From positions 1 to 59,584 of IMG/VR virus record IMGVR_UViG_3300027754_000102: 59,584 bases of DNA; one strand, written 5' to 3'. Position 1 is the stretch's first letter, and the number at the start of each line of letters is the position of its first letter. Of the stretch, positions 1 to 59,584 are shown one piece after another. The position numbers and the translations under genes were made by a program. The notes under the pieces were generated by a model. That model searched no databases. It was not told the DNA's origin and worked only from the letters and a program-made list of their open reading frames with translations. This DNA comes from a virus.

Positions 1-108
1 ATCAAGCCAACCTTTCTGCCGAAATTCGGCAGCTTTTAAAGTCTAGTGGCTGATATCAGTTTGTAAGCGTTGGAAGTGATATCAAAATTTTCTCTGCCAA
101 GGTGACAG
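1..108 (+). other. Left edge: possible 3' end of an upstream gene with a hairpin
   Basis: Frame 3 is open from the window edge to a TGA at 51-53 and encodes 16 residues ending LLKSSG, which could be the tail of a gene that starts outside the window. A GC-rich hairpin (CTGCCG, loop AAATT, CGGCAG) spans 16-32 and is followed by CTTTTAAA, so it could be a weak terminator overlapping that gene end. The remaining bases up to 108 are a leader for the small terminase gene, with AAGGTGACAG upstream of its ATG. Both readings are tentative. Confidence 0.25.
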
Positions 109-519
109 ATGCCGACAAAGAAGATGCCGATGGTGGTTGATGGAATCCCTAGCCAGCCACCCGAGGATTTAAATCCCGAAGAAAAAAAATCCTACACCGT
201 CCTGCATTCGCAGGTTACCAAATCCGGCCATGTCGGCAACACATCGCTGGAATCCTTCCTTCTCCTGGTACACCAGCGCGCCAGGCTAAAGCGGATCAGG
301 CGTGAGGTCGATGCACTGGAAAGCTGGATGATTTCAGGCAGCACCGGACAAGGCGCTCTCCATCCGATGGTTAAGGAATTGCGCCAAATGGAAACCGCCT
401 ACGCCAATCAGCTTGGCAAGTTGCTGATGGATCCACGCAGCAAGGTGACCTCGCGAGCCAAAGAGGATCAGGTCATGGCGGTGGCAGGTGACAACCCAAT
501 CATGAGATCGTTGGGATGA
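109..519 (+). CDS. Terminase small subunit, P27-like (module A)
   Basis: This 136-aa protein probably recognises phage DNA and recruits the large terminase. The middle is a predicted helical, charged segment (LVHQRARLKRIRREVDALES). The C-terminal half carries a pattern seen in P27-type small terminases: HPMVKELRQMETAYANQL followed by a PRSK segment, like 'HP..k..r.a..q...l...l.l.p.sR'. It starts with ATG after AAGGTGACAG and ends inside the start of the large subunit gene (ATGA-type overlap at 516-519), the usual TerS-TerL coupling. The family call rests on pattern and position, not on a search. Confidence 0.75.
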   Translation: MPTKKMPMVVDGIPSQPPEDLNPEEKKSYTVLHSQVTKSGHVGNTSLESFLLLVHQRARLKRIRREVDALESWMISGSTGQGALHPMVKELRQMETAYANQLGKLLMDPRSKVTSRAKEDQVMAVAGDNPIMRSLG

Positions 520-2090
520 CCATGGCGAAAGCGCCAAAACGGCGTGCGAGCAAACCCAAGAAGAATCTTCCCAGTGAGAAGTTCAGGAGTTTTTGCGCTC
601 AATATTTGACGCATGTCCATGGACCGCAGCGAGGCCAACCATTCCTGCTTGAAGAGTGGCAGATGGAGCGGATCATTCGTCCCCTATACGACACGATCCG
701 CAAGGATGGTTTGCGCCAATACCGCACCAGCTATGTCGAGATTGGCCGAAAGAACGGCAAAAGTTTTCTGGCCATGGCAGTGGCGCTTTACGGTTTAATC
801 TGCGATGGCGAGCCGGGTGCGCAGGTGATCAGCGCGGCAGGCACACGGGAACAAGCTAGCTTGGTGTTTGACGTTGCGCGCGCTGCGATTCTGGCCAACC
901 CAATCCTGCGGCGCATGTGCCGAGTCTACAAAAAAGTGATCGAGACGCAGGACGGATCGACATACAAGGTGGTTAGTGCTGATGGATTTAATGCGCATGG
1001 CCTGTCCATCTCAACGCTAATATTTGATGAGCTATGGGTTCAAAAAAAGTCTGACCTATACGAAGCGCTAACCACATCGATGGGAGCTAGACGACAACCG
1101 CTGTCGTTCCTAATTTCAACATCTGGCTTTGATAAAAACACCATTTGTTATCAGACGCACAGCTACGCCGAGCGGATCCGTGATGGCATCGTTGAGGATC
1201 CAACCTTTTTGCCTGTGCTGTTCGGCGCACCAGAGGAAGCCGATTGGAAAGACCGATCCACCTGGCTGAGCGCTAACCCGAATCTAGGTATCTCAGTCTC
1301 GGAAGAATTCCTGTCGAATGCCTGCCGTGAGGCGCAGGAAAACCCAGCCAAGGAAATTAGCTTCCGGCAGTTCTTTCTCAGCCAGTGGGTGAGCGCTGAG
1401 TCCAGATGGTTTAGCCTAGACAAGATCGATGCCGCCATGGTCGAGGAATCCGATTGGCCGGACCTGACCGGCAAAGATTGTTTCCTAGGCTTGGACCTAA
1501 GCAGCACAACCGACTTAACGAGCATTGCCGCAGTCTGGCCGATAGATGGAATCTTTTATCTCGACTCCTGGTCATGGGCGCCGCGTGGCGCTTTGACCAC
1601 CCGAGAGAGAGCCAACCGCACACGGTTTCAGCCATGGGAAAAATCCGGGCATGTGATCGTGACTGATGGCGAGGTTATCGATTACACGCAGATTCACCGG
1701 CACATCGAAGATATGGCGACTCGATACAACATCCGCGAAATAGCGGTGGACAAGTGGAACAGTGTTGCGCTCTCAAATCAGTTGCAATCCGAAGGTCACA
1801 CGGTGGTGGCATTCCCGCAGGGCTTCGCCTCGATGTCACCAGCATCAAAAGATTTCGAGGCACTGGTTAGTTCTGGCAAAGTCCGCATCCGCAAAAATCC
1901 GCTGTTCCGCTGGGCATTCACCAATGTTTCCATGGTTCAGGATCCTGCTGGCAATGTCAGGCCGGACAAATCTAGAAGCGGTGACAAGATTGACCCGATC
2001 ATTGCCACCGTGATGAGCATGGCCAGAGCGCGGCACCATGAGGCATCGAGCCGGTCGGGCTATGAATCCGGCGGGCTAATGGTTCTCTGA
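516..2090 (+). CDS. Terminase large subunit, HK97/Terminase_1 type (module A)
   Basis: This is the 524-aa packaging motor that translocates DNA into the prohead and cuts it. The ATPase has a Walker A-like segment EIGRKNGKS (about residues 75-83), Walker B STLIFDELW (D171, E172) and a coupling motif STSG (about 201-204). The RNase H-like nuclease half has acidic candidates in LGLDLSS (D327), IAVDKWNS (D412) and SGDKIDPIIA (D493). Length and motif order fit the HK97 group. It overlaps the TerS stop; an alternative ATG lies two codons downstream at 522. The gene ends at the first copy of a repeated intergenic motif. It is unrelated in sequence to the second TerL at 36613. Confidence 0.95.
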   Translation: MTMAKAPKRRASKPKKNLPSEKFRSFCAQYLTHVHGPQRGQPFLLEEWQMERIIRPLYDTIRKDGLRQYRTSYVEIGRKNGKSFLAMAVALYGLICDGEPGAQVISAAGTREQASLVFDVARAAILANPILRRMCRVYKKVIETQDGSTYKVVSADGFNAHGLSISTLIFDELWVQKKSDLYEALTTSMGARRQPLSFLISTSGFDKNTICYQTHSYAERIRDGIVEDPTFLPVLFGAPEEADWKDRSTWLSANPNLGISVSEEFLSNACREAQENPAKEISFRQFFLSQWVSAESRWFSLDKIDAAMVEESDWPDLTGKDCFLGLDLSSTTDLTSIAAVWPIDGIFYLDSWSWAPRGALTTRERANRTRFQPWEKSGHVIVTDGEVIDYTQIHRHIEDMATRYNIREIAVDKWNSVALSNQLQSEGHTVVAFPQGFASMSPASKDFEALVSSGKVRIRKNPLFRWAFTNVSMVQDPAGNVRPDKSRSGDKIDPIIATVMSMARARHHEASSRSGYESGGLMVL

Positions 2091-2103
2091 GTTCGTCTGG
2101 TTT
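2086..2103 (+). repeat. Stop-overlapping repeat motif, copy 1
   Basis: The motif TCTGAGTTCGTCTGGTT contains the TGA stop of TerL and lies in front of the portal gene. Fifteen of 17 positions are shared with copies at 4122 and 13375, each also containing the stop codon of the gene before it. Its function is unknown. Confidence 0.6.
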
Positions 2104-2119
2104 CCCAGAATCGAGGAAT

Positions 2120-3376
2120 ATGGCAGACAGCATTCTAAAGCGAATTGGCAAAAGTATTTCCAGCCTGTTGGGTGCTGGTCAGCGTGGCCGTCCGCTAGTG
2201 CTGAACGATTACAACGCAATTGAACAAACTTGGAATGGCCGACCGGGTGCAATGGACTACCTCGGCATTCCAGCGGTGCTGGCCGGCCTGCGGTTGATTT
2301 CAGAAACCGTGGGTGGTCTACCTTTGCACTTGTATCACCGCCAGGTCGATGGCGGCAGAAACCGAGCCGAAGACCGCAACGAAGCCGATGTCTGGAAATA
2401 CAACGAAAACCGCAACGAAATGGAAATCAGGTCTAGCCTGATATTCCAAATGTTGGTCCATGGTGTCGCCTACGCTCGCATCTCTCGGATTGATGGTGGC
2501 GCAAGAAATCTTCAAGAGATCTCTGCCGATCACATCATCGAAAAGACCGACGACATTTTGGGAAAGAAGTTGTACGGAATTAAATCCGATCCCTATGCCA
2601 ACGATGCGGATACTTGGGTTTCTGAGGCGGACATGTTCGTCTTGCGTGGAACCTTCAACGGCAACAGCCTGCTGGATCTTTGCCGCAATTCACTGGAACT
2701 GACCAAGGCAACCCAAGATTTTGGCGGAACTCTTTACGCCAACGGCGCAAGGCCATCTGGTGTGCTAACGCATCCAGGCAAACTGTCCGACGATGCGCGC
2801 CGTCGCCTGCGTAGCGATTTTGAAAAACTGCACACTGGCTTGGCCAATGCTGGCCGCATTGCTGTGCTGGAAGAAGGTCTAACCTTCACGCCAACCAGCA
2901 CATCACCGGAAGATGCGCAAACGATTCAGACCCGAGAATTTCAGGTGCGTGAAGTCTGCCGCATATTCGGTATCCCACCGGCCAAAATGGGTTTGGGTGG
3001 CGGTGGCGAGAGCATCGAGGCGCAGAACATTCAGTTCTTAACCGACTGTATTCAGCCACATTTGATTCGGGTTGAACAGGAAGCCAACCGCAAGCTAGTT
3101 CGGGAGCATGAATGGGGCTGGTACACCTGGGAACACAGCGTTGAAGGTTTGCTGCGCGCAGACATCCTCACCCGTTACAAATCCTACTCCATCGGTCGCA
3201 ACTGGGGCTGGTTGTCGGTCAATCAGATTCGCAAGCTGGAATCATGGGATCCAATCCCAGGCGGCGATACTTACCTTAGTCCAACGAACATGCAACCGCT
3301 AACCGACACCGCTCCTGGTGCGCGTGCGCCTGCTGGCGATCAACCAGTTGATGCAATGGATCCACTCAATGGCTGA
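2120..3376 (+). CDS. Portal protein, HK97 type (module A)
   Basis: This 418-aa protein forms the dodecameric portal through which DNA enters and leaves the head. Recognisable stretches are YLGIPAVLAGLRLISETVGGL (about residues 42-62), the FNGNSLLDLCRNSLELTKAT helix region in the middle, and a late segment REVCRIFGIPPAKMGL with ESIEAQNIQFLTDCIQPH, all typical of the HK97 portal family (PF04860). It lies directly between TerL and the prohead protease, the classical HK97 order. The start ATG follows a GAGGAAT Shine-Dalgarno-like site. The C-terminal 30 residues are Pro/Ala-rich. Confidence 0.95.
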   Translation: MADSILKRIGKSISSLLGAGQRGRPLVLNDYNAIEQTWNGRPGAMDYLGIPAVLAGLRLISETVGGLPLHLYHRQVDGGRNRAEDRNEADVWKYNENRNEMEIRSSLIFQMLVHGVAYARISRIDGGARNLQEISADHIIEKTDDILGKKLYGIKSDPYANDADTWVSEADMFVLRGTFNGNSLLDLCRNSLELTKATQDFGGTLYANGARPSGVLTHPGKLSDDARRRLRSDFEKLHTGLANAGRIAVLEEGLTFTPTSTSPEDAQTIQTREFQVREVCRIFGIPPAKMGLGGGGESIEAQNIQFLTDCIQPHLIRVEQEANRKLVREHEWGWYTWEHSVEGLLRADILTRYKSYSIGRNWGWLSVNQIRKLESWDPIPGGDTYLSPTNMQPLTDTAPGARAPAGDQPVDAMDPLNG

Positions 3377-3572
3377 ATCCTCGTGGGATGGGATCTTGCT
3401 GGTTCTGGGTGAGGCGCGAACACCGCGCCGGTTGCCACCGGGCCCACCACAACTGCCACCGATTCGCATGTCGTTTGAAGACATGATTTCCGACGATACG
3501 GAAAACACCGAGACTGGACGCATCCGCAGGTTCAGCGAGAGGGGAGATTTCCGATGCCAACCGCCGGAATAG
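3369..3572 (+). CDS. Small hypothetical protein between portal and protease
   Basis: A 67-aa reading frame starts at an ATG overlapping the portal stop and ends inside the protease gene, so it is coupled at both ends. The product has a proline-rich middle (RRLPPGPPQLPPIRM) and an acidic patch (SDDTENTETG). I recognise no domain. Support comes from tight overlap and the otherwise unexplained 180-bp gap between two essential head genes. A start further upstream at 3318 is open but would lie inside the portal gene. Confidence 0.5.
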   Translation: MAESSWDGILLVLGEARTPRRLPPGPPQLPPIRMSFEDMISDDTENTETGRIRRFSERGDFRCQPPE

Positions 3573-4126
3573 AGATCGAGCGCCGCGTCGGCAGCCTTGC
3601 CGAGGTGGAGAGTGAAGGCAACAAGCTGCACGGATACGCCGCAGTGTTTAACCAGCCTAGTGAAAACCTTGGCGGGTTCCGTGAGTACATTGCGCCAGGC
3701 GCATTCAAGCGCACGCTTGATTCCAACGAGGATGTGCGTGCGCTGCTCGATCACGACACACGGTTGGTGCTAGGCAGACGATCCGCTGGCACGCTGCGAC
3801 TGCACGAAGACACCCGGGGCTTGGCGGTTGAAATTGACCTACCATCGACGAGTTATGCCAAAGATGCCGCAGAACTAATCAGGCGCGGCGATGTGTCGCA
3901 AATGTCTTTTGGATTCACCATCTCGAAAGGTGATGACGAGTGGTTGCCGCCTGAAGGCGATGAACCATTGCGCCGCAGGATTGTTCGGCACGCCAACCTG
4001 ATGGAAGTTTCCGTAGTGTCCATTCCGGCCTATCCGCAGACGGAAGTTGGTCTGCGTTCATTGTCCCGCTTTTTGTTGAGTCGGAACACAAACATCTTGC
4101 AGGTGCTTGGGTTGCGCAGGTTCTGA
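3554..4126 (+). CDS. HK97-family prohead protease (module A)
   Basis: This 190-aa serine protease processes the capsid during head maturation (family PF04586 / peptidase U35). Visible hallmarks are GYAAVFNQPS and FREYIAPGAF in the N-terminal half, the histidine motif RALLDHD, the serine motif DVSQMSFGF, and LMEVSVVSIPAYP near the C-terminus. Length is normal for the family. It follows the portal and precedes the capsid gene. The stop codon lies in the second copy of the repeated TCTGAGTTCGT motif. Confidence 0.95.
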   Translation: MPTAGIEIERRVGSLAEVESEGNKLHGYAAVFNQPSENLGGFREYIAPGAFKRTLDSNEDVRALLDHDTRLVLGRRSAGTLRLHEDTRGLAVEIDLPSTSYAKDAAELIRRGDVSQMSFGFTISKGDDEWLPPEGDEPLRRRIVRHANLMEVSVVSIPAYPQTEVGLRSLSRFLLSRNTNILQVLGLRRF

Positions 4127-4140
4127 GTTCGTGAGGTTCT
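4122..4140 (+). repeat. Stop-overlapping repeat motif, copy 2
   Basis: TCTGAGTTCGTGAGGTT includes the TGA stop of the prohead protease. It begins the 56-bp leader of the capsid gene, which also holds a good ribosome site (CAGGAGAATAGCAG) before the ATG at 4183. Confidence 0.6.
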
Positions 4141-4182
4141 ATAGTTTTGATTTCATGTGATTCACACACAGGAGAATAGCAG

Positions 4183-5547
4183 ATGAATAAGATCGTGATT
4201 TCAAAAGCCACTCGCGAAGAACTGCTTGAAGCACGTTCCGCATTGATGGCGCAACTAACCGGAATGCAAGAGCGGCAACTAACACCCGAAGAGCAAGCCG
4301 CATTTGATGCGCTGGTCGCACAGGTGAACGAGATCGATGCAAAGGTCACAACTTTGGAGGCTGAACTTATGGCTGATCCCGCCGCTGATCCCGGTGACGC
4401 TGCTGTTCAGCAAGCATCCGCTCGGTCTATCCCAGCATTGAACGAACTTCCCAAGCCACCCGCTGCTAGCGAGCCGGTGTATGTGAACACTCCGGTGCCG
4501 AACATTGTTCGTGACCTGAATGATCGCCGCGCCATTCGCAACCGCGACATGGCTTTGCGCGGTTGGGCACTTCAGCCAACCGGTCTTTGCACCGCTGACC
4601 ATGTCCGCGCTGCCAATGAGATCGGTTTCAACCTAAACAACAAGGTGCTGAACCTGCGACTGTACGAGAATCCCAATAAGGAAACTCGCGCCCAGTCTGC
4701 TGGTACTGGCAGTGCTGGTGGCTACCTTGTTCCCACCGATCTGATTCGTTCGCTGGAAACGGCACTGGCCTACACCTGCCCGATCCGCCAATTCGCACAA
4801 GTGCTTCGCACCGCGAGCGGAAACCCAATCGATATTCCAACCGTGGACGACACTTCAAACAGTGGCGAACTGGTTGCTGAAAACGCATCCTACGCCACGC
4901 AGGATGTGACATTCAGTAAGGTCACACTCAATGCCTATAAGTTCACATCTAAGCTGGTTTTGGCCAGCTTGGAACTGCTGCAAGATTCCGCCATCAATGT
5001 TGGCGAAATTCTTGGTAACCTCCTGGGTGAGCGCATCGGTAGAAGCCAGCTCGGATTTTTCACCACCGGAACCGGCTCCAGCCAACCGCAAGGTGCGGTG
5101 ACTGGTAGCGCTGCTGGTGTGACTTCCGCCAGTGCGTCAGCCATCGCTGTTGACGATCTGCTTGGGTTGGTTCACTCTGTTGATCGCGCCTATCGTGACG
5201 CTGGCGCTTTCATGATGCACGACAGCATTTTGCTTGCTGTGCGCAAATTGAAGGACAGCACCAATCAGCCGATCTTCACTCAGTCCTACATCGTGGGTGA
5301 ACCTGACCGTCTGTTTGGGTATCCGGTTGTCATAAACAACAGCATGGCATCCACCGTTGCCACCACCAACAAAACTGTGCTGTTCGGCGACTGGTCCAAG
5401 TTCATCATTCGCGATGCGCTGGATATCCAGTTGGTGCGCAGTGACGAGCGTTACATGGAATACGGACAAAGCGCATTTGTTGCGCTGGCTCGATCTGATT
5501 CCAAGGTCAGCATGTCTGGTGCCTTGAAGCGCCTCACCCAAGCCTAA
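4183..5547 (+). CDS. Major capsid protein, HK97 fold (module A)
   Basis: This 454-aa protein is the main head subunit. The first ~70 residues are a predicted coiled coil (LEARSALMAQLTGMQERQLT onward), matching the HK97 delta/scaffold domain that the protease removes. After a linker and an SAGTGSAGGYLVP segment (about residue 170) comes the capsid core with VLRTASGNPIDIPT, ENASYATQDVTFSKV, RIGRSQLGFFTTGTG and the C-terminal GDWSKFIIRDALDIQLVRSD. The last motif and the order are typical of PF05065. It has a strong AGGAG ribosome site and a terminator just after the gene. Confidence 0.95.
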   Translation: MNKIVISKATREELLEARSALMAQLTGMQERQLTPEEQAAFDALVAQVNEIDAKVTTLEAELMADPAADPGDAAVQQASARSIPALNELPKPPAASEPVYVNTPVPNIVRDLNDRRAIRNRDMALRGWALQPTGLCTADHVRAANEIGFNLNNKVLNLRLYENPNKETRAQSAGTGSAGGYLVPTDLIRSLETALAYTCPIRQFAQVLRTASGNPIDIPTVDDTSNSGELVAENASYATQDVTFSKVTLNAYKFTSKLVLASLELLQDSAINVGEILGNLLGERIGRSQLGFFTTGTGSSQPQGAVTGSAAGVTSASASAIAVDDLLGLVHSVDRAYRDAGAFMMHDSILLAVRKLKDSTNQPIFTQSYIVGEPDRLFGYPVVINNSMASTVATTNKTVLFGDWSKFIIRDALDIQLVRSDERYMEYGQSAFVALARSDSKVSMSGALKRLTQA

Positions 5548-5576
5548 TCCCGCTAATAGGGACCGGGCTTAATCTG

Positions 5577-5613
5577 ACCGGTCCGGCGGGATTCCGCTGG
5601 ACCGGTTTTATTT
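5577..5613 (+). terminator. Rho-independent terminator after the capsid gene
   Basis: A 13-bp stem (ACCGGTCCGGCGG against CCGCTGGACCGGT, one G-U pair) with a 4-nt GATT loop is followed by TTTTATTT. It lies 30 bp after the capsid stop and just before the next gene's Shine-Dalgarno site. It may reduce read-through into the connector genes, as expected when capsid is needed in large excess. Confidence 0.85.
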
Positions 5614-5627
5614 GTGGAGGACAAAAC

Positions 5628-5816
5628 ATGCCTGTGGAAGTTGTTCTGTTGGAAGCGTTCGCCAATTCCGTTACAGCATGGATGCCAGGGGAACTGTTCC
5701 CATGCGTTGATCAGGTTGAGGCTGACAGAATGGTTGAGCGAGGTTTGGCCATCGCTGTGGTTAGCACTGAACCGGACAGCACCGAGGAAGCGCCGAAGGC
5801 CAAAAAACGCAAGTGA
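5628..5816 (+). CDS. Small phage protein after capsid
   Basis: A 62-aa protein with a strong ribosome site (TGGAGGACAAAAC then ATG). Residues 8-45 form a compact predicted alpha/beta segment (VTAWMPGELFPCVDQVEADRM...) and the C-terminus is basic (APKAKKRK). Such short proteins often sit between capsid and the gp6-like connector in HK97-type phages, but I do not recognise a named family. A larger frame that begins at 5614 overlaps this gene; I consider its N-terminal part spurious because the connector start at 5824 fits the family better. Confidence 0.6.
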   Translation: MPVEVVLLEAFANSVTAWMPGELFPCVDQVEADRMVERGLAIAVVSTEPDSTEEAPKAKKRK

Positions 5817-5823
5817 GGTGAGT

Positions 5824-6429
5824 ATGTTCTTAGAACGGATCACCGCGCCGGCATCTGAACCGGTCACTCTGGCTGAAGCCAAAGCGCATATCCGAGTAGA
5901 TCACTCGGACGATGACACGCTGATATCTGCGTTGATTTCCACAGCACGGGATCATGTCGAGCGCACCACACGGTTGGCGCTAATCCGCCAGCAATGGCGG
6001 ATGCGACTAGAGGACTTCCCAGCCGATGGCGCTGATATCGAGATCATGCGCCGGCCAATGATCACAACATCGGGAACCTACTCACCGGTTATCAGCTACT
6101 ACAACCCTGACGATGTGACAACCACATCGTGGACTCTGACGGATGAAGAATTTTTAGCCTACAACAGCAACCCACCTGTCCTATCCGTCTGGGGAATTGC
6201 TGGATGGCCTACGCTCGACAGTGAGCGCAAATACCCGGTAGAGGTCACTTTCTACGCTGGCTTTGGCACGACCGGCGCAGATGTGCCTGGTCCAATCAAG
6301 CAAGCCATTTTGTTGTTAGTCGGCAATTGGTACATCAGGCGTGAAGCCGCCAGCCAGGAGGCAGGCTTGCCGGTTCCCTACGCGGTGGAAAGTCTTCTCT
6401 CTCTGTACGACAGCGGGGAATACCAGTGA
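5824..6429 (+). CDS. Head-tail connector, phiE125 gp8 / HK97 gp6-like
   Basis: This 201-aa protein probably docks under the portal as the first connector ring. The N-terminus shows the family pattern: EPVTLAEAKAHIRVDHSDDD, then LISTARDHVERTTRLALI and QQWRMRLEDFPADG. The C-terminus has VTFYAGFGTTGADVPGPIKQ and LLVGNWYIRREA, typical of the same group. The ATG at 5824 follows GAGGTGAGT and places the start directly before the conserved N-terminus. It overlaps the next gene by four bases. Confidence 0.85.
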   Translation: MFLERITAPASEPVTLAEAKAHIRVDHSDDDTLISALISTARDHVERTTRLALIRQQWRMRLEDFPADGADIEIMRRPMITTSGTYSPVISYYNPDDVTTTSWTLTDEEFLAYNSNPPVLSVWGIAGWPTLDSERKYPVEVTFYAGFGTTGADVPGPIKQAILLLVGNWYIRREAASQEAGLPVPYAVESLLSLYDSGEYQ

Positions 6430-6758
6430 TCCCAGCCGGCAGAATGCGGCACCGTGTGGTTGTGCAGTCGCCTACTGCGACCGTGGACAGCTACGGACAG
6501 GAAGCCATCACCTGGACAACTGTCCTGACTGTGTGGTCTGAGATGGTTGGTCGTGGCGGTGGTACTCAAGCCACAGTCAATAAAGGCCAAGTAACTCTTG
6601 GTCACACAGTGCGGATCCGCTACGCCAGCGCACTGGCCAGCATGGACGAGACTTGGCGGCTACTGTTTGGTTCGCGCGTATTGGAAATTTCCAGCATCAC
6701 CAATGTGGACTACCTCAACGAGATACTAGAAATAACCTGTTCAGAAGAGGTGGTTTAG
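6426..6758 (+). CDS. Head closure / head-tail adaptor, SPP1 gp16-like
   Basis: This 110-aa beta-rich protein begins with MIPAGRMRHRVVVQSPTATV, the usual opening of the PF05521 head-tail joining family, followed by GQEAITWTTVLTVWSEMVG and a C-terminal strand-rich part. It probably seals the head after packaging and links it to the tail. The start is GTG at 6426, overlapping the previous TGA, and the stop overlaps the GTG start of the next gene. Confidence 0.8.
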   Translation: MIPAGRMRHRVVVQSPTATVDSYGQEAITWTTVLTVWSEMVGRGGGTQATVNKGQVTLGHTVRIRYASALASMDETWRLLFGSRVLEISSITNVDYLNEILEITCSEEVV

Positions 6759-7855
6759 TGGCCGATTTCGGCTACAAACTTGAATTTAATGGCGCGGACA
6801 AACTGATCCGCACCGTGTTGGAGTTTCCGAAAAAGAAGCAACAAGTATTTCGGTCAGTGGCGCGGGAGATTGGCAGGGTGCTGATACCTGCAATTCGGTC
6901 GAGCATCAAGGCGCGTGTAGGCATCAACCGCTTGAAGGCGGCTGGCAAACCAAGTCGCCTGTCTAAATTTATAGCCGCCGCCGGCAAAGAGGCGCAGCAG
7001 TATCAGAAAAAACTTAAAAAGATCCTGAAGCCACATTCCGCAATTGCCAGAAAGGCCAGCCGCCGCGCCATGAAAGTGGCAAGCAAATACGGCAAAAAGA
7101 TTTCCAAGGCAGTGCGCAAAGATGCCAACAAGCTGATGCGTGAGGTGTTCAACGAGTTCGGCATCAGGATTAAACGCAAACCCAAACCACTGGCGGTTAA
7201 ACCAGAAAAGCCGAAGGCGATTCAGCAGGCCAAACCGGAACAGCCTAAACGCGGCAGGCCAAGGAAATTGGTCACGGTTAAAAAGCGCACCTATTCGGTT
7301 GAACAAATTAGGAAGATGGTCAGCACACCGGAAGAGCGGGAATTGCTGCGATTTGCAGTCACAACCAAAGGCGCATTTGGCACACGCAATAACACGGTCA
7401 CGGAAGTGGGACAAACCGGCGCTCTGGCACGGTCCATCGGTGTCAAGGTTCACATGGCCAAACCTCAATCGGTTGCGCGCTCGGCAGCGGATGGCCGAGT
7501 GATTGGCGGTAGCGGCATCAACCCGCGTGGCATGGCCAGCGGAGCGGAATGGAAAAACGCCAAGTGGAAACGAACCTCTAGCGGCAGGGTGCTGTGCATT
7601 GTCGGACCGCGCTCTGGCTACAAAGTCACAGCATGGAATCCATTTATAAACAAGCTCGTAACGCACGATCCAAAGCAATATGCCTGGTGGCTTGAGAAAG
7701 GCCACATCTTGAAAGTTCGCGGCGCAAACACCGGCAAGAGCGTGAAACCTTACCCGTTTATGCGTCCAGCATTTGCGGCAACTCAAGGCCAGGTCAGAAC
7801 ACTGGTGAGAAACAAACTGCGTGACCAAGTCGCCAAGCTGTTGGCTTCACGATAG
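6758..7855 (+). CDS. HK97 gp10-like tail-completion protein with basic AT-hook insert
   Basis: I place the start at GTG 6758, overlapping the previous stop, giving 365 aa. The N-terminal ADFGYKLEFNGADKLIRTVL and C-terminal WWLEKGH plus PYPFMRPAFAATQ fit the HK97 gp10 family of tail-completion proteins, usually 120-180 aa. The excess length is a long Lys/Arg-rich insert, roughly residues 75-190, ending in KRGRPRK, an AT-hook-like core. Such a motif is unusual for a head-tail joint and may contact DNA. An upstream in-frame start at 6653 would lie inside the adaptor gene and is less likely. Confidence 0.75.
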   Translation: MADFGYKLEFNGADKLIRTVLEFPKKKQQVFRSVAREIGRVLIPAIRSSIKARVGINRLKAAGKPSRLSKFIAAAGKEAQQYQKKLKKILKPHSAIARKASRRAMKVASKYGKKISKAVRKDANKLMREVFNEFGIRIKRKPKPLAVKPEKPKAIQQAKPEQPKRGRPRKLVTVKKRTYSVEQIRKMVSTPEERELLRFAVTTKGAFGTRNNTVTEVGQTGALARSIGVKVHMAKPQSVARSAADGRVIGGSGINPRGMASGAEWKNAKWKRTSSGRVLCIVGPRSGYKVTAWNPFINKLVTHDPKQYAWWLEKGHILKVRGANTGKSVKPYPFMRPAFAATQGQVRTLVRNKLRDQVAKLLASR

Positions 7856-7863
7856 GAGGCATC

Positions 7864-8271
7864 ATGTCCGTATTCGGCAAGGCTATCCGAACGTATTTGA
7901 CCGGACAAACTGGTTATGCCGCAACTATCCCTGGTGGTATCTCGCCAGAGATCGCACCAGCAGGTTCAACCCTGCCATTCATCGTCTACACCGGCAGCGA
8001 AGACACACCGGTTCTGCGTCTGGACGGAACAACAGTCGCACGACAGGCCAGTGTGAATCTAGTCGTCACCGCTGAGACGCGCAGCGAATGCGAGTCTGTG
8101 ACCGCATGGCTACGAACCAAGTTAGAACAGGGAACGTGGGTTGGCTTGACTAATCCCAAAATCTTTTTCTGGCGAGTGATTAGCCAGTCAGATGTATCCG
8201 AGGTGATACTCGACGGATCCGATGAGTCCATTCGGTTGGTTAATTTACAAGTAGATGGCGCTTATATTTAG
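7864..8271 (+). CDS. Tail terminator-like protein (DUF3168-like)
   Basis: This 135-aa protein starts after a strong site (ATAGGAGGCATC). The pattern, with FGKAIRTYLTG at the N-terminus, LPFIVYT, RLDGTTVARQASVNLVV in the centre and a final strand VNLQVDGAYI, fits the DUF3168 / gpU-like tail-terminator fold that caps the tail tube. It sits directly before the tail-tube genes, as in related phages. The family assignment is from pattern and position. Confidence 0.7.
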   Translation: MSVFGKAIRTYLTGQTGYAATIPGGISPEIAPAGSTLPFIVYTGSEDTPVLRLDGTTVARQASVNLVVTAETRSECESVTAWLRTKLEQGTWVGLTNPKIFFWRVISQSDVSEVILDGSDESIRLVNLQVDGAYI

Positions 8272-8282
8272 GAGGTGATTTC

Positions 8283-8702
8283 ATGCCAGATCCAGTGTTT
8301 GCCGTTGGTACAACGGCGGCGTATGTGCCGGTTGCTGGCGGCGCTTCCGTCACGATGACCGGACTGACCGCTATTGGTGGTAACACCAAACAACGAGCGG
8401 TAGCCGATATTACTCTGCTGAGTGATACGACCATGAAACGCCGGCCAGTGCGGACCGATCCCGGCACCGTCCAGTTCACGTTCCAGTTGCAGGATACGGC
8501 AACCGCAACCAACGAATGGACAGGACTGAACACCATTCTGGTTGCTGGCACACTGATCACGGTCACGGTAAACATGCCTGGCGCTTTTGATTCCACACCG
8601 CTGTACACATTCAGTGGTTTCATCAGTGAGCTAACGACGCCTGAACTAGGTGCCAACGATACGACGGTGACTTACACCGCAACCATGACGCTGACTGCCT
8701 AA
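8283..8702 (+). CDS. Tail tube protein, paralog 1 (module A)
   Basis: This 139-aa Thr/Val-rich beta protein shares with the next gene the block RxDPGTVxxTxxLxDTATAxN and a similar length, so the two are tandem paralogs. Position (after tail terminator, before chaperone and tape measure) identifies them as tail-tube or major tail proteins. The start follows TAGGAGGTGATTTC, a strong ribosome site consistent with high expression. Which of the two builds the tube cannot be told from sequence. Confidence 0.7.
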   Translation: MPDPVFAVGTTAAYVPVAGGASVTMTGLTAIGGNTKQRAVADITLLSDTTMKRRPVRTDPGTVQFTFQLQDTATATNEWTGLNTILVAGTLITVTVNMPGAFDSTPLYTFSGFISELTTPELGANDTTVTYTATMTLTA

Positions 8703-8705
8703 TCC

Positions 8706-9119
8706 ATGCCAAGCGCAGTCATGGCAGCCGGCACCAAGGTCTACACCCGCGCTAGCGGTGTGGGATCCTATGTCGAGTTGCCATATGTGCTGGGTTTGAC
8801 TGGTAGCACAATTACCAGGTCATTCAGCGACAACACCGCTGCTAGCGAAATGACTTTGTCCAAATACATCGGTAGAGTTGATCCCGGCACCGTGTCGATC
8901 ACGATGCATTTGGAAGACACGGCAACCGCAAGCAATACTTACAGCGGTTGGCGAGTCGGCCTGACTAACGCCAGCAGCTACGACCTTCGCTTCGAAATGC
9001 CGTATCTGCCTGCAACACCGCTGCTGGAATTCACTGGCGTGAAACTTACCAGCGTTACCGGCATCGACCTATCCAGCACTTCCGGTCTAATTACCTACAC
9101 CATCACTTTTCAACTGTAA
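8706..9119 (+). CDS. Tail tube protein, paralog 2 (module A)
   Basis: This 137-aa paralog of the previous gene keeps the block VDPGTVSITMHLEDTATASN and the C-terminal beta strands (LITYTITFQL). Only 3 bp separate the genes, and there is no obvious strong ribosome site, so translation is probably coupled. A second tube paralog may form a tail-tip variant ring or mixed tube; module B shows the same duplication with different sequences. Confidence 0.65.
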   Translation: MPSAVMAAGTKVYTRASGVGSYVELPYVLGLTGSTITRSFSDNTAASEMTLSKYIGRVDPGTVSITMHLEDTATASNTYSGWRVGLTNASSYDLRFEMPYLPATPLLEFTGVKLTSVTGIDLSSTSGLITYTITFQL

Positions 9120-9128
9120 GGAGGCTTT

Positions 9129-9455
9129 GTGCTGACCCGCGACAGTTTCAAGCCATACGCTCTGCTCAAACGCGAGCGCGTTGAGATCCCCGAGCTAAAT
9201 GATTTCGTCTATGTCCGCGAGCTTTCCGCAGGCGAAGCGCTGGAGTTTCGCGAGAAAATCAGCGATGGCCAAAAGTTTGAGTCTCTGGTTTTGCCGATGC
9301 TGGCCAAAGTCATCGTCGATGAAAAAGGTCAGCAGATCTTTAATCCATCAGACACCGACCTAATCGGTAAATCATTCCCGCTGCATGTGATGGAAACCAT
9401 CGCAGCGAAAGCACAGCAACTATCGGGTTTAGGCGGAACACCGGAAAAAAACTAA
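9129..9455 (+). CDS. Tail assembly chaperone, upstream frame (gpG-like)
   Basis: This 108-aa protein lies just before the tape measure, where siphoviruses encode the tail assembly chaperone pair. It starts with GTG after AAGGAGGCTTT. The sequence is helical and acidic (ELSAGEALEFREKISDGQKF). The last codons are GAA AAA AAC TAA, which form the slippery heptamer A_AAA_AAC in the correct frame, so a fraction of ribosomes should shift -1 into the next frame and make a 221-aa fusion ending at 9793. Confidence 0.85.
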   Translation: MLTRDSFKPYALLKRERVEIPELNDFVYVRELSAGEALEFREKISDGQKFESLVLPMLAKVIVDEKGQQIFNPSDTDLIGKSFPLHVMETIAAKAQQLSGLGGTPEKN

Positions 9456-9485
9456 GCGCCCAGCGGCGCTTCATGTTGGCGCTGG
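9446..9485 (+). promoter_or_regulatory. Programmed -1 ribosomal frameshift site
   Basis: A_AAA_AAC occupies 9446-9452 and abuts the zero-frame TAA. Two alternative hairpins follow: AGCGCC/GGCGCT (9455-9470), and CCAGCG/CGCTGG (9460-9485) with a 7-nt spacer from the slippery site, the classical distance. The -1 frame is open from the site through the next gene. All parts match the lambda G-GT arrangement. Confidence 0.85.
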
Positions 9486-9793
9486 CCGGTCACTTGGGAC
9501 GGACAGTCGCAGAACTGGAAGTGACGCTGGGAGCTAACGAGCTAAACGATTGGATAGCGCTGGCGCAGCAGGAACCGTGGGGACCGTACAGGCTGGACAC
9601 ACTCGCAACGCTCGGCTGGTCGTATTCGGTGATGGCAGCACACTTGAAGGATCCAGCAGAAACGGCACGGCGAATATCGTTGCCATGGTGGACGACAAGA
9701 CCTGTTGACGAAGTGCGGCAGGTGACACCCGAGGAAATGCGCCTGGCGTTATTGTCGCTTGGTGCCAAACCAGTGGAAAGGTCCGATGGCTGA
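9473..9793 (+). CDS. Tail assembly chaperone, downstream frame (T part of G-T fusion)
   Basis: This segment lies in the -1 frame relative to the previous gene and is open back to the slippery site. Its content (LALAGHLGRTVAELEVTLGA, then EPWGPYRLD) matches the pattern of lambda gpT-like domains ('T..el...l...E...w......PWG..R'). The ATG at 9473 has no ribosome site, supporting expression mainly as the 221-aa frameshift product. The fusion would load the tape measure during tail assembly. It overlaps the start of the tape measure gene. Confidence 0.8.
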   Translation: MLALAGHLGRTVAELEVTLGANELNDWIALAQQEPWGPYRLDTLATLGWSYSVMAAHLKDPAETARRISLPWWTTRPVDEVRQVTPEEMRLALLSLGAKPVERSDG

Positions 9794-10892
9794 ATCGATT
9801 TCCAATCTGGCGATATCGGTCGCGCTGGACGGCTCACGAGCCGAAAGCGGACTGAACAAGATCGCTGACAAGGTCGAGGACTTTGGCAAACGGATGTCAA
9901 CCGTTAGCCAGATTGGCGCCGGATTGGGTTCGGTACTCGGCGCTTTCAAGTTTGGTATATTTGCGGCGGCTGGCGCAGGCGCGGTTGGGATGATGCGAAA
10001 TCTAGCCAGTAGCGCTAGAGACGCATTGTTGGCCAATGAAGAACTACAGTTTAGCCAGGTGGCCGACCAAGGTTCGCTGATGCAGGAGCCTAAATGGCTA
10101 GGTTCCATGACCGGCCAAATGGCGCTTCTGTCGGAGTCGTGGGACAACCTCATTGTTCGCCTGGCTGAACCTTTTGAGGGAGTGATCAAAGAAGGCTTGG
10201 CGATCATGCGTGGCGTGTTTGAAGGTTTAGCCGTCACTGCCGAGGAAATTGCCAAGGCATTTGGTTGGGTTCAAGACGATGATGGCAATTTTGAATTTCT
10301 GCAAAATGTCTTTAAGGTTGTTCGGGATTACACCATTGACATTGCCAAGGCGCTCACAGGTGGCGTGAAGTATTTCGTCGAAGGCATTGCCAAAGGCATC
10401 GATGAGCTACGAAAAATAACCAACCCGGGCGCTCTCAATCAGGCATGGAACCAAGTTCTATTGGATCTCGGATTACGAAACCGCAAAGAATTCAACGAGG
10501 CGATGCGCGGCAACGCTCAGCAATTTAACGCCAACGAAGGCGGCGGACTGGCAAACTTCCAGGCTGGATTGGAAAACTTTGCGGCAAGTCTTGGCAATCT
10601 TCAAGGCAATCTAGAGGCGGCCAAAGGTGCTGAGCGCGCCCCGCGCCTAGGCATGGGCAAAGACCAAGCAGCACCAGAAAATATATTTGCGGCGGCACTG
10701 GAACGCGGTTCGGTCGCTGAGTGGGAAAGTCGGATGCGTGACCGGTTCAGCACGCAACAAAACAACCCGCAAGAAAAGATCGCCGAAAATTCCGACAAGA
10801 TGGTTTTCATTTTGGGTGAGGTTGCGCGAGGTATTGAGGCAAGCGCTACTAGATTTTTGCCAGGACTGCTGGAATTTGGAAAGGGATTGTAA
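9786..10892 (+). CDS. Tail tape measure protein (module A)
   Basis: This 368-aa protein has a long helical, Ala-rich body (VALDGSRAESGLNKIADKVE, then MSTVSQIGAGLGSVL), a hydrophobic segment FGIFAAAGAGAVGMM near residue 55, and a low-complexity C-terminal third (ENFAASLGNLQGNLEAAKGA). It follows the chaperones and precedes tail-tip genes. The ATG at 9786 overlaps the preceding stop; an ATG at 9759 is also in frame. By the usual ~1.5 Angstrom per residue rule the tail would be only about 55 nm long. Confidence 0.85.
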   Translation: MAESISNLAISVALDGSRAESGLNKIADKVEDFGKRMSTVSQIGAGLGSVLGAFKFGIFAAAGAGAVGMMRNLASSARDALLANEELQFSQVADQGSLMQEPKWLGSMTGQMALLSESWDNLIVRLAEPFEGVIKEGLAIMRGVFEGLAVTAEEIAKAFGWVQDDDGNFEFLQNVFKVVRDYTIDIAKALTGGVKYFVEGIAKGIDELRKITNPGALNQAWNQVLLDLGLRNRKEFNEAMRGNAQQFNANEGGGLANFQAGLENFAASLGNLQGNLEAAKGAERAPRLGMGKDQAAPENIFAAALERGSVAEWESRMRDRFSTQQNNPQEKIAENSDKMVFILGEVARGIEASATRFLPGLLEFGKGL

Positions 10893-11876
10893 ATGGCATA
10901 TGTCAGCTTTAAAGAACTGGCTGGCAAATCTGGATCGGTCAATTCCAGTTTTCAACGTCAGTACACACGGCAATTTCGCATCATCACCGACGATGCGACG
11001 GCTGGTCCATTTTACGCCGGCAGTCATCCCAGCCTGCCGCTAATATTTAGCGTTTATCCAGACGATGCCAAAGCGTTTTGCGTGTCGTTAAGTCCTGTTC
11101 AAGACGGTGACAATCCGCTCGCGTGGACCGTAACCGCTCAATACGCTTACGCCATGGATGCTTGGGTTGGCGGAGGTGGTGGCGGAGGTGGCGGTGGTGG
11201 TGGCGGAATGACTGCCACCGGCAATCCGCAAATCGACACCCAGCAGAAAGGCCAGCCACCAGCCAGCAGGGTTTCCAATCCGCTTTCAAGACCAAGAGAC
11301 TACACATTCCAAACGATCAATGTCGGCCAACGTGTGGTTGAAAAAGATGTGGTCACAGACGAGCCAATCGTGAACACTGCTGGTGATCCTATCTCGCCAC
11401 CCTACATGATTGACATCCCAGCCATCGCCATCACCATTGGCCTAAACAGCACCAGTGCGCCGGGTGACGGCTGGGTTTCTGCACTGGGTAAAATTAACAC
11501 CAACACACTGACCATAGGCAGTTGGATAATCGCTGCCAAGCGGGCAAGACTGCGTGGGATTTCAGCAAATTTGGTCTACGAGGAAGGCCTTAGCTACTGG
11601 CGATGGTCAATCAATTTTGAAGTGCGTTACAGTTGGACTTGGGATTTGCGGTCGGTCGGACTGGAAGCCAAGCAATATGCTAGGGACGCTGCCGGCAACC
11701 AAACCACCGTGAAAGGTCCGATCAAAAAAAACGGCAAATACATCACTCAGCCTGTCGGATTAGATGCCCAAGGATTTGTAGCGGAGAACACCGAAGCGGC
11801 AGGAGTCTGGACCGATAACGCTGCGCAATTGTCTTTTGATGTGGTCGCATCAACAACCTTTCCGAGTCCGCTCTAA
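10893..11876 (+). CDS. Tail-tip structural protein with poly-glycine linker
   Basis: This 327-aa protein starts immediately after the tape measure stop, the position of a distal-tail or baseplate hub protein. It has two folded parts separated near residue 92 by an uninterrupted run of 13 glycines. The C-terminal part is Trp-rich (YWRWSINFEVRYSWTWD), suggesting a beta-sandwich. The protein at 51388-52464 has the same position in module B (similar length, KFRWYQVPLAWVQ region) and may be a distant relative. I know no named family. Confidence 0.6.
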   Translation: MAYVSFKELAGKSGSVNSSFQRQYTRQFRIITDDATAGPFYAGSHPSLPLIFSVYPDDAKAFCVSLSPVQDGDNPLAWTVTAQYAYAMDAWVGGGGGGGGGGGGGMTATGNPQIDTQQKGQPPASRVSNPLSRPRDYTFQTINVGQRVVEKDVVTDEPIVNTAGDPISPPYMIDIPAIAITIGLNSTSAPGDGWVSALGKINTNTLTIGSWIIAAKRARLRGISANLVYEEGLSYWRWSINFEVRYSWTWDLRSVGLEAKQYARDAAGNQTTVKGPIKKNGKYITQPVGLDAQGFVAENTEAAGVWTDNAAQLSFDVVASTTFPSPL

Positions 11877-12346
11877 TGCCACCGGAAGTAGGGTTTTCCC
11901 TATCCAGCGAATCAGCCGAACGTCTGGCCACCATGCTGCGCGCATTCGAGGGCGGCAGACTGGCACCTAGATTTGGCGGAGGTGATGAAACCTTTATCAG
12001 CCAACCGGGTGACGGCATCGACTTTGTCCAGGTCACAGGCACAACCACGCCGGCAGGTGATCACACAGGCAAGATCGTCTGGTGGGATAACGACAACAAC
12101 GAATGGCGCACGGACTACACAGAAATCATCATTCGTGAACCTGATGGAAAAACATTGCCAAACGGCAAATACATCGGCAAATTTATGTATCACAAATTGA
12201 TCAGTGGCACCACCACCAAAGATGTTTATGTGACAAGTTCAGGACCGATCCTGTCAATTCAGGTGGTTACTGATATTACTTGCGTGTCTGGAGTGCTGAC
12301 GGTCACCAAGAAAACGCTACACATTCCCGGCGGTAGGTCTACCTAA
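11876..12346 (+). CDS. Tail-tip protein, conserved between modules A and B
   Basis: This 156-aa protein overlaps the previous stop (TAATG). Its final block VTDITCVSGVLTVTKKT..IPG matches VTAVTCSNGNLTVTTKT..VPG in the protein at 52467-52913, showing homology across modules. The middle (GKIVWWDNDNNEWRTDYTEI) looks like a beta domain that displays loops. The role is unknown; position between the tail hub and the Cys-rich adhesin suggests a tail-tip component. Confidence 0.6.
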   Translation: MPPEVGFSLSSESAERLATMLRAFEGGRLAPRFGGGDETFISQPGDGIDFVQVTGTTTPAGDHTGKIVWWDNDNNEWRTDYTEIIIREPDGKTLPNGKYIGKFMYHKLISGTTTKDVYVTSSGPILSIQVVTDITCVSGVLTVTKKTLHIPGGRST

Positions 12347-13071
12347 TGCCAGCATCCGCAACGGCAATTTCTGAACCGTTTTCACCGACAACGGCGACGG
12401 TGTCTCAGCCGAGCGGAACGGCGACCGCTGGTTCTACTGGCGGCAGCATTATCAATTTGCAATCTACATATAGCATTGGGCCAACCGGTGGAGCATCTGG
12501 AACCAGTGGCGGCAGCACAACCCAAACGCTGTCTTGTTCTTCCTGCTGTTCTCCACTGGTGTATTATTTGCCAACATGGTTTAGCAGTTATGGCCTATGC
12601 CCAGGCGCTGTTGATAACACTGTGCCAGTAACACTAACCGCTACTTTTACTTTGTCTGGATATGGCGGTTACACTTTGGCTGAGATGTGTTTGCCAACAT
12701 CAGCAAGTGTAAATGTAATTGCTGACGATCCTTTAAGGCCTTCAAACCTTTACATTATCACACCATCAACAACATGCTCTTTGGTTTCACCACCAACTAC
12801 ACGTTTTAATGTCAAATCACCTTTTGCCAATCCATACGATTGGGTTTTTACGGCTGCATTTATTACAGCCCACCAATTGTTGTACACTCTTACTCTTTGC
12901 AATTGCTCCACAAGTTTTGCGCTAAATTTATTTAATTCGGCATTTTTAAATGCAAATTCAATGACTTTGTCTAGTAGCAGTTGCTCGCCGTTTTCGCTCA
13001 CATTTACTGGCGGCCAAATTTATCAGACTTACATTCGCAAAGGTTCATTCGACGTAACATTTACCCTATGA
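12346..13071 (+). CDS. Probable tail-tip adhesin, Cys-rich (split counterpart of 52913-54952)
   Basis: This 241-aa protein has a Thr/Ser/Gly-rich N-terminus (about 60 residues), then the motif TTQTLSCSSCCSPLVYYLP, which parallels TTKTLPCGCCFSCKCGP in the 679-aa module B protein, followed by a beta-rich domain with PGAVDNTVPVTLTATFTLSG (module B: PGAGDTSVPENLTVKFTFS). The C-terminal half is clearly more AT-rich than its neighbours, as often seen for exchanged receptor-binding domains. It lacks the long Gly/Pro repeats and the C-terminal Cys module of the B protein; the Cys module is the next gene here. Confidence 0.6.
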   Translation: MPASATAISEPFSPTTATVSQPSGTATAGSTGGSIINLQSTYSIGPTGGASGTSGGSTTQTLSCSSCCSPLVYYLPTWFSSYGLCPGAVDNTVPVTLTATFTLSGYGGYTLAEMCLPTSASVNVIADDPLRPSNLYIITPSTTCSLVSPPTTRFNVKSPFANPYDWVFTAAFITAHQLLYTLTLCNCSTSFALNLFNSAFLNANSMTLSSSSCSPFSLTFTGGQIYQTYIRKGSFDVTFTL

Positions 13072-13379
13072 AACCATGTCCACTTGAACCGACCACCTGC
13101 GAATGCCGGGTGTGCTACCTCTACCTCACCAACCCGGAATACAACCGACTCTGGGGCGGCACCGGCATTGATCCAGCATTTCGCAAGCTATGGATCACCC
13201 GAACCACCACGCCATGCGTTCACCTGGGCGAATTCATCGAGGATCCAGCAACCTGCGGGTGCGGCGTGGCAGTGTTGCGTTCGTGTGCTGTGCATGGCCA
13301 GTGCCGAAAAATCGGCCAGGCTAAATCCGGTGAGTCGGTTTGTTCGACCTGTCCCGACTGGATGGCAAAAGGTGTCTGA
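13068..13379 (+). CDS. Small Cys-rich protein (separate Cys module)
   Basis: This 103-aa protein starts at ATG 13068, overlapping the previous TGA. Its second half reads CVHLGEF..DPATCGCG..VLRSCAVHGQCRK and ends VCSTCPDW, the same order of cysteines as the C-terminus of the 679-aa protein in module B. The spacing looks like a zinc-ribbon or disulfide knuckle. I recall similar Cys modules in planctomycete proteins, a pointer to the host, but did not check it. A further CPLEP..CECRVCYLY cluster is at the N-terminus. Confidence 0.7.
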   Translation: MKPCPLEPTTCECRVCYLYLTNPEYNRLWGGTGIDPAFRKLWITRTTTPCVHLGEFIEDPATCGCGVAVLRSCAVHGQCRKIGQAKSGESVCSTCPDWMAKGV

Positions 13380-13392
13380 GTTCGTCGGGTTA
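13375..13392 (+). repeat. Stop-overlapping repeat motif, copy 3
   Basis: TCTGAGTTCGTCGGGTT includes the TGA stop of the Cys-rich protein and is followed by TATTTATTGTCGAGGT and the next ATG. As at copy 1, a TCGAGG lies between the motif and the start codon. Confidence 0.6.
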
Positions 13393-13406
13393 TTTATTGT
13401 CGAGGT

Positions 13407-14078
13407 ATGACACCCGCACTCATACTCTTGTTGTTTTGCGATATTAAGTCCCCGCCAGAGGTGCGCACGCCGTGCAACCGATTGGCGCGCGTCGAAGTGG
13501 TTTCAACCGGCAAAAACACGATCCTGATTCCACCAGCCGGTGACTGTGACGCATTCCAAGAGGTTGCGTCTAATGGCAAACTATCATTCCGAGTGATCTG
13601 CTACTCACCAGGGAAATACCGACTCACATTCGTGACCGCTGCCGGTGATGTTCCCGAGTACGCCACCACCGATATAATCGCCGGTGATCTGCCTGCACCT
13701 GTGCCACCAGTGCCGCCAGTTCCAACACCTGACGATATAACCAAGGATCCGCTGTACCAAGCACTGGCCAGCATCGTTGGCGGTTTGCAGGAATCAGACC
13801 AACAGAACAGCCTGAAGACACTGGCCGAACTCTACCGGCAAGGCGAAGTCATGGCCGGCCAGCACGCAACGCTTGGCGCATGGACTGGCGCGCTTAGACT
13901 ACTCAGCCAGCAGGCCGGCCTTGGCAACAAGCTGATCACGGTCAGGCAGCGCATTGCGGACGAACTGTCCAGCGCACTGGGAACTGATCCGGCGGCCAAC
14001 CTGGCGGGGGGACTCGGCGCAAGATGTGCCGCGCAGTGCCGCCGGATCAGCCTAATCCTTAACACCTTGGCACGGTGA
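13407..14078 (+). CDS. Secreted-type Ig-like protein with proline linker (module A)
   Basis: This 223-aa protein opens with a short hydrophobic leader (MTPALILLLFCDIKSPPEV), then a beta-rich domain to about residue 88, a Pro/Val linker (PAPVPPVPPVPTPDD), and a helical C-terminal domain (YQALASIVGGLQESDQQN to the end). The module B protein at 54980-55684 has the same four parts (LLLVLSQDIKLPAEV leader, beta domain, PP linker, helices). It precedes the papain-like peptidase in both modules, suggesting a partner or substrate role. No named family is known to me. Confidence 0.65.
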   Translation: MTPALILLLFCDIKSPPEVRTPCNRLARVEVVSTGKNTILIPPAGDCDAFQEVASNGKLSFRVICYSPGKYRLTFVTAAGDVPEYATTDIIAGDLPAPVPPVPPVPTPDDITKDPLYQALASIVGGLQESDQQNSLKTLAELYRQGEVMAGQHATLGAWTGALRLLSQQAGLGNKLITVRQRIADELSSALGTDPAANLAGGLGARCAAQCRRISLILNTLAR

Positions 14079-14082
14079 AAAC

Positions 14083-14982
14083 ATGGCTGAGGTCGATGAG
14101 AATTTTGGTTGGGTCGAGGATCCCGCAGCGGTCGATGCGGTGGTTGCCGGCCTACCCATGCCAACATGGGGAGATACGCCAGCCAGCGCAGTGGATGAAG
14201 CCAGCCTGCCTGCCGAGGTGTTGGGATGGCAGGCATGGGCGAAGGCCAGCGGCACGGCATGGCCTGAACTGTCTCAGGGTTCTGTCGGCTCCTGCGTTTC
14301 GTTCGGAACCAGCCACGCGCTAATGCTCACGCAGGCCGGCGAGATCATCGCAGGTGATCCAGAGGAAACACGGATTCCCTGCATGGAAGCAATCTATGGT
14401 GGTTCACGCGTTGAGATCGGCGGTGGAAAAATATCCGGTGATGGTTCCATCGGCGCTTGGGCGGCAGAATGGGTGCGACGCTGGGGAGTAATAGCGCAGG
14501 GAATTTATGGCTCATACGATCTGACCAAATACGACCAGGCGCGTTGCCGGGACTGGGGCAAAAAAGGCGTACCGACTGAGATCGAGGACATAGCCAAAAA
14601 GCATCCAATCGGCAACTGCACACTGATCACATCGTTTTCAGATGCGGTCTCGGCACTTGGCCAAGGCTACGGTATTCAGGTCGCCAGTAACCGAGGATTC
14701 AGCCTGAAGCGCGACTCCGAAGGCTTTGCCGCACCGAGTGGTAGATGGGGCCACTCAATGTCGTTTATAGGCTACAGGAAAACCGGCAATCGACCGGGTT
14801 TGTTCATCGTCAATAGTTGGGGATTTAGCAGCACGACAGGTCCTAAATCACACCCAGACGCGCCGCCGAGCGGTTGGTGGGTGGATGCTGAGGTGGCGGA
14901 TGGAATGTTGAAACAACGGGACTCGTTCGCATTCTCAAAGTTCACCGGGTTCCCGGCTCGTTCCATTAACTGGCTGATCTGA
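14083..14982 (+). CDS. Papain-like cysteine peptidase (module A)
   Basis: This 299-aa protein carries a complete C1-type catalytic set: the oxyanion Gln and Cys in SQGSVGSCVSFG (Q65, C71, same 6-residue spacing as papain), His in RWGHSMSFIGY (H224) and Asn in FIVNSWG (N244). There is no obvious signal peptide or long propeptide. Gene order with an Ig-like protein before and a holin-like protein after is repeated in module B, so it is a conserved part of the tail-end cassette. It may be a virion-associated peptidase acting on the protein-rich host envelope, or a lysis enzyme; I cannot choose. Confidence 0.85.
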   Translation: MAEVDENFGWVEDPAAVDAVVAGLPMPTWGDTPASAVDEASLPAEVLGWQAWAKASGTAWPELSQGSVGSCVSFGTSHALMLTQAGEIIAGDPEETRIPCMEAIYGGSRVEIGGGKISGDGSIGAWAAEWVRRWGVIAQGIYGSYDLTKYDQARCRDWGKKGVPTEIEDIAKKHPIGNCTLITSFSDAVSALGQGYGIQVASNRGFSLKRDSEGFAAPSGRWGHSMSFIGYRKTGNRPGLFIVNSWGFSSTTGPKSHPDAPPSGWWVDAEVADGMLKQRDSFAFSKFTGFPARSINWLI

Positions 14983-14990
14983 GGACCGCC

Positions 14991-15251
14991 ATGGATGCCA
15001 TTCAATTCATCAGGGAGTTTGGTTTGCCAACCATGGGACTCTGTGTCGCCGGCTACGCGTTTTGGCAATGCTGTTCTTGGATTGCACGCGAGCTAATTGT
15101 TCCACTGCGTGATCGGCATTTTGCATTTCTGCATTCACTGGAAAGCACGCTTGCTGTCCTCGCTAAAACACAACAGCAACTTGGCACCGAGATCGAGCGC
15201 ATCACCGACATGATTCAAGGTCAACAGTTAAAAAAACAGGATAAAGAATAA
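14991..15251 (+). CDS. Holin-like single-pass membrane protein (module A)
   Basis: This 86-aa protein has one hydrophobic segment (FGLPTMGLCVAGYAFWQCCS, about residues 10-29), a short amphipathic stretch (ELIVPLRDRHFAFL) and a coiled-coil C-terminus ending basic/acidic. The module B relative at 56905-57177 keeps REFGLPTM and IVPLRDRHFAFL. This layout resembles BhlA-like holins. Following the peptidase, it could provide membrane passage or disruption. The holin call is an inference from topology. Confidence 0.6.
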   Translation: MDAIQFIREFGLPTMGLCVAGYAFWQCCSWIARELIVPLRDRHFAFLHSLESTLAVLAKTQQQLGTEIERITDMIQGQQLKKQDKE

Positions 15252-15670
15252 TGGCGAGTCTGGTGTACAACTCGTTTTATTACGACTCGTTCACGGGTTC
15301 GATTAACTGCGCCTCAAACACATTTAAATGCTTGCTTGTAACCAGTAGTTACACCGCTTATAAAGCGCACGATAAGCGCGACGACATTACCAACGAGGTT
15401 TCGGGAACAGGCTACAGCGCAGGCGGAAACGCTGCCACCTGCACAGTTGCCGCAGTGGACAACACCAACAACGATGTTGAAATAACATTCAGCATCGCAA
15501 GCTGGACCACCAGCACGATCACTGCACGCGGCGCGGTGATCTACAGGAGCAGAGGTGGCGCATCGAGCGCCGACGAACTGGTCTGCTACATCGATTTTGG
15601 CGCGGACATTAGCAGCAGCGCGGGAACTTTTGCAGTCACGATGAATGATCCAATTAAGGTCCAGAACTAG
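15251..15670 (+). CDS. Virion-associated protein, paralog 1
   Basis: This 139-aa protein overlaps the previous stop (TAATG) and is a paralog of the next gene. Shared blocks are MASLVYNS, DITNEVSGTGYSAGG and NNDVEITFSIASWT. I recall this family beside tail fibres in many phages without an assigned role. Its predicted content is mostly beta, consistent with a small structural or decoration protein. Confidence 0.65.
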   Translation: MASLVYNSFYYDSFTGSINCASNTFKCLLVTSSYTAYKAHDKRDDITNEVSGTGYSAGGNAATCTVAAVDNTNNDVEITFSIASWTTSTITARGAVIYRSRGGASSADELVCYIDFGADISSSAGTFAVTMNDPIKVQN

Positions 15671-15678
15671 GAGAAGCC

Positions 15679-16098
15679 ATGGCATCACTTGTTTACAATT
15701 CCGCCATACGGGATGCTTCGGTTGGCAATATCGATTTCGACAGCGATACATTCAAGATGATGCTGGTTACCAGCACATACACTGCTTCCAAGAGCCACGC
15801 AAAACGCTCCGACATTACCAACGAAGTTACAGGCACAGGCTACACGGCTGGCGGCAATGCTGCTGCCTGCACCGTGGCAGCAACCGACAATGTCAATAAC
15901 GATGTTGAAATAACCTTTAGCATCACGAGTTGGACCAGCGCAACCATTACGGCACGGGCAGGTGTGATTTACAAATCTCGCGGCGGTGCTTCATCTGCTG
16001 ATGAGTTGGTTGGTTATGTGGATTTCACGAGCGATACTACCAGCACCAATGGTACATTTGCGGTTACTATCTCTAGCCCACTGAAATTCCAAAACTAG
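15679..16098 (+). CDS. Virion-associated protein, paralog 2
   Basis: This 139-aa paralog has a good ribosome site (AGGAGAAGCC). It is closer to the module B protein at 57184-57603 (NIDFDSDTF, SKSHAKRS, VTGTGYTAGGNA, SWTSATITAR shared) than to its own neighbour. It marks the left end of the gapless 2.4-kb homology between modules. Function unknown, probably structural. Confidence 0.65.
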   Translation: MASLVYNSAIRDASVGNIDFDSDTFKMMLVTSTYTASKSHAKRSDITNEVTGTGYTAGGNAAACTVAATDNVNNDVEITFSITSWTSATITARAGVIYKSRGGASSADELVGYVDFTSDTTSTNGTFAVTISSPLKFQN

Positions 16099-16107
16099 GG
16101 ATAAAAC

Positions 16108-17916
16108 ATGGCGCTCATTAGAGCTGACCGCGTCAAGGAATCATCTACTAGCACCGGCACGGGGGTATTTACCCTGGCCGGTGCTGATTCCACTTACCGG
16201 ACATTCGCGTCTGTTTGTGCGGTGGCTGACACGGTTTACTATGTGATTGCTCACAGGACTAGCAATGAGTGGGAGGTTGGGCTCGGCACCTATAGCGCCA
16301 CCAACACGCTGACCAGGACAACAGTTCACGCAAGCAGTAACGCCAACGCGGCTGTGGCATTCAGCACCGGCACTAAAGACGTACTGCTGGCGCTGACGAA
16401 AGCACAGCTAGAAACGTACGCCACTCTAGCTGGCACCGAGACGCTGACGAACAAGACTATCAGCGGCGCAAACAACACCATCACCAATGTTTCACTAACT
16501 ACTGGCGTGACCGGCACTCTGCCACTAGCCAACGGTGGTACTGGTGCAACTACGCAGACAACAGCAGCTACTAGCCTGATCGGTAACCCTCCAAATGATG
16601 GATTGCAGTACACGCTGGCATCCAAGAAAACTAGCGGTACGCCATCGTTCTACTGGGTCGATTCGACTGGTTACGCTCCGACATTGGATTTGTTGTTTGC
16701 TGCGGATAAGACTCTCACGCCTTACTCTGGACCTACGCCAAGTTTTAGCAGGGCATCGACTGGCACATTAACTAATTCATCCGGCGTACTAACCACAGCA
16801 GCAGTAAACGCACCACGCTTCGACCATGTATACAACGGAACAAGCTGGGTGAGTAAAGGGCTGTTGGTCGAGGAGCAGAGGACGAATAGCGTTTTCTATT
16901 CTGAGCAGTTTAACTTGTGGGCAAAATCAAGATGCAATGTCACAGCTAATTCAATTACAGCTCCTGACGGAAACACCACAGCCGACTTATTGACGACATC
17001 TATTGCAGATGCCGTCAACGAAGCATATGTATATTCAAACAATGCACCATCTGGCCAGACTACTGTGTCTTGCAGCATTTTTGTTAAAAAAGGTAATTGC
17101 GATTATTTAAGGCTACAGATTTATGATTCAGCATTTTCGAATGGTGTTATTTCAAAAGTCAACATCAGCACCGGAGCAATAATTTCGACAAGCTCAATAG
17201 GCACAGGTTGGTCTGTGACTTCAGCAGATATTTCCAACTATGGATCTGGATGGTATCGAGTTACGCTAAACGCCAGCAAGCCATCTGGAAGCACGACAAG
17301 TATTTTATTTAGCTATTCATCGCTGGTGGCAGTAAATGCGGTTTTAGGCGATACTGTTTACCTATGGGGAGCCCAGATTGAAACCGGATCATCATTCCCT
17401 ACAAGCTACATTCCAACCACCACAGCAGCGGTGACAAGGTCAGCAGATGTTTGTCAGATTACTGGGACGGATTTTAGTGGGTTTTGGTATGCGAGTGAGG
17501 GAAGTTTAGTGGTTCAATATGATCGCCTTAATGTTCCCACTTCAAACGGTGTTCTTTTTGCAGCCTCGAAAGTTTCATCACCCTTACAGAACCTAATTTA
17601 CAATTTTGCAAGTAGTGGGAATGAAAACCTTTCAGTTTACAACGCCAACATTGATCAAGCCACATTTGCTATAGGATCTATTCCTTCAGCTGGCACATCT
17701 GCAAAAATTGGATTCTGTTACAAGGTTAACGATTTCGCTGGAACACTAAATGGTTCTGCTGTGGTCACGGATACTTCAGGTTCTGTTACGGCTGTAGAGC
17801 AAATTGGTATCGGTTACATTCACGGCACTACAGCAAATTACAACGGCCACATCTCCCGACTGAGCTACTACCCAGTCCGCATCCCAAACGCCACCCTACA
17901 GGTACTATCAACATGA
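16108..17916 (+). CDS. Tail fibre / receptor-binding protein (module A)
   Basis: This 602-aa protein has an N-terminal attachment domain (MALIRADRVKESSTSTGTG), the fibre signatures ETLTNKTI and LPLANGGTGATT near residues 110-150, and a C-terminal beta-rich domain from about 250 (GLLVEEQRTNSVFYSEQFNL, then GTGWSVTSADISNYGSGWYR), resembling carbohydrate-binding jelly rolls. The C-terminal coding region is AT-rich. From about residue 345 on it is identical to the module B fibre. It probably binds the host surface. Confidence 0.85.
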   Translation: MALIRADRVKESSTSTGTGVFTLAGADSTYRTFASVCAVADTVYYVIAHRTSNEWEVGLGTYSATNTLTRTTVHASSNANAAVAFSTGTKDVLLALTKAQLETYATLAGTETLTNKTISGANNTITNVSLTTGVTGTLPLANGGTGATTQTTAATSLIGNPPNDGLQYTLASKKTSGTPSFYWVDSTGYAPTLDLLFAADKTLTPYSGPTPSFSRASTGTLTNSSGVLTTAAVNAPRFDHVYNGTSWVSKGLLVEEQRTNSVFYSEQFNLWAKSRCNVTANSITAPDGNTTADLLTTSIADAVNEAYVYSNNAPSGQTTVSCSIFVKKGNCDYLRLQIYDSAFSNGVISKVNISTGAIISTSSIGTGWSVTSADISNYGSGWYRVTLNASKPSGSTTSILFSYSSLVAVNAVLGDTVYLWGAQIETGSSFPTSYIPTTTAAVTRSADVCQITGTDFSGFWYASEGSLVVQYDRLNVPTSNGVLFAASKVSSPLQNLIYNFASSGNENLSVYNANIDQATFAIGSIPSAGTSAKIGFCYKVNDFAGTLNGSAVVTDTSGSVTAVEQIGIGYIHGTTANYNGHISRLSYYPVRIPNATLQVLST

Positions 17917-18248
17917 TCGACCTACTTCTAAAGTTCCAATCGCAAGAGCAGGCTGGTCTAATCGGAGAGCAACTTGGCTACACTACCCGTGATCCTGAAA
18001 CGGGTGAGTTTCAAACAACGCAAGCCACATTGACGCTAGCAATCTGCGTAATAGGTGTGCATTACTATCCAGACGGAACAACCAGCGAAGGGCCGAACGG
18101 TGAGCAGGTTCCTAATCTGGTAGCAGATAATCAGTACTGGGTGATGGTTCGCTCTCTAGTGGACATGGTTATTCCTCCGGAGATTCAGCCGTTTATTGTT
18201 GCGCGTAATCCAGAAGACCCGACGATTCCAAACCAGAAATGGGCCTAA
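17913..18248 (+). CDS. Small protein after the fibre, possible fibre chaperone
   Basis: This 111-aa protein overlaps the fibre stop by four bases. It has no recognised domain; position directly after a receptor-binding fibre and length suggest a fibre assembly chaperone or tip protein. The first 167 bases are identical to the truncated copy at the right window edge (59418-59584). Two stop codons in a row end the gene. Confidence 0.55.
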   Translation: MIDLLLKFQSQEQAGLIGEQLGYTTRDPETGEFQTTQATLTLAICVIGVHYYPDGTTSEGPNGEQVPNLVADNQYWVMVRSLVDMVIPPEIQPFIVARNPEDPTIPNQKWA

Positions 18249-18251
18249 TAA

Positions 18252-19385
18252 ATGCTCGGCGGCCACCCACTAGCCAGCGCGCCACTAGCCGACCTAGGCA
18301 TTGTCCAGGCATCGGCCAGCGGCGCATTGGCCACGGCGACTGTCAGCGCACAGGCAGGCAGCGCAACCGGCACGGCATCCGCCAGCGGCACACTGGGCAC
18401 CGTGTCTGTCTCTGGCCTGACCGGATCGGCAACCGGCACGGCTAGCGGTTCTGCAAATCTGCCGACTGTATCGGTGACTGCCGCAGCAGGTGCAGCCACT
18501 GGCAGCGCGTCTAGGTCTGGCACACTTGGCACCGTCACTGTCACCAGCCAGGCAGGCACAGCAACCGGCACGGCTAGCGGTTCAGGCCTAATCGGCACCG
18601 TGTCTGTTTCTGGCCTCACTGGCACCGTCACAGCATCTGCCAGTAGATCTGGCACCTTGCCGACTGTCGTACTGTCAGCGGCATCAGCTACAGCTAGCGG
18701 CAACGCCAGCACCAGCGCAACGATTGGCACCGTCACAGTCTCAGCGGCCAGCGGTTCCGCTACGGTTTCGGTGACCGGGTTGGGCACTCTGCCAACCATC
18801 AGCATTACTAGCCAGGCTGGAACGGCAACGGGCAGCGCCAGTAGTTCGGGCGTAGTTGGCACCGCATTGCTGACAGCGGCGGCCGGTTCTGCGACTGGAT
18901 CGGCTAGCCGCTCCGGGACTCTGCCAACCGTTACCCTGGCAGCGCCAAGTGCGACCGCCAGCGGGTCAGCATTGGCCAGCGGACTGGCCGGGATCATCAC
19001 CGCCGCAGCATCTAGTGGCACCGCAGCAGGTGGCGCCACCGCACAAGGTTCCGCCTCGTCGGTCTCTGTGGTGGCCCTGACCGGCACAGTGTCCGCCTCG
19101 GCTACCTGCTCCGGCACCCTGCCCACCGTTTTGCTCGTGTCGTGGTCCGGCACCGGCTCCGGTTCCGCCTCAATCGCCTCTGGCCTGCCCGAGCTACAGG
19201 TGGCGACCTGGGTCGGCAGCGCCATCGCCATCAACCCGCCGGGCAAGGCAATCGCTTGGACCTCCCGCATCACGCACGCCGGCCCCACCGGCAAGGCCCT
19301 CGCCTGGGACGGGCCCCTGACTAGGGCGACAGCCCGCATAGTCAGGACTCGGGCGGCCGCTAAATACCTTGAGCCAGTCGCCTAG
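18252..19385 (+). CDS. Protein with thirteen 22-residue tandem repeats
   Basis: This 377-aa protein is built of about 13 repeats of 22 residues (residues ~24-310) with the pattern GTLPTVxVxAxxGxATGxASxS. Alternating hydrophobic positions and Gly/Thr/Ser turns suggest a stacked beta structure, such as a beta-solenoid or fibre shaft. The C-terminal 65 residues are non-repetitive and basic. GC content rises sharply here compared with the fibre gene. The opposite strand is also open through most of the repeat, which I treat as a by-product of the repeat. Confidence 0.65.
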   Translation: MLGGHPLASAPLADLGIVQASASGALATATVSAQAGSATGTASASGTLGTVSVSGLTGSATGTASGSANLPTVSVTAAAGAATGSASRSGTLGTVTVTSQAGTATGTASGSGLIGTVSVSGLTGTVTASASRSGTLPTVVLSAASATASGNASTSATIGTVTVSAASGSATVSVTGLGTLPTISITSQAGTATGSASSSGVVGTALLTAAAGSATGSASRSGTLPTVTLAAPSATASGSALASGLAGIITAAASSGTAAGGATAQGSASSVSVVALTGTVSASATCSGTLPTVLLVSWSGTGSGSASIASGLPELQVATWVGSAIAINPPGKAIAWTSRITHAGPTGKALAWDGPLTRATARIVRTRAAAKYLEPVA

Positions 19386-19396
19386 GAGGCAGCGCC

Positions 19397-19678
19397 ATGA
19401 AATACGACCTCGGCGACGGCGTCAGGATCTCGGTGGTTTTCACGAACGCCATCACCGGCGAGCACACCAACCCAACTACGCTAGCCCTGACCCTGCAGCT
19501 ACCCGACGGGACCACTAACACCACCATCCCGGTCACGCAGACAGCGACCGGCAAATACTACGCCGACTACACCACCACCGTTCCGGGCGTCCATGTCTAC
19601 CGATGGGCGGGCACTGGCGCCTGCCAGGCTGCGGTTGAAGGCGTATTTACCGTGTCGAGGAGCCTCATCAATGCCTGA
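19397..19678 (+). CDS. Small beta-rich phage protein
   Basis: This 93-aa protein has a strong ribosome site (TAGGAGGCAGCGCC). The sequence (DGVRISVVFTNAITGE, LTLQLPDGTT, GKYYADYTTTVPGVHVYRW) looks like a single Ig-like or BppU-N-like beta-sandwich as found in phage tail accessory proteins. It overlaps the start of the HNH gene. Confidence 0.55.
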   Translation: MKYDLGDGVRISVVFTNAITGEHTNPTTLALTLQLPDGTTNTTIPVTQTATGKYYADYTTTVPGVHVYRWAGTGACQAAVEGVFTVSRSLINA

Positions 19679-20021
19679 CTGGCTGCGTGAGCTCTGGTTC
19701 GGCTTGACCACCGGCATCTGGCACGCCTGGGGACAGACCCGCCGGTCTTCCGCTTGGGGCCCGCTTCGGGACCGGTTCGTTGCCGAGAACCCGTTTTGCG
19801 CCGGGTGCAGCAAGCAGGCCATGCTAGAGGTTCACCACATCACGCCGTTTCACGTGCGACCCGACCTTGAATGCGACGAGTTTAACCTGGTCGTGCTCTG
19901 CCGCGACTGTCACTACACCTTTGGCCACCTGCGGGACTGGCGCCTGAGCAACACCCACGTGATTGAGGACGCCGCGGCCTACCGCCGACGGTACACTGAA
20001 GCCCGGGCCGACAAGCCTTAG
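19671..20021 (+). CDS. HNH endonuclease
   Basis: This 116-aa protein starts at ATG 19671, overlapping the previous stop. The HNH fold is visible as CAGC (C43, C46), VHHITPF (H55-H56), a central N (N72 in DEFNLVVLC) and CRDCH (C77, C80, H81). Small HNH proteins often assist terminase cleavage in cos phages, but here the gene is far from either TerL and converges on the integrase with a 4-bp overlap of the two stop codons. Confidence 0.85.
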   Translation: MPDWLRELWFGLTTGIWHAWGQTRRSSAWGPLRDRFVAENPFCAGCSKQAMLEVHHITPFHVRPDLECDEFNLVVLCRDCHYTFGHLRDWRLSNTHVIEDAAAYRRRYTEARADKP

Positions 20022-21205
20022 CCAAAACGCTCAACGACCTCGTTAACCACCCGCCGGTGGATCTGCGCATACCGCCCTGTGATCGACCCGGAGCCCGTGC
20101 CCAGCGTGGATCCCCCGCCGTGGCCCAGGATCGCCCCGACGATACCCTCGTCAATCCCATGCGACCTCAGCCAGGTGGCCGCGCTGTGGCGTATCTGCCG
20201 CGGGTTGTATCGGGGCATGACTGGCAGCGGATTTTTCTTGGTCACCTTGCGGCCCAGCCGGGCCCATTTTTCCGCCAGCACGGCGTCGGCCCGCTTCATC
20301 GCAAACTCAAACGCCCGCCGATAGCCTGACGTGGTTACGGGGCCAAAATAGGGCACGCCGCGGATCTGGTGCTTGCCAGGAAATAACCAGCCTTTGGGGC
20401 GCCGCTTCAGAATCGCAGCCAATGCCTGCCGGGCCAGCGGCCCAACCAGCACCGCCAGCGCCTGCCCCCGCCAAGAGCCTTTATGCTGAACTGGCACGTA
20501 CCGCCAGGGCCGCATGGACTGGTCGATGTCCTCGGCCCTGACCGACAAAGCCGTCTCGACCCGTTGCCCTGTGTACAGGTGCCACAGGAAAACCGCCCGC
20601 CAAGATTTTTTCAGGTACCGCCAAATACGAAACAGGTGCAGCGGCGGGATCGCCTCGATGACCTTGGATTTTTTAGCTTGAGTCGGTCGCAACCGCTCCC
20701 ACTTTTTCAGCGTGGCGAGCTGCCCGGCCTGCACCCAGCCCCGGGCCTCCGCCCAGGTAAACGACCGGACGATGCGGCCCAAGTACTCGTGGATAGTTTT
20801 GCGGGCTTTGCCTTCGAGCACCAGTTGGTCCCTGACGGCGATCAGGTGCTCACGCCCAAACGCAACCAGGTGCAGGTCTTGGAACGGCAGGAACAGTTTC
20901 ACCGCCTGGTGGCAGACGCCGACCTCGCCTGTCGGTTTTCCGTCGGCCCGTCGGTACCGTTCATGGCATTGGTCAAGCCACAGGGCCCAGAGGGCCGAGC
21001 AGACCAGCGGGCGCGACGGCGATTCCAGCCTGCCCGGCTCCGCCTTCTCTCGCAAATAATCAGCCAGCCACTGTCGGTAATTGGCCTCCGCCGCCGGCGT
21101 TCCGGCGTGGCCCATCATCTTCTGCTTACCGGTCCGCGGGTCCTTCACGTAGGCCCAGCCGGTCCGTTTATGCCGCAGCAATTTCGGTATGCGCAGCTTT
21201 GCCAA
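20018..21205 (-). CDS. int: Tyrosine recombinase / phage integrase
   Basis: This 395-aa site-specific recombinase has an N-terminal basic domain and SAM-like core-binding domain (about residues 68-165), then the catalytic domain: Arg in YTGQRVETAL (R215), Lys in QHKGSWR (K242), box II NPRQIRHSAATWL (R339; the usual first His is Arg336), GHGGGS (H362) and the tyrosine in TGRYAQ (Y379). It reads leftward, away from the tRNA-Pro-like attachment fragment 74 bp upstream, the normal tRNA-integrase geometry. It is the only integrase in the window, and the control region that follows suggests a temperate phage. Confidence 0.95.
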   Translation of the reverse strand: MAKLRIPKLLRHKRTGWAYVKDPRTGKQKMMGHAGTPAAEANYRQWLADYLREKAEPGRLESPSRPLVCSALWALWLDQCHERYRRADGKPTGEVGVCHQAVKLFLPFQDLHLVAFGREHLIAVRDQLVLEGKARKTIHEYLGRIVRSFTWAEARGWVQAGQLATLKKWERLRPTQAKKSKVIEAIPPLHLFRIWRYLKKSWRAVFLWHLYTGQRVETALSVRAEDIDQSMRPWRYVPVQHKGSWRGQALAVLVGPLARQALAAILKRRPKGWLFPGKHQIRGVPYFGPVTTSGYRRAFEFAMKRADAVLAEKWARLGRKVTKKNPLPVMPRYNPRQIRHSAATWLRSHGIDEGIVGAILGHGGGSTLGTGSGSITGRYAQIHRRVVNEVVERFG

Positions 21206-21257
21206 AGTTGTAACCCCCGCTAATAGTTGTAAGGAATTGCGGGCTGGTTTTCTGACG

Positions 21258-21364
21258 TTTTCCCTTGTTTTCCAGCAGTCGGGGCAACAGGATTCGAACC
21301 TGCGGCCTCTTGGTCCCGAACCACCCTGCCCGATGCGTGAAAACAGCTATAAAACAAGGAAAAA
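21258..21364. other. Probable attP region with tRNA-Pro(CGG) 3' fragment (core 21279-21325)
   Basis: On the minus strand, 21325 to 21279 reads as the 3' part of tRNA-Pro: anticodon loop TTCGGGA (anticodon CGG), a variable loop, the T-arm GCAGG-TTCGAAT-CCTGT and the acceptor strand TGCCCCG plus discriminator A. The 5' half is absent and CCA is not encoded, so it is not a working tRNA. It is flanked by inverted copies of TTTTCCCTTGTTTT (21258-21271) and AAAACAAGGAAAA (21351-21363), possible integrase arm or core sites. The place upstream of int fits attP, or the junction of a tandem insertion. Confidence 0.75.
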
Positions 21365-21485
21365 GCATTGAAAACAGGCCCGTCCGACCTGTCCATATTG
21401 TACAGATCGGTTCGAATAATACGCTGTAAAAACAGCTGATTTTCGCAAGCTATTTTTTGAAAGTTGTAAATGGTGTAAATTTTTG

Positions 21486-21513
21486 TTGACAGGGCACGTA
21501 CATACGCTAAAAC
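21486..21513 (+). promoter_or_regulatory. Putative sigma70-like promoter upstream of the HTH gene
   Basis: A perfect -35 TTGACA (21486-21491) is followed after 16 bp by TAAAAC (21508-21513), four of six matches to TATAAT. Downstream, a hairpin CGGGCT/AGCCCG (about 21587-21607) precedes the TTG start of the HTH gene. The rest of 21365-21610 is AT-rich and holds no convincing gene. Confidence 0.45.
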
Positions 21514-21610
21514 TGTCCGAAGTGAACGACTTGTCTGGATGTACTGAACAGGTGTACACTAATGTATCGGGGGAGTTAAACCGGTCCGGGCTTCAGGATT
21601 TAGCCCGCAA

Positions 21611-21940
21611 TTGAAGGATTTTGCTTGCTTAGATTGGCGGCAATATCAGGTGTTTTCGACTAGGCAAATAGCGCAAAAATACTCTGTCGGTCGTAGCACC
21701 GTCTGGGAGTGGATCGTTAACGGCGTGCAGTTGGGTGGCTCCCGCCACCGGCTGCCAGCCGTAAAAATCGGCGGTCAATACCGCGTAGAACCATCCGCCC
21801 TGGATCGGTTTGTCGAGTGTCTTAACGAGCCTTCGGAGAACGTGGTTTCCGTGGCGCCTTTACCTTCTTCGGGGCGTCGGCTTGGGCCTGCGCAACGTCG
21901 GGGGCGATCGGCTCTGGAACGTGCGTTATCGAAGAAATAA
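21611..21940 (+). CDS. Excisionase/MerR-like HTH DNA-binding protein
   Basis: This 109-aa protein has a helix-turn-helix with wing: FSTRQIAQKYSVGRSTVWEW, then GGSRHRLPAVKIGGQYRVEP and SALDRFV, the typical excisionase/helix_turn_helix_17 layout. It follows int and attP on the other strand, so it may act as excisionase or control integrase. The start is TTG at 21611, with GTG 21650 as an alternative. The C-terminal 40 residues are basic and overlap the 3' end of the minus-strand RHH gene by 119 bp. Confidence 0.7.
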   Translation: MKDFACLDWRQYQVFSTRQIAQKYSVGRSTVWEWIVNGVQLGGSRHRLPAVKIGGQYRVEPSALDRFVECLNEPSENVVSVAPLPSSGRRLGPAQRRGRSALERALSKK

Positions 21941-22091
21941 TGCTGGGGTGTTCGGCACGGTAATAAGCGAGCAGCACGCGTTCAACGATCACGGACATGT
22001 CCCGACCTTCGGCCTCGGCGGCAGCCTTCAGCCTCAGATGGGTCAAATCGTCCAGACGCACGACGCAACTGCGCTGCTTGTTTCGTACCAT
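21822..22091 (-). CDS. Ribbon-helix-helix repressor-like protein
   Basis: This 89-aa protein has the RHH/CopG pattern in its first 45 residues: strand CVVRLDD, helix THLRLKAAAEAEG, turn RD, helix MSVIVERVLLAYYRAEH. The C-terminus is Lys/Arg/Pro-rich. It is divergent from the early operon, and the intergenic space holds palindromes with GTTAAC, so it is the best candidate for the repressor acting there. Its 3' end overlaps the convergent HTH gene by 119 bp. Confidence 0.7.
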   Translation of the reverse strand: MVRNKQRSCVVRLDDLTHLRLKAAAEAEGRDMSVIVERVLLAYYRAEHPSIISSITHVPEPIAPDVAQAQADAPKKVKAPRKPRSPKAR

Positions 22092-22106
22092 TCGTCAAAC
22101 CCCCAA

Positions 22107-22215
22107 TAGTTAACCACGGTTAACTAAACAATACACCCGCTTGGGCTAAAGTGCAAACCAAAAGCGCCCGAATGGTTAACTATGAATAACTTACTGTTGA
22201 CTTGTAGTTAACTAC
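22107..22215. promoter_or_regulatory. GTTAAC operator array between divergent genes
   Basis: A perfect dyad TAGTTAACC-AC-GGTTAACTA covers 22107-22126. A single GGTTAACTA half-site lies at 22174-22182. A perfect 12-bp palindrome GTAGTTAACTAC lies at 22204-22215 inside the spacer of the rightward promoter. The shared half-site GGTTAACTA suggests one dimeric regulator, most simply the adjacent RHH protein, controlling both directions. Confidence 0.75.
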
Positions 22216-22225
22216 GGGTCATATT
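22197..22225 (+). promoter_or_regulatory. Early rightward promoter overlapped by an operator
   Basis: TTGACT (22197-22202), a 17-bp spacer and CATATT (22220-22225) form a plausible sigma70-like promoter. The GTAGTTAACTAC palindrome fills the spacer, so binding there would block RNA polymerase. The first gene downstream is the small lipoprotein at 22247. Confidence 0.65.
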
Positions 22226-22246
22226 GTTACCAGCTGAGGTTTGACC

Positions 22247-22381
22247 ATGACCCGATACCTACGACTTCTTTTCGTTGTTGGCTGCGGGTCACTGGTCACA
22301 GGCTGTTCAGCGATGCGGACTGAGGTCTCGGTGACCTACCAGTCCGGGGACTGTTCGATGACCGCAAAGGCATGGAGGTGA
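22247..22381 (+). CDS. Small lipoprotein, first gene of the early operon
   Basis: A 44-aa reading frame starts with ATG after CTGAGGTTTGACC. The product has a basic N-terminus (MTRYLRL), a hydrophobic stretch (LFVVGCGSLV) and the lipobox VTGC (Cys 20), leaving a mature peptide of about 25 residues. It is placed right behind the repressible promoter. Small phage lipoproteins are known as superinfection-exclusion factors (for example T5 Llp); that role is only an inference here. Too short for most gene callers. Confidence 0.6.
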   Translation: MTRYLRLLFVVGCGSLVTGCSAMRTEVSVTYQSGDCSMTAKAWR

Positions 22382-22385
22382 GGCG

Positions 22386-22604
22386 ATGGGGATTTTGGCG
22401 ATCAAGTTGAGCCAGGGCGGATTTTTCGAGATCGAAACGGGCCTCGGTTTAGTCCGGGTTCAGGTGGTGGAGGTGAGCAGCAGCGGAGTGAAGCTGGGCG
22501 TTGACGCACCGACCAGCATGAACGTGAACAGGGACAAGGTGTTGGCCAAACGGGCGCAAATGCGCAGCCAGGTACGTGAGGGCGACACCTATGGCAACAG
22601 CTAA
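22386..22604 (+). CDS. csrA: CsrA/RsmA-family RNA-binding regulator
   Basis: This 72-aa protein has the CsrA pattern: a short first strand (MGILAIKLSQGG), then VRVQVVEVSSSGVKLGVDAP (about residues 23-42) and MNVNRDKVLAKRAQ, corresponding to 'V.V.....VrLGI.AP..v.VhReE'. Arg49 lines up with the essential RNA-contacting Arg44 of E. coli CsrA. CsrA dimers bind GGA motifs near ribosome sites. A phage-borne copy could redirect host or phage translation early in infection. Strong ribosome site AGGTGAGGCG; four bases after the lipoprotein stop. Confidence 0.8.
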   Translation: MGILAIKLSQGGFFEIETGLGLVRVQVVEVSSSGVKLGVDAPTSMNVNRDKVLAKRAQMRSQVREGDTYGNS

Positions 22605-22749
22605 TCCTTACGCCGGCGCCCTGGTCGGCACCCTGTGGGCCGAAGCCCCAGACGATGACCGCCAAGGGCAAGCCGAACTTGACCGAGTGGTGGCGGATCT
22701 TCTGAACGAAGGCAAATGGGAAGGGGTGGACGATGACGGCGCTATGTGA
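22591..22749 (+). CDS. Small acidic hypothetical protein
   Basis: A 52-aa frame that overlaps the CsrA stop and the start of the next gene, so it fits the tightly overlapped operon. It is acidic (WAEAPDDDRQGQAELDRVV, then EGVDDDGAM) with no recognised domain. Function unknown. Confidence 0.5.
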   Translation: MATANPYAGALVGTLWAEAPDDDRQGQAELDRVVADLLNEGKWEGVDDDGAM

Positions 22750-22975
22750 CGGCAATGGCTCTCGATTGAGGCTGCCCGACAGCCTGCGGGTGGCGCAATG
22801 CCACCAATGCCGGCGGTGGTCAGCAGGGCAGAAAGTGCTGGCAGTGCACAAGGACCTGGTGCGCAAGCTGATCAAACAAGGCTGCATAGGCCGACTTGTC
22901 AGGGTGCCCACGGGACAGCGCCCAATCTGTACCGAGTGCCGCAGGATTTTGGCCAAATTGGAGGTGTTCGCATGA
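22733..22975 (+). CDS. Small zinc-finger-like protein
   Basis: This 80-aa basic protein has two CxxC pairs (CHQC near residue 23, CTEC near residue 67), consistent with one zinc site, and a central helix HKDLVRKLIKQG. It overlaps both neighbours. It may bind nucleic acid; no family recognised. Confidence 0.6.
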   Translation: MTALCDGNGSRLRLPDSLRVAQCHQCRRWSAGQKVLAVHKDLVRKLIKQGCIGRLVRVPTGQRPICTECRRILAKLEVFA

Positions 22976-23343
22976 GCAGCATGCTTGAGCTGTACGACGA
23001 GTACATGACCGAGTTTGAGCGGGCGACCGTGGCCGCCGTGCAGGAGTGGATAGGTCGGGGCTGCCCGAATACATGGCTGTCAGGTGTATCCAGCTACACC
23101 CGGTTTGAGGTGCTCAACGATGAGCAGCTTGGCTGCAGGCTCGAATTCGACCACCAACGGTGGAATGCCTATTCGCAGTGCCACAGGTGGCAGGGATTCC
23201 GCCACTGGAAAAACAGCCCTACCCCATTGCACCCCATGCAGGTAATCGCCCGCCTGGTGGACGAGCTGGTAGTGCGTCGAGAAGAAGCGATTGAAAACGA
23301 ACTAGAAGAAGCAAAGGAGGCAAGCCGTGCCAAGCCTATTTGA
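22972..23343 (+). CDS. Hypothetical early protein
   Basis: A 123-aa protein starting at ATG 22972 (ATGA overlap with the previous stop). It contains an aromatic-rich middle (HQRWNAYSQCHRWQGFRHWK) and a strongly charged helical end (RREEAIENELEEAKEASR). No family recognised. It overlaps the GTG start of the Gp157 gene. Confidence 0.6.
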   Translation: MSSMLELYDEYMTEFERATVAAVQEWIGRGCPNTWLSGVSSYTRFEVLNDEQLGCRLEFDHQRWNAYSQCHRWQGFRHWKNSPTPLHPMQVIARLVDELVVRREEAIENELEEAKEASRAKPI

Positions 23344-23845
23344 TTTGAGTAACCGTCTGGCGTCGATTGAGGCCCTGCTGGAGGCCGGGCTGCCGGAGAG
23401 CCCAGAGGCCGAGGCGGATCTAGATCGTGCGCTAGCAGAGGAATTGGCGACCCGGGAGCTCGTGGAAAGTAAGGCCGAGGCCTACTGCGGGCTGATTAGC
23501 GAGATGGAGGCCTTAGCTGCGGTGCGGAAAACCGAGGCCGACCGCGTGGGCAAATTGGCCAAGGCGACGGCGGCCCAAGCCGAGCGCCTGCGGCAGGCCC
23601 TGAAGGAAGCGCTAATCCTCCTGGACGTGCGCAAGCTCTCGACTGACCGCTACCAGGTCAGCCTGCGCAAACCAGGCGGCAAGGCGCCGCTAGAGATCGA
23701 CGAGTTCATGGTTCCGACGGAGTTCGTGACCGTCGAGACCGTTACCAACCCGAACAAGGACCTGATCCGCCAGCGACTAGACGCTGGCGAGGTCCTTGAT
23801 TTTGCCCGCTACCTTCAGCGCCAGGACAGTTTGATTATTCGTTGA
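23327..23845 (+). CDS. Siphovirus Gp157-like protein
   Basis: This 172-aa protein has a long coiled-coil N-terminal part with ELVESKAEAYCGLISEMEAL and LAKATAAQAERLRQALKEAL, then LLDVRKLSTDRYQVSLRKP, the signature layout of Gp157 (PF05565). These proteins lie beside phage recombination ATPases and SSB genes, as here. Their exact role is not settled. Start is GTG 23327. Confidence 0.75.
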   Translation: MPSLFDLSNRLASIEALLEAGLPESPEAEADLDRALAEELATRELVESKAEAYCGLISEMEALAAVRKTEADRVGKLAKATAAQAERLRQALKEALILLDVRKLSTDRYQVSLRKPGGKAPLEIDEFMVPTEFVTVETVTNPNKDLIRQRLDAGEVLDFARYLQRQDSLIIR

Positions 23846-23882
23846 TTTTTTTCTTCCTACCACACCTAGGAGTTTTGTTCCG

Positions 23883-24842
23883 ATGTTTCAGAAAGCAACA
23901 CGACAGCAAGCCCGCCTCCGGCTGGGCATCACCGGCCCGAGCGGTTCCGGCAAGACCTACAGCGCCCTGCTGTTGGCCCGCGGCATTGGCGGCAAGATTG
24001 CCTGCATTGACACCGAGCAAGGCAGCGCCAGCCTATACGCGCATTTGTGCGACTTTGACACCTTGAACCTGGAACCACCGTACAGGCCCGAGCGGTTCAT
24101 TGAGGCCGTGAGGTCTGCTGAGGCGGCGGGCTACAACGTGCTGGTGATCGACAGCATCACCCACGAGTGGAACGGGTCGGGCGGGTGTTTGGAGCTGGTC
24201 GACGAGGTGGCCCGGGCCAAGTTCCGGGGCAACAACTGGTCAGCCTGGTCAGAGGTCACCCCGCGCCATCGGGCGTTTCTCGATGCCGTGCTGCATTCCA
24301 AAATGCACATCATCGTCACCCTGCGCAGCAAGACGGAAATGGCCCAGGTCGAGGACGGCGGGCGCAAAAAAGTCGTAAAGCTGGGCATGAAGTCTGAGCA
24401 GCGCGACGGGTTTGAGTACGAGCTCACGACGGTTTTGGATTTGAGCCACGACGGGCATTTTGCCACGGCCAGCAAAGACCGATCGGGCCTGTTTTCGGAC
24501 AAGGACCCCGAGCGGATCACCACCGAGACCGGCAAGCGCCTGCTCGCCTGGTTGAACAGCGGGGCGACCCCGACACCTGAAACCACCCCGGCACCTGTTC
24601 CCGTTCAGGTGATTGAGGCGGGGCCGGTCACAGTCAGCGACGCCAGCCTCAAATTGATGACCGGGTTAATCGTGCGCGCCAAAAACCTTGGCGTGATCGA
24701 CAACGGTGAGGCCTACCGCCAGCAGCTGCGCAGCACCTATCTGGTGCAGTCGGCAAGAGACTTGACCCAAGAGCAGGCCGACGAGGTGATCGCAGGCCTG
24801 AACGAATCTATCGCCGAACGCGAGGCCTTGGCAACGGCGTGA
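23883..24842 (+). CDS. RecA-like recombination ATPase, Sak4/AAA_24 type
   Basis: This 319-aa protein has a Walker A GPSGSGKT (residues 18-25), an acidic strand ACIDTEQGSA (40-49) and Walker B NVLVIDSITHEW (D90). Further on are HIIVTLRSKTEMAQ and KLGMKSEQRDGFEYEL, typical of phage AAA_24/Sak4 ATPases that work with SSB in single-strand annealing. After a Pro/Thr linker near residue 235 comes a separate helical C-terminal domain. Followed by an SSB-like gene, the usual pair. Confidence 0.85.
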   Translation: MFQKATRQQARLRLGITGPSGSGKTYSALLLARGIGGKIACIDTEQGSASLYAHLCDFDTLNLEPPYRPERFIEAVRSAEAAGYNVLVIDSITHEWNGSGGCLELVDEVARAKFRGNNWSAWSEVTPRHRAFLDAVLHSKMHIIVTLRSKTEMAQVEDGGRKKVVKLGMKSEQRDGFEYELTTVLDLSHDGHFATASKDRSGLFSDKDPERITTETGKRLLAWLNSGATPTPETTPAPVPVQVIEAGPVTVSDASLKLMTGLIVRAKNLGVIDNGEAYRQQLRSTYLVQSARDLTQEQADEVIAGLNESIAEREALATA

Positions 24843-24866
24843 CGATACCGGCCGCGGTGGCGCATG

Positions 24867-24887
24867 TCCGGGTTCGACTCCCGGACG
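24867..24887 (+). other. tRNA T-arm-like hairpin in an intergenic gap
   Basis: A perfect 7-bp stem (GTCCGGG/CCCGGAC) closes the loop TTCGACT, the consensus of a tRNA T-loop. The rest of a tRNA cannot be folded around it. It lies in the 89-bp gap between the ATPase stop and the SSB-like start; nothing else is seen in that gap. Confidence 0.5.
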
Positions 24888-24931
24888 GCTGGATGCCCGA
24901 GGTGGGCAGTTTGCTTTTTGAGGAGATGGCC

Positions 24932-25369
24932 ATGGATTTCGACTGGACACAGGACAACAACAAGCCGCAGCAACAGCAGCCCGAGCGCAAGGGCTTTGAG
25001 CCTTTGCCACCTGGTGAATATGCGGTCGTAATCAGCGACCAAAAGACCAAGCCAAACAAGGCCGGCACCGGGGAATATTTGGAGCTGACGCTGGTCATCG
25101 AGGACGGCGGTTTTCGTGGTCGCCGCATCTGGGACCGCCACAACCTGCGCCACGAAAAACCGAGCGTGGTCCAGATCGCCAGGGAGACTGTCGAGCGCGT
25201 CAAGGAGGCGACCGGCATCCAGGCCCGAAGCGCCGACGACCTGGTGGGCGGGCGCATGCGGGTGACCACGTTCAACGACGACTACGGGACCAAGGTCAGA
25301 AGTTACGCCCCGTTGAAGGCTAAGGCGGCGCCGAAGCCATCAAACCCTGATGACGACTTGCCATTCTGA
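24932..25369 (+). CDS. DUF669-like single-stranded DNA-binding protein
   Basis: I choose ATG 24932, six bases after GAGGAG, giving 145 aa. The core GFEPLPPGEYAVVISDQK and GTGEYLELTLVIEDGGFRGR matches the DUF669 family, an OB-fold-like phage protein. The C-terminus ends in acidic DDDLPF, like the protein-interaction tip of bacterial SSB. With the Sak4-like ATPase before it, it probably coats single-stranded DNA during phage recombination. Confidence 0.8.
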   Translation: MDFDWTQDNNKPQQQQPERKGFEPLPPGEYAVVISDQKTKPNKAGTGEYLELTLVIEDGGFRGRRIWDRHNLRHEKPSVVQIARETVERVKEATGIQARSADDLVGGRMRVTTFNDDYGTKVRSYAPLKAKAAPKPSNPDDDLPF

Positions 25370-25379
25370 GGAGTAAACC

Positions 25380-25730
25380 ATGCGACAAGCAGACCTATTT
25401 GGTGGCGGCGTGGACGCCTACGGGCACGTCACACCAGCAACAGGCAGTCAGCGGCGGGACGAGGCGGTCACACGGGTGGCCGCCCATGCGCCCGAGGGCT
25501 GGATTGAAGACGCGATCAACGCCATACGGCACGTCAGCTTGAACCGGCAGACGCTGACCAGCGATGACGTCTGGCCCTTAGTGGTGACGCCGCCGGAGCC
25601 CCGGGCGATGGGTGCGGCGTTTAGCGAGGCAGCCAGGAGGAAGATCATCCGCAAGACGGATCGGGTGGTGAACAGCACGAGGCCGGAGTGCCACAGCAGG
25701 CCGGTTGCAATCTGGGAGGTGATGGCATGA
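25380..25730 (+). CDS. Phage winged-helix-like DNA-binding protein
   Basis: This 116-aa protein contains LTSDDVWPLV, PPEPRAMGAAFSEAARRK and TDRVVNSTRPECHSRPVAIW, a pattern I know from many phage early regions without an assigned activity. It looks like a small winged helix. The start has a good site (TGAGGAGTAAACC). It overlaps the next gene by four bases. Confidence 0.65.
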   Translation: MRQADLFGGGVDAYGHVTPATGSQRRDEAVTRVAAHAPEGWIEDAINAIRHVSLNRQTLTSDDVWPLVVTPPEPRAMGAAFSEAARRKIIRKTDRVVNSTRPECHSRPVAIWEVMA

Positions 25731-25975
25731 GCGAACAAGCAGAGCGGGTGGAAATGAGCGAGGTCGGGCAGATGCTGCTGCGGGGCCACGCCCCGGCTGA
25801 GTGGTCTGGTAGCGACCGCAACCAGCAGATCGTGCAGGCGATCCGGGAGGTGTTCGACCAGGGCCGGCCTGTGTGTTTGACCTCGGTGGCGGAGCACCTG
25901 CGGAAGAAGAGTTTGCTGGAGGCGGTGGGGAGTTATCCGTATTTGACGGAGTTGTGGGAACTGGCGGTTGAGTGA
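25727..25975 (+). CDS. DnaB N-terminal-domain-like small protein
   Basis: This 82-aa protein ends with VAEHLRKKSLLEAVGSYPYL and TELWELAVE, close to the DnaB helicase N-terminal pattern 'L....LE.vGG..YL..L'. No helicase ATPase domain follows; the next gene is an AT-rich HNH endonuclease. It may be a stand-alone regulator binding the host helicase or primase, or the remains of a DnaB gene split by the HNH insertion. Confidence 0.55.
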   Translation: MSEQAERVEMSEVGQMLLRGHAPAEWSGSDRNQQIVQAIREVFDQGRPVCLTSVAEHLRKKSLLEAVGSYPYLTELWELAVE

Positions 25976-26004
25976 ACTGAAACAACAAGCAGGGAGGTGA
26001 TGGT

Positions 26005-26979
26005 ATGGGTCAGGGATGTTTTGCGTTTTACAACGATCAGAAGTTGCAGTTTGAGACGTCGTCGACGGTTGGCCAGCACAGTGCAACCTACACTGGCATT
26101 TTGTCGGCGAACGGCCTAGAGACGACCAGCACCAGGTCAGACGGCCTGTGGGGGTGGGGCGACGGGGTACTGACAGATCCGGCCAAGCCGGCAGGGAAAT
26201 GGGCCGAGCTGGAGGAGTGGATACGGTTTCATTTATTGGCCCAAAACTTTTACTACAGGGCCGACAAAAAGGAGTTGCAGGACTATTTTAATAATCGAAC
26301 TAACAAGAGAACAGCAGATATAGTTCCGGGAGGTTTTTTAGGTGAAAGGGAAAATAGAGATTCTTTACATATATGTATTCCAAGTGAGATAATACGTAGA
26401 CTTTTTATACCTATTTGCCATTCTCAAAGAGAATTGTCTTATGGCTATACAGTTGGGACTCACATTGCTTTGCTAAAAATTTATCGAGATTACGATAGCA
26501 TAAAGCTGCCGATTATTGATCACATGAATGGTAATCCATATTGTAATTTACCTTCAAACCTAAGGCCTGTTACTTCGCAGCAAAATAGCATCAATAAATC
26601 TAAAGGGCCCTGGGCTGTGCCTGGTGTTAACTTTAATAAACGCGATAGAAGATGGGTTGGATATATTTTTGGTAAAGGGAAATATTTTCAAGAAGAGATA
26701 GACGCAATTGATTTTCGTCGAACTTTACTTAGTGAAGTTATAGCCGAAGGACGTCTTGAAATACACGACCTCTGGGCCTTTAACAAACGTGTCGAAGCCG
26801 TTTTTGCCTATCGCAAAGCTGAAAACGTAGACGCATTTAACCGCAAGATACTTGCCTATCACAGCCCAGCTAAATCGATCAACCCATCGGCCGCGGTGAC
26901 CTATTTCTTGCCAGCAATTGAGCCCATCAGGCCACGGTCAAATACCCTCTGGTATCGGTTATCCATGCCCGCAATTTGA
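26005..26979 (+). CDS. HNH homing endonuclease-like protein, AT-rich
   Basis: This 324-aa protein has an HNH motif PIIDHMNGNPYCNL followed by PSNLRPVTSQQNSINKSKG, typical of HNH proteins with an AP2-like DNA-binding end (KRDRRWVGYIFGKGKYFQEE). The segment from about 26270 to 26960 is much more AT-rich than its surroundings, a sign of recent transfer, while the first 85 codons are GC-rich and may be phage sequence captured at insertion. It interrupts the replication operon between the DnaB-like fragment and the initiator. Confidence 0.8.
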   Translation: MGQGCFAFYNDQKLQFETSSTVGQHSATYTGILSANGLETTSTRSDGLWGWGDGVLTDPAKPAGKWAELEEWIRFHLLAQNFYYRADKKELQDYFNNRTNKRTADIVPGGFLGERENRDSLHICIPSEIIRRLFIPICHSQRELSYGYTVGTHIALLKIYRDYDSIKLPIIDHMNGNPYCNLPSNLRPVTSQQNSINKSKGPWAVPGVNFNKRDRRWVGYIFGKGKYFQEEIDAIDFRRTLLSEVIAEGRLEIHDLWAFNKRVEAVFAYRKAENVDAFNRKILAYHSPAKSINPSAAVTYFLPAIEPIRPRSNTLWYRLSMPAI

Positions 26980-27022
26980 TTAGCCACCGTGACGCAATCA
27001 TGACGCAATTAGGACGCAATGC

Positions 27023-27937
27023 ATGAAGCTCAACACCATCCAGCACCCGAAAATCCTACGCCTCCGCCGGCGCTTATCCGTGCCCACTTGGGGCGCCGTC
27101 GGCGTGCTGGAAAGCCTCTGGCACCTGACCGCAACCCACGCCAAGGACGGCGCCATCGGTCGCATTTTCACCAACGAGGACATCGCCAACAGCATCGGCT
27201 GGGAGGGCGACCCAGACCACCTAATCGACGCCCTCGTGGCCTCCGGCTGGCTGGATGTTTGCGCTAGCAATCGTCTAATCGTGCATGACTGGAGCGATCA
27301 TTGCCCCGATTTTGTGCGGGGAAATTTAGCCCGTCAGAAGGTAGATTTTGCGGTTGCAACCACAAACAGCGCACCAGTAACACCAGTACCCTACTCCAGT
27401 ACCGTACTCCAGTACGCTACTCCAGTACCCTACTCAAGTACCGTACATGAGTCGCCTACTCCAAGACCAAGACCTAAACCAATACCAATACCAAGCCAAG
27501 ACCCAGAAGATAAAGTCAGTGTCGAGTTGCCCGAAGCGGTCAACCCGCCCCCCGACGCCGTCGCCGAGTTTCCTTGCCAAGGTCTTCGGCAGGTCTGGCA
27601 CCTGACCACGGGCCAAGTCGCCGACTGGCAGGCCAGCTACCCGGGGCTGGACATTGACGCCGAGTGCCGGAAGGCCTTGGCGTGGGTGAAGGCCAACCCA
27701 CGGAAGAAGCGCACCCACGGCGGCATGCCGAAGTTTTTGGTCAACTGGTTCAACCGCGCCACCGACCGACCGGGCCCTGCCCCGCCCCGGTCCTTCTACC
27801 AACCCCGCAGCGCCACCCCGTCGCCGACGGTGACCGAGCGCATGGGCGCCGACGTGGTCGGTATGCTGTTTGGCCAGCACCAGGCAGCGACCCAACCGAT
27901 GACCCCGACGCTGGAGCTGGAGGTGCGACATGGGTGA
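27023..27937 (+). CDS. Replication initiator (lambda O / DnaD-like)
   Basis: This 304-aa protein has a winged-helix N-terminal part (RRLSVPTWGAVGVLESLWHL, then FTNEDIANSIGWEGD), a Pro/Thr-rich middle (about residues 120-175) encoded by DNA repeats, and a C-terminal block WQASYPGLDIDAECRKALAW with GGMPKFLVNWFNRA, typical of phage primosome/initiator proteins. The iterons inside its gene copy the lambda O-ori layout. It overlaps the next gene, a probable helicase loader. Confidence 0.75.
   Translation: MKLNTIQHPKILRLRRRLSVPTWGAVGVLESLWHLTATHAKDGAIGRIFTNEDIANSIGWEGDPDHLIDALVASGWLDVCASNRLIVHDWSDHCPDFVRGNLARQKVDFAVATTNSAPVTPVPYSSTVLQYATPVPYSSTVHESPTPRPRPKPIPIPSQDPEDKVSVELPEAVNPPPDAVAEFPCQGLRQVWHLTTGQVADWQASYPGLDIDAECRKALAWVKANPRKKRTHGGMPKFLVNWFNRATDRPGPAPPRSFYQPRSATPSPTVTERMGADVVGMLFGQHQAATQPMTPTLELEVRHG
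27383..27447 (+). repeat. 13-bp iterons, candidate replication origin
   Basis: Five tandem 13-mers: CCAGTACCCTACT (27383), CCAGTACCGTACT (27396), CCAGTACGCTACT (27409), CCAGTACCCTACT (27422) and a degenerate CAAGTACCGTACA (27435). The unit length is not a multiple of three, so selection acts on DNA rather than protein. An A-rich, AT-richer stretch follows (about 27455-27520), as in lambda ori within gene O. Confidence 0.75.
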
Positions 27938-28577
27938 GATGCTTCCGGCCCGGCTGGCCTCGGTGCCCTGGGTGAATTTGTTTCAGGCCTTGTTCGGTGC
28001 CAACAGCGCCGACTGGGCAAAAACGCTGGCGACCTGGTCGTTGTTGTTCGACGCCGAGGGCCGCAGCAACTCCGAGCTGGTCTCGGCTGTTCAGGCCATC
28101 AGCCGGCACAGCCCGATCCCGCAATGGCCGACGCAATTCCTTGACGCCTTGCGCAGCGAGCTCCGGCAGCAGGACCTGTCCATGCGACAGGCAACCGAGG
28201 CCCGGCGCCTGGAGGAATCCGAACGCCCGCCCCGTTGCCAGACCTGCTCCGACTTCGGCTGGATCTGCGGCCTACCGCACCTCGAAACCGTCCGCGGCCC
28301 GGAGTGGCTCGAACCCCGATGGACCTGCGCGGTGACCTGCCAGTGCGAAGCCGGCTGCAGGGTTTTTGCTGGCTGGGGCCAGCGACAGCCCGAGCCCAAG
28401 CCGGTGATGAGTATTTACACCTACACCAAGCAAAACCCGCACTATCAGGTGCAGATGGATCTGCGCAAACTGGAGGTCACGGCAAAGGTGCAAACCTACG
28501 AGCAGGAGAAGGGCCCGGCCGAATGGCGGGCGACGGTTGAAGGCATCCTGAAACGCTACGGCAACCAAGCTAAATGA
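27930..28577 (+). CDS. Zinc-binding replication protein, probable helicase loader
   Basis: This 215-aa protein overlaps the initiator stop. An N-terminal helical part (FQALFGANSADWAKTLATWS) is followed by a Cys cluster CQTCSDFGWIC (about residue 102) and CAVTCQCEAGC (about 131), enough for one or two zinc sites, then a charged C-terminus. The order initiator then this gene parallels lambda O-P, so a helicase-loader role is plausible. The family is not recognised with certainty. Confidence 0.6.
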   Translation: MGEMLPARLASVPWVNLFQALFGANSADWAKTLATWSLLFDAEGRSNSELVSAVQAISRHSPIPQWPTQFLDALRSELRQQDLSMRQATEARRLEESERPPRCQTCSDFGWICGLPHLETVRGPEWLEPRWTCAVTCQCEAGCRVFAGWGQRQPEPKPVMSIYTYTKQNPHYQVQMDLRKLEVTAKVQTYEQEKGPAEWRATVEGILKRYGNQAK

Positions 28578-28746
28578 CTTTTTTCCGCACTATTTTTGAT
28601 CGCTAAACCAGCTGCCAGCAACGACTTACGCACAATGGCGAATTTTTAATAATTAAATTCTGTTATTTTTTCGCTAATCCGGCGTGGGGTGTTTGATCGG
28701 CCCGAGGTCACGCCACCTTTGGCCCTTGTTCAGGACGAACCTTTGC
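28578..28746. other. AT-rich intergenic stretch
   Basis: No gene is seen. It holds T-runs (CTTTTTTCC, ATTTTTGATC) and the AT-rich element TTTTTAATAATTAAATTC at about 28644-28661, unlike the GC-rich flanks. It may be a promoter region for the secreted protein or a DNA-unwinding site; no clear -35/-10 pair or stable hairpin was found. Confidence 0.4.
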
Positions 28747-29100
28747 ATGCGTTATTTCACCGCTTTTGCCCTGACCATCGCCGCGGCCACCTTGGCCAAC
28801 GCTGGACCGTTTCACCGTCGTGGATCGGTCGCCACCTTCTGCACGACTGGCGCCAGCCAGCAGACGGCGACGGCCAAGCCCGCAGGTGGCACCAGCACCG
28901 CCCAAGGCGTGGCGATCCTGATCGTGCAGACCGGCCGCTTCCGCCATTTCGGCGGCTACAACGGCTACGAGGGAATTGGCATGGGCGCCACCCAGGCACA
29001 GGCCGAAGCCAACTGCTGTTTCCGCAATCGCCTGCTGCCACGTGAACGAGGATTTGCGCAGATGGCCTCGGGCCTCTGGGTCTGCGTCTGCCGCTACTGA
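28747..29100 (+). CDS. Secreted Cys-containing small protein
   Basis: This 117-aa protein has a clear signal peptide (MRYFTAFALTIAAATLANA, cleavage after ANA). The mature part contains GYEGIGMGATQAQAEANCCF and ends WVCVCRY. I recall similar 'YEG.G....A...CC' patterns in planctomycete secreted proteins. As the only gene of this operon segment with an export signal, it could act in the periplasm or at the surface of the infected cell or lysogen, but no function is known. I chose ATG 28747 because it gives the signal peptide. Confidence 0.65.
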   Translation: MRYFTAFALTIAAATLANAGPFHRRGSVATFCTTGASQQTATAKPAGGTSTAQGVAILIVQTGRFRHFGGYNGYEGIGMGATQAQAEANCCFRNRLLPRERGFAQMASGLWVCVCRY

Positions 29101-29176
29101 GAGTCACCACCTTCTTCCAATACCCGTGACGCCTTGTTGAAACACCACCGGGCGAAAGCTGGCCAGCCAAAGCAGG

Positions 29177-29308
29177 ATGCCGTTGATCGGCGACGAGGGT
29201 GAGGCGGTACCCCCTCAGGTGGTTTTGAGCGCCAGGAGGGCGGCCCGGTCGGCGTGCTGCGGGTGTGGCAGACGCCGGCCGGATTTTCAGGAGAAACGAC
29301 CTAGATGA
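29177..29308 (+). CDS. Possible small Cys/Arg-rich peptide
   Basis: A 43-aa frame whose TGA overlaps the ATG of the next gene (ATGA). It contains CCGCGRRR and is basic. Coupling to the next gene is the main support; there is no well-spaced ribosome site. The preceding 76 bp (29101-29176) show nothing else. Confidence 0.3.
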   Translation: MPLIGDEGEAVPPQVVLSARRAARSACCGCGRRRPDFQEKRPR

Positions 29309-29628
29309 TTCAGCGCTGCGAGCCCGAACAAGCAGAGATGGAACCGATCATCGACGAGCACGGTCAGGAGCTGTGGCTCCCCGCTGACCTAGTGCTCGTC
29401 GTCTGTTCGCTTTGCAGTCGGTTCTGCACCCGTAACGTGCCCCTGTGGTGCCGGGACGTCGTGCGAATGTACGAGCGCCACCGGATGCTTGGCGAGCTGG
29501 CAGCACGACCCACCAACGAGGGCCGGCCGCAGTGTCGGGAGTGTTTGGCGGTCAACAGTTTGAAACCGAGCGTGGCAGCCCACCAGAGGCGGATGACGGT
29601 TGCGGACTATCGGAGGGCGAAGGAGTGA
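29305..29628 (+). CDS. Zinc-binding hypothetical protein
   Basis: This 107-aa protein has CSLCSRFC (about residue 34), a lone Cys in LWCRD and CRECLAVNS (about residue 77), consistent with a zinc site. It is overlapped at both ends by small frames (ATGA before, GTGA after), so it is translated as part of a coupled series. No family recognised. Confidence 0.6.
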   Translation: MIQRCEPEQAEMEPIIDEHGQELWLPADLVLVVCSLCSRFCTRNVPLWCRDVVRMYERHRMLGELAARPTNEGRPQCRECLAVNSLKPSVAAHQRRMTVADYRRAKE

Positions 29629-29807
29629 ACCAGGACAAGACCAGCGGCTGGAACCGCGCCAGCTACTACACCGAGCACGGCACCCTGACCTGGTTCTGGT
29701 TTGAGCATCCTTGGACGGCGACCACGACGGCGTGGGTGACCAGTCCAAGTGAGCTAATGAATTTTCTGGGAAGGCTAAAAACTAGCGGAAAAAATACGGA
29801 ACGATAG
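29625..29807 (+). CDS. Small aromatic-rich protein
   Basis: A 60-aa frame with GTG start overlapping the previous stop (GTGA) and AAGGA before it. It has an aromatic segment LTWFWFEHPWTATTTAW and a basic end. No known family; it may be membrane-associated. Confidence 0.45.
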   Translation: MNQDKTSGWNRASYYTEHGTLTWFWFEHPWTATTTAWVTSPSELMNFLGRLKTSGKNTER

Positions 29808-29812
29808 CACCT

Positions 29813-30508
29813 ATGGCTTTGGACCCGATGACCCCGGAGCAGCAGCGCATGGTCGAGGACAACCTAGCGCTGGCCCACTACGAGGTCCGCAAATATCGGG
29901 CGCCGTTGGGCATGGATTACGAGGACTGGCTGGGCGAGTGCTTGGTGCTGCTGGTGCAGGCCGTGCGGTATTACGAGCCGCAGAAGGGCACGCTGTTGAC
30001 CCTGATGGACCGACTTGTCTACCTGCGGCGCATGGACCTGAAACGGCAACGGCAGAGCATTAAACGGAAGACGCATTACGACGCGGTTTCCCTAGACCAG
30101 ATGGCCGACGACAACACCCTAGGCGAGCAGGTACTGGTCGACCACGACAGGGCGCCGCACCTGGTCGAGGTCCGGGAGGTGGTCGACTTGGTGCTGTCTC
30201 GAATGTCACCACAGGCCGTGCAGATTTTCCGGCTACTGGCTAAGGACATGACCAACCGGGAGGCGGCGAGAACCCTCGGCATTTGTCGCAGTCGGGTCTG
30301 CGACATTTTAATGCTGGCCCGAGGCATCGCAGCCCAGCAATACCCCGACGAGGTTATGCACAACACGTCATGCCCCGACTGCGGTACACCGCAGACGACA
30401 TGGGCCGAAGACGACAGGCCAAGACTGTGCAGGCCCTGTGCCGATCTGCGGGTCCGAGAAATCAAGCAGCGCTACTACCGACGACGCAAACAGGAGGCCA
30501 AGGCGTGA
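29813..30508 (+). CDS. Sigma-70-like factor with C-terminal zinc ribbon
   Basis: This 231-aa protein has a region 2-like part (LALAHYEVRKYRAPLGMDYE to YYEPQKGTLLTLMDRLVYLR), a short linker, a region 4-like HTH (DMTNREAARTLGICRSRVCD) and an added zinc ribbon (CPDCGTPQ and CRPC, about residues 190-215). Phage sigma factors redirect host RNA polymerase, usually to later genes. A second sigma-like protein lies at 39826. The zinc extension is unusual. It could instead be a region-2/4 protein without sigma activity. Confidence 0.7.
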   Translation: MALDPMTPEQQRMVEDNLALAHYEVRKYRAPLGMDYEDWLGECLVLLVQAVRYYEPQKGTLLTLMDRLVYLRRMDLKRQRQSIKRKTHYDAVSLDQMADDNTLGEQVLVDHDRAPHLVEVREVVDLVLSRMSPQAVQIFRLLAKDMTNREAARTLGICRSRVCDILMLARGIAAQQYPDEVMHNTSCPDCGTPQTTWAEDDRPRLCRPCADLRVREIKQRYYRRRKQEAKA

Positions 30509-30582
30509 AGCAAGAACCAGTGATTGAGAAATGGCCGCACCCGCATCTGACCTGGCCTGCCTGGTGCGGGGTGCAGGCATGA
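30505..30582 (+). CDS. Possible 25-residue coupled peptide
   Basis: A GTG start overlaps the sigma stop and its TGA overlaps the next ATG. The peptide is Trp/Pro-rich (EKWPHPHLTWPAWCG). The region of overlapping tiny frames suggests coupling, but a short leader without product function is equally possible. Confidence 0.3.
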   Translation: MKQEPVIEKWPHPHLTWPAWCGVQA

Positions 30583-30830
30583 GCGACCGCAGAAGTAAAT
30601 TGCCCATCAACATTGATGAAATTAAAAAAGTGCTAATCGTTGATAACGACTTGCCTAGCAGGCTTCGATGGGCGCCCGGCTACGGTGGATTTGGCGGCAA
30701 GGCTGCTGGCCATTTGAATCAGTTGGGCTATTGGACAGTGCGAGTAAAAAAACGTTTATTTTATGCCCATCGAATTGTCAAAGCACTAACGACGGGCAAA
30801 GACCCCGGGCAAAGTATGGTGCGTCGTTGA
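30579..30830 (+). pseudogene. Truncated HNH/AP2-type endonuclease remnant
   Basis: This 83-aa product has the pattern that precedes the HNH motif in phage homing endonucleases: RLRWAPGYGGFGGKAAGHLN, QLGYWTVRVKKRLFYAHRIV, ALTTGKDPGQ. The expected DH-dGN nuclease motif is missing because the frame stops 30 bases later. It may still be translated and couples to the TGT-like gene by a TTGA overlap. I read it as the relic of an inserted homing gene. Confidence 0.6.
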
Positions 30831-31588
30831 TCCATTACCACGGGTTGCCAATACATCCTGACCACGCCTGCGCTTTAATCTTGCAAGCAGGCCACGCAAT
30901 GGTTTCGTTTGCGCATCCCGAACAGTTAGGATTGGCGGCAGAGATTTGCCAGACGTTTGTGCTGGACAACGGGGCATTCTCGGCGTGGAAATCAGGTAAA
31001 CCAGTCGATGATTGGACACCGTATTTGGAATGGGCGCTTGATGCGTTTGCGCATCCCGGCTGCGATTGGGTCACTATTCCCGATAAGATCGACGGCAATG
31101 AAAGCGACAACGATAGCCTGGCAAAATGGTTTATAGGCAAATGGCGGGTCTACCGCAAAGACGAACTTTCTGCTTGTGTACCGGTTTGGCACATGCACGA
31201 ATCGTTTGAAAGACTACAACGTTTGGCAGCCATGTTCCATCGGATCGCTATCGGTTCATCGGGGGAATACTCGGAAATAGGCACCATAGACTGGTGGCAC
31301 AGGATCACAGCAGCAATTCAAAACATATCGGCGAATGGCCGGCCGCATGTCAAACTTCACGGAATGAGGATGCTAGATGTGCGGATATTTACTAGACTAC
31401 CACTATCGAGCGCGGACAGCACAAACATTGCTCGAAATGTTGGCATAGACAAGCGGTGGACTGGCTCATATCAACCGCCAACTAAGGCTGGGCGCGGCCA
31501 AATTTTAAGGCAGCGAATCGAAGCAAGTAACTCTGCACCCGTATTGGTCGAATTTTCGCCAACCAAGCAGAAGGAGTTATTCGCATGA
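30827..31588 (+). CDS. TGT/DpdA-like TIM-barrel protein
   Basis: The start is TTG 30827 (overlap TTGA), giving 253 aa beginning (M)IHYHGLPIHPDHA. Motifs are FVLDNGAFSAWKSG (D47), DWVTIPDKID (D86), PVWHMHESFERL, RIAIGSSGEYS and LHGMRMLDVRIFTRLPLSSADST (D197). This resembles tRNA-guanine transglycosylase-fold phage proteins related to DpdA, which exchange guanine for 7-deazaguanines in DNA; the zinc cysteines of bacterial Tgt are absent. No QueC/D/E/F-type genes lie in the window, so the base donor would come from the host. Activity is inferred. Confidence 0.6.
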   Translation: MIHYHGLPIHPDHACALILQAGHAMVSFAHPEQLGLAAEICQTFVLDNGAFSAWKSGKPVDDWTPYLEWALDAFAHPGCDWVTIPDKIDGNESDNDSLAKWFIGKWRVYRKDELSACVPVWHMHESFERLQRLAAMFHRIAIGSSGEYSEIGTIDWWHRITAAIQNISANGRPHVKLHGMRMLDVRIFTRLPLSSADSTNIARNVGIDKRWTGSYQPPTKAGRGQILRQRIEASNSAPVLVEFSPTKQKELFA

Positions 31589-31764
31589 GCGACAAAAACG
31601 CAGATCACACGCTGTCGGAACTGCAGGAGGCTAGGGCGGAGGTGGACCGGCTGCGGCGCCTGATCCGTAACCAGACCGGCGTCATGGTGCAGGGGCAGAC
31701 GTTTTGGCCCGACTGGGTGATGAATGAGCTGGGGCCGGATCAGACAATGCCGGGGGGCGAATGA
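31585..31764 (+). CDS. Small coiled-coil protein between TGT-like and PP-loop genes
   Basis: A 59-aa frame overlapping both neighbours by four bases (ATGA at each end). Residues 8-28 form a charged helix (LSELQEARAEVDRLRRLIRN), followed by a Trp-containing tail. It has a good site (AAGGAGTTATTCGC). Possibly a subunit or adaptor of the flanking enzymes; function unknown. Confidence 0.6.
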   Translation: MSDKNADHTLSELQEARAEVDRLRRLIRNQTGVMVQGQTFWPDWVMNELGPDQTMPGGE

Positions 31765-32591
31765 TGGGCAACCCGTACGAGATTGAGCGCCCTGGCATAA
31801 TTTCATTTTCTGGTGGAGCCACCAGTGGGTTTATGCTTTGGCAGATACTTCGGTCCTACGGTGGCAAACTGCCAGACGATATTAAAATTGTTTTTGCCAA
31901 TACGGGGCTAGAACATGAAAAGACGCTTGAGTTTATTCGCAATGTTGAAACGCAGTGGGGCGTCAAAGTTCATTGGCTGGAGTACCGAGCAAAACGAACT
32001 TTTGACGAGGTCACATACGAGACAGCCAGCCGGAGCGGAGAGCCGTTTGACATTTTGATTCAGGAGCGGCAGTACCTGCCTAATCCGGTTGCCCGGTTTT
32101 GCACCGTCGAATTGAAAATTCGGACCATTGATAGGTGGGCAGAAAACCTTGGGTGGGACGATGGGCACACCGAGGTGGTCGGGCTCAGATACGACGAGCC
32201 GCATCGGGTAACGCGTATAAAGGCAAACAGTAGGCGCAATGAGGTTGAGTGCCCAATGTTTATGGCAAGGCACACGCTGGAGGATGTTGAACAATTTTGG
32301 CAAAAAAACACATTCCGGCTGGAGATTCCCCGCTTATTGGGAAACTGTGCTGGGTGCTTTTTAAAGGGCCGGGACAAGATTCAGCGAATAGCTAAGGATC
32401 ATCCTAATTTGCTGGAATGGTGGGCCAAACGGGAAGAAGTGGCAATTGGCTGGAAGGAAGACGGAACAGCCAAAATGGCCCATTTTCGGTCTGACCGTCC
32501 AAGCTATCGGGGACTGATCAATATGGCCCAATCGCAACAGGAATTTCTTTTTACTGATGACGACACATTACCGTGTCATTGCACAGATTGA
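31761..32591 (+). CDS. PP-loop / PAPS-reductase-family protein
   Basis: This 276-aa protein has the PP-loop IISFSGGATSGFM (residues 13-25), IVFANTGLEHEKTLEFI, PVARFCTVELKIR and GNCAGCFLKG, the layout of phage PAPS-reductase-like N-type ATP pyrophosphatases (DndC relatives in the broad sense). Cys pairs in the C-terminal half could hold a metal or Fe-S cluster. Such enzymes activate a substrate with ATP, often for sulfur transfer. Together with the TGT-like gene it may form a nucleic-acid modification unit. Confidence 0.75.
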   Translation: MMGNPYEIERPGIISFSGGATSGFMLWQILRSYGGKLPDDIKIVFANTGLEHEKTLEFIRNVETQWGVKVHWLEYRAKRTFDEVTYETASRSGEPFDILIQERQYLPNPVARFCTVELKIRTIDRWAENLGWDDGHTEVVGLRYDEPHRVTRIKANSRRNEVECPMFMARHTLEDVEQFWQKNTFRLEIPRLLGNCAGCFLKGRDKIQRIAKDHPNLLEWWAKREEVAIGWKEDGTAKMAHFRSDRPSYRGLINMAQSQQEFLFTDDDTLPCHCTD

Positions 32592-32615
32592 CTTACTGAC
32601 CACTTGGGGTGAGTA

Positions 32616-32792
32616 ATGTGGAACCCGCTCTGGTGGTTTTTCCTAATCTGTGAAATGATCGACTTTTTCGACGTTTCAATGTCCGAAACCAACAGCAAGC
32701 GGGTAAGATACCATGGGCACCGAGCTGACCCCGCCACCAATCCAGCGCCCGAGCAACCACCAGGTGCCGACCACCATGACCAGCGCCGATAA
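32616..32792 (+). CDS. Small membrane-like protein
   Basis: A 58-aa frame with a strong site (GGGGTGAGTA then ATG). The N-terminus is a short hydrophobic, Trp-rich segment (MWNPLWWFFLICEMIDFFDV); the rest is polar and Pro/His-rich. It overlaps the next gene by 80 bp in another frame, so the polar tail may not be under selection. Confidence 0.4.
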   Translation: MWNPLWWFFLICEMIDFFDVSMSETNSKRVRYHGHRADPATNPAPEQPPGADHHDQRR

Positions 32793-33120
32793 ACAACGCC
32801 TAGCCCGCTCAATCCAGTTCCGCCACCTGCTGGCCGCCCTGTTTGACGATGACACGCCATGGGGCGAATCCGTGGCCCTGCAGGTGCTGGCCGACCACTT
32901 AGAGCAGGACGGCCGGGCTGACCTGGCCGACATCGTCCGGGGCCGGTTCCAGACTGCGGCGTCACAGCTCCAGGTCACCCAGCACCGCACCCACATTGAC
33001 ACTGCCCCGCGGTTTGCGGCGGGTGACCGTGGTCATTTAACAAACAGCCGGAGCACCCGAGCTATCACCCACGTGATTGAGCTGCAGGGCACCGTGGTCC
33101 TATCGGAGGCTAGCGCCTGA
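32713..33120 (+). CDS. TIGR02996-like protein
   Basis: In this 135-aa protein, residues 38-78 (HLLAALFDDDTPWGESVALQ, then VLADHLEQDGRADLADIVRG) resemble the TIGR02996 domain 'L..I..dP.Dd.pRLv.ADwLee.Gd..rAefIR', a family largely confined to planctomycetes and some myxobacteria as far as I recall. This supports the host inference and suggests capture of a host gene. Function unknown. Confidence 0.5.
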   Translation: MGTELTPPPIQRPSNHQVPTTMTSADKQRLARSIQFRHLLAALFDDDTPWGESVALQVLADHLEQDGRADLADIVRGRFQTAASQLQVTQHRTHIDTAPRFAAGDRGHLTNSRSTRAITHVIELQGTVVLSEASA

Positions 33121-33557
33121 TCGACCTGCCGGACTGGAGGCAACAGACCTCATTTGACTGCGGCCTAACGGCCACGCGCCTCGTCCTCCGGGGCGTCCGG
33201 CGGCGACCTCGGCCCGACCTGCGACAGATCCTCGGCACCAGCAGCCACGACGGCACCGACCCCCGCCAGATTGAAACCGTTTTACGCCAACACGACCTTG
33301 GCGTCGTGGCCGGGGAAATGCACGGCGACGACCTCGCCTATCTGACCGGCCGTGGGTGCCCTGTGGCGTGCCTAGTGCAGTTCGATGGCGTTGGCCATTG
33401 GGTGGTCGTTTGCCATGCCGATGGCCGACAGGTCCGCTACCAAGACCCCGCCACGGGCCCACAGTCGGTTGGCTGGCCGCGATGGCTGGCCGGCTGGCGA
33501 GACGTCGATCGGCTGGGCGCCGTTTACCGCCAGTGGGGGGTCGCCGCATGGAGATGA
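33117..33557 (+). CDS. C39-like papain-fold peptidase with non-ATG start
   Basis: The frame is open from a TAG at 33111 and encodes QQTSFDCGLTATRLVLRG (Cys near residue 15), VACLVQFDGVGHWVVVC (His near 99) and VRYQDPATGP (Asp near 112), a C39-like catalytic set. The first usual start, GTG 33306, is beyond the Cys, so I place the start at CTG 33117, which overlaps the previous stop (CTGA), giving 146 aa. Its substrate is unknown; C39 enzymes cut at Gly-Gly leaders. Confidence 0.6.
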   Translation: MIDLPDWRQQTSFDCGLTATRLVLRGVRRRPRPDLRQILGTSSHDGTDPRQIETVLRQHDLGVVAGEMHGDDLAYLTGRGCPVACLVQFDGVGHWVVVCHADGRQVRYQDPATGPQSVGWPRWLAGWRDVDRLGAVYRQWGVAAWR

Positions 33558-33946
33558 TCCTGCTACCGCTACCGCCATCAGCTAACAACCTGACCCGCAA
33601 GGCGCCCAGGCGCGGGGGCAAATATTTTCCCACCAAGGCCTATACCGACTGGACCACCGAGGCTAACGCCATGGCCATCGAGGCCGGCCTGATCCCGCGG
33701 CGGTCGGCACCATTTGAGCGCCCTGTCCACGTCCGGGTCGAGATCCTGCCGGGCAAGGGTCTGAGATTGGACCGCGACGCCGACAACATGGCAAAAGCCG
33801 TGCAGGACTGGCTGGTCAGATGGGGCTTTTTGACTGACGACAGCCTGCGGCACGTCCACGGTTGCCATGTAGTCTATAGGCCACAGGAGGCCAGCCCGAC
33901 GGGGCGGGCCGTGGTGCGAGTGTCATTTACTGAGGAGGAGACCTAA
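33548..33946 (+). CDS. RusA-family Holliday junction resolvase
   Basis: This 132-aa protein starts at ATG 33548 with LLPLPPSANNLTRKAPRRGG and carries the RusA motif LDRDADNMAKAVQDWLVRWG followed by FLTDDSL (D77, D79, K83, D97/D98 as candidates). RusA cuts four-way junctions made in recombination and replication, and can trim branched DNA before packaging. It is the last gene before the late module and overlaps the C39-like gene. Confidence 0.9.
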   Translation: MEMILLPLPPSANNLTRKAPRRGGKYFPTKAYTDWTTEANAMAIEAGLIPRRSAPFERPVHVRVEILPGKGLRLDRDADNMAKAVQDWLVRWGFLTDDSLRHVHGCHVVYRPQEASPTGRAVVRVSFTEEET

Positions 33947-33948
33947 CC

Positions 33949-34269
33949 ATGCCATATGCCGTGATTTCGACAGCTACTTCCGGCGACAACACCATCGTGG
34001 CCGCCGCCACGAACGGTCGCAAAATCCGGGTGCAGGAGTATTTGGTGGTGCCATCGGCCGCCGTCACCCTGACCTGGAAGTCTGGCAGCACCGCCATCAG
34101 TGGCGCCATGGACCTGGCCGCCAAGGCCACGCTAGAGGCGTCGACCTTTGGCCAGACGAGCACAGGCATCGACGGCGTGCTCCAGACTGCCGGAGGCGAA
34201 GCGCTAGTGCTGAACCTGGGTGGAGCAGTTCAGGTAAGCGGTCATATCAAATACGAGGTCCTGAGCTAA
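33949..34269 (+). CDS. Small virion-type beta protein, first late gene of module B
   Basis: This 106-aa protein reads as repeated beta strands (STATSGDNTIVAAATNGRKI, VQEYLVVPSAAVTLTWKSGS, ISGAMDLAAKATLEAS), a pattern I know from phage structural proteins of unknown place in the virion. The start follows GGAGGAGACCTAACC. Confidence 0.55.
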   Translation: MPYAVISTATSGDNTIVAAATNGRKIRVQEYLVVPSAAVTLTWKSGSTAISGAMDLAAKATLEASTFGQTSTGIDGVLQTAGGEALVLNLGGAVQVSGHIKYEVLS

Positions 34270-34285
34270 CCCGGGAGGGTAGGCC

Positions 34286-34939
34286 ATGCCTGGACCAACC
34301 AAGCCGACATGGGCGAGCCTGCTGAAGGGCGCCTTCAATGTGATCACCGGCGCCGCCCCACGGGAGCAGGCGGCTACAACAACGGCCGGCTTGGCCGGGC
34401 TGTTTGCCCGCCGCATCAGAGGCTTTGGCGCCGCCGTGCGGGACAAGGCCATGCAGGGCGTCCGAGCGGTGACCCAGGCACTGGGAGCCCGCGACTACAC
34501 CGACGGCAACCCCTACGACCCCGGCAGCTCTTGGATCAAATCGCTAACCTTCCGGCCCCTGCTGTACCGCACCGAGCAGTACGGCGAGGACGCGCCCGAG
34601 GAGCTGCGCGGCCGAGGCGTCCCAGGGTTTGCTGTGCCAGACCGCGAATACGGCAAGCTCCGGCTGCGTCTACTTGACCAGGGCGACCTGATTATGGCAA
34701 CCGAACCGAACAGCAAAAACACCTCGGGCCGTTACACCTACCCAAACGTGCCCCGGTCCCTGATGGACGCATGGACCCGGGCACCATCGGCGGGCCGGTT
34801 CTACCACTCAAAGCGCGGCAACGGGCCGCAGACCTATTCAAACCGGGCCGCCATCCTGCTGGGCCGCATGAAACGATACGGCGTTGGTGAGATGGGCATC
34901 ACGAGCCAGATCAAACAATCGAAGCCGAGGAAACGCTGA
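34286..34939 (+). CDS. Hypothetical protein with KTSC-like C-terminal domain
   Basis: This 217-aa protein has an Ala/Gly-rich helical N-terminus (GAFNVITGAAPREQAATTTA), then SLTFRPLLYRTEQ and LRLRLLDQGDLI, and RYTYPNVPRSLMDAWTRAPS plus GRFYHSKRG, which resembles the KTSC pattern (Y.Y..VP......a.S.GryfN). The C-terminus is basic. Function unknown; upstream of the terminase genes. Confidence 0.5.
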   Translation: MPGPTKPTWASLLKGAFNVITGAAPREQAATTTAGLAGLFARRIRGFGAAVRDKAMQGVRAVTQALGARDYTDGNPYDPGSSWIKSLTFRPLLYRTEQYGEDAPEELRGRGVPGFAVPDREYGKLRLRLLDQGDLIMATEPNSKNTSGRYTYPNVPRSLMDAWTRAPSAGRFYHSKRGNGPQTYSNRAAILLGRMKRYGVGEMGITSQIKQSKPRKR

Positions 34940-35154
34940 TGGACGACGCATGGGCCGAGGCCGAGCAGGCCTACCAACAGGGCAACGACGCCCTACAGGC
35001 CGGAGACCACGCCAAGGCGCAGGTGCTATACACCAAGGCGCAAGCGGCGACCTGGTTCTGGATGGGCCAGACGATGGAAGCAGCCAGGCTAGCATTCCTG
35101 CAATTTGTCGGCGAGGCTCCGCCTTTGCAGACCGATCAACCCAAAGGCAAATAG
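34939..35154 (+). CDS. TPR-like small protein
   Basis: This 71-aa protein contains one tetratricopeptide-like unit (AEQAYQQGNDALQAGDHAKA, then QVLYTKAQAATW). It shares a base with the previous stop (TGATG). It probably mediates protein contacts; role unknown. Confidence 0.5.
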   Translation: MDDAWAEAEQAYQQGNDALQAGDHAKAQVLYTKAQAATWFWMGQTMEAARLAFLQFVGEAPPLQTDQPKGK

Positions 35155-35166
35155 GAGGGCCGAGCC

Positions 35167-35370
35167 ATGGCTATCGTCAACGAGTGGGAACTGCGCGGCC
35201 ACATCACTGCAGCCCTAGACACCCTGCACGCTGACCTCGAAAGCGACAACCGCGAGGAGCGCATCACCGGCGCCGTCAACCTGCTGGACAACTGTATCCG
35301 GCTGCTGGAGATCATGGTTCAGATCGAGGAGGTTGACCCGCATGAAGAAGACGACGACGACCACGACTGA
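35167..35370 (+). CDS. Small acidic helical protein
   Basis: A 67-aa protein with a ribosome site (AGGAGGGCCGAGCC), a helical body (LDTLHADLESDNREERITGA) and a very acidic end (EEVDPHEEDDDDHD). It overlaps the phosphoesterase start. Function unknown. Confidence 0.5.
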   Translation: MAIVNEWELRGHITAALDTLHADLESDNREERITGAVNLLDNCIRLLEIMVQIEEVDPHEEDDDDHD

Positions 35371-36250
35371 GTCGGCCGCCTGGTGGGCGATGGCCCAGAC
35401 TGATACGCACGCCTGGGTGATGGACGTCGACTTCAACGGGGCCAACTGTACTCGCAAAGTTTTGTTGTTGGCAGACATCCACTGGGACAACGCCCACTGC
35501 CGCCTTGACCTGCTGAAGTCCACGCTGGACGAGGCCAAGGCCATCGGGGCGCCTGTTTTTAGTTTTGGCGACCATTTTTGCGCCATGCAGGGCAAGTGGG
35601 ACAAGCGAGCCAGCGCCGACGCCCTGCGTGATGAGCACCGCGGCGGCAACTACCTCGACCTGTTGGTGAACACCTGCGCCGACTGGTTTAAGCCATACGC
35701 CAGCAGCCTGGCGATGATCTCGCCCGGCAACCACGAGACCTCCATCCGGCGCCATCATCAGGTCGACCTGATCCAGCAACTGGTCAGCCACCTACGGCGC
35801 GAGGGTTCGCCCGTCGTGGCCGGGCCCTACTGGGGCTTTGTCGTGCTGAGTTGCAATTTCAACGGCGACAGAAAAAGGTCATCCGAGGCCATTAAACTCC
35901 ACTATCACCATGGCTATGGCGGGGGAGGCCCAATTTCAAGAGGCCTCATTGATCATTCCCGCACCCGCAGCGACTACGACAGCGACGTGCATGTCACCGG
36001 CCACATTCACCGACGCAACGCCGACGAAAACGTCATCACCCGCGTGAGTAACCGCGGCAAGATATTCCAGCAACCGCAGCTATTTTTGCGCTGCTCAACC
36101 TGGAAAGACGAGAGCAAGGACGGCTACCACGTTGAGCAGGGGCGGGCCTCACGACCCATCGGGGGCTGGTGGCTAGAGCTGACAAGTGCCAAGACGCGGG
36201 ATCACCGGAACAGTACCTACCACGTGCGCATGCGAGCGGTTCCCACATGA
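35342..36250 (+). CDS. Calcineurin-like metallophosphoesterase
   Basis: This 302-aa protein has all signature blocks of the family: LLLADIHWDN (D45, H47), FSFGDHF (D77), ISPGNHETS (N130, H131), HYHHGYGG (about residue 187) and VTGHIHRR (H221, H223). Two metal ions are expected. Phage members can act as nucleases (Mre11/SbcD-like), phosphatases or ligand removers; the substrate cannot be told. It lies directly before the terminase small subunit. TTG 35333 is an alternative start. Confidence 0.9.
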   Translation: MKKTTTTTTESAAWWAMAQTDTHAWVMDVDFNGANCTRKVLLLADIHWDNAHCRLDLLKSTLDEAKAIGAPVFSFGDHFCAMQGKWDKRASADALRDEHRGGNYLDLLVNTCADWFKPYASSLAMISPGNHETSIRRHHQVDLIQQLVSHLRREGSPVVAGPYWGFVVLSCNFNGDRKRSSEAIKLHYHHGYGGGGPISRGLIDHSRTRSDYDSDVHVTGHIHRRNADENVITRVSNRGKIFQQPQLFLRCSTWKDESKDGYHVEQGRASRPIGGWWLELTSAKTRDHRNSTYHVRMRAVPT

Positions 36251-36269
36251 GGACCAGAGGGCCTAGACA

Positions 36270-36710
36270 ATGCCAACGCCAGCCAAACTAACCCCCGAGC
36301 TAATCAAGCGTATGGGCGACCTATTTCGCCTGGGTATGTCACAAGTACAAACGGCCAAATTTTTCGGCGTCGCCCCGCAGACCCTGCGCAAGTGGCTAAC
36401 CATTGGCCGACGCCAGAAAAAGGGCCTGCACGCTGAACTGGTGGCTACCCTGTGGCACGGTGAAGCCGCCGCGGTTCGGGACTGCCTGGTGAACCTGCAC
36501 CGGGCCCATGTCGACGGTAACAAATGGCAGGCCGCAGCCTGGTACCTCGAACGCAAGCACCCCGAAGAATGGGCCGACCGTGGCCCAGGCATCAAGGAGA
36601 TTGACCGACTCTATGCGAAAATGGTCCGAAATTCCGCCGGAGCGGATGCTGAGGGAGTTGAACCGACGGCGGGCCCGGCTGATCCGGGAGAAAAAGCGGG
36701 CCCCCGCTGA
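36270..36710 (+). CDS. Terminase small subunit, HTH type (module B)
   Basis: This 146-aa protein begins with a helix-turn-helix (MGDLFRLGMSQVQTAKFFGV, APQTLRKWLTIG), followed by VRDCLVNLHRAHVDGN and AAAWYLERKHPEEWADR, the pattern of HTH-type small terminases. It overlaps the large subunit by about 98 bp and is unrelated to the P27-like protein of module A. Confidence 0.75.
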   Translation: MPTPAKLTPELIKRMGDLFRLGMSQVQTAKFFGVAPQTLRKWLTIGRRQKKGLHAELVATLWHGEAAAVRDCLVNLHRAHVDGNKWQAAAWYLERKHPEEWADRGPGIKEIDRLYAKMVRNSAGADAEGVEPTAGPADPGEKAGPR

Positions 36711-38121
36711 CCCGGTTCAATACGCCCAGTCCCTCGGCCTGTACGTCACCCCGCAGCAGCAGGCCATCCTGCGAGCGCTGATTGAGCCACCCTACTGCGT
36801 CATGGTCCGAGCCGCCCACTCGGTCGGCAAAACATGGACGGCCGCCCTAGTGGCGAGCTGGTTCCATGACCGTTACAACCCCGGACTGTGCCTGACCACG
36901 GCGCCCACGCTGGTATCCGTGCGCGACCTGCTGTTCCGGGAGCTGCGCAAGCTCCGCCCGCGCGATCCCAATTGGCTGCCGAAGGACACCCGCCTGCAAT
37001 CGTCCAACGACCACTGGATACACGGCTTCACCGCCAATAAGCCCGACGCATTCCAAGGCCGGCACGCTGACAAAATGATGGTCATCTTCGATGAGGCCTC
37101 CGGCGTCGACGTGCAATTCTGGGAACGGGCCATGACAATGATCAACCCCGGCCGCCCGGGGCACTATTTCTTCGCCATCTACAACCCGTACGACGTGAGC
37201 TGCCCCGCCTATGCCTACGAGCAGTCGGGCCGGTTCACGGTGCTGGAAATGTCAGCTCTAGACCATCCCAACGTGCTGCATGGCGACGAAGTCGTGCCCG
37301 GGGCGATCACCCGGCCTGTGGTAGCCGAACGCATCCGCGACGAGTGCCGGGTGCTGGAGCCCGAGGAACAACGACCCAGCAACGCATTTGAGTTTGCCGA
37401 CACCGTCTGGGTGCCCGAGTCGCCGCTGTTCGAGGTGCAGGTCTTGGGCCGCTGGCCGTCGAGGTCGACCAGTTCCGTATGGTCCGACCTAGCCCTGACC
37501 CGCGTGCAGGAGACCGTCGAAGTCGATCCCAAGTGGCTAACCCAAATCGGCTGCGACCCTGCCCGGTTCGGTGATGACCGCACCGCCATCTGCGTCCGCA
37601 AGGGCCGGGCCATCGTTCACCTGGAGAGTCACCGCGGCTGGCCGCTACAGCAGACGGCAACCCGACTGAAGGAGCTGGCTCAAGAATGGCACGCACCAGG
37701 GCAGAAGGCGACCGAGGTCCCCGTGCTGATCGACGCCGCCGGACTGGGTGCCGGACTGGTGGAGATGGCTGGCACCGGGCCGTTCCGGCATCTATTCGTC
37801 GAAATAAACAGCGCCTTGCGGTCGAGGTGGGAGACCGAATGGCCGAACCTGCGCAGCGAGTTGTGGTTCAGCAGCGCCGCCTTGGCGGAGGATGGCCAGA
37901 TCACCATGGCCCCACTGCCCGACGACCTACGCCAGCAATTGATGGCCGAGCTGCGGCAGCCCGTGTTTACGCTCGACGCCATCCAGCGCCGCGTCGTTGA
38001 GGCCAAGCAATCGACCAAACGCCGCCTCCGGGCCTCGCCTGACCTGGCCGATGCCTTTAACTTGGCGTGCATGCTACGTGGCGCCGGCGGCTGGGTGGAG
38101 CGCGTGGACGGTCGAATCTGA
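36613..38121 (+). CDS. Terminase large subunit (module B)
   Basis: I start at ATG 36613 (503 aa); 36508 is also open but lies deep in TerS. Walker A is MVRAAHSVGKTW (about residues 64-75), Walker B MMVIFDEASG (D160, E161). The nuclease half shows IGCDPARFGDDRT (D315), VPVLIDAAGLGAG and RASPDLADAFNLAC. This is a packaging ATPase-nuclease of a family distinct from the module A TerL. Confidence 0.95.
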   Translation: MRKWSEIPPERMLRELNRRRARLIREKKRAPADPVQYAQSLGLYVTPQQQAILRALIEPPYCVMVRAAHSVGKTWTAALVASWFHDRYNPGLCLTTAPTLVSVRDLLFRELRKLRPRDPNWLPKDTRLQSSNDHWIHGFTANKPDAFQGRHADKMMVIFDEASGVDVQFWERAMTMINPGRPGHYFFAIYNPYDVSCPAYAYEQSGRFTVLEMSALDHPNVLHGDEVVPGAITRPVVAERIRDECRVLEPEEQRPSNAFEFADTVWVPESPLFEVQVLGRWPSRSTSSVWSDLALTRVQETVEVDPKWLTQIGCDPARFGDDRTAICVRKGRAIVHLESHRGWPLQQTATRLKELAQEWHAPGQKATEVPVLIDAAGLGAGLVEMAGTGPFRHLFVEINSALRSRWETEWPNLRSELWFSSAALAEDGQITMAPLPDDLRQQLMAELRQPVFTLDAIQRRVVEAKQSTKRRLRASPDLADAFNLACMLRGAGGWVERVDGRI

Positions 38122-38166
38122 CAAGCTGGGCAACCTTGGAACCAAAACCATAAAAATCTAGGTAAA

Positions 38167-38181
38167 GTCATTTACAGAGTA
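38167..38181 (+). promoter_or_regulatory. GTCATTTAC element before the portal start
   Basis: GTCATTTAC (38167-38175) lies five bases before ATGAGC of the portal gene; the same 9-mer at 40828-40836 has the same spacing to ATGAGC of the protease gene. Neither gene has a Shine-Dalgarno site. It may be a translation or promoter element. The 59-bp gap after TerL holds nothing else clear. Confidence 0.45.
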
Positions 38182-39812
38182 TGAGCACCCCAAGCTGGTG
38201 GCAGCGCATTTTTGGCAGCCAGACCGACACCCGTAGGCGGGTGCAACGCGTCCGCGAATCGACCAGGCTAACCGAGGCGAGCGAGCTTTTCGCCAGCATC
38301 CCAAACTATCCGTACCTCGACGGCCGGGACCTGTACAGCGAGATGGGCCCCTACGGGTTCATGGACGGCGGCCCCACGGCCAGCCTGACCCGCCGCGACA
38401 ACCGGATGACCGGCGAGATCCTGCCCGCCGCAATCACCTGGTGGCAGCTCAAGATCATCCGTGACCGGGCCCGCCAGATCGCTCGCGGCAACGAGTACAG
38501 CATCGCCGCCATCAACGCCTGCCGGTCGTACGTGGTCGGCACCGGGTTCAAATATTCAGTCGTGGCCAAGAAGCGCCACCAGGTGGCCGAGGACTTACTC
38601 GACCGGGCGCAGGACGTCCTTGACCTCTGGGCCGAGCACAACAACATGCCCGAGATCGAGGCCGAAATCGTCTACCGCATGCACGCCGAAGGCGAGGCGT
38701 TCATCCGCACCTTCCGTGGCGAGGACGGTATGCTGCGTCTGCGGTTCATTGAGCCCGAGCTGGTCCGCCCGCCCGCCGATGACACGACCCCGCAATCGTC
38801 ATTTGGTATACAGTGCAGCGACGAGGACATTCACGAGCGCACCGGCTACTGGGTGGTGGAACGCCCCTGGATCGACCCGACGCCCACCCTAGTGCCCGCT
38901 GACGAAATCCTGCACCTTCGTAACAACGTCGAGAGCAATTCCAAGCGGGGCCTGCCGACTATTTGGGCCGTCGAGAGCAACCTGCGGGCCGCCGAAGACA
39001 TCCTGCAGTCCATGGTCAGTTTGGCCAAGGCCCGGGCCAAGGTTGCAATCATCCGCCGCGTATCCGACACCCCGCCAGAAGCTATCCAGGAATTGACCCG
39101 CACGTCCACCGACTACGCCGTCACCGACCCGACCACCAGCCAGACGACGAACATCAGCCGCCTGGGCTACGGCACCATTTTGACCGCATCGGACAACGTC
39201 AGCTACGAGTTTCCCGGAGCCAACCTGGGCAGCTCCGACATGGTGGAAACTCTACGGGCCAACCTACGGGCCATCGCCGCCCGCTTCGGACTGTCCGAGG
39301 CCATGCTGTCGGCAGACCCGAGCAGCGCCAACTATGCCAGCGCCCTGGTCGCAGAGGCGCCAGCGACCAAGCAGCTCGAACACTTTCAGCATTTGCTGTC
39401 TGGTGCCCTCGGTACCCGCCGCACCAAACCCAGCCGGTCGTTGGCGTGGCAACAGCTCAGCTTGGCCGTTGACGTCGGCCTGTTGCCGCGTGAGGTCCTG
39501 AAACAGATCGACGTGCAATGCGACGTGCCCACGGTGGCAAGCCGCGACAAGGCGGCCGAGGCCAGCCAGCACCAAACCTACGTGCAGATGGGCGTGATGA
39601 GCAAAGCCCAAGTCAGGGCCGCCATCGGCCTGGACGAATCCGCGACCAACGAACAGATCGAGCGGGAGCGGCAACACGACGCCGAGACCGCCGCCAAATA
39701 CGGGCCAGCCAATCCGCCCCAACCGGGGCAGGCCGACCCGGGGCAACCGGAACCGCCGAATGGCGCCCCACCTAGTGGCATCCCGACGCCGCCGCAACCA
39801 GATCGGCCCTAA
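38181..39812 (+). CDS. Portal protein, lambda gpB type (module B)
   Basis: This 543-aa protein matches the lambda-portal family (PF05136): ITWWQLKIIRDRARQIARGN and EYSIAAINACRSYVVGTGFK in the first 120 residues, EAFIRTFRGEDGMLRLRFIE, and NNVESNSKRGLPTIWAVESN with ILQSMVSLAKARAKVA in the centre. The C-terminal 50 residues are Pro/Gln-rich. It belongs to a different family from the module A portal. Confidence 0.95.
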   Translation: MSTPSWWQRIFGSQTDTRRRVQRVRESTRLTEASELFASIPNYPYLDGRDLYSEMGPYGFMDGGPTASLTRRDNRMTGEILPAAITWWQLKIIRDRARQIARGNEYSIAAINACRSYVVGTGFKYSVVAKKRHQVAEDLLDRAQDVLDLWAEHNNMPEIEAEIVYRMHAEGEAFIRTFRGEDGMLRLRFIEPELVRPPADDTTPQSSFGIQCSDEDIHERTGYWVVERPWIDPTPTLVPADEILHLRNNVESNSKRGLPTIWAVESNLRAAEDILQSMVSLAKARAKVAIIRRVSDTPPEAIQELTRTSTDYAVTDPTTSQTTNISRLGYGTILTASDNVSYEFPGANLGSSDMVETLRANLRAIAARFGLSEAMLSADPSSANYASALVAEAPATKQLEHFQHLLSGALGTRRTKPSRSLAWQQLSLAVDVGLLPREVLKQIDVQCDVPTVASRDKAAEASQHQTYVQMGVMSKAQVRAAIGLDESATNEQIERERQHDAETAAKYGPANPPQPGQADPGQPEPPNGAPPSGIPTPPQPDRP

Positions 39813-39825
39813 ACGGGTCGCGTCT

Positions 39826-40335
39826 GTGACAGATGAACAGATCCTGGCCCACCGCCCGCTGATCAGGCGGATGGCGCATTACTACCGCAAAAAAGCACCT
39901 TATCGCATCGACCTAGACGACCTGATTCAGGTCGGGTGGTGCGGTTTTTTGGCGGGCATGCAACGGTACGACCCGACCCGCGGCGTCACCCTGGGAGCGT
40001 TTTGTACCCTGTGGGTGCGGGGTGCCCTGCACAGGTCCATTTTCAAGCAGCGCAGCCTGTGGGAGGCGACAGTCAGCCACCTGAAACTAGCCAGGCATTC
40101 CAACAGCGACGAGGTCGACAACGACCCCGCCGCCGCGCCCGAGTCGGACAGCCTACGCCTGGTGGTCGACGACCTGCTGGGCATGCTGCCCGACCGCGAG
40201 CAGATGATCGTCGCCGCCATCCACCGAGACGGCCAGCAGCCCGGGAAGGTGGCCCGCGACTGGGGCATGCTGCTGGCCGACGTGATCAGAATTAGCGACG
40301 AGTCACTGGCGTGGCTGCGCATCGTCGGTGAGTGA
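39826..40335 (+). CDS. Sigma-70-like factor in the late operon
   Basis: With GTG 39826 as start the product is 169 aa (ATG 39760, inside the portal gene, is also open). The N-terminal part is region 2-like: LIRRMAHYYRKKAPYRIDLD, DLIQVGWCGFLAGMQRYDPT, RGVTLGAFCTLWVRGALHRS. The C-terminal part has LLGMLPDREQMIVAAI and a degenerate HTH. It may steer host RNA polymerase to capsid and tail genes. It ends next to a convergent minus-strand gene with no gap. Confidence 0.7.
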   Translation: MTDEQILAHRPLIRRMAHYYRKKAPYRIDLDDLIQVGWCGFLAGMQRYDPTRGVTLGAFCTLWVRGALHRSIFKQRSLWEATVSHLKLARHSNSDEVDNDPAAAPESDSLRLVVDDLLGMLPDREQMIVAAIHRDGQQPGKVARDWGMLLADVIRISDESLAWLRIVGE

Positions 40336-40515
40336 TCACCCGGCGGCCGGCCGGCCTGGCCTGCGGTCACTGACCAACGCCAAATCCTTTGGGTCGATGA
40401 CGTGGGCCCGGCCAATCCGTTGGCTAGGCAGTTTGCCGGCCTTGATCAACGCAACAACCCGGCGGGCAGATATGCCCAACCGGGTAGCGGCTTCACTGGT
40501 GCTAATTAGGTTCAA
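40336..40515 (-). CDS. Small excisionase-like HTH protein
   Basis: A 59-aa minus-strand gene: LISTSEAATRLGISARRVVA, LIKAGKLPSQRIGRAHVIDP, KDLALV, the classic short excisionase/MerR-like HTH with recognition wing. The TTG start overlaps the stop of the upstream minus-strand gene (TTGA). It is probably the autoregulator of this two-gene insert. It is too short for many gene callers. Confidence 0.75.
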   Translation of the reverse strand: MNLISTSEAATRLGISARRVVALIKAGKLPSQRIGRAHVIDPKDLALVSDRRPGRPAAG

Positions 40516-40718
40516 GCGGTCACCAGTGCGTAGGTAACCAGGCTAGGGTCCTCGTCGCACGCGTCTATGGCGTGGCTGAGTGTGACATCATCCACGCCGT
40601 CACCGTCTACCTCGTTATTTGCGATGCACAGCCCACGGACAGGCTCGTCCATGCTAGGTCGCAGTGTATTGCGGACGTACTCAATAGCGGCTTTACCGGT
40701 CAGTTTTGTGGCGTTCAT
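40512..40718 (-). CDS. Hypothetical protein of the minus-strand insert
   Basis: A 68-aa protein (N-terminus MNATKLTGKAAIEYVRNTLR) with an acidic middle (VDGDGVDDVTLSHAIDACDE). It has its own promoter-like region and AGGAAAAAGACC ahead of ATG. It stands first in a two-gene unit against the late operon direction. No family recognised. Confidence 0.6.
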   Translation of the reverse strand: MNATKLTGKAAIEYVRNTLRPSMDEPVRGLCIANNEVDGDGVDDVTLSHAIDACDEDPSLVTYALVTA

Positions 40719-40740
40719 GGTCTTTTTCCTAAATCTTGGT

Positions 40741-40798
40741 GTGCGTCAGTTTTCTTACCTGACACACTCATACTATACCGCTATCGGAATAGAATCAA
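40741..40798 (-). promoter_or_regulatory. Minus-strand promoter with an inverted repeat
   Basis: Reading leftward, TTGATT (40798-40793), 17 bp, TAGTAT (40775-40770), overlapping TATAGT (40777-40772), form a promoter for the two minus-strand genes. Directly downstream lies an inverted repeat GTGCGTCAG / CTGACACAC (40741-40767, one mismatch), a likely operator at the transcription start. Confidence 0.6.
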
Positions 40799-40841
40799 GC
40801 CCTTCTCCACATTTTTTTTTTGCCCATGTCATTTACTGACT

Positions 40842-42068
40842 ATGAGCCTCGAAACCGTGAACCTCCGCGAAGACACCTTCACCCCGCTGGCAGCCAAAGC
40901 CAGCGCCGCGGGCCCGGTTGTCAAGAACGTCAAGGTCCTCGGCATGAAGAGCCGCAACGGGCGCGAGTACCCGCTGGCCGTGATGCAACGGGCCTGCGGT
41001 CTGTACGAAGGTAAACCGGTCAACCTGGACCATCCAAAGCCGCATCAGGAAATGCGCGAGTTCACCGAACGATTCGGGCGCCTGAAAAACGTGCGCATGG
41101 GCAACGACGGCCTGTACGCCGATATGAGTTACAACCCCGCCCACCCATTGGCCAAAGCATTCGACTGGTGGGTGCGAAACGACCCAAACGCCGTCGGCCT
41201 CAGCCACAACGCCACCGCCCGCATCCAGCGCAACCGCGAGGGCAAGGACGAGGTCACCGAAATCATCGAGGTCGAATCGGTCGACCTCGTGGCCGACCCG
41301 GCAACCACCAAAGGCCTGCTGGAAAGTCTTCAGAACGTAACCGAGAGGAATTGCGACATGTACGAGAATGAAAAAGGCAACAAGAAGGTCGACGGCAAGA
41401 TGGTCCTTGAAGAAGGACCCGACGGCATGGCCGACATGCTGGGCGACGGTGGCGACGGTGGCGACAAGGCCAGCGCCCCCGCGGGTGACGACTGGTCACA
41501 ACACCTGGGCAAGATGATCCTCGGCATCCTGGGCGACAAGTCAATGGACCACGGCGCCAAGAAAAACAAAATTATGCAGGCCTTGAAGCTGGTCGAGGAC
41601 GAGCCCACCGAGGAGTCCACGCCCGAGGCCGACGGCGACTACGACAGCGACGACGAAAGTGCTATGGGCGACAATATGGGTGCAGCCGATGAGCCCGAGG
41701 AAGATGGCGAGGAAGCCCCCGCGGACGATGACCAGGCAATGGCCAAGAAGGCCGAGGAAGCGCTGAGGCGCACCGGCGACAAGCACTACCTCGCCCTGCT
41801 CCGCCAGCTCGACACCTACCGCGTCGCAGAAGGCCGCCGCAAGACGTTCGCCGAAGCCAAATCGTCCTGCGAGAAGGCCGGCCTGCCCACCTACGCCGTC
41901 ACCGAGACCTTCCTTAGCACTCTGGCCCACGCCCCCCGCGGTGAATGGGAGCGAGTGCTCGAAGACCGGCGCCGCGTTTCAACGAAGTTTTCCAAACCCA
42001 AGAGCGCCCCGGCCAACGTGGCCGACGGTCTCGATGCCCTGCGTAAAGCCCTGCGAGAGGAGATTTAA
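40842..42068 (+). CDS. Prohead protease with scaffold domain (module B)
   Basis: This 408-aa protein begins at ATG 40842. The protease part (residues ~1-170) has KVLGMKSRNGREYPL, VNLDHPKPHQEM (His candidate), NAVGLSHNATARI (Ser candidate) and ESVDLVADPATTKGL. Then follows an acidic scaffold-like region rich in Gly, Asp and Glu (DMLGDGGDGGDKA; ADEPEEDGEEAPADDDQAM) and a helical C-terminus. An internal start at 41358 may make the scaffold alone. Confidence 0.8.
   Translation: MSLETVNLREDTFTPLAAKASAAGPVVKNVKVLGMKSRNGREYPLAVMQRACGLYEGKPVNLDHPKPHQEMREFTERFGRLKNVRMGNDGLYADMSYNPAHPLAKAFDWWVRNDPNAVGLSHNATARIQRNREGKDEVTEIIEVESVDLVADPATTKGLLESLQNVTERNCDMYENEKGNKKVDGKMVLEEGPDGMADMLGDGGDGGDKASAPAGDDWSQHLGKMILGILGDKSMDHGAKKNKIMQALKLVEDEPTEESTPEADGDYDSDDESAMGDNMGAADEPEEDGEEAPADDDQAMAKKAEEALRRTGDKHYLALLRQLDTYRVAEGRRKTFAEAKSSCEKAGLPTYAVTETFLSTLAHAPRGEWERVLEDRRRVSTKFSKPKSAPANVADGLDALRKALREEI
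41358..42068 (+). CDS. Nested scaffold protein (internal in-frame start)
   Basis: ATG 41358 lies in the same frame as the protease, seven to eight bases after GAGAGGAA, a strong ribosome site in the middle of a gene. It would yield a 236-aa acidic, helical protein equal to the scaffold domain, as lambda Nu3 is nested in gene C. The protease part ends shortly before this point, which supports the reading. Confidence 0.55.
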   Translation: MYENEKGNKKVDGKMVLEEGPDGMADMLGDGGDGGDKASAPAGDDWSQHLGKMILGILGDKSMDHGAKKNKIMQALKLVEDEPTEESTPEADGDYDSDDESAMGDNMGAADEPEEDGEEAPADDDQAMAKKAEEALRRTGDKHYLALLRQLDTYRVAEGRRKTFAEAKSSCEKAGLPTYAVTETFLSTLAHAPRGEWERVLEDRRRVSTKFSKPKSAPANVADGLDALRKALREEI

Positions 42069-42070
42069 CC

Positions 42071-42550
42071 ATGCCCGCCCAGTATCTGTACGGTGAAACA
42101 AACCCCATCGACTGCCCGATTGCGACAGGTCAAGCCGTCGACATCGGCGACCTAGTCGGCATCAGCTCAGGCACTCTGGTCCGCGCCAGCGACACGACTT
42201 GGGACACAAACCTAGCGACCACTCAAGTGGCGTTCCGTGCGCTGTTCCTAGGTGTATCTGGCCAATTTAAAGACAGTTCCACGGCGCAAATTCGCGGCAA
42301 CTCGATTGCCAACCGCTGCCGCGTCGACAGCGACGGGTTTTATCAGTTTGCCACCGCCAGCGCCAGCTACAACATCGGCGACTTGGTCGGCCCCGCAAAG
42401 GCCTCCGGCAACGCCCTACTGAACGACACCGTCGCCTCGGTGGCCGCCCTCGACAAGGCCATTGGCTACGTCGTTGAAAAAACCACCAGCGCGACCACCG
42501 TTAAGGTCCGTCTGCTATCCGTAAAAGCCCCTAACGCCGCAAGCGCCTAA
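42071..42550 (+). CDS. Head decoration-like protein (module B)
   Basis: This 159-aa beta-rich protein lies between protease/scaffold and capsid, the position of decoration proteins. Segments CPIATGQAVDIGDLVGISSG and YNIGDLVGPAKASGNALLND resemble DUF2190-like decoration proteins ('G..i..GdlV....g......t'). Ribosome site GAGAGGAGATTTAACC. Confidence 0.6.
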   Translation: MPAQYLYGETNPIDCPIATGQAVDIGDLVGISSGTLVRASDTTWDTNLATTQVAFRALFLGVSGQFKDSSTAQIRGNSIANRCRVDSDGFYQFATASASYNIGDLVGPAKASGNALLNDTVASVAALDKAIGYVVEKTTSATTVKVRLLSVKAPNAASA

Positions 42551-42574
42551 CCCAATACTGAGGAGACTGTGAAC

Positions 42575-43759
42575 ATGTCAGCGATCTACCGCAAGCTGCG
42601 CGAAAGCGCCAAGACGAACGGGGTGGCGACCACCTCCAGGGCCCTGATCGAAGAAGTGAACGGCGGCGCCGTCAACCCGGCCCGACTGTCGATTCGCCGG
42701 CTAGCCGAGGCCTTCATGGGCGAAGGCTGGGCCGAGCATCTTGACAGGTACAACCGCACAGGCCAAGTGCTTGAAAGCACCGAGGCTGTCGACCCATCGG
42801 CCTTCGCCGCAATTACCGGCCAGCTGCTGGTGAACGAGGTCCGCGAGAAGTACAAGCTGGCCTCCATGGTCGCCGATTCCCTCTGCACCACCATTGCCGT
42901 GACAAACGGCAACCTTGGGCCACAACGGGTGCCCTACCTGTCCGACGTGACCAACGACTCGGACATCGTCGAACCAGGCATGCCCTACTCGCAGACCCGG
43001 TTTTCTGGTCAGTACATTGACCACCCAGCCGTGGTCAAAAAGGGCAAAATCGTCGCGGTGACCGCCGAGGCGATCTACTCTGACCTGACCAGCCAGATCA
43101 TCGACTCGGCCCGCTCCGTCGGTACCCGCGTCGCTCTGGGCCGCGAGGAGGACATCCTCAAGGTCGTGTTGGGTATCAACAACCCACACAGCTGGAACGG
43201 CACCAGCTACAGTACCTACCTGTCTAGCGGCTCAAACTGGATCAACACCGTGACCGGTTTTAGCCTGACGGACTGGACAGGGCTAAACACCCTGGAGCAA
43301 TTGTTTGTCAAGATGCGGGACCCGGTCACCGGGAAACCCATCCAGATTGAGCCCAAACAGGTCTTCGTGATGCCCGCGCAGAAATACAACCTGCGCAGAA
43401 TCATCAACGCCACTGAGATCCAGAGCGGCAACTACGCCACTACTGGCAACCCATCTCGTACGACCGGCGCCAACCCGCTGGATCAAAACTACGAGATCCT
43501 AACCAGCGCCCACGGGTTCAACCTGCTGACCGACGCCGCCATCGGCAACGTCAGCGAGGCCAACGCCAACGCCCGGGTTTACCTTGGCGACTTTAAGCGT
43601 GCGTTTGTCTGGCGTGAGGCCAAGCCGTTGAGCGTGATCGAGGCGCCACCGCAGAACGCCGCGGAGTTTAACAACGACATCGTGCTGAGTGTGAAGGCGT
43701 CCCTGTGGGGCGTCGCCGGCGTGGCCGAGCCCCGCGCTGTCGCCCTCGGCAAGGAGTAA
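42575..43759 (+). CDS. Major capsid protein (module B)
   Basis: This 394-aa protein (GTG 42569 is also possible) starts with a helical arm and SRALIEEVNGGAVN, then FAAITGQLLVNEVREKYKLA, EPGMPYSQTRFSGQYIDHPA, RSVGTRVALGREEDILKVVL, QIEPKQVFVMPAQKYNLRRI and a final strand-rich part. Gene position and content fit an HK97-fold capsid of the Mu gpT-like kind, not closely related to the capsid of module A. Confidence 0.85.
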   Translation: MSAIYRKLRESAKTNGVATTSRALIEEVNGGAVNPARLSIRRLAEAFMGEGWAEHLDRYNRTGQVLESTEAVDPSAFAAITGQLLVNEVREKYKLASMVADSLCTTIAVTNGNLGPQRVPYLSDVTNDSDIVEPGMPYSQTRFSGQYIDHPAVVKKGKIVAVTAEAIYSDLTSQIIDSARSVGTRVALGREEDILKVVLGINNPHSWNGTSYSTYLSSGSNWINTVTGFSLTDWTGLNTLEQLFVKMRDPVTGKPIQIEPKQVFVMPAQKYNLRRIINATEIQSGNYATTGNPSRTTGANPLDQNYEILTSAHGFNLLTDAAIGNVSEANANARVYLGDFKRAFVWREAKPLSVIEAPPQNAAEFNNDIVLSVKASLWGVAGVAEPRAVALGKE

Positions 43760-43762
43760 TCC

Positions 43763-44008
43763 ATGGCCAAGAAGCGCCCGCAGGCAGAACCTGCAGCGCA
43801 GCCGGCCCAGGAACAGGTGCAGCAGCCGGCCCAACAGCCGGCTGTTGGCCCATCCGGCCCTGCTGTTTGCCGCTGGTCGGTCCAACTGCCCGGAGCGGCC
43901 GCACTGGCCGTCGAGGCAACCGACGCAGCCGCCGCCATTGCCCTGCACGACCAGGTCAACGGCGTGATCAGCACCACCCATGCGCACATCGTCACCCACC
44001 TGGAATAG
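43763..44008 (+). CDS. Small Gln/Pro/Ala-rich head-region protein
   Basis: This 81-aa protein has a low-complexity N-terminus (AEPAAQPAQEQVQQPAQQPA) and a compact C-terminal part (WSVQLPGAAALAVEATDAAA, then VISTTHAHIVTHLE). It follows the capsid by 3 bp. Function unknown. Confidence 0.5.
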   Translation: MAKKRPQAEPAAQPAQEQVQQPAQQPAVGPSGPAVCRWSVQLPGAAALAVEATDAAAAIALHDQVNGVISTTHAHIVTHLE

Positions 44009-44014
44009 TCACCC

Positions 44015-46963
44015 ATGGGCCGTATCCCTGATCACCTTGTCAGCCTCGCCGTCCGTGCCCTTGAAAACCGCTGGGTGACCATCGGCGCCAAGGTCGGAAA
44101 AAACACCAATGGCAAGAAAAAAGGCGGGACGCCGGTCGAACTGGACGGCGAGGGCAAGATCACCAAAGGCCCCGCGGCCCTGACCGGCAAGCGACCCAGC
44201 GAGCTGTCACAATCGCTTTTGTTCACCGGCCAAGATCACAAATCCCAACGCAAGCTATTTGCCGAACCAGGCGACCCACCGCCACCGCCACCCATCGAGG
44301 AGACGCCCAAGGCGCCACCGGCGGCGGCCAAAAAGGAGCCGAAACCACGGGCTAAAAAACCGCTGAGTATGTCATTGCTAGCGGTGATTCGGCGCGAGGG
44401 CGGGATCTCGTCAGGCGACTTTGAGCACACGGATTTTAAAGAGTTTGGCCTGCTGGGTGCCCTGAACAAAAAAGGCCTTAGCCTAGACGACATGGCGGCT
44501 ACCATGGTGCGCCAGGGCCATATCACCGTGCCCATGGGCAAATCTTCGCCCAGCGACCACTTGCTGCAGCTACTAAAGAAAAAAACCAACTCATTGTTGG
44601 CAGCCGACACCGCCGAGTATGATAAGGATTACACGGCCTACATGCAGGCCCGTGAGGAGGCCCAAGCCGATGGATACGAAGAAGGACAGCTTGAAGAGGT
44701 TCGAGGACGCGGCGAGGAAGCTGGCGGCAACGAAAGCAAGGATCGACTTTTTGAAGAAATCTTTGGCGGAGATGGAAGCGGAGGAAGAGAAGCGGGCCGG
44801 GACGAAGAGCCCGGGGACCTCGCCGGAGACGCCAGCGAGCCCGCAAGCGGACTAGACACCAGCTTCGACTTCGGGCCCGCTGCGGCGCCGAAGGTCGAGG
44901 AGAAACCAAAGGCAACCAAGCAGGACAAGCCAGCACCAGCAACCACGCCACCCCCCCCACCACCCGCCACCAACCTTTTCGGCCAACCCGAGCCCACCAA
45001 ACCCCAGCCCGCCACCACGCAGGGCCTGTTTGGCACGCAGGTGCCCGTCGAGGACCCGAAGCTCAAGCCGCGGGAGACGGTCGCCGACCAGGCAGAAAAA
45101 GGCCTCGACTGGCTGTATCAGAAGCAGGACCCGAAGACCGACGGCACTGGGGAAATGTTTGGTGGGCTGTTTTCGCCTGGGAGGACGTCGGGAGCGACAG
45201 AGCCGGAGGCAGGGCCAGTGGCGCCGCCTGCTGTTGAGCCATCGGCAACGGCAGCCAAGCCCAAGGTGACGCCACCAGCACCCAAAACCCCGTATGCACA
45301 GCGCCGCGGGTCAGTCAACTTCTCGCCGGTCACCGGGCCAACCGGGCATAAGCTGGTCGGCTACAACTGGGAACACGACAAGGTCGACATGGTGGACGAT
45401 CGGGGCGAGAACCGCACCCGCAAGGTTTCAGCGTGGGACCGGTCCACCCAAGCCGACGAAACCAACCGGCCAATCGTCCACAACTTTACCGTTGAAGCAC
45501 CAGACGGCACCACCAAGACGGTCAGTCTGGAGACCGCAGCCCGCATGCTGGGATTTGATTCAAGCGGTGATGAACCCAAGGCTAAATTTCAATCTGCAGT
45601 CAGTGCGGCCAAAACCCTAGCAAAAATGCAAATGGATCGGGCCGATTTAATGCAAAGGGCTGATCGGTGGCAGAAGGACAAAGCCGACGTCGACCGCCAA
45701 GTGGAGGCATTGCCCGACGACCAGATTGAGGAAGTGCCGGACACGATGGGCCGGCCAGATTACCGCGTGTTTCGGTGGAAGAACCAGCCCGAGATCAGCG
45801 TCCGCCGCAGGATGAACCAGCCCGAGGCCGATCGGGAAGAAGGCAAGCGCCAAGTCCGATGGGCACTAGCCGACAGCGAGATGGAGAAGCGCGGCCACAA
45901 GGAAAAGAATTTTAAACCGAACACGGTCAAGATCGACGGCGACATTAAAAAGGCTCAGGAGAAACTAGACAACCTGACTAAGCAGGCCTCCCAAACCAAG
46001 CCCGAAGCGGGCCCTGCAGCTCCGCCGCCCGTTGAGCCATCGCCGCCAGCAACCAATCCCAAGGCCACGTCCCTACCTGACCGAATCAAGAACCTAAATG
46101 TTTTGCTGAACAAGACACGCAGCAGCGCCAACGCCAAAGCGCTAAGGACTGCGATAGCCCAGCTAGAGCGGGAAGCTGGGCCGGCGGCGCCGCCTGCAGT
46201 TAGTGAACGTAAACCCGCAGAACCTGCCACAAAGCCGACGCACGAGATGACTAAGGCCGAATTCCAAAAGGCCTACATGGACAAGGCCAACGAATTGCTG
46301 ACTAAGGCCAAAGAGCGCAAGATTAAGGACGTCATGGGCGTCGCTGGCAAGGCAATTGCTGAGCTGGGCGGCGACCATTTTGAGCAGATTAAAAAGGCCC
46401 GGGCAGCCGGCAAGGCCATTCCACAGGAGGTGCTGGCCGACTATCCGTATCTCAAAGAGCCGCACGAGATGAGCCAGCAGGAATGGGCCGCAAAATGGCT
46501 GGCTAGCAGCCCCGGGCGAGCCCCACGCGACATCGACATGGACCTAGTTAAACTGCTGCGCAAGGCCGACGTTAAGCGGGCTATTGACGCAGGCAAGCAG
46601 GTGCCGGCTAGCGTGTTAAAAGATTACCCTGAGCTAAAGCCAGGGACCGAAAACTATGAACCTCTAGACGACCGCGAAGACCCAAGCAAATCCTCGTTTT
46701 GGCTGAATCAAAAAACTCAACTAGAAAAAACCAAGCCAAGGCCTTTAAACAAACTTTACGGACCAAGCCCAACCCCAGAGCAGGTGGCCTACCACCAAGA
46801 ACTAATGAAGACTTGGAACAGTAAAAACCGCAACGCAGAGAAAAAAAGAAAAGAGTTGCGAGAAATAGAAGATGCGGCCTACAGGAAAAAAATGACCACC
46901 GAATCCCGCACCCTGTCCACCATTCGCCAGCAGCTCCGGGAGGCCTTCCGCCAATGTCCCTAG
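44015..46963 (+). CDS. Large multi-domain polyvalent-like protein
   Basis: This 982-aa protein is a chain of small domains joined by Pro/Ala linkers; the linker type EAGPVAPPAVEPS recurs three times. Two segments, IPQEVLADYPYLK and VPASVLKDYPELK near residues 815 and 885, carry the 'P..VL.dYP.L' motif common in large polyvalent phage proteins thought to be injected with DNA. The N-terminal 200 residues are basic. No catalytic domain could be named. Module A has no counterpart. Likely an internal or ejected virion protein. Confidence 0.55.
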   Translation: MGRIPDHLVSLAVRALENRWVTIGAKVGKNTNGKKKGGTPVELDGEGKITKGPAALTGKRPSELSQSLLFTGQDHKSQRKLFAEPGDPPPPPPIEETPKAPPAAAKKEPKPRAKKPLSMSLLAVIRREGGISSGDFEHTDFKEFGLLGALNKKGLSLDDMAATMVRQGHITVPMGKSSPSDHLLQLLKKKTNSLLAADTAEYDKDYTAYMQAREEAQADGYEEGQLEEVRGRGEEAGGNESKDRLFEEIFGGDGSGGREAGRDEEPGDLAGDASEPASGLDTSFDFGPAAAPKVEEKPKATKQDKPAPATTPPPPPPATNLFGQPEPTKPQPATTQGLFGTQVPVEDPKLKPRETVADQAEKGLDWLYQKQDPKTDGTGEMFGGLFSPGRTSGATEPEAGPVAPPAVEPSATAAKPKVTPPAPKTPYAQRRGSVNFSPVTGPTGHKLVGYNWEHDKVDMVDDRGENRTRKVSAWDRSTQADETNRPIVHNFTVEAPDGTTKTVSLETAARMLGFDSSGDEPKAKFQSAVSAAKTLAKMQMDRADLMQRADRWQKDKADVDRQVEALPDDQIEEVPDTMGRPDYRVFRWKNQPEISVRRRMNQPEADREEGKRQVRWALADSEMEKRGHKEKNFKPNTVKIDGDIKKAQEKLDNLTKQASQTKPEAGPAAPPPVEPSPPATNPKATSLPDRIKNLNVLLNKTRSSANAKALRTAIAQLEREAGPAAPPAVSERKPAEPATKPTHEMTKAEFQKAYMDKANELLTKAKERKIKDVMGVAGKAIAELGGDHFEQIKKARAAGKAIPQEVLADYPYLKEPHEMSQQEWAAKWLASSPGRAPRDIDMDLVKLLRKADVKRAIDAGKQVPASVLKDYPELKPGTENYEPLDDREDPSKSSFWLNQKTQLEKTKPRPLNKLYGPSPTPEQVAYHQELMKTWNSKNRNAEKKRKELREIEDAAYRKKMTTESRTLSTIRQQLREAFRQCP

Positions 46964-47172
46964 CCCAAAACATCCTCGACCTGCAAACCCAGCGCGACGG
47001 CCTGATGGCCGCCCTGCTGGCCGACTCTGCCGACCCGCAGCCCGACTACTCGGTCGGGGGGCAGTCCGTGCAGCGCCAAGCATGGCGCGAGGGACTGATG
47101 CGACAGGTCGGCGAGATCAACAAAATGTTGGCCCGCCTGCAGCCGAGAGAGTTCCGCGGCCAAATCCTCTGA
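46954..47172 (+). CDS. Small head-tail joining protein (gpW-like position)
   Basis: This 72-aa helical protein (LAQNILDLQTQRDGLMAALL, DYSVGGQSVQRQAWREGLMR, QVGEINKMLARLQP) overlaps the end of the large gene by 10 bp. The 'YSv.G.s....~R..L...i..l' layout is common in phage head-joining proteins that precede adaptors. Confidence 0.6.
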   Translation: MSLAQNILDLQTQRDGLMAALLADSADPQPDYSVGGQSVQRQAWREGLMRQVGEINKMLARLQPREFRGQIL

Positions 47173-47180
47173 GGTGACCC

Positions 47181-47531
47181 GTGCCAACTATCAACGTCGA
47201 AAGCGACTTCCTGGCCGTGGACAACCTGCAGACGGTGACCATCACCAACCCCGACGGCGCCACCACCAGCACCCGGGCCCTGCAGGAGGGCGTCGACACC
47301 GTGCCCTACGACCTCGGCAACGGCGCCCTAGGCTATCGCACCTACTGCACGTGGCACTTGTGGCGGGCCGACCTGTCGGGCCTAGTGCCGCAGTTTTCCA
47401 CCGTCGTGACTGATGGCGACGGCCGCCGCTGGTTCGCCGGCGGCATCACCGCAGCCACCTGGGGTACCCGGTACGTGCTGCAGTGCGAGGCCGAGAGCGG
47501 GCAGGCCGTCGAGGAGATCAACCCGATATGA
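47181..47531 (+). CDS. Head-tail adaptor-like protein (module B)
   Basis: This 116-aa beta-rich protein starts with GTG after GAGGTGACCC. Its pattern (LQTVTITNPDGATTSTRALQ to VTDGDGRRWFAGGITAATWG) fits small adaptor or stopper proteins; it lies between head and tail-terminator genes and is coupled to the next. Confidence 0.5.
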   Translation: MPTINVESDFLAVDNLQTVTITNPDGATTSTRALQEGVDTVPYDLGNGALGYRTYCTWHLWRADLSGLVPQFSTVVTDGDGRRWFAGGITAATWGTRYVLQCEAESGQAVEEINPI

Positions 47532-47962
47532 GCCAGTATTTGGCGATTCTGGAAGCCGTGCAGCTACGAGTGGCCGCAGTATCTGGTGGCGTGCCCGTAG
47601 TGATCCGGCGACGGCCGCAGCAACTAAACGTCGACACCCTGCCCGTCATCGTGGTCGCACCAGGGCCAGAGGGAGAGTCGATTGAGCTGGAGACGTTCGG
47701 CCGTGGCGTCACTTGGGCCTATCCGGTTTACGTTGTTGTATTCGTGAAAGGCAACCGCGAGCTGTCCATCGCCTCGGATGACTTCGACCTACGCGAGGCC
47801 GTGCGCAACGAAATCTACCAGCCACTGCTATCTGGGGCCGGGGCGGTCTATGACATCGACCTAACCCTGTCGGGGCCGTTCAACCTGCGCAACACAGAGA
47901 ACACGACCGAGACCGACGCGTTTCACGTCATTTACAAGAGTAGCGAAACGAGGACCGCCTGA
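47528..47962 (+). CDS. Tail terminator-like protein (module B)
   Basis: This 144-aa protein starts at ATG 47528 (ATGA overlap). Content ILEAVQLRVAAV, VDTLPVIVVAPGPEG, GVTWAYPVYVVVFVKGNREL and NTENTTETDAFHVIYKS resembles the alpha/beta fold of gpU/DUF3168-like tail terminators. It precedes the tail-tube genes, as in module A. Confidence 0.55.
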   Translation: MSQYLAILEAVQLRVAAVSGGVPVVIRRRPQQLNVDTLPVIVVAPGPEGESIELETFGRGVTWAYPVYVVVFVKGNRELSIASDDFDLREAVRNEIYQPLLSGAGAVYDIDLTLSGPFNLRNTENTTETDAFHVIYKSSETRTA

Positions 47963-48438
47963 TGCCGTTGACCCTGTCGAACATCAACGCCGAAATCGGT
48001 TGGACTCAAACGAAGTCCACCACCTATGGCAGCGTGAAGCAGGGCCCGGCCAAATTGTCGGCCAGCCTGGCGCCATCGGTGACCACGTTTAACGAGCTGC
48101 TGGCCGTGCAGGGCACCCTGGCGGCTTCGGCCAATACGACCATCGACCTGTATTCAATCACGAATCTACTTGGCGACGCAAAAACCCTGACCAAGGCCGT
48201 CGCCTTGATGGTCAAGGCGACCACGACCGGCATGAAGATTGAACCGGGCGCAAGCAACCCGCTGACTTGGTTTTTCGGTGGCACCAGCCCGTCAATCAGC
48301 ATCCAGTCCGGCGGCTTCATGCTGCTGGGCGACGGCACCGCGTTCACCCTATCGGCAAGCGTTCGCAACCTAAAAATCACCAACCTGTCCGGGTCCCTGA
48401 CTGGGACTTATGACTTAGTCCTGCTGGGAGGCACATAA
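47962..48438 (+). CDS. Virion beta protein before the tail tube
   Basis: This 158-aa protein (SNINAEIGWTQTKSTTYGSV; GMKIEPGASNPLTWFFGG; LKITNLSGSLTGTYDLVLLG) is beta-rich and shares one base with the previous stop (TGATG). Possibly a tail or decoration protein; no family recognised. Confidence 0.5.
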   Translation: MPLTLSNINAEIGWTQTKSTTYGSVKQGPAKLSASLAPSVTTFNELLAVQGTLAASANTTIDLYSITNLLGDAKTLTKAVALMVKATTTGMKIEPGASNPLTWFFGGTSPSISIQSGGFMLLGDGTAFTLSASVRNLKITNLSGSLTGTYDLVLLGGT

Positions 48439-48439
48439 T

Positions 48440-48811
48440 ATGGCGTTTTATAGTGGCAAATCTGGATCTGTATCGGTGGCTGGCACGCCCCAGCCGCTGA
48501 CCGACTGGTCTCTTGAGGTGGCCAGCGAGCCCGTCGACACCACCAACTTCACCAGTTCCGGCTACGCCGAGAGCGAGGCCGGCATCACCAGCGCCAATAT
48601 CACCTGTTCGGGTCCGTACGATGGCAGCGCCGGCGGCGCAAGTTTTTCTGTCGGGGCCGCGGTTGCGTTCATACTGAAATATGACAGCGCCGGCGCCGGT
48701 TTTACGGTGACCGGGCGCGTGACGGGCTGCAGTATCAGCCAAAACGTCCGGGGCGTGGCACAGGTCAATATCACCGCGCAGTCCACCGGGTCCTTCACGG
48801 TCACCCTGTGA
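48440..48811 (+). CDS. Tail tube protein, paralog 1 (module B)
   Basis: This 123-aa protein (FYSGKSGSVSVAGTPQPLTD, WSLEVASEPVDTTNF, ITCSGPYDGSAG, GCSISQNVRGVAQVNITAQS, TGSF) is a paralog of the next gene; both share the WSL..s.pe.d..n, SGPY and N.RGVA blocks. Position fits a tail-tube protein. Confidence 0.7.
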   Translation: MAFYSGKSGSVSVAGTPQPLTDWSLEVASEPVDTTNFTSSGYAESEAGITSANITCSGPYDGSAGGASFSVGAAVAFILKYDSAGAGFTVTGRVTGCSISQNVRGVAQVNITAQSTGSFTVTL

Positions 48812-48827
48812 CCAGGAGGAGGCGGGC

Positions 48828-49235
48828 ATGGCGACCACCTTCTACAAAGGCAAATACGGCGCCGTCTCGTTTGGCCCACGCATTGGTGGCGTGATGCAGC
48901 CGGTTACCGAATGGTCCCTGTCCATATCTACTCCCGAAATCGACCAATCCAACTACGACCAGCCCACCGGGTTCTTCGCCGCCGGCATCCCGACGGCGAT
49001 GGTTTCCATGTCCGGCCCGTATCCGCAGGCAGGCATGAACCTGCAGGGCGGCAAGACGGGCACGGTCACCCTGTACCTCGATCAGGACGCCGACGCCGGG
49101 TTCACTCTGCCCGTGCTAATTACATCTTTGGGGCTGCGCACGAATGCCCGCGGCGTGGCAATGGTCGACTTGACCGCCATTTGCACGGGCAACTTCCAAG
49201 ACGGAGACGCTGACACCAGCGTGATCACGATATGA
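48828..49235 (+). CDS. Tail tube protein, paralog 2 (module B)
   Basis: This 135-aa paralog (TEWSLSISTPEIDQSNYDQP, VSMSGPYPQAGM, LGLRTNARGVAMVDLTAICT, GNF) starts after AGGAGGAGGCGGGC, a very strong site. As in module A, two tube-type genes stand in tandem before the chaperone, with unrelated sequences. Confidence 0.7.
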   Translation: MATTFYKGKYGAVSFGPRIGGVMQPVTEWSLSISTPEIDQSNYDQPTGFFAAGIPTAMVSMSGPYPQAGMNLQGGKTGTVTLYLDQDADAGFTLPVLITSLGLRTNARGVAMVDLTAICTGNFQDGDADTSVITI

Positions 49236-49642
49236 GCGTATCTCAGGCAATTGCGCAACCAATCACCGCCGAAATTGGCGGCAGAACCTACACGGTTCAA
49301 TTGATCAAGCAGAAGACCAAGGCTGCACTAGAACAGGCCTGCAAGGCCCAGGTGCGCGCCGAAATCATGATCGACAAGGGCAACCTGACCGACGAGGAGT
49401 TCAAGATCGCCTACGGGGCGTTTCTTGACCGGGTCGGTGGTGGCGAATTCGCCTTTGGCGGTCCGATACACCGCAAATGGATGGAGTCGCCCGCGGGCCT
49501 GCATGCGCTGGTTAGCGTGCTGTTCGGTCTCACCCCCGACAACGCCGCAGACCTGATCCAGCAGCAAAGCGAGGAAGTCGCCGCAGTGATTCAGCAGGTA
49601 TTTTCCGAGTCTTTCCGCGCAGCCCCGGCAATCGCCCAGTAG
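49232..49642 (+). CDS. Tail assembly chaperone, upstream frame (module B)
   Basis: This 136-aa helical protein (YTVQLIKQKTKAALEQACKA; NLTDEEFKIAYGAFLDRVGG; LFGLTPDNAADLIQQQSEEV) takes the gpG-like position. The next frame is in -1 phase and open across the stop, but I find no canonical slippery heptamer in the 49516-49642 overlap, unlike module A. Confidence 0.65.
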   Translation: MSVSQAIAQPITAEIGGRTYTVQLIKQKTKAALEQACKAQVRAEIMIDKGNLTDEEFKIAYGAFLDRVGGGEFAFGGPIHRKWMESPAGLHALVSVLFGLTPDNAADLIQQQSEEVAAVIQQVFSESFRAAPAIAQ

Positions 49643-49683
49643 CGAATGGCGGGGCGGAGAAAGGCGACAGCGCCAACGGGCCG

Positions 49684-49956
49684 ATGGACATAGTCACCCT
49701 GTATGCAGCGCTATCCGGGGAGCCGTTCCTGCTGACGCTGGCGGAGATCGGGGAGCTGACCGACTGGCAGATTGAGCGGGTTTACGGGCATCCGCGCAAC
49801 CGGAAGACGGGACAAGTGGAAGAGAAACCGCCGGAGCAGCCAAAGCGCATGACGAACGAGCAGCGCAAGGCGCAGTTCCTATCGTTGGGCCTGGCGTTAG
49901 GTCAGAAGCGGGACGTGCTGGAAAAGGCCTGGGAAGAAAGGAGCAACGGCAACTAA
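49684..49956 (+). CDS. Tail assembly chaperone, downstream frame (module B)
   Basis: This 90-aa segment (LYAALSGEPFLLTLAEIGEL, TDWQIERVYGHPRNRK, RMTNEQRKAQFLSLGLALGQ) resembles the gpT-like half. Its ATG has no ribosome site and the frame is open upstream to 49516, so it may be made by a non-standard -1 shift or by reinitiation 41 bases after the upstream stop. Confidence 0.6.
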   Translation: MDIVTLYAALSGEPFLLTLAEIGELTDWQIERVYGHPRNRKTGQVEEKPPEQPKRMTNEQRKAQFLSLGLALGQKRDVLEKAWEERSNGN

Positions 49957-49957
49957 C

Positions 49958-51388
49958 ATGAACACCACCACCGCCGCGCTACCTCTGATCCGGGCCCTGG
50001 ACAAATTCGCTACCAACCTGGCACTGGTCGGTCGCGGCCTGTCGGGCCGGGACGGCGTCGGGTCAACCGCTGGCGCTATTGGCGGCATGGCCTCAAAGAT
50101 CCCGGGAGTAGGCGCCGCAGCAGCAACCGTACAGCTTGGCATGAAATTGCCCGTGGCCGGATCGTTTGCCAAGCTGGGCCTCGAAGGCATGATGCTGCCC
50201 CTGCGCAAAATCATGGGTGGTTTTTCGGCCCTGCTGTTGCCCCTGACCAAGATGGCAGCCAAGGCCGAGGTGATGGCCGCGGCATTCAACAACGCCGGCA
50301 AGGCCTCGTACGCCTACAGCGACGCAATCGGCAGCAGTACCCAGAACATCGCCGGCGCGGCCAAGTCTTTCATGGATTCGTTCAGCGACGCCATGACCAG
50401 CCCAATGTCAGGCCTGCCCGCCCTAGTGGGCGCCGTGCGGCCGTTCGTCGAGGCGTTCAACCCATACGTCCTGCACCAGTTCGACGACGCCATGCGGTCG
50501 GTCTACGCCGTAATTGGCGAGGCACTGGTGCCGGTCGTCAAGGTGGCCGCTCAGGTGCTGCGGGAGTTCGCCGGCTACCTGCGGCCGGTCATGAAGCAAC
50601 TGCAGCCAATTTTCGAGCAGATGGCCAGGCAGATGGGCGACTTCCTCAAGGACTTGATCCCTGAGCTGGCCCGCTTCGCCGAGGAGCTGGTGCCAATGTT
50701 CCGCCTGTACCTGCAGGGCCTCAAGGACGCCGTCGGCGGGCAGAAAAAAATGATGGCGGCCGGCCTGCTCTGGGCCACCGGACAAATTAGCACCCTGGAA
50801 ATGATCAAACGGGGCATCATCCAGTGGCTGTCGACTCTGCCCTACGTTGGCAAGTATTTCAAGGTCGAGGAGAACAAGGCCAGCAAGGCGGCTGACGATA
50901 TGGAGTTTAAGCAGGCTAAGGGCAAGGTGGCCAAGGAGGAAATTTTCAGCTTTGGCGCCCCGACCAGCCCGCAGTTCAAATCGGCTGATTCACTGGGCCG
51001 CGACACCCTGCAGGCTGCCTACGCGGCGATGCCAAACATGGACGCAAAAAACGAACAACTGGCGGTTCAGCAGGACGTCGCCAAAAACACCGGGGAGGCA
51101 AACGACTTGCTAAAAGACATCATCGACGTTTTGAAATCACCGTGGGATCAGGCCGTGAAGTTTGGCAGCGACACCGCCCGGGCGTTTTCAAGCGTGCAGG
51201 GTGGCGCCGACGTCTACGACGAGCGACTGGCGGCCGCCAAAAAACCTGGCGCCGGCTATGGAGATAAGATTCTTGGCGGGTCCCAATGGGCGGCCGGGCA
51301 GTTGACCGAGGGCGTTTACAACTTCGGCGTCGGCGTCGGCAACCTGTTTTCCGGTCGCAAATTAAATGAAAACATGGTGGACATTTAA
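49958..51388 (+). CDS. Tail tape measure protein (module B)
   Basis: This 476-aa protein has a Gly/Ala-rich N-terminal part with hydrophobic stretches (GMKLPVAGSFAKLGLEGMML; IMGGFSALLLPLTKMAAKAE), a helical middle (YLRPVMKQLQPIFEQMARQM) and a polar C-terminus. It follows the chaperones. The rule of 1.5 Angstrom per residue gives a tail of about 70 nm. Confidence 0.8.
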   Translation: MNTTTAALPLIRALDKFATNLALVGRGLSGRDGVGSTAGAIGGMASKIPGVGAAAATVQLGMKLPVAGSFAKLGLEGMMLPLRKIMGGFSALLLPLTKMAAKAEVMAAAFNNAGKASYAYSDAIGSSTQNIAGAAKSFMDSFSDAMTSPMSGLPALVGAVRPFVEAFNPYVLHQFDDAMRSVYAVIGEALVPVVKVAAQVLREFAGYLRPVMKQLQPIFEQMARQMGDFLKDLIPELARFAEELVPMFRLYLQGLKDAVGGQKKMMAAGLLWATGQISTLEMIKRGIIQWLSTLPYVGKYFKVEENKASKAADDMEFKQAKGKVAKEEIFSFGAPTSPQFKSADSLGRDTLQAAYAAMPNMDAKNEQLAVQQDVAKNTGEANDLLKDIIDVLKSPWDQAVKFGSDTARAFSSVQGGADVYDERLAAAKKPGAGYGDKILGGSQWAAGQLTEGVYNFGVGVGNLFSGRKLNENMVDI

Positions 51389-52464
51389 TGGCGTTCACCA
51401 ACCTGCAGAATGCTGTCGAGCGCATCAGTGGCATCAGTCCGTCGCCGTTTGGTTTTGGCGTGGACGCCGGGCGGGCCCAAATGCTGCTGACGATCCCGGC
51501 CAACTACCTACTGCCCGCCATGCGCGAGGCCCTCGGCTACACCACCGCGTCCGGGGTCGGCCTGCAGAGGTCCCTGCCATTAGCTCACCCGATGTTTCCG
51601 TGGCTGTTTTGCGAGCGGATCAGCAACGGCCAGGGCGTTCAGTTCAAGGACAAGCGCAGCAGCACAGGCGAGGAAAACGGCGTCACCGTCGACCTAGAGG
51701 CCGACCCGTTTCCCTATTACGCCCGCTACGAGTCTTACGAGCTAGCCCTGGAGTTTTTGCCCCGCCCGTACGCCGTCGTGACCGACCAGCAGCTTCAGAC
51801 TAAAACAATCCAATGGTGGGACATTGACACCCCGGCAGGGGCGCCACTGTCGTTTGAGGTGCAGACCGAATGGTGGCGCTACCTAGAGCCCGACCAGCAG
51901 CCAGCAGGCGACTATATCACCGCCGCGCAGGGCGCCTTCCTGTTCCGCATGGACAGCAACCCCGCGGGGTTTTCCCTGCAGAACGTCGGCATCCCGACCG
52001 GGCAGCTCAAGCTCTACATCTCCAGCAAGGCCGTCAAGTTTCGCTGGTACCAGGTGCCCTTGGCGTGGGTGCAATCGTCCTACAGTTACTTCGACCGATA
52101 CACCGGCCGGGTTAACCAATACGAGTTTTACAACTACCCGAAGGGCACCCTGTTGCTTAACAGTGTTGACGTGATGCGCGTCTACACGCAGCCCTTCCCC
52201 GAGTTCGTGCCGTACAACGGGGCGTTTTTGCCCAGCCAGCAAAAGCTCTGCGACCTGCAATTCAACTGCGTTTATCGCAACCCGACGCTGGCCAAGCCCT
52301 ACACCCCGGGCGGCACCGAGAGCAAGAACAATATCGTGGCCGGTCACAATCTGATTCCCTGCCACATTGACAACAAGTTCTACTACGGCACCAACGAGAA
52401 CAACAAGCTGGCGATCTACCCTAGCGTGCCATTTGAAATTTTCTTCCGAAATCCGGACGCCTAA
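51388..52464 (+). CDS. Tail-tip structural protein (module B)
   Basis: This 358-aa protein shares a base with the tape measure stop (TAATG). It is rich in Tyr, Trp and Phe (PFPYYARYESYELALEFLPR; KFRWYQVPLAWVQSSYSYFD; YEFYNYPKGTLLLNSVDVMR), suggesting a beta-structured hub or distal tail protein. Same place as 10893-11876 in module A but without the glycine linker. Family unknown. Confidence 0.6.
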   Translation: MAFTNLQNAVERISGISPSPFGFGVDAGRAQMLLTIPANYLLPAMREALGYTTASGVGLQRSLPLAHPMFPWLFCERISNGQGVQFKDKRSSTGEENGVTVDLEADPFPYYARYESYELALEFLPRPYAVVTDQQLQTKTIQWWDIDTPAGAPLSFEVQTEWWRYLEPDQQPAGDYITAAQGAFLFRMDSNPAGFSLQNVGIPTGQLKLYISSKAVKFRWYQVPLAWVQSSYSYFDRYTGRVNQYEFYNYPKGTLLLNSVDVMRVYTQPFPEFVPYNGAFLPSQQKLCDLQFNCVYRNPTLAKPYTPGGTESKNNIVAGHNLIPCHIDNKFYYGTNENNKLAIYPSVPFEIFFRNPDA

Positions 52465-52466
52465 CC

Positions 52467-52913
52467 ATGCGTTTCACGTCCGCCACCCCCGGCTTTAATC
52501 TGTCCAACGACGGTCAGGGCGCCCTGGTCCTGCAGGCCCCGCCAGGCTTTTTTGTCGCCAAGATCACCGGGTCATTCACTGCAGCGGGCGCCACCTATTA
52601 CACCTGGGCCGAGCAGGAGCCACAGGAAGACGGCACCGGCTACCGCAACATACCCAACGGCAAGACCGGCACCAGCACGGCTAACTGGGCCCGTGAACTC
52701 AACGGCGCCACATCGGTGGCGATTAACACAATCGTGCTGATGCGGCCGGTCATCGTCACCAAGGCCGGCGGGGCGGGCAAGACGCAACTGCATGAGTTTG
52801 CGGTGGCTGGTGCGCCCGTTTCGCAGGCCGTCGTCACCGCGGTCACCTGCTCCAACGGCAACCTGACGGTGACCACTAAAACCATCACCGTGCCAGGCAT
52901 GGTGGTGACCTAA
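52467..52913 (+). CDS. Tail-tip protein, homologue of 11876-12346
   Basis: This 148-aa protein ends VTAVTCSNGNLTVTTKTI, the block shared with module A, and has YYTWAEQEPQEDGTGYRNIP in the middle. It shares a base with the start of the large adhesin gene (TAATG). Probable tail-tip component. Confidence 0.6.
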   Translation: MRFTSATPGFNLSNDGQGALVLQAPPGFFVAKITGSFTAAGATYYTWAEQEPQEDGTGYRNIPNGKTGTSTANWARELNGATSVAINTIVLMRPVIVTKAGGAGKTQLHEFAVAGAPVSQAVVTAVTCSNGNLTVTTKTITVPGMVVT

Positions 52914-54952
52914 TGGCAGGCGGAACGCAAACCGACGCCGACATTATTGACGGTTCGGCGTTCGGCGGCGCAAAGTCTTTGGCAGGATTTTCGGGCACTG
53001 CCACCGGCTCCGCCACGGGCCAACCCAACGGGCCCGAACTGTCGACCTTGGCTGTCGACCCGATCGAGGGCGGCGCGGCCGTTGGCGTGGTCATCATCCC
53101 GCCCACCGCTTGGCCGGCTGCCCCGATCACAGCGCCTACGGCCATTGGTGGCGGCGGGGCTGTTCCAACCCCGATTTTTTGGAACCCTGCCCTGCTATTC
53201 CCACCAGGCGGCAACGTCATTGGTGGCGGCGGTGCTGCTCCCGTTGGCCCCCCGCAGGTGCCAGTTCAGCCACCCGCAGCCGTAGGTGGTGGCGGCGCCA
53301 TTCCAGCGCCAGTTGCGCTAGACCCAGTCGGCATCAATCTTCCTGTCGGCGTCGCCATTGGTGGCGGTGGCGCCGTTCCTATCGGTCCCCCGCAGGTGCC
53401 AGTTCAGCCACCAGGCGCCGTAGGCGGTGGCGGGGCTGTTATTTCGCCGATCGCTATCGACCCCGTGCCAGCCTCCCCGCCCACTGGCGGCGCCATAGGC
53501 ACCGATCCGACGATCATCCCGCTGCCGATACCGGCCACGCCAGTCTCGCCACCTACGGGCACTGGCGGCGGCGGCGGTACTATCAGTCCGGTCAGCCCCG
53601 CGGGCCCTGTCACGACTGCACCAGGCGGTGGTGCTGTTGGTGGCGGTGGTGCCACGCCAACCGGCCCTGCGCAGGTCCCGGTCACAGAGCCCACTGGCAC
53701 CGGCACGGGAACAGTGGTCACGTCGCCGACCCTGCCCCCTGTCCCAGTCACGGCGCCTACTGGCACGGCCGTCGGTGGCAACGCGTCGACAGGCATCACC
53801 GAGCCAATTCAGGCGCCAACCGTGTCGGCACCGACGGCGACGGTCACGACTGGCGTGAACGTGCCCAGCGCCACTGTCATCCCGTCGATCAACCCGGCGC
53901 CCATGGAGGGCGGAGCCACAGGCGTGAGCGGCGGAACGACGACGAAAACCCTGCCCTGTGGCTGCTGTTTTTCCTGCAAGTGCGGCCCGTACCCGACCGA
54001 CGGCCCCTACTGGTTCCGCTGGTTCGGCGCCAACTTGGTGGGCGAGGCCGACGGCGATTGCCCTGGCGCCGGCGACACGTCCGTGCCGGAAAACCTGACG
54101 GTCAAGTTCACCTTTAGCATGCCGGCGACCTATGGCTACCAGTACGTGCTGGAATTTGAAAACTACAACGCAACTGGCCCGTGGCCATTTGGCGTCGTCG
54201 GGCGTTACGCTGTTTCGGGCACCGTGGCTAGCACGCCCGCGGGCGGTCCGTCGGTCACCCTGTCCGGTTCGCATCTGTACCTTGTGCTCTACAAGGAATA
54301 CTTTCAGAACAGCCGGTCGGCCCTGATTCTGTCCGACCTGACCAACTCGTGGACGCCGGGAGCGTTCAACAGCTACGAGACAACCTGGACCATTTCAGGC
54401 ACCGCCTACAAACTGACCACCGCCTACCCTCCGTTGAGTTTTTTTAGCGCCCCGCGCATCCGCACACGCGTGATTGGCTCGCAGTGCTGCCCGTTCTATC
54501 ACGTCATGGGCGGATCAGACGGTTTAACCAGCGACCGATTTGGCTACAACGTCTCAACCAGTTCAGGCGGCTACTACAGCGCCTCTTGGGAGGTTCGCCG
54601 TGTCGAAAATTGCACCTACTGGTGCGTTGGCGGGTTGTGCGTCCGCAGCACGACCGAGCCTGCGGGCGCCACTGGCGGGCCTTGGACTAGCCCCTACGAA
54701 TGTTCGGCCAACTGCGCACCTGCCCAGATGGCTAATCCGACCACCACCACAGCCCAGGCCCTCATCCAGCAGTCCAAAACCTGCCTCGCCCTGCCCTGCG
54801 TCCACCGCGGCGAGCCATTGGAGGCATCTGCGTCCTGCGGCTGCGGCGGCGCCGTGCTGACCGAGTGCGCCGTCTACGGCCAGTGTCGCCCCTACGGTAC
54901 CGCTACCGATGCGCAGGTCTGCACACGCTGCCCAGATTACGCAGCCCCGTAA
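52913..54952 (+). CDS. Large repeat-containing tail adhesin with fused Cys module
   Basis: This 679-aa protein has about ten Gly/Pro repeats of 21-25 residues (pattern xVGGGGAVPxPI...P), residues ~60-330, some nearly identical at the DNA level; then TTKTLPCGCCFSCKCGPYPT, a beta domain (YWFRWFGANLVGEADGDCPG on), and a C-terminal Cys module (CVHRGEPLEASASCGCGG, CAVYGQCRPYG, CTRCPDY). In module A the last two parts are separate genes (12346, 13068). Probably a surface fibre that binds the host. Confidence 0.65.
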   Translation: MAGGTQTDADIIDGSAFGGAKSLAGFSGTATGSATGQPNGPELSTLAVDPIEGGAAVGVVIIPPTAWPAAPITAPTAIGGGGAVPTPIFWNPALLFPPGGNVIGGGGAAPVGPPQVPVQPPAAVGGGGAIPAPVALDPVGINLPVGVAIGGGGAVPIGPPQVPVQPPGAVGGGGAVISPIAIDPVPASPPTGGAIGTDPTIIPLPIPATPVSPPTGTGGGGGTISPVSPAGPVTTAPGGGAVGGGGATPTGPAQVPVTEPTGTGTGTVVTSPTLPPVPVTAPTGTAVGGNASTGITEPIQAPTVSAPTATVTTGVNVPSATVIPSINPAPMEGGATGVSGGTTTKTLPCGCCFSCKCGPYPTDGPYWFRWFGANLVGEADGDCPGAGDTSVPENLTVKFTFSMPATYGYQYVLEFENYNATGPWPFGVVGRYAVSGTVASTPAGGPSVTLSGSHLYLVLYKEYFQNSRSALILSDLTNSWTPGAFNSYETTWTISGTAYKLTTAYPPLSFFSAPRIRTRVIGSQCCPFYHVMGGSDGLTSDRFGYNVSTSSGGYYSASWEVRRVENCTYWCVGGLCVRSTTEPAGATGGPWTSPYECSANCAPAQMANPTTTTAQALIQQSKTCLALPCVHRGEPLEASASCGCGGAVLTECAVYGQCRPYGTATDAQVCTRCPDYAAP

Positions 54953-54979
54953 AGGTCATTTATAAAGCAGGAGGCCCCG

Positions 54980-55684
54980 ATGCTAACCCTGCTGCTGCTC
55001 GTCCTGTCCCAAGACATCAAGCTCCCCGCCGAGGTCACCGCTCAGCCTGGCACCTTTGTGTCCCTGGTCGCCGAGACCAAGGGCGAAACCGTCAAATTCA
55101 CCGCCATCGACCCGGGCGTCTCCCTGTTCCCTGCTGAACTGCTCGCCAATAAAAAATCCACCGTGGCCGTCGCCATGTCCGCGGGCCGCTACCGGGTGCT
55201 TGTCTGGTCAGCGATTGACGGCAAGCCCACCGACGCCGTGCAGGTCACTCTGGTGGTCGGCAATGCCCCGGGACCGGTTCCACCATCACCACCGGCGCCA
55301 CCACCTCCGGCACCACCACCAGTACCACCCACGCCACCCGCCCCGGTCGATGACCTGGCGCAGATCCTCGCCGCCCTTTACGGCGCCTTGAACGAGGACG
55401 GCAAGGCCGCCCACGTCAAGGCATTGGCTGGTGTTTTTCGTGAGGCCGGCGTGGCCTCTAACGACAACCGATACCAGACGGTTGGCCAACTGTTCGGGGC
55501 CATTCGCCAGCAGTCCTTGCAGGCCCTGCCCAACACCGCCCTAACGTCCATGCGCGAGCGCCTTGGGCTGGTTCTAACCCAAGCTCTTGGCAACGACCCC
55601 GCGGCCCCGCTGACGCCCAGCAGCCGGGCCAAGGCCTTTGAGACGTTCAGCCGGATTGCCAGCATCCTGGAGGCCCTGCGATGA
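54980..55684 (+). CDS. Secreted-type Ig-like protein with proline linker (module B)
   Basis: This 234-aa protein has a signal-like start (MLTLLLLVLSQDIKLPAEV), a beta-rich domain (about 12-95), a long Pro linker (PPSPPAPPPPAPPPVPPTPP) and a helical C-terminal domain (LAQILAALYGALNEDGKAAH to the end). It is homologous in layout to 13407-14078. It overlaps the peptidase gene. Strong site GCAGGAGGCCCCG. The DIKLPAEV segment may follow signal cleavage. Confidence 0.65.
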   Translation: MLTLLLLVLSQDIKLPAEVTAQPGTFVSLVAETKGETVKFTAIDPGVSLFPAELLANKKSTVAVAMSAGRYRVLVWSAIDGKPTDAVQVTLVVGNAPGPVPPSPPAPPPPAPPPVPPTPPAPVDDLAQILAALYGALNEDGKAAHVKALAGVFREAGVASNDNRYQTVGQLFGAIRQQSLQALPNTALTSMRERLGLVLTQALGNDPAAPLTPSSRAKAFETFSRIASILEALR

Positions 55685-56577
55685 GCGAATACGCAGCAGG
55701 CTGGATAGATGACCCCGCCGAGGTCGAGATCGTGGCGGGCCAACAGCCCTACTACACGTTCAGCGAAACCCCGGCCGGCGCCACAGCGACAGGCACTGAC
55801 CATGCCTACCTGTGGCTGGCCTACGAGCTGGCCACCGGCAAAAAATATCCTAACCGTGATCAGGGTAGCTACGGCACCTGTGTCTCGTTCGGGACTGCGG
55901 CGGCAGTCGAGGTCAGCCAGGCATGCGAGTCTATCGCCGGCGACCCCGAAGAGGTCCGAGACCTCGCCACCGAAATAATCTACGCTGGCAGCCGGGTCGA
56001 AATCGGCGGCGGCCGGTTTCGTTCCGACGGGTCAATCGGCGCATGGGCCGCCGACTGGGTAAAAAAATATGGTGTGCTGGACCGGGCCATCTTCGGCAAC
56101 GGCAAGTACGACCTCCGCGTCTACTCAGGCGCCAAGGCCCGCCAGTGGGGCGCACCAGGTGCCGGCGTGCCGGATGACCTGGAGCCTGAGGCGCGCAAGT
56201 ACCCCGTCAAGACGATCACCAAGGTGACGACGTTCGACGACGCTTGCAAGGCCCTGACTGCCGGCTACGGCATTTCAGTTTCCAGTTCGGTCGGCTTTCA
56301 AATGGCCCGCGATCAGGACGGATTTTGTAAGGCCGGCCCGCGGTGGGACCACTGCATGGCCATTCTCGGTTTTCAGCTCGGCAAGCGCCCCGGCGGCTTC
56401 ATCCAAAACAGTTGGGGCCCGAGCGCCCACACCGGGCCACTAGGCGCAGGCGACCCGCCGACGGGTGGATTCTGGGCCGACGCTGAAGCGGTCGAAAAAA
56501 TGCTAAAGGCTGGCGATTCTTGGGCGTTTTCATCCGTGGTCGGATTCCCGGCCCGGACCATCCCGTGGTTTATCTGA
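55681..56577 (+). CDS. Papain-like cysteine peptidase (module B)
   Basis: This 298-aa protein has DQGSYGTCVSFG (Q61, C67), RWDHCMAILGF (H224) and FIQNSWGPS (N243), the same triad at almost the same positions as the module A enzyme, with further shared blocks IAGDPEEVRDLATEIIYAGS and RVEIGGGRFRSDGSIGAWAA. Conservation next to unrelated capsid genes shows the enzyme belongs to a mobile tail-end cassette. Virion-associated or lysis role. Confidence 0.85.
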   Translation: MSEYAAGWIDDPAEVEIVAGQQPYYTFSETPAGATATGTDHAYLWLAYELATGKKYPNRDQGSYGTCVSFGTAAAVEVSQACESIAGDPEEVRDLATEIIYAGSRVEIGGGRFRSDGSIGAWAADWVKKYGVLDRAIFGNGKYDLRVYSGAKARQWGAPGAGVPDDLEPEARKYPVKTITKVTTFDDACKALTAGYGISVSSSVGFQMARDQDGFCKAGPRWDHCMAILGFQLGKRPGGFIQNSWGPSAHTGPLGAGDPPTGGFWADAEAVEKMLKAGDSWAFSSVVGFPARTIPWFI

Positions 56578-56587
56578 GGTCCTCAAA

Positions 56588-56905
56588 ATGGCACTACCTC
56601 CCTACCCGACCGACTTCCCCTCCGAGGCCTTTTTACTGGTGCTCGACAAGGCCCGCGGCCGTAACGACGTCACCGGGGCTGACCTGGCGCACGCTGGCTG
56701 GTGCGTCGCAGGCTACGCCCTGCAGCAGACCCTTGGCGGTGGGCCGACCATCCGCGGGGCCGAAAACCTGGAGCAGGCCGGATGGAGTGACGAGCAGGTA
56801 ATTCAGGGCGCCATCGACGCCAACGACGGCGCCAAGGGCATGCTGTTCCCCTGGGTGCTCGTGATCCGTGTCGCCGTGAAGCTAATCCTGGAGGCCGTCC
56901 TCTAA
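56588..56905 (+). CDS. Hypothetical protein between peptidase and holin-like gene
   Basis: This 105-aa protein is absent from module A. It has a helical body (DLAHAGWCVAGYALQQTLGG; NLEQAGWSDEQVIQGAIDAN) and a hydrophobic C-terminus (GMLFPWVLVIRVAVKLILEA) that could enter the membrane. Adjacent to a holin-like gene, so a second membrane lysis factor is possible. Confidence 0.5.
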   Translation: MALPPYPTDFPSEAFLLVLDKARGRNDVTGADLAHAGWCVAGYALQQTLGGGPTIRGAENLEQAGWSDEQVIQGAIDANDGAKGMLFPWVLVIRVAVKLILEAVL

Positions 56906-57177
56906 TGGACCCGCTACAATTCGCCCGCGAGTTTGGCCTGCCCACGATGGCCCTCGTCGTCACCGGCTACGGCATCTGGCAGGTCTGCGCATGGATTGCC
57001 AAAGAGTTAATCGTGCCCCTGCGGGATCGCCATTTTGCGTTTTTGCTGAGTATCGAGCAGACGCTTAAAGCGCTGCAGGAGACGCAGCAAAGCATCGTGA
57101 AAACTCAGGAAAACATGGTTTCTGAAATCGAACGGGTCAGCAGTTTGATCCGTTGCACTGCCACCACCAAGGAGTAA
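56905..57177 (+). CDS. Holin-like single-pass membrane protein (module B)
   Basis: This 90-aa homologue of 14991-15251 has one hydrophobic segment (FGLPTMALVVTGYGIWQVCA), the conserved KELIVPLRDRHFAFL and a coiled-coil C-terminus (LKALQETQQSIVKTQENMVS). It shares a base with the previous stop (TAATG). Holin function is inferred from topology. Confidence 0.6.
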   Translation: MDPLQFAREFGLPTMALVVTGYGIWQVCAWIAKELIVPLRDRHFAFLLSIEQTLKALQETQQSIVKTQENMVSEIERVSSLIRCTATTKE

Positions 57178-57183
57178 TGACCA

Positions 57184-57603
57184 ATGGCTTCTCTTGTTTA
57201 CAATTCGTGCATCCGCGACGCTGTCGTCGGCAATATTGATTTTGACACCGACACCTTCAAGGCCATGCTGGTCACGTCGACCTACTCGGCCAGCAAAAGC
57301 CACGCAAAACGCTCGCCTGACATCACTAACGAGGTGACTGGCACCGGCTACACAGCGGGCGGTAATGCTTGCTCGGTATCCGTGGCCGCCGTCGACAACA
57401 CCAACAACGATGTTGAAATCTCGTTCACAATCACATCGTGGACCAGCGCCACGATCACCGCCCGGGCCGCCGTCATCTACAAGTCCACCGGGACTGCTTC
57501 GGCTGATCCGCTCGTTGGCTACGTCGATTTTGGTTCGGACGTATCAAGTACCAACGGCACGTTTGCGGTGACTGTGAGCAGCCCATTGAAATTCCAAAAC
57601 TAG
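57184..57603 (+). CDS. Virion-associated protein (module B)
   Basis: This 139-aa homologue of the pair at 15251 and 15679 occurs once here. It shares MASLVYNS, NIDFDTDTF, TNEVTGTGYTAGGNA and SWTSATITARA with 15679-16098. Structural role presumed. It opens the right copy of the 2.4-kb direct repeat. Confidence 0.65.
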   Translation: MASLVYNSCIRDAVVGNIDFDTDTFKAMLVTSTYSASKSHAKRSPDITNEVTGTGYTAGGNACSVSVAAVDNTNNDVEISFTITSWTSATITARAAVIYKSTGTASADPLVGYVDFGSDVSSTNGTFAVTVSSPLKFQN

Positions 57604-57612
57604 GAATAACCC

Positions 57613-59421
57613 ATGGCGCTCATTCGAGCCGACCGCGTGAAGGAATCCAGCACCAGCACCGGCACGGGGGCATTCACCCTAGCCGGTGCTGATTCTACCT
57701 ACCGGACCTTTGCGTCAGTGTGTGCTGTGGCCGACACGGTTTACTATGCGATCGCGCACAGGACTGCAAATGAATGGGAAGTTGGACTTGGCACCTATAG
57801 CGCCACCAACACGCTGACCAGGACAACGGTTCACGCAAGCAGCAACGCCAACGCGGCTGTGGCATTCAGCACCGGCACTAAAGACGTGCTGCTGGCGCTC
57901 ACGAAAACCCAACTGGAAACATATGCAAGCCTGACTGGCACCGAAACCCTGACCAATAAAACCATCAACGCCAGCAACAACACTATCACCAACGTCTCGC
58001 TAACCTCTGGAGTGACAGGCACCCTGCCACTTGCCAACGGTGGTACTGGTGCAACTACCGCAGTTACTGGAGCGGTTAATCTAATCAAATCTGCGCCTAA
58101 TGATGGTGCTGAGTACACGCTAAAGAGCAAGCAAATTAGCGGTGCGCCATCGTTCTACTGGGTCGATTCGACTGGTTACGCTCCGACATTGGATTTGTTG
58201 TTTGCTGCTGATAAATCACTTACGGCGTATACTGGGCCGACTCCTTCATATAGTCGAGCAAGCACGGGTACTTATCTTAATGCGTCTGGCATACTAACAA
58301 CAGCAGCAGTAAACGCACCACGCTTCGACCATGTATACAGCGCAACAAGCTGGGCGAGTAAAGGGCTGTTGGTCGAGGAGCAGAGGACGAATAGCGTTTT
58401 CTATTCAGAGCAGTTTAACTTGTGGGCAAAATCAAGATGCAATGTCACAGCTAATTCAATTACAGCTCCTGACGGAAACACCACAGCCGACTTATTGACA
58501 ACATCTATTTCAGATGCCGTCAATGAAGCATATGTATATTCAAACAATGCACCATCTGGCCAGACTACTGTGTCTTGCAGCATTTTTGTTAAAAAAGGTA
58601 ATTGCGATTATTTAAGGCTACAGATTTATGATTCAGCATTTTCAAATGGTGTTATTTCAAAAGTCAACATCAGCACCGGAGCAATAATTTCGACAAGCTC
58701 AATAGGCACAGGTTGGTCTGTGACTTCAGCAGATATTTCCAACTATGGATCTGGATGGTATCGAGTTACGCTAAACGCCAGCAAGCCATCTGGAAGCACG
58801 ACAAGTATTTTATTTAGCTATTCATCGCTGGTGGCAGTAAATGCGGTTTTAGGCGATACTGTTTACCTATGGGGAGCCCAGATTGAAACCGGATCATCAT
58901 TCCCTACAAGCTACATTCCAACCACCACAGCAGCGGTGACAAGGTCAGCAGATGTTTGTCAGATTACTGGGACGGATTTTAGTGGGTTTTGGTATGCGAG
59001 TGAGGGAAGTTTAGTGGTTCAATATGATCGCCTTAATGTTCCCACTTCAAACGGTGTTCTTTTTGCAGCCTCGAAAGTTTCATCACCCTTACAGAACCTA
59101 ATTTACAATTTTGCAAGTAGTGGGAATGAAAACCTTTCAGTTTACAACGCCAACATTGATCAAGCCACATTTGCTATAGGATCTATTCCTTCAGCTGGCA
59201 CATCTGCAAAAATTGGATTCTGTTACAAGGTTAACGATTTCGCTGGAACACTAAATGGTTCTGCTGTGGTCACGGATACTTCAGGTTCTGTTACGGCTGT
59301 AGAGCAAATTGGTATCGGTTACATTCACGGCACTACAGCAAATTACAACGGCCACATCTCCCGACTGAGCTACTACCCAGTCCGCATCCCAAACGCCACC
59401 CTACAGGTACTATCAACATGA
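57613..59421 (+). CDS. Tail fibre / receptor-binding protein (module B)
   Basis: This 602-aa protein has the same length as the module A fibre. The N-terminal 230 residues differ moderately (NASNNTITNVSLTSGVTGTL; TAVTGAVNLIKSAPNDGAEY), while the C-terminal domain is nearly identical and identical from about residue 345. The coding sequence turns AT-rich from about 58100, unlike the GC-rich rest of module B, so the tip looks acquired. Confidence 0.85.
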   Translation: MALIRADRVKESSTSTGTGAFTLAGADSTYRTFASVCAVADTVYYAIAHRTANEWEVGLGTYSATNTLTRTTVHASSNANAAVAFSTGTKDVLLALTKTQLETYASLTGTETLTNKTINASNNTITNVSLTSGVTGTLPLANGGTGATTAVTGAVNLIKSAPNDGAEYTLKSKQISGAPSFYWVDSTGYAPTLDLLFAADKSLTAYTGPTPSYSRASTGTYLNASGILTTAAVNAPRFDHVYSATSWASKGLLVEEQRTNSVFYSEQFNLWAKSRCNVTANSITAPDGNTTADLLTTSISDAVNEAYVYSNNAPSGQTTVSCSIFVKKGNCDYLRLQIYDSAFSNGVISKVNISTGAIISTSSIGTGWSVTSADISNYGSGWYRVTLNASKPSGSTTSILFSYSSLVAVNAVLGDTVYLWGAQIETGSSFPTSYIPTTTAAVTRSADVCQITGTDFSGFWYASEGSLVVQYDRLNVPTSNGVLFAASKVSSPLQNLIYNFASSGNENLSVYNANIDQATFAIGSIPSAGTSAKIGFCYKVNDFAGTLNGSAVVTDTSGSVTAVEQIGIGYIHGTTANYNGHISRLSYYPVRIPNATLQVLST

Positions 59422-59584
59422 TCGACCTACTTCTAAAGTTCCAATCGCAAGAGCAGGCTGGTCTAATCGGAGAGCAACTTGGCTACACTACCCGTGATCC
59501 TGAAACGGGTGAGTTTCAAACAACGCAAGCCACATTGACGCTAGCAATCTGCGTAATAGGTGTGCATTACTATCCAGACGGAAC
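59418..59584 (+). CDS. Small protein after the fibre, cut by the window edge
   Basis: The first 55 codons match 17913-18079 exactly by eye. The gene overlaps the fibre stop and is truncated by the end of the window, not by mutation. Confidence 0.6.
   Translation, partial: MIDLLLKFQSQEQAGLIGEQLGYTTRDPETGEFQTTQATLTLAICVIGVHYYPDG

What the first reader, a model, noticed from the sequence alone, without database searches (positions are those of the whole stretch)
13407..15251. Conserved tail-end cassette: Ig-like secreted protein, papain-like peptidase, holin-like protein
The order is kept in both modules (13407-15251 and 54980-57177) although head genes are unrelated. The peptidases have full Gln-Cys-His-Asn sets. 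I know no described phage lysis or entry system based on a papain-like enzyme with such a partner. Planctomycetes have an unusual, protein-rich envelope, so a protease could replace or help a peptidoglycan hydrolase; no classical endolysin is seen in the window. This is the best candidate for an undescribed system.
Basis: partly seen in the sequence, partly recalled or inferred. Interest (0 to 1): 0.75.

Follow-up and report, generated by a model that had tools for sequence, protein, structure and literature searches.

The report
Papain-like lysis cassette in planctomycete phages
Many phages of planctomycete bacteria carry, in place of a recognisable cell-wall-cutting enzyme, a papain-like protease locked to an exported Ig-like partner and small membrane-protein genes, which looks like a borrowed host envelope protease used to break the cell open, although this has not been tested at the bench.

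Summary
The cassette is real. Both copies encode an exported Ig-plus-helical protein, a papain-like (C1) peptidase and a one-TM coiled-coil protein; a fourth small gene (X, 56588-56905) was missed. Peptidase catalytic residues are intact in 142-146 of 146 relatives, and the predicted fold matches xylellain and pro-papain (Z about 20).

The claim that one genome keeps two modules is probably an assembly artefact: 940 bp at 17140-18079 recur identically at the contig end, and bases 18079-59584 match a circular 41.5 kb phage. The window looks like two phages joined. The conservation is therefore between phages. The partner precedes the peptidase in about 100 of 116 loci. All 19 testable contigs found through an unrelated tail gene carry the set.

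New: planctomycete chromosomes carry the same partner-peptidase pair with an N-terminal membrane anchor. Phage peptidases never have it. Most sit beside the membrane genes instead, and no locus has both. Four classical endolysin families were absent from 20 contigs.

Best reading: a host envelope papain turned into an endolysin-like, membrane-gene-dependent lysis enzyme (0.55). Its substrate, lysis itself and the partner's role are untested. Planctomycetes do have peptidoglycan, so 'replaces peptidoglycan hydrolysis because the wall is protein' is not supported.

The parts
13407..14078 (+). IG, module 1: exported partner (short signal-like hydrophobic start, Ig-like domain about aa 18-92, Pro-rich linker, 5-helix C-terminal domain)
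   Evidence: model pLDDT 82 but pTM 0.52, so relative domain placement is unsure; Ig matches at Z 8-10; homologue upstream of the peptidase in about 100 of 116 loci
14083..14982 (+). PEP, module 1: papain-like (C1) cysteine peptidase, no signal peptide or anchor, conserved N-terminal GW..D...V segment in a pro-region-like position
   Evidence: Q65/C71/H224/N244; AF2 pLDDT 84.7, pTM 0.88; xylellain Z 20.9, pro-papain Z 20.1; Pfam Peptidase_C1 in 6 of 12 relatives, best 8.5e-8
14991..15251 (+). TM, module 1: one TM segment plus coiled coil, 86 aa (holin- or spanin-like architecture)
   Evidence: family in 57 of 116 loci; only weak PHROG hits to Rz-like spanin and holin families among its relatives
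54980..55684 (+). IG, module 2
55681..56577 (+). PEP, module 2 (start overlaps the IG stop by 4 bp; C67 nucleophile)
   Evidence: overlap of 4 bp in 49 of 103 loci
56588..56905 (+).
   Evidence: family in 62 of 116 loci, 54 of them directly after PEP
56905..57177 (+). TM, module 2: 90 aa, 59% identical to module 1
17140..18079 (.). 940 bp exact copy of 58645-59584 (the contig end): probable joining point of two phage genomes

Best explanation
The cassette is most likely the host-lysis module of temperate phages of planctomycetes (Gemmataceae and relatives). The papain-like enzyme is an endolysin-like proteinase derived from, or exchanged with, a host envelope protease. Proposed course: late in infection the peptidase builds up in the cytoplasm (inferred from its lack of any export signal), held inactive by a pro-region-like N-terminal segment (inferred from the alignment to zymogens and the conserved GW..D...V motif). 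The Ig-helical partner is exported through Sec to the periplasm (inferred from its signal-like start). The one-TM coiled-coil protein, perhaps with X, opens or destabilises the inner membrane at a set time (inferred from architecture and context). The peptidase then reaches the envelope, meets the partner, and cuts envelope proteins or peptidoglycan peptides until the cell breaks. Shown here: the gene linkage, the intact catalytic residues, the fold by prediction, the absence of a Pfam-recognised peptidoglycan hydrolase in a complete phage, and that the enzyme has its own membrane anchor (host chromosomes) or sits near TM or X genes (most phage and phage-like loci), never both. Not shown: any activity, the substrate, lysis, and what the partner does.
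For: Linkage: IG directly upstream in 99 of 116 loci, often with a 4-bp overlap. Contigs found by an unrelated tail gene: 19 of 19 with at least 6 kb downstream carry PEP, IG and TM. Contigs newly found by the TM motif and long enough to judge also carry IG and PEP. Enzyme: C and H in 146 of 146, N in 142 and Q in 143; C1 papain fold; Peptidase_C1. No classical endolysin: complete B-type phage, all families shown; other cluster representatives and an A-type phage; 20 contigs. Host versus phage: chromosomal copies sit in an IG-PEP operon among housekeeping genes with an N-terminal anchor. 42 anchored copies have no TM/X nearby, 0 of 87 scored viral copies are anchored, 77 of those have TM/X within 5 kb, and 12 unanchored copies in bacterial genomes also sit by TM/X. 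After removing relatives above 70% identity the table is 17:0 against 12:32, Fisher p about 1e-7. Host and phage forms intermix in the tree (7 label changes in the best tree, at least 4 forced), which suggests repeated exchange. Some loci scored as having neither feature hold an unrelated TM-coiled-coil gene next door (L016, L107).
Against: No experiment. TM has only weak PHROG hits, and X has none better than 0.019. The Fisher test ignores relatedness; the paired test on the tree has too few pairs (0 in the same direction, up to 3 opposite, p 0.25-1). Anchor versus TM/X largely restates chromosome versus phage, and phage virion proteins would lack anchors too. The position at the tail end also suits a virion role. 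A C39-like peptidase ORF exists in 3 of 20 contigs and in the window. Planctomycete walls contain peptidoglycan, so a proteinase alone may not suffice unless it cuts stem peptides.
Confidence: 0.55

Rival explanations
1. Virion-associated or entry protease: PEP is a tail component that digests envelope protein during DNA delivery, comparable in place to the NlpC/P60-type tail-tip enzymes of lambda-like phages (own knowledge). IG would be a tail-associated Ig-like protein.
For: Genes lie directly after tail genes and before the 139- and 602-aa tail proteins. PEP has no signal peptide. Ig-like domains are common in tails, and the lambda tube protein domain is among the IG matches.
Against: IG has a signal-like hydrophobic start in 92 of 100 loci scored, unusual for a virion part assembled in the cytoplasm. 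The same IG-PEP pair exists in chromosomes with an anchored PEP and no tail genes. The pair sits at different places relative to the tail genes in different phages, usually with TM or X beside it.
Confidence: 0.2
2. Host-modifying function other than lysis: the pair alters the lysogen's or infected cell's envelope (superinfection exclusion, S-layer or outer-protein turnover).
For: The phages carry integrases. The same pair is a host chromosomal operon in many Gemmataceae (35 of 95 genomes have the peptidase). Cwp84, an S-layer-associated cysteine protease, is among the fold matches (Z 17.9).
Against: The set is present in 19 of 19 testable contigs chosen without it, in the late gene block and as regular as a core gene; such accessory genes are usually patchy. 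Phage copies lack the anchor that an enzyme acting before lysis would need.
Confidence: 0.15
3. IG is an inhibitor of PEP (as chagasin-type Ig-fold proteins inhibit papain-like enzymes), so the pair is a protease-inhibitor safety pair used in lysis timing or against early activity. This can hold together with the lysis reading.
For: Ig-like fold plus a nearly obligate neighbouring C1 peptidase; inhibitor genes adjacent to cysteine protease genes are known in bacteria (own knowledge: staphopain/staphostatin).
Against: Chagasin was not among the listed fold matches, which does not exclude it. IG is exported whereas phage PEP is not. The Ig domain is missing in some partners while the helical domain stays (L139, L140, L070).
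Confidence: 0.15
4. The finding is an assembly artefact with no biology: a duplicated module in a chimeric contig.
For: The window itself is very probably chimeric.
Against: Each module occurs alone in many independent contigs from other samples and in bacterial genomes.
Confidence: 0.02

Closest known systems
Peptidase family C1 (Pfam PF00112; papain, cathepsins, bacterial xylellain 3OIS)
   Same: Q-C-H-N set, GxxGxC and NSWG motifs, whole fold (Z 20.9 to xylellain, 237 aligned, rmsd 3.3), N-terminal segment placed like a pro-region
   Different: Sequence identity about 15%; the two window copies give no Pfam hit; sits in phage genomes with an Ig partner and membrane-protein genes
Holin-endolysin lysis cassettes of tailed phages
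   Same: Small TM gene(s) next to a soluble wall-active candidate enzyme without export signal, in the late gene block after tail genes
   Different: Enzyme is a C1 proteinase rather than a recognised peptidoglycan hydrolase; an exported Ig-helical partner is nearly always present; holin function of TM/X untested
Mycobacteriophage lysin A N5 domain (papain-family peptidase in an endolysin; PMC3314691)
   Same: Papain-superfamily peptidase proposed to act in phage lysis
   Different: There it is one domain of mostly modular enzymes that usually also hold an amidase or glycosidase; here it stands alone, is C1-like, and has a partner gene
Host planctomycete IG-PEP operon (this work, e.g. L050 in Limnoglobus roseus)
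   Same: Homologous IG and PEP in the same order
   Different: PEP has an N-terminal membrane anchor, no TM/X genes nearby, and often a third small secreted gene (clusters 57/67); housekeeping neighbours
Cwp84, S-layer-associated cysteine protease (4CI7)
   Same: Bacterial envelope C1-type protease, fold match Z 17.9
   Different: Exported by the cell and used in surface-layer processing (own knowledge); not a phage protein, no Ig-helical partner known to me

Membership tests
Peptidase family C1 (papain) | Catalytic Cys-His-Asn with oxyanion Gln in papain order | tested here: met
   C and H 146/146, N 142/146, Q 143/146
Peptidase family C1 (papain) | Papain fold | tested here: met
   Foldseek E 1.5e-9; VIA Z 20.9 to xylellain, on a predicted model
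Peptidase family C1 (papain) | Match to the curated profile PF00112 | tested here: inconclusive
   6 of 12 family members match (best 8.5e-8), the two window copies do not
Peptidase family C1 (papain) | Proteolytic activity | not testable with these tools
   Needs purified enzyme
Phage holin-endolysin cassette | Soluble enzyme without own export signal in the phage | tested here: met
   0 of 87 scored viral PEPs have an N-terminal TM, against 42 anchored host copies; hydropathy test only
Phage holin-endolysin cassette | Adjacent small TM protein acting as holin | tested here: inconclusive
   TM gene present and linked; only weak PHROG similarity to holin and spanin families; function not tested
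Phage holin-endolysin cassette | Enzyme degrades peptidoglycan | not testable with these tools
   Substrate unknown
Phage holin-endolysin cassette | No other lysin in the genome | tested here: inconclusive
   No classical family found, but a C39-like peptidase ORF in 3 of 20 contigs; not every family or fold was tested
Rz/Rz1 spanins | Inner-membrane coiled-coil subunit plus small outer-membrane lipoprotein | tested here: inconclusive
   TM is a TM plus coiled coil; one relative hits Rz-like families weakly (1.2e-3); a lipobox-like motif is in only 6 of 100 IG starts scored
Chagasin-type inhibitors (I42) | Chagasin fold and motifs binding C1 peptidases | tested here: inconclusive
   Ig-like fold, but chagasin not among listed matches, which does not exclude it; motifs not seen by eye

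The most novel reading that the evidence does not exclude
A whole group of planctomycete phages lyses its hosts with a C1 papain-type proteinase as the main lysin, taken from a host envelope protease by dropping its membrane anchor and pairing it with membrane-opening proteins, and working with an exported Ig-helical cofactor: a lysis system whose enzyme is a true proteinase with a dedicated periplasmic partner.
Probability: 0.35. Interest if true: 0.85.

Novelty: new variant of a known kind. Interest (0 to 1): 0.62.

Why it matters
How phages break planctomycete cells is, as far as the searched open-access library shows, undescribed (no paper found). If right, the cassette gives a concrete, testable lysis module for these phages, an unusual lysin class, and a clean case of one enzyme family switching between an anchored host form and an unanchored phage form that travels with membrane-protein genes. 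It also points to an uncharacterised envelope protease operon in about a third of the Gemmataceae genomes searched.

Tried and rejected
- Two copies within one genome as evidence of constraint: rejected, because the contig is probably chimeric.
- Searching the phage collection by tblastn for PEP: no match in 50,697 records, so there is no annotated relative to borrow from.
- Cassettes in which TM occurs with a different lysin (a replacement test): the additional TM-motif contigs long enough to judge all had PEP, so this test gave no answer.
- Chagasin as the nearest fold of IG: not listed; not excluded.
- C39-like ORF as the general lysin: only 3 of 20 contigs carry it, so it cannot be the shared lysin, though it may help in some.
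- Prohead maturation role for PEP: considered unlikely; the A-type phage has its own S78 prohead protease and PEP lies at the tail end.
- Phylogenetically independent pairs test: too few pairs to reach significance.
- Literature: no paper on planctomycete phage lysis or a C1 lysis enzyme was found; subscription journals are not covered.

Full report
WHAT IS THERE. Module 1: IG 13407-14078, peptidase (PEP) 14083-14982, TM 14991-15251. Module 2: IG 54980-55684, PEP 55681-56577, a further gene X 56588-56905, TM 56905-57177. PEPs are 50% identical, TMs 59%, and IGs are related through the C-terminal half. Neither PEP nor IG of the window has a Pfam or PHROG match that means anything.

THE WINDOW IS PROBABLY TWO PHAGES. 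15679-18079 repeats as 57184-59584; the last 940 bp are identical and end exactly at the contig end. 59584-18079 leaves 41,505 bases. The relative G001 is 41,533 bases with 87-bp overlapping ends, and its sequence follows window 19197 through 57605 around the circle, continuing from window 52573 to its own first bases. Apart from a short copy of the 139-aa tail gene, nothing of window 1-17 kb is in it. L005, 99.99% identical to module 1, stops at window 17032. All 18 other near-complete contigs have a single PEP; only the window has two. I read the window as the 3' part of an A-type phage joined through a shared tail gene to a complete B-type phage. Without reads this is inference.

CONSERVATION. 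Scans gave at least 159 viral relatives (80 kept) and 33 loci in bacterial genomes. IG was found in 104 ORFs of 116 loci, and in 99 it is directly upstream of PEP; the stop and start overlap by 4 bp in 49 of 103. X directly follows PEP in 54 loci, and TM is in 57. Two baits that do not use PEP give the same set. A TM motif scan added new contigs: L195, L197, L201, L209, L212 and L216 carry TM, IG and PEP; L217 ends just after TM, and in L199 no TM ORF was called. The tail gene at 10893-11876 found 57 contigs; of the 19 with at least 6 kb downstream all 19 have PEP. Hosts by record title are nearly all Planctomycetota.

THE ENZYME. Across 146 aligned sequences the nucleophile Cys and the His never vary; Asn is kept in 142 and the oxyanion Gln in 143. 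AF2 gives pLDDT 84.7, pTM 0.88. Foldseek and VIA place it with C1 peptidases, xylellain first (E 1.5e-9; Z 20.9, rmsd 3.3, 237 aligned), followed by zymogens such as pro-papain, in which the first residues of the model lie in the propeptide region. The invariant G9, W10, D13 and V17 fall in that segment, so I infer a built-in pro-region; the first ten residues are poorly predicted. Pfam Peptidase_C1 matches 6 of 12 family members. Related phage enzymes are annotated Peptidase_C1 in BFVD, so C1 peptidases in phages are known as annotations.

THE PARTNER AND SMALL GENES. The IG model has an Ig-like sandwich (18-92) and five helices (108-222) (pTM 0.52, so domain placement is unsure). Nearest Ig matches are generic (lambda tube domain, S-layer and filamin domains). 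A signal-like hydrophobic stretch starts 92 of 100 scored. In some loci the Ig domain is replaced or absent while the helical part stays (L070, L139, L140), so the helical domain is the conserved core. TM relatives show only weak PHROG similarity to spanin, holin and unknown families, and X to one unknown family at 0.019.

HOST AND PHAGE FORMS. In planctomycete chromosomes the IG-PEP pair forms an operon among housekeeping genes (L050 Limnoglobus roseus, L064, L071), sometimes with a small secreted third gene. There PEP begins with a membrane anchor. Scored by hydropathy, 42 anchored copies have no TM/X gene within 5 kb; none of 87 scored viral copies is anchored and 77 have TM/X; 12 unanchored copies in bacterial genomes also have TM/X; 17 copies have neither feature. 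The bacterial loci of two searches overlap, so these raw counts hold some duplicates. After reduction at 70% identity: anchored 17 without and 0 with TM/X, unanchored 12 without and 32 with, Fisher p about 1e-7. Relatedness is not corrected in that figure: the tree needs 7 changes between forms (at least 4 forced), and the pair test has no power. Some loci scored as having neither feature carry unrelated genes of the same TM-coiled-coil build next to the pair (L016, L107). 35 of 95 genomes of the Limnoglobus family carry PEP, up to four copies.

NO CLASSICAL LYSIN. All 22 Pfam families in the B-type phage are listed and none is a peptidoglycan hydrolase; likewise the other cluster representatives and an A-type phage. 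Amidase_2, Phage_lysozyme, SLT and CHAP are absent from 20 contigs. A C39-like ORF occurs in three contigs and in the window at about 33118-33564, next to RusA.

MECHANISM. The simplest account of these facts is an endolysin-like use of a host envelope papain: the host exports it with its own anchor; the phage drops the anchor, keeps the exported partner and adds membrane-protein genes. Release through TM/X, self-inhibition by the N-terminal segment and a partner role in placing or switching on the enzyme are inferences. The substrate may be envelope protein or peptidoglycan peptides: Gemmata, Planctomyces and Rhodopirellula have lysozyme-sensitive peptidoglycan or cells (PMC4432640), and a papain-superfamily domain is proposed in mycobacteriophage lysins (PMC3314691). 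An entry role and a non-lysis envelope role remain possible.

NOVELTY. Works like: a holin-endolysin cassette. Member of: peptidase family C1 (residues and fold met, profile match partial, activity untested). Membership among lysis cassettes is undecided because wall degradation and holin function cannot be tested here. I file it as a new variant of a known kind.

Noticed in passing
17140-18079 and 58645-59584: 940 bp exact repeat reaching the contig end; the contig is probably a join of the 3' part of one phage with a complete circularly permuted second phage (18079-59584).
   Followed up: yes
L050, L064, L071, L059 and loci L274-L303: Chromosomal IG-PEP operons with an anchored PEP, sometimes with a third small secreted gene (clusters 57/67); PEP is in 35 of 95 genomes of the Limnoglobus family, up to four copies on one chromosome: an uncharacterised planctomycete envelope protease system.
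   Followed up: partly
about 33118-33564 (+): Peptidase_C39-like ORF (QQTSFDCG...GHW...DPATG) next to RusA in the replication region; also in G001, G006 and G026. Second papain-clan enzyme in some of these phages.
   Followed up: partly
12981-13379 and the C-terminal part of 52913-54952: Conserved Cys-rich segment (CVHLG...CGCG...C..HG.CR...C..C) just upstream of the cassette in many relatives, also at the end of large tail-region proteins; no Pfam match for the protein 52913-54952.
   Followed up: no
15251-15670, 15679-16098, 57184-57603: Tandem and dispersed paralogues of a 139-aa protein (phrog_644, unknown function) directly after the TM gene.
   Followed up: no
30668-31588 and 31761-32591: Window proteins include PHROG matches to queuine tRNA-ribosyltransferase (phrog_887) and PAPS reductase (phrog_424); assigned to these two ORFs by eye only.
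   Followed up: no
L047 (MAG labelled Bacteroidales) and L048 (MAG labelled Kuenenia): Both genomes are returned inside the family of Limnoglobus roseus by the genome search (G041, G040), so their record titles look wrong.
   Followed up: no

What the first reader, a model, noticed from the sequence alone, without database searches (positions are those of the whole stretch)
30579..32591. TGT-like protein, coiled-coil peptide and PP-loop enzyme in one overlapped unit
All three genes overlap by four bases, implying joint work. A DpdA-like transglycosylase exchanges guanine for a deazaguanine in phage DNA; a PP-loop enzyme can activate or thiolate a substrate. The pair could make an undescribed, possibly sulfur-containing base modification that resists restriction. 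An HNH relic lies directly upstream.
Basis: partly seen in the sequence, partly recalled or inferred. Interest (0 to 1): 0.7.

Follow-up and report, generated by a model that had tools for sequence, protein, structure and literature searches.

The report
Short phage DNA-base-swapping enzyme cassette
A phage carries a shortened relative of an enzyme that swaps guanine in DNA for an unusual base that can block host defence enzymes; relatives of this enzyme often sit beside genes that supply such a base, whereas the sulfur-type enzyme next door looks like an ordinary neighbour.

Summary
The three genes and their four-base (ATGA) overlaps are real, and both folds are confirmed by structure prediction. 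The 253-aa TGT-like protein (30827-31588, TTG start) falls in the same PHROG (887) as DpdA of phage 9g, aligns with it by profile, and keeps invariant active-site residues without the zinc cysteines of tRNA TGTs. It resembles the 'singleton DpdA' group of unknown activity (Hutinet 2019). Neighbours of its relatives point to 7-deazaguanine: of 80 viral loci, 53 have a Vut_1/YhhQ-type transporter adjacent, 12 a QueD-like gene and 21 an 80-aa protein remotely like QueF (74 have at least one). Of 80 genome (prophage) loci, 36 have at least one. Eighty DUF669 control loci have none. The window itself has none, so host-made preQ0 is inferred. The PP-loop protein is NinC-like; within 3 kb it lies near TGT (17 of 80) about as often as near RusA (14 of 80), and closer relatives of the phage have TGT without it beside. 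A joint sulfur modification is not supported. The 'HNH relic' is a conserved small protein overlapping TGT in four other contigs. Most likely: a short, singleton DpdA-type phage DNA modifier plus an unrelated neighbour.

The parts
29813..30508 (+). sigma-factor-like protein, upstream context
   Evidence: PHROG 351 RNA polymerase sigma factor E 4e-11; a gene in a similar place is seen upstream of TGT in L004 and L178, not compared by sequence
30579..30830 (+). 83-aa HNH-derived small protein that ends before the catalytic HNH region; overlaps TGT by TTGA
   Evidence: PHROG 99 positions 106-175 of 383, E 1.1e-10; intact homologue directly upstream of TGT in L003, L004, L178 and L179; amino-acid identity 38-71% to the window with synonymous sites saturated
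30827..31588 (+). TGT/DpdA-like protein, 253 aa with TTG start
   Evidence: PHROG 887 E 2.3e-62; model and fold; hhalign to phage 9g DpdA prob 96%, E 2.4e-9; D47, D86, H122, H178, D197 in 67 of 67 aligned sequences
31585..31764 (+). 59-aa coiled-coil-like peptide
   Evidence: homologue directly after TGT in L003 (46% identical) and L178 (50%), dN/dS 0.28-0.32; no family passing a cut-off
31761..32591 (+). PP-loop protein, PAPS-reductase family, NinC-like
   Evidence: Pfam PF01507 24.3 bits over the cut-off 22.5; PHROG 424 E 1.3e-47; model and fold; phage relatives annotated NinC
33548..33946 (+). RusA-like Holliday junction resolvase, neighbour
   Evidence: Pfam PF05866 E 3e-5, over cut-off

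Best explanation
The TGT-like gene encodes a short, zinc-less DpdA that exchanges guanine for a 7-deazaguanine (preQ0 or a derivative) in phage DNA, probably to blunt host restriction. Shown by computation: the fold, invariant acidic active-site residues, homology to phage 9g DpdA, and recurrent adjacency of its relatives to a Vut_1/YhhQ-type transporter, QueD or a QueF-like small protein. Inferred: that DNA rather than tRNA is the substrate, that in this phage the base comes from the host (no QueD, QueC, QueF or Vut_1 match in the record), and the anti-restriction role. The upstream HNH-derived protein and the downstream coiled-coil peptide travel with this TGT in related phages and may help it find or hold DNA (conjecture). 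The PP-loop gene is an independent NinC-type neighbour of the recombination region.
For: Fold. Same PHROG as 9g DpdA (887; 2e-98 for 9g, 2.3e-62 here) and profile alignment over the motifs D-G-A-F-S, P-x-x-H, H-G, S-x-D-S; 9g DpdA puts dPreQ0, and with Gat-QueC dG+, into DNA (PMC6884629, passages). Neighbours within 1.5 kb, viral TGT loci: Vut_1-like 53 of 80, QueD 12 of 80, QueF-like 21 of 80, any 74 of 80; genome TGT loci: 3, 5, 29, any 36 of 80; controls: DUF669 loci 0, 0, 0 of 80; PP loci 1, 0, 0 of 80; RusA loci 2, 0, 1 of 80, the RusA hits only in loci that also hold TGT. On a TGT tree of 141 rows the labels change 10, 9 and 14 times, so the links arose repeatedly. Vut_1 and QueD never co-occur (0 of 80; 53 and 12 apart), as expected of alternative supply routes. 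PP.
Against: No DNA modification was measured. The window and its closer relatives (L003, L004, L178, L179) lack all three supply genes next to TGT, as do 44 of 80 genome loci and, among the isolates looked at, BTP1, Athena1 and D105 (in one search only Vut_1 was tested for the isolates). Pfam's TGT model did not match. The sampled loci are the best 80 of more than 500 matches (viral) and some are near-duplicates, so Fisher values overstate independence. PP is commoner near TGT than near DUF669 (17 versus 3 of 80, p 0.0013), and among RusA loci 3 of 4 with TGT had PP against 11 of 76 without (p 0.016), so a weak link is not ruled out.
Confidence: 0.6

Rival explanations
1. TGT and PP-loop act together: the PP-loop enzyme activates or thiolates the 7-deazaguanine or the DNA.
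For: Four-base overlaps; PP-loop fold near sulfur-handling enzymes LarE and NcsA; conserved cysteines C114, C196, C199 and mostly C272/C274; a PP-loop gene directly overlaps a divergent TGT in Microcystis phage Mae-JY30 (L013), and 23 of 24 PP copies within 3 kb of a TGT are on its strand.
Against: No PP-loop gene beside TGT in L003, L178, L179 (L004 ends 0.5 kb after TGT); order and distance vary from overlap to over 2 kb; 76 of 80 PP loci have no TGT; no excess over RusA; lambda ninC is non-essential and lies in the nin region (PMC10695390, passages).
Confidence: 0.1
2. The enzyme modifies host or phage tRNA (queuosine-type exchange), tuning translation.
For: TGT fold with Z 16 to tRNA TGTs.
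Against: Zinc cysteines are absent (no column over 80% Cys); it groups with 9g DpdA, which did not complement an E. coli tgt mutant (PMC6884629, passages).
Confidence: 0.12
3. It acts in protein deazaguanylation biology: a Cap10-like protein binder, or a counter to type IV CBASS.
For: Cap10 (9ntn_B) is among the top structural matches, Z 16.3 over 234 residues; Cap9/Cap10 link a 7-deazaguanine to a protein (PMC11996544, abstract).
Against: Z is tied with tRNA TGTs; no QueC/Cap9 family match in the record; the relatives keep both acidic residues and sit with supply genes.
Confidence: 0.07
4. Degenerate leftover without function.
For: Non-ATG start, fragmentary HNH gene upstream.
Against: TGT dN/dS about 0.05 between window and L003 and between L004 and L003; active site intact.
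Confidence: 0.03

Closest known systems
Phage DpdA (Enterobacteria phage 9g; PHROG 887)
   Same: PHROG, motifs D-G-A-F-S / H / H-G / D-S, TGT-type barrel
   Different: 253 aa against 317; 21% identity in the alignment; no FolE-QueD-QueE-Gat-QueC cluster beside it (one search shows the cluster in 9g)
'Singleton DpdA' phages of Hutinet et al. 2019 (PMC6884629)
   Same: DpdA homologue without preQ0 synthesis genes; gamma-proteobacterial phages figure in both
   Different: their member list is in supplements not read here; that paper saw no correlation of YhhQ with any phage group, whereas Vut_1 adjoins TGT in 53 of 80 viral loci here
Lambda NinC / phage PAPS-reductase-family proteins (PHROG 424)
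   Same: PP-loop fold, family and name of annotated relatives
   Different: I know of no established function of NinC (recalled); here it overlaps the coiled-coil gene
Type IV CBASS Cap9/Cap10
   Same: a TGT-family protein paired with a PP-loop protein (PMC11996544, abstract)
   Different: the PP-loop partner there is QueC-like and the target is a protein; here no QueC match

Membership tests
DpdA (phage 7-deazaguanine DNA transglycosylase) | homology to an experimentally tested DpdA | tested here: met
   PHROG 887 and hhalign to 9g DpdA, prob 96%, E 2.4e-9, 146 columns
DpdA (phage 7-deazaguanine DNA transglycosylase) | TGT-type barrel with two catalytic aspartates | tested here: met
   fold; D47 and D197 in 67 of 67; their matching to TGT D102 and D280 is by motif order, recalled, not by a residue-level structural alignment
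DpdA (phage 7-deazaguanine DNA transglycosylase) | 7-deazaguanine in phage DNA | not testable with these tools
   needs LC-MS
DpdA (phage 7-deazaguanine DNA transglycosylase) | preQ0 supply genes in the same genome (a feature of some DpdA phages only, not of singletons) | tested here: not met
   no QueD, Vut_1, QueC or QueF match in the record; FolE and QueE not searched; the record may be a fragment
tRNA-guanine transglycosylase | zinc-binding cysteine motif | tested here: not met
   no column over 80% Cys in 67 sequences
PAPS reductase family (PF01507) | Pfam match over cut-off and PP-loop fold | tested here: met
   24.3 against 22.5 bits; fold
DndC / DNA phosphorothioation | dnd or ssp partner genes beside it | not tested
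   not searched by profile; none recognised by eye
QueC (PF06508) | QueC family match | tested here: not met
   no match in the record
Type IV CBASS Cap9/Cap10 | CD-NTase partner beside TGT-like protein | not tested
   no profile search made

The most novel reading that the evidence does not exclude
Short singleton DpdAs are the core of a widespread 'scavenging' phage DNA-modification module with swappable supply genes: a Vut_1/YhhQ-type importer (PHROG 4899, no function given), QueD, or an 80-aa minimal QueF-like enzyme (PHROG 37496, no function given); the window shows a version in which a nuclease-dead HNH-derived protein and a coiled-coil peptide are fixed partners that target the transglycosylase to DNA.
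Probability: 0.3. Interest if true: 0.72.

Novelty: new variant of a known kind. Interest (0 to 1): 0.5.

Why it matters
The largest group of phages with DpdA in the 2019 survey carries no synthesis genes, and its modification status was called difficult to predict (PMC6884629, passages). Adjacent Vut_1, QueD and QueF-like genes give such phages a concrete role and isolates to test, for example Acinetobacter phage AB3P2 (TGT then Vut_1) and Pseudomonas phage Epa33 (QueF-like gene then TGT). Two PHROGs of unknown function would gain predicted roles.

Tried and rejected
Joint TGT-PP-loop function: tested by neighbourhood counts against RusA and DUF669 loci and set at low probability. PP-loop as a relative of PDB 21fy 'PptA': seen with the 7-row profile at E 5.1e-6, absent up to E 10 with the 51-row profile, so not used. 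QueF-like nature of the 80-aa protein: PDB best hit QueF-Like 5jyx at only E 0.019, hhalign prob 75%, E 2.5e-5, no Pfam match to QueF; kept as probable, not shown. Close-relative scans with single sequences gave 3 and 2 loci and were replaced by alignments. Sequence search of the TGT family against PDB gave no TGT, only repeat-protein and chance matches. Literature: no paper held all of 'queuine tRNA-ribosyltransferase', 'phosphoadenosine phosphosulfate reductase' and 'phage'; searches for PptA and for phage-encoded phosphorothioation showed nothing on this gene pair in their listings. A 2024 review and a 2023 paper on further phage 7-deazaguanines are not held.

Full report
Observation. The window is a whole IMG/VR virus record of 59,584 bases. 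At the stated place lie, on the + strand, an 83-aa ORF (30579-30830), the TGT-like gene (TTG start 30827, end 31588), a 59-aa coiled-coil-like peptide (31585-31764) and a PP-loop gene (31761-32591), each overlapping the next by four bases. The TGT start is set by relatives, which begin MIHYHG. The same order is found at 100% protein identity in a second contig, L002.

What the TGT-like protein is. Pfam gives nothing, but PHROG 887, 'queuine tRNA-ribosyltransferase', matches at E 2.3e-62. A model built on 67 sequences has mean pLDDT 92.6. Foldseek lists TIM barrels, tryptophan synthase alpha and TGT close together; VIA-align puts tRNA-guanine transglycosylases on top, Z 16.4 over 222 residues at 2.9 A, with CBASS Cap10 tied at 16.3. 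DpdA of phage 9g falls in the same PHROG at 2e-98 and aligns by profile at prob 96%, E 2.4e-9. D47, D86, H122, H178, R181 and D197 are identical in 67 of 67 rows, and no column is over 80% Cys, so the zinc site of tRNA TGTs is missing. In phages it is found in 106 of 50,697 records at E up to 1e-5, many of Vibrio and Salmonella. Hutinet et al. 2019 (PMC6884629, passages) describe singleton DpdAs in mycobacterial and gamma-proteobacterial phages and call their modification status difficult to predict; they report that some phages encode YhhQ but with no correlation with any group. Whether this exact family is theirs was not checked in their supplements.

Neighbours of the TGT family. In the viral loci a Vut_1 (PF02592) transporter-like gene adjoins TGT on the same strand in 53 of 80 (Pfam E 1.2e-9 for two examples). 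QueD-like genes lie within 1.5 kb in 12 of 80 (Pfam PTPS E 5.9e-26 and 1.5e-29 for two examples). An 80-aa family, here called CPVN after its motif and equal to PHROG 37496, lies within 1.5 kb in 21 of 80. At least one of the three is present in 74 of 80. In genome loci the counts are 3, 5 and 29 of 80, any 36 of 80. Controls: 80 DUF669 loci 0, 0, 0; 80 PP-loop loci 1, 0, 0 (3, 0, 1 within 3 kb; the three Vut_1 loci also hold TGT); 80 RusA loci 2, 0, 1, all in loci that also hold TGT. A FastTree tree of 141 TGT rows needs 10, 9 and 14 changes for the three labels. Vut_1 and QueD never occur together in the 80 viral loci. Three further contigs, L177, L183 and L184, bear a divergent TGT directly after a nucleoside 2-deoxyribosyltransferase-like gene (PF05014 over cut-off) and a weak QueD-like gene (PTPS E 7.9e-4, under cut-off).

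The CPVN protein. Its best PDB match by profile is archaeosine synthase QueF-Like, 5jyx, E 0.019, and hhalign against four bacterial QueF sequences gives prob 75%, E 2.5e-5, aligning the CP motif and the H-E motif. It is therefore a probable minimal QueF-like enzyme; this is a lead, not a proof.

The window's own setting. The record has no match to QueD, Vut_1, QueC or QueF and no CPVN. Next to the TGT of L003, L178 and L179 these genes are also absent, and no such gene was seen in L004, which ends soon after. What is shared is the HNH-derived protein directly upstream: 38-71% identical to the window, intact in all, synonymous sites saturated; and, in L003 and L178/L179, the coiled-coil peptide directly downstream. 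L178 and L179 look like copies of one phage. That it guides the enzyme to DNA is conjecture.

The PP-loop gene. It belongs to the PAPS-reductase family, with a confident model nearest to APS/PAPS reductases, then LarE, NcsA and GMP synthases. Phage relatives, found in 420 of 50,697 records, are often named NinC; lambda ninC is annotated PAPS reductase family and is non-essential (PMC10695390, passages). In some loci it stands in a RusA-PP-NinB row (L074), and a RusA gene also follows in the window. Within 3 kb it occurs in 17 of 80 viral TGT loci, 4 of 80 genome TGT loci by the stricter count (5), 14 of 80 RusA loci and 3 of 80 DUF669 loci. Fisher p is 0.69 against RusA and 0.0013 against DUF669. 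Against this reading, 3 of 4 RusA loci with TGT also have PP, against 11 of 76 (p 0.016), but at least three of those four loci were already in the TGT set. On the TGT tree the PP label changes 16 times for 21 bearers, which fits a mobile neighbour. I conclude that the PP-loop gene most likely works apart.

Mechanism and limits. The likely reaction is exchange of guanine in DNA for preQ0 or a derivative made by the host. Fold, active site and homology are computed; substrate, base and role are inferred. No experiment was possible. Locus sets are best-hit samples with related members, so p-values are rough.

Noticed in passing
15679-18079 and 57184-59584: A 2.4-kb repeat, 89% identical, ends two sets of phage structural genes (two terminase-like and two portal-like genes, by eye), so the record may hold two related phages or prophages in tandem.
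   Followed up: partly
L074:8130-8432, L006:5753-5998, L289 and others: PHROG 37496 ('CPVN'), about 80 aa, no known function, lies within 1.5 kb of the TGT-like gene in 50 of 160 loci and is remotely like QueF.
   Followed up: partly
L005:6717-7190 and 53 of 80 viral TGT loci: Vut_1/YhhQ-like transporter gene (PHROG 4899, function unknown) adjoins the TGT-like gene.
   Followed up: yes
L177:4378-5779, L183, L184: Divergent TGT directly after a nucleoside 2-deoxyribosyltransferase-like gene and a weak QueD-like gene.
   Followed up: no
L127:1527-3279 and L013:4001-5508: A second TGT subfamily (33-34% identical to the window) lies beside PP-loop genes, in L013 overlapping.
   Followed up: no
L317 (Rhodopirellula rubra): A planctomycete genome bears a TGT relative (40%) with a divergent CPVN-like gene next to it.
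   Followed up: no
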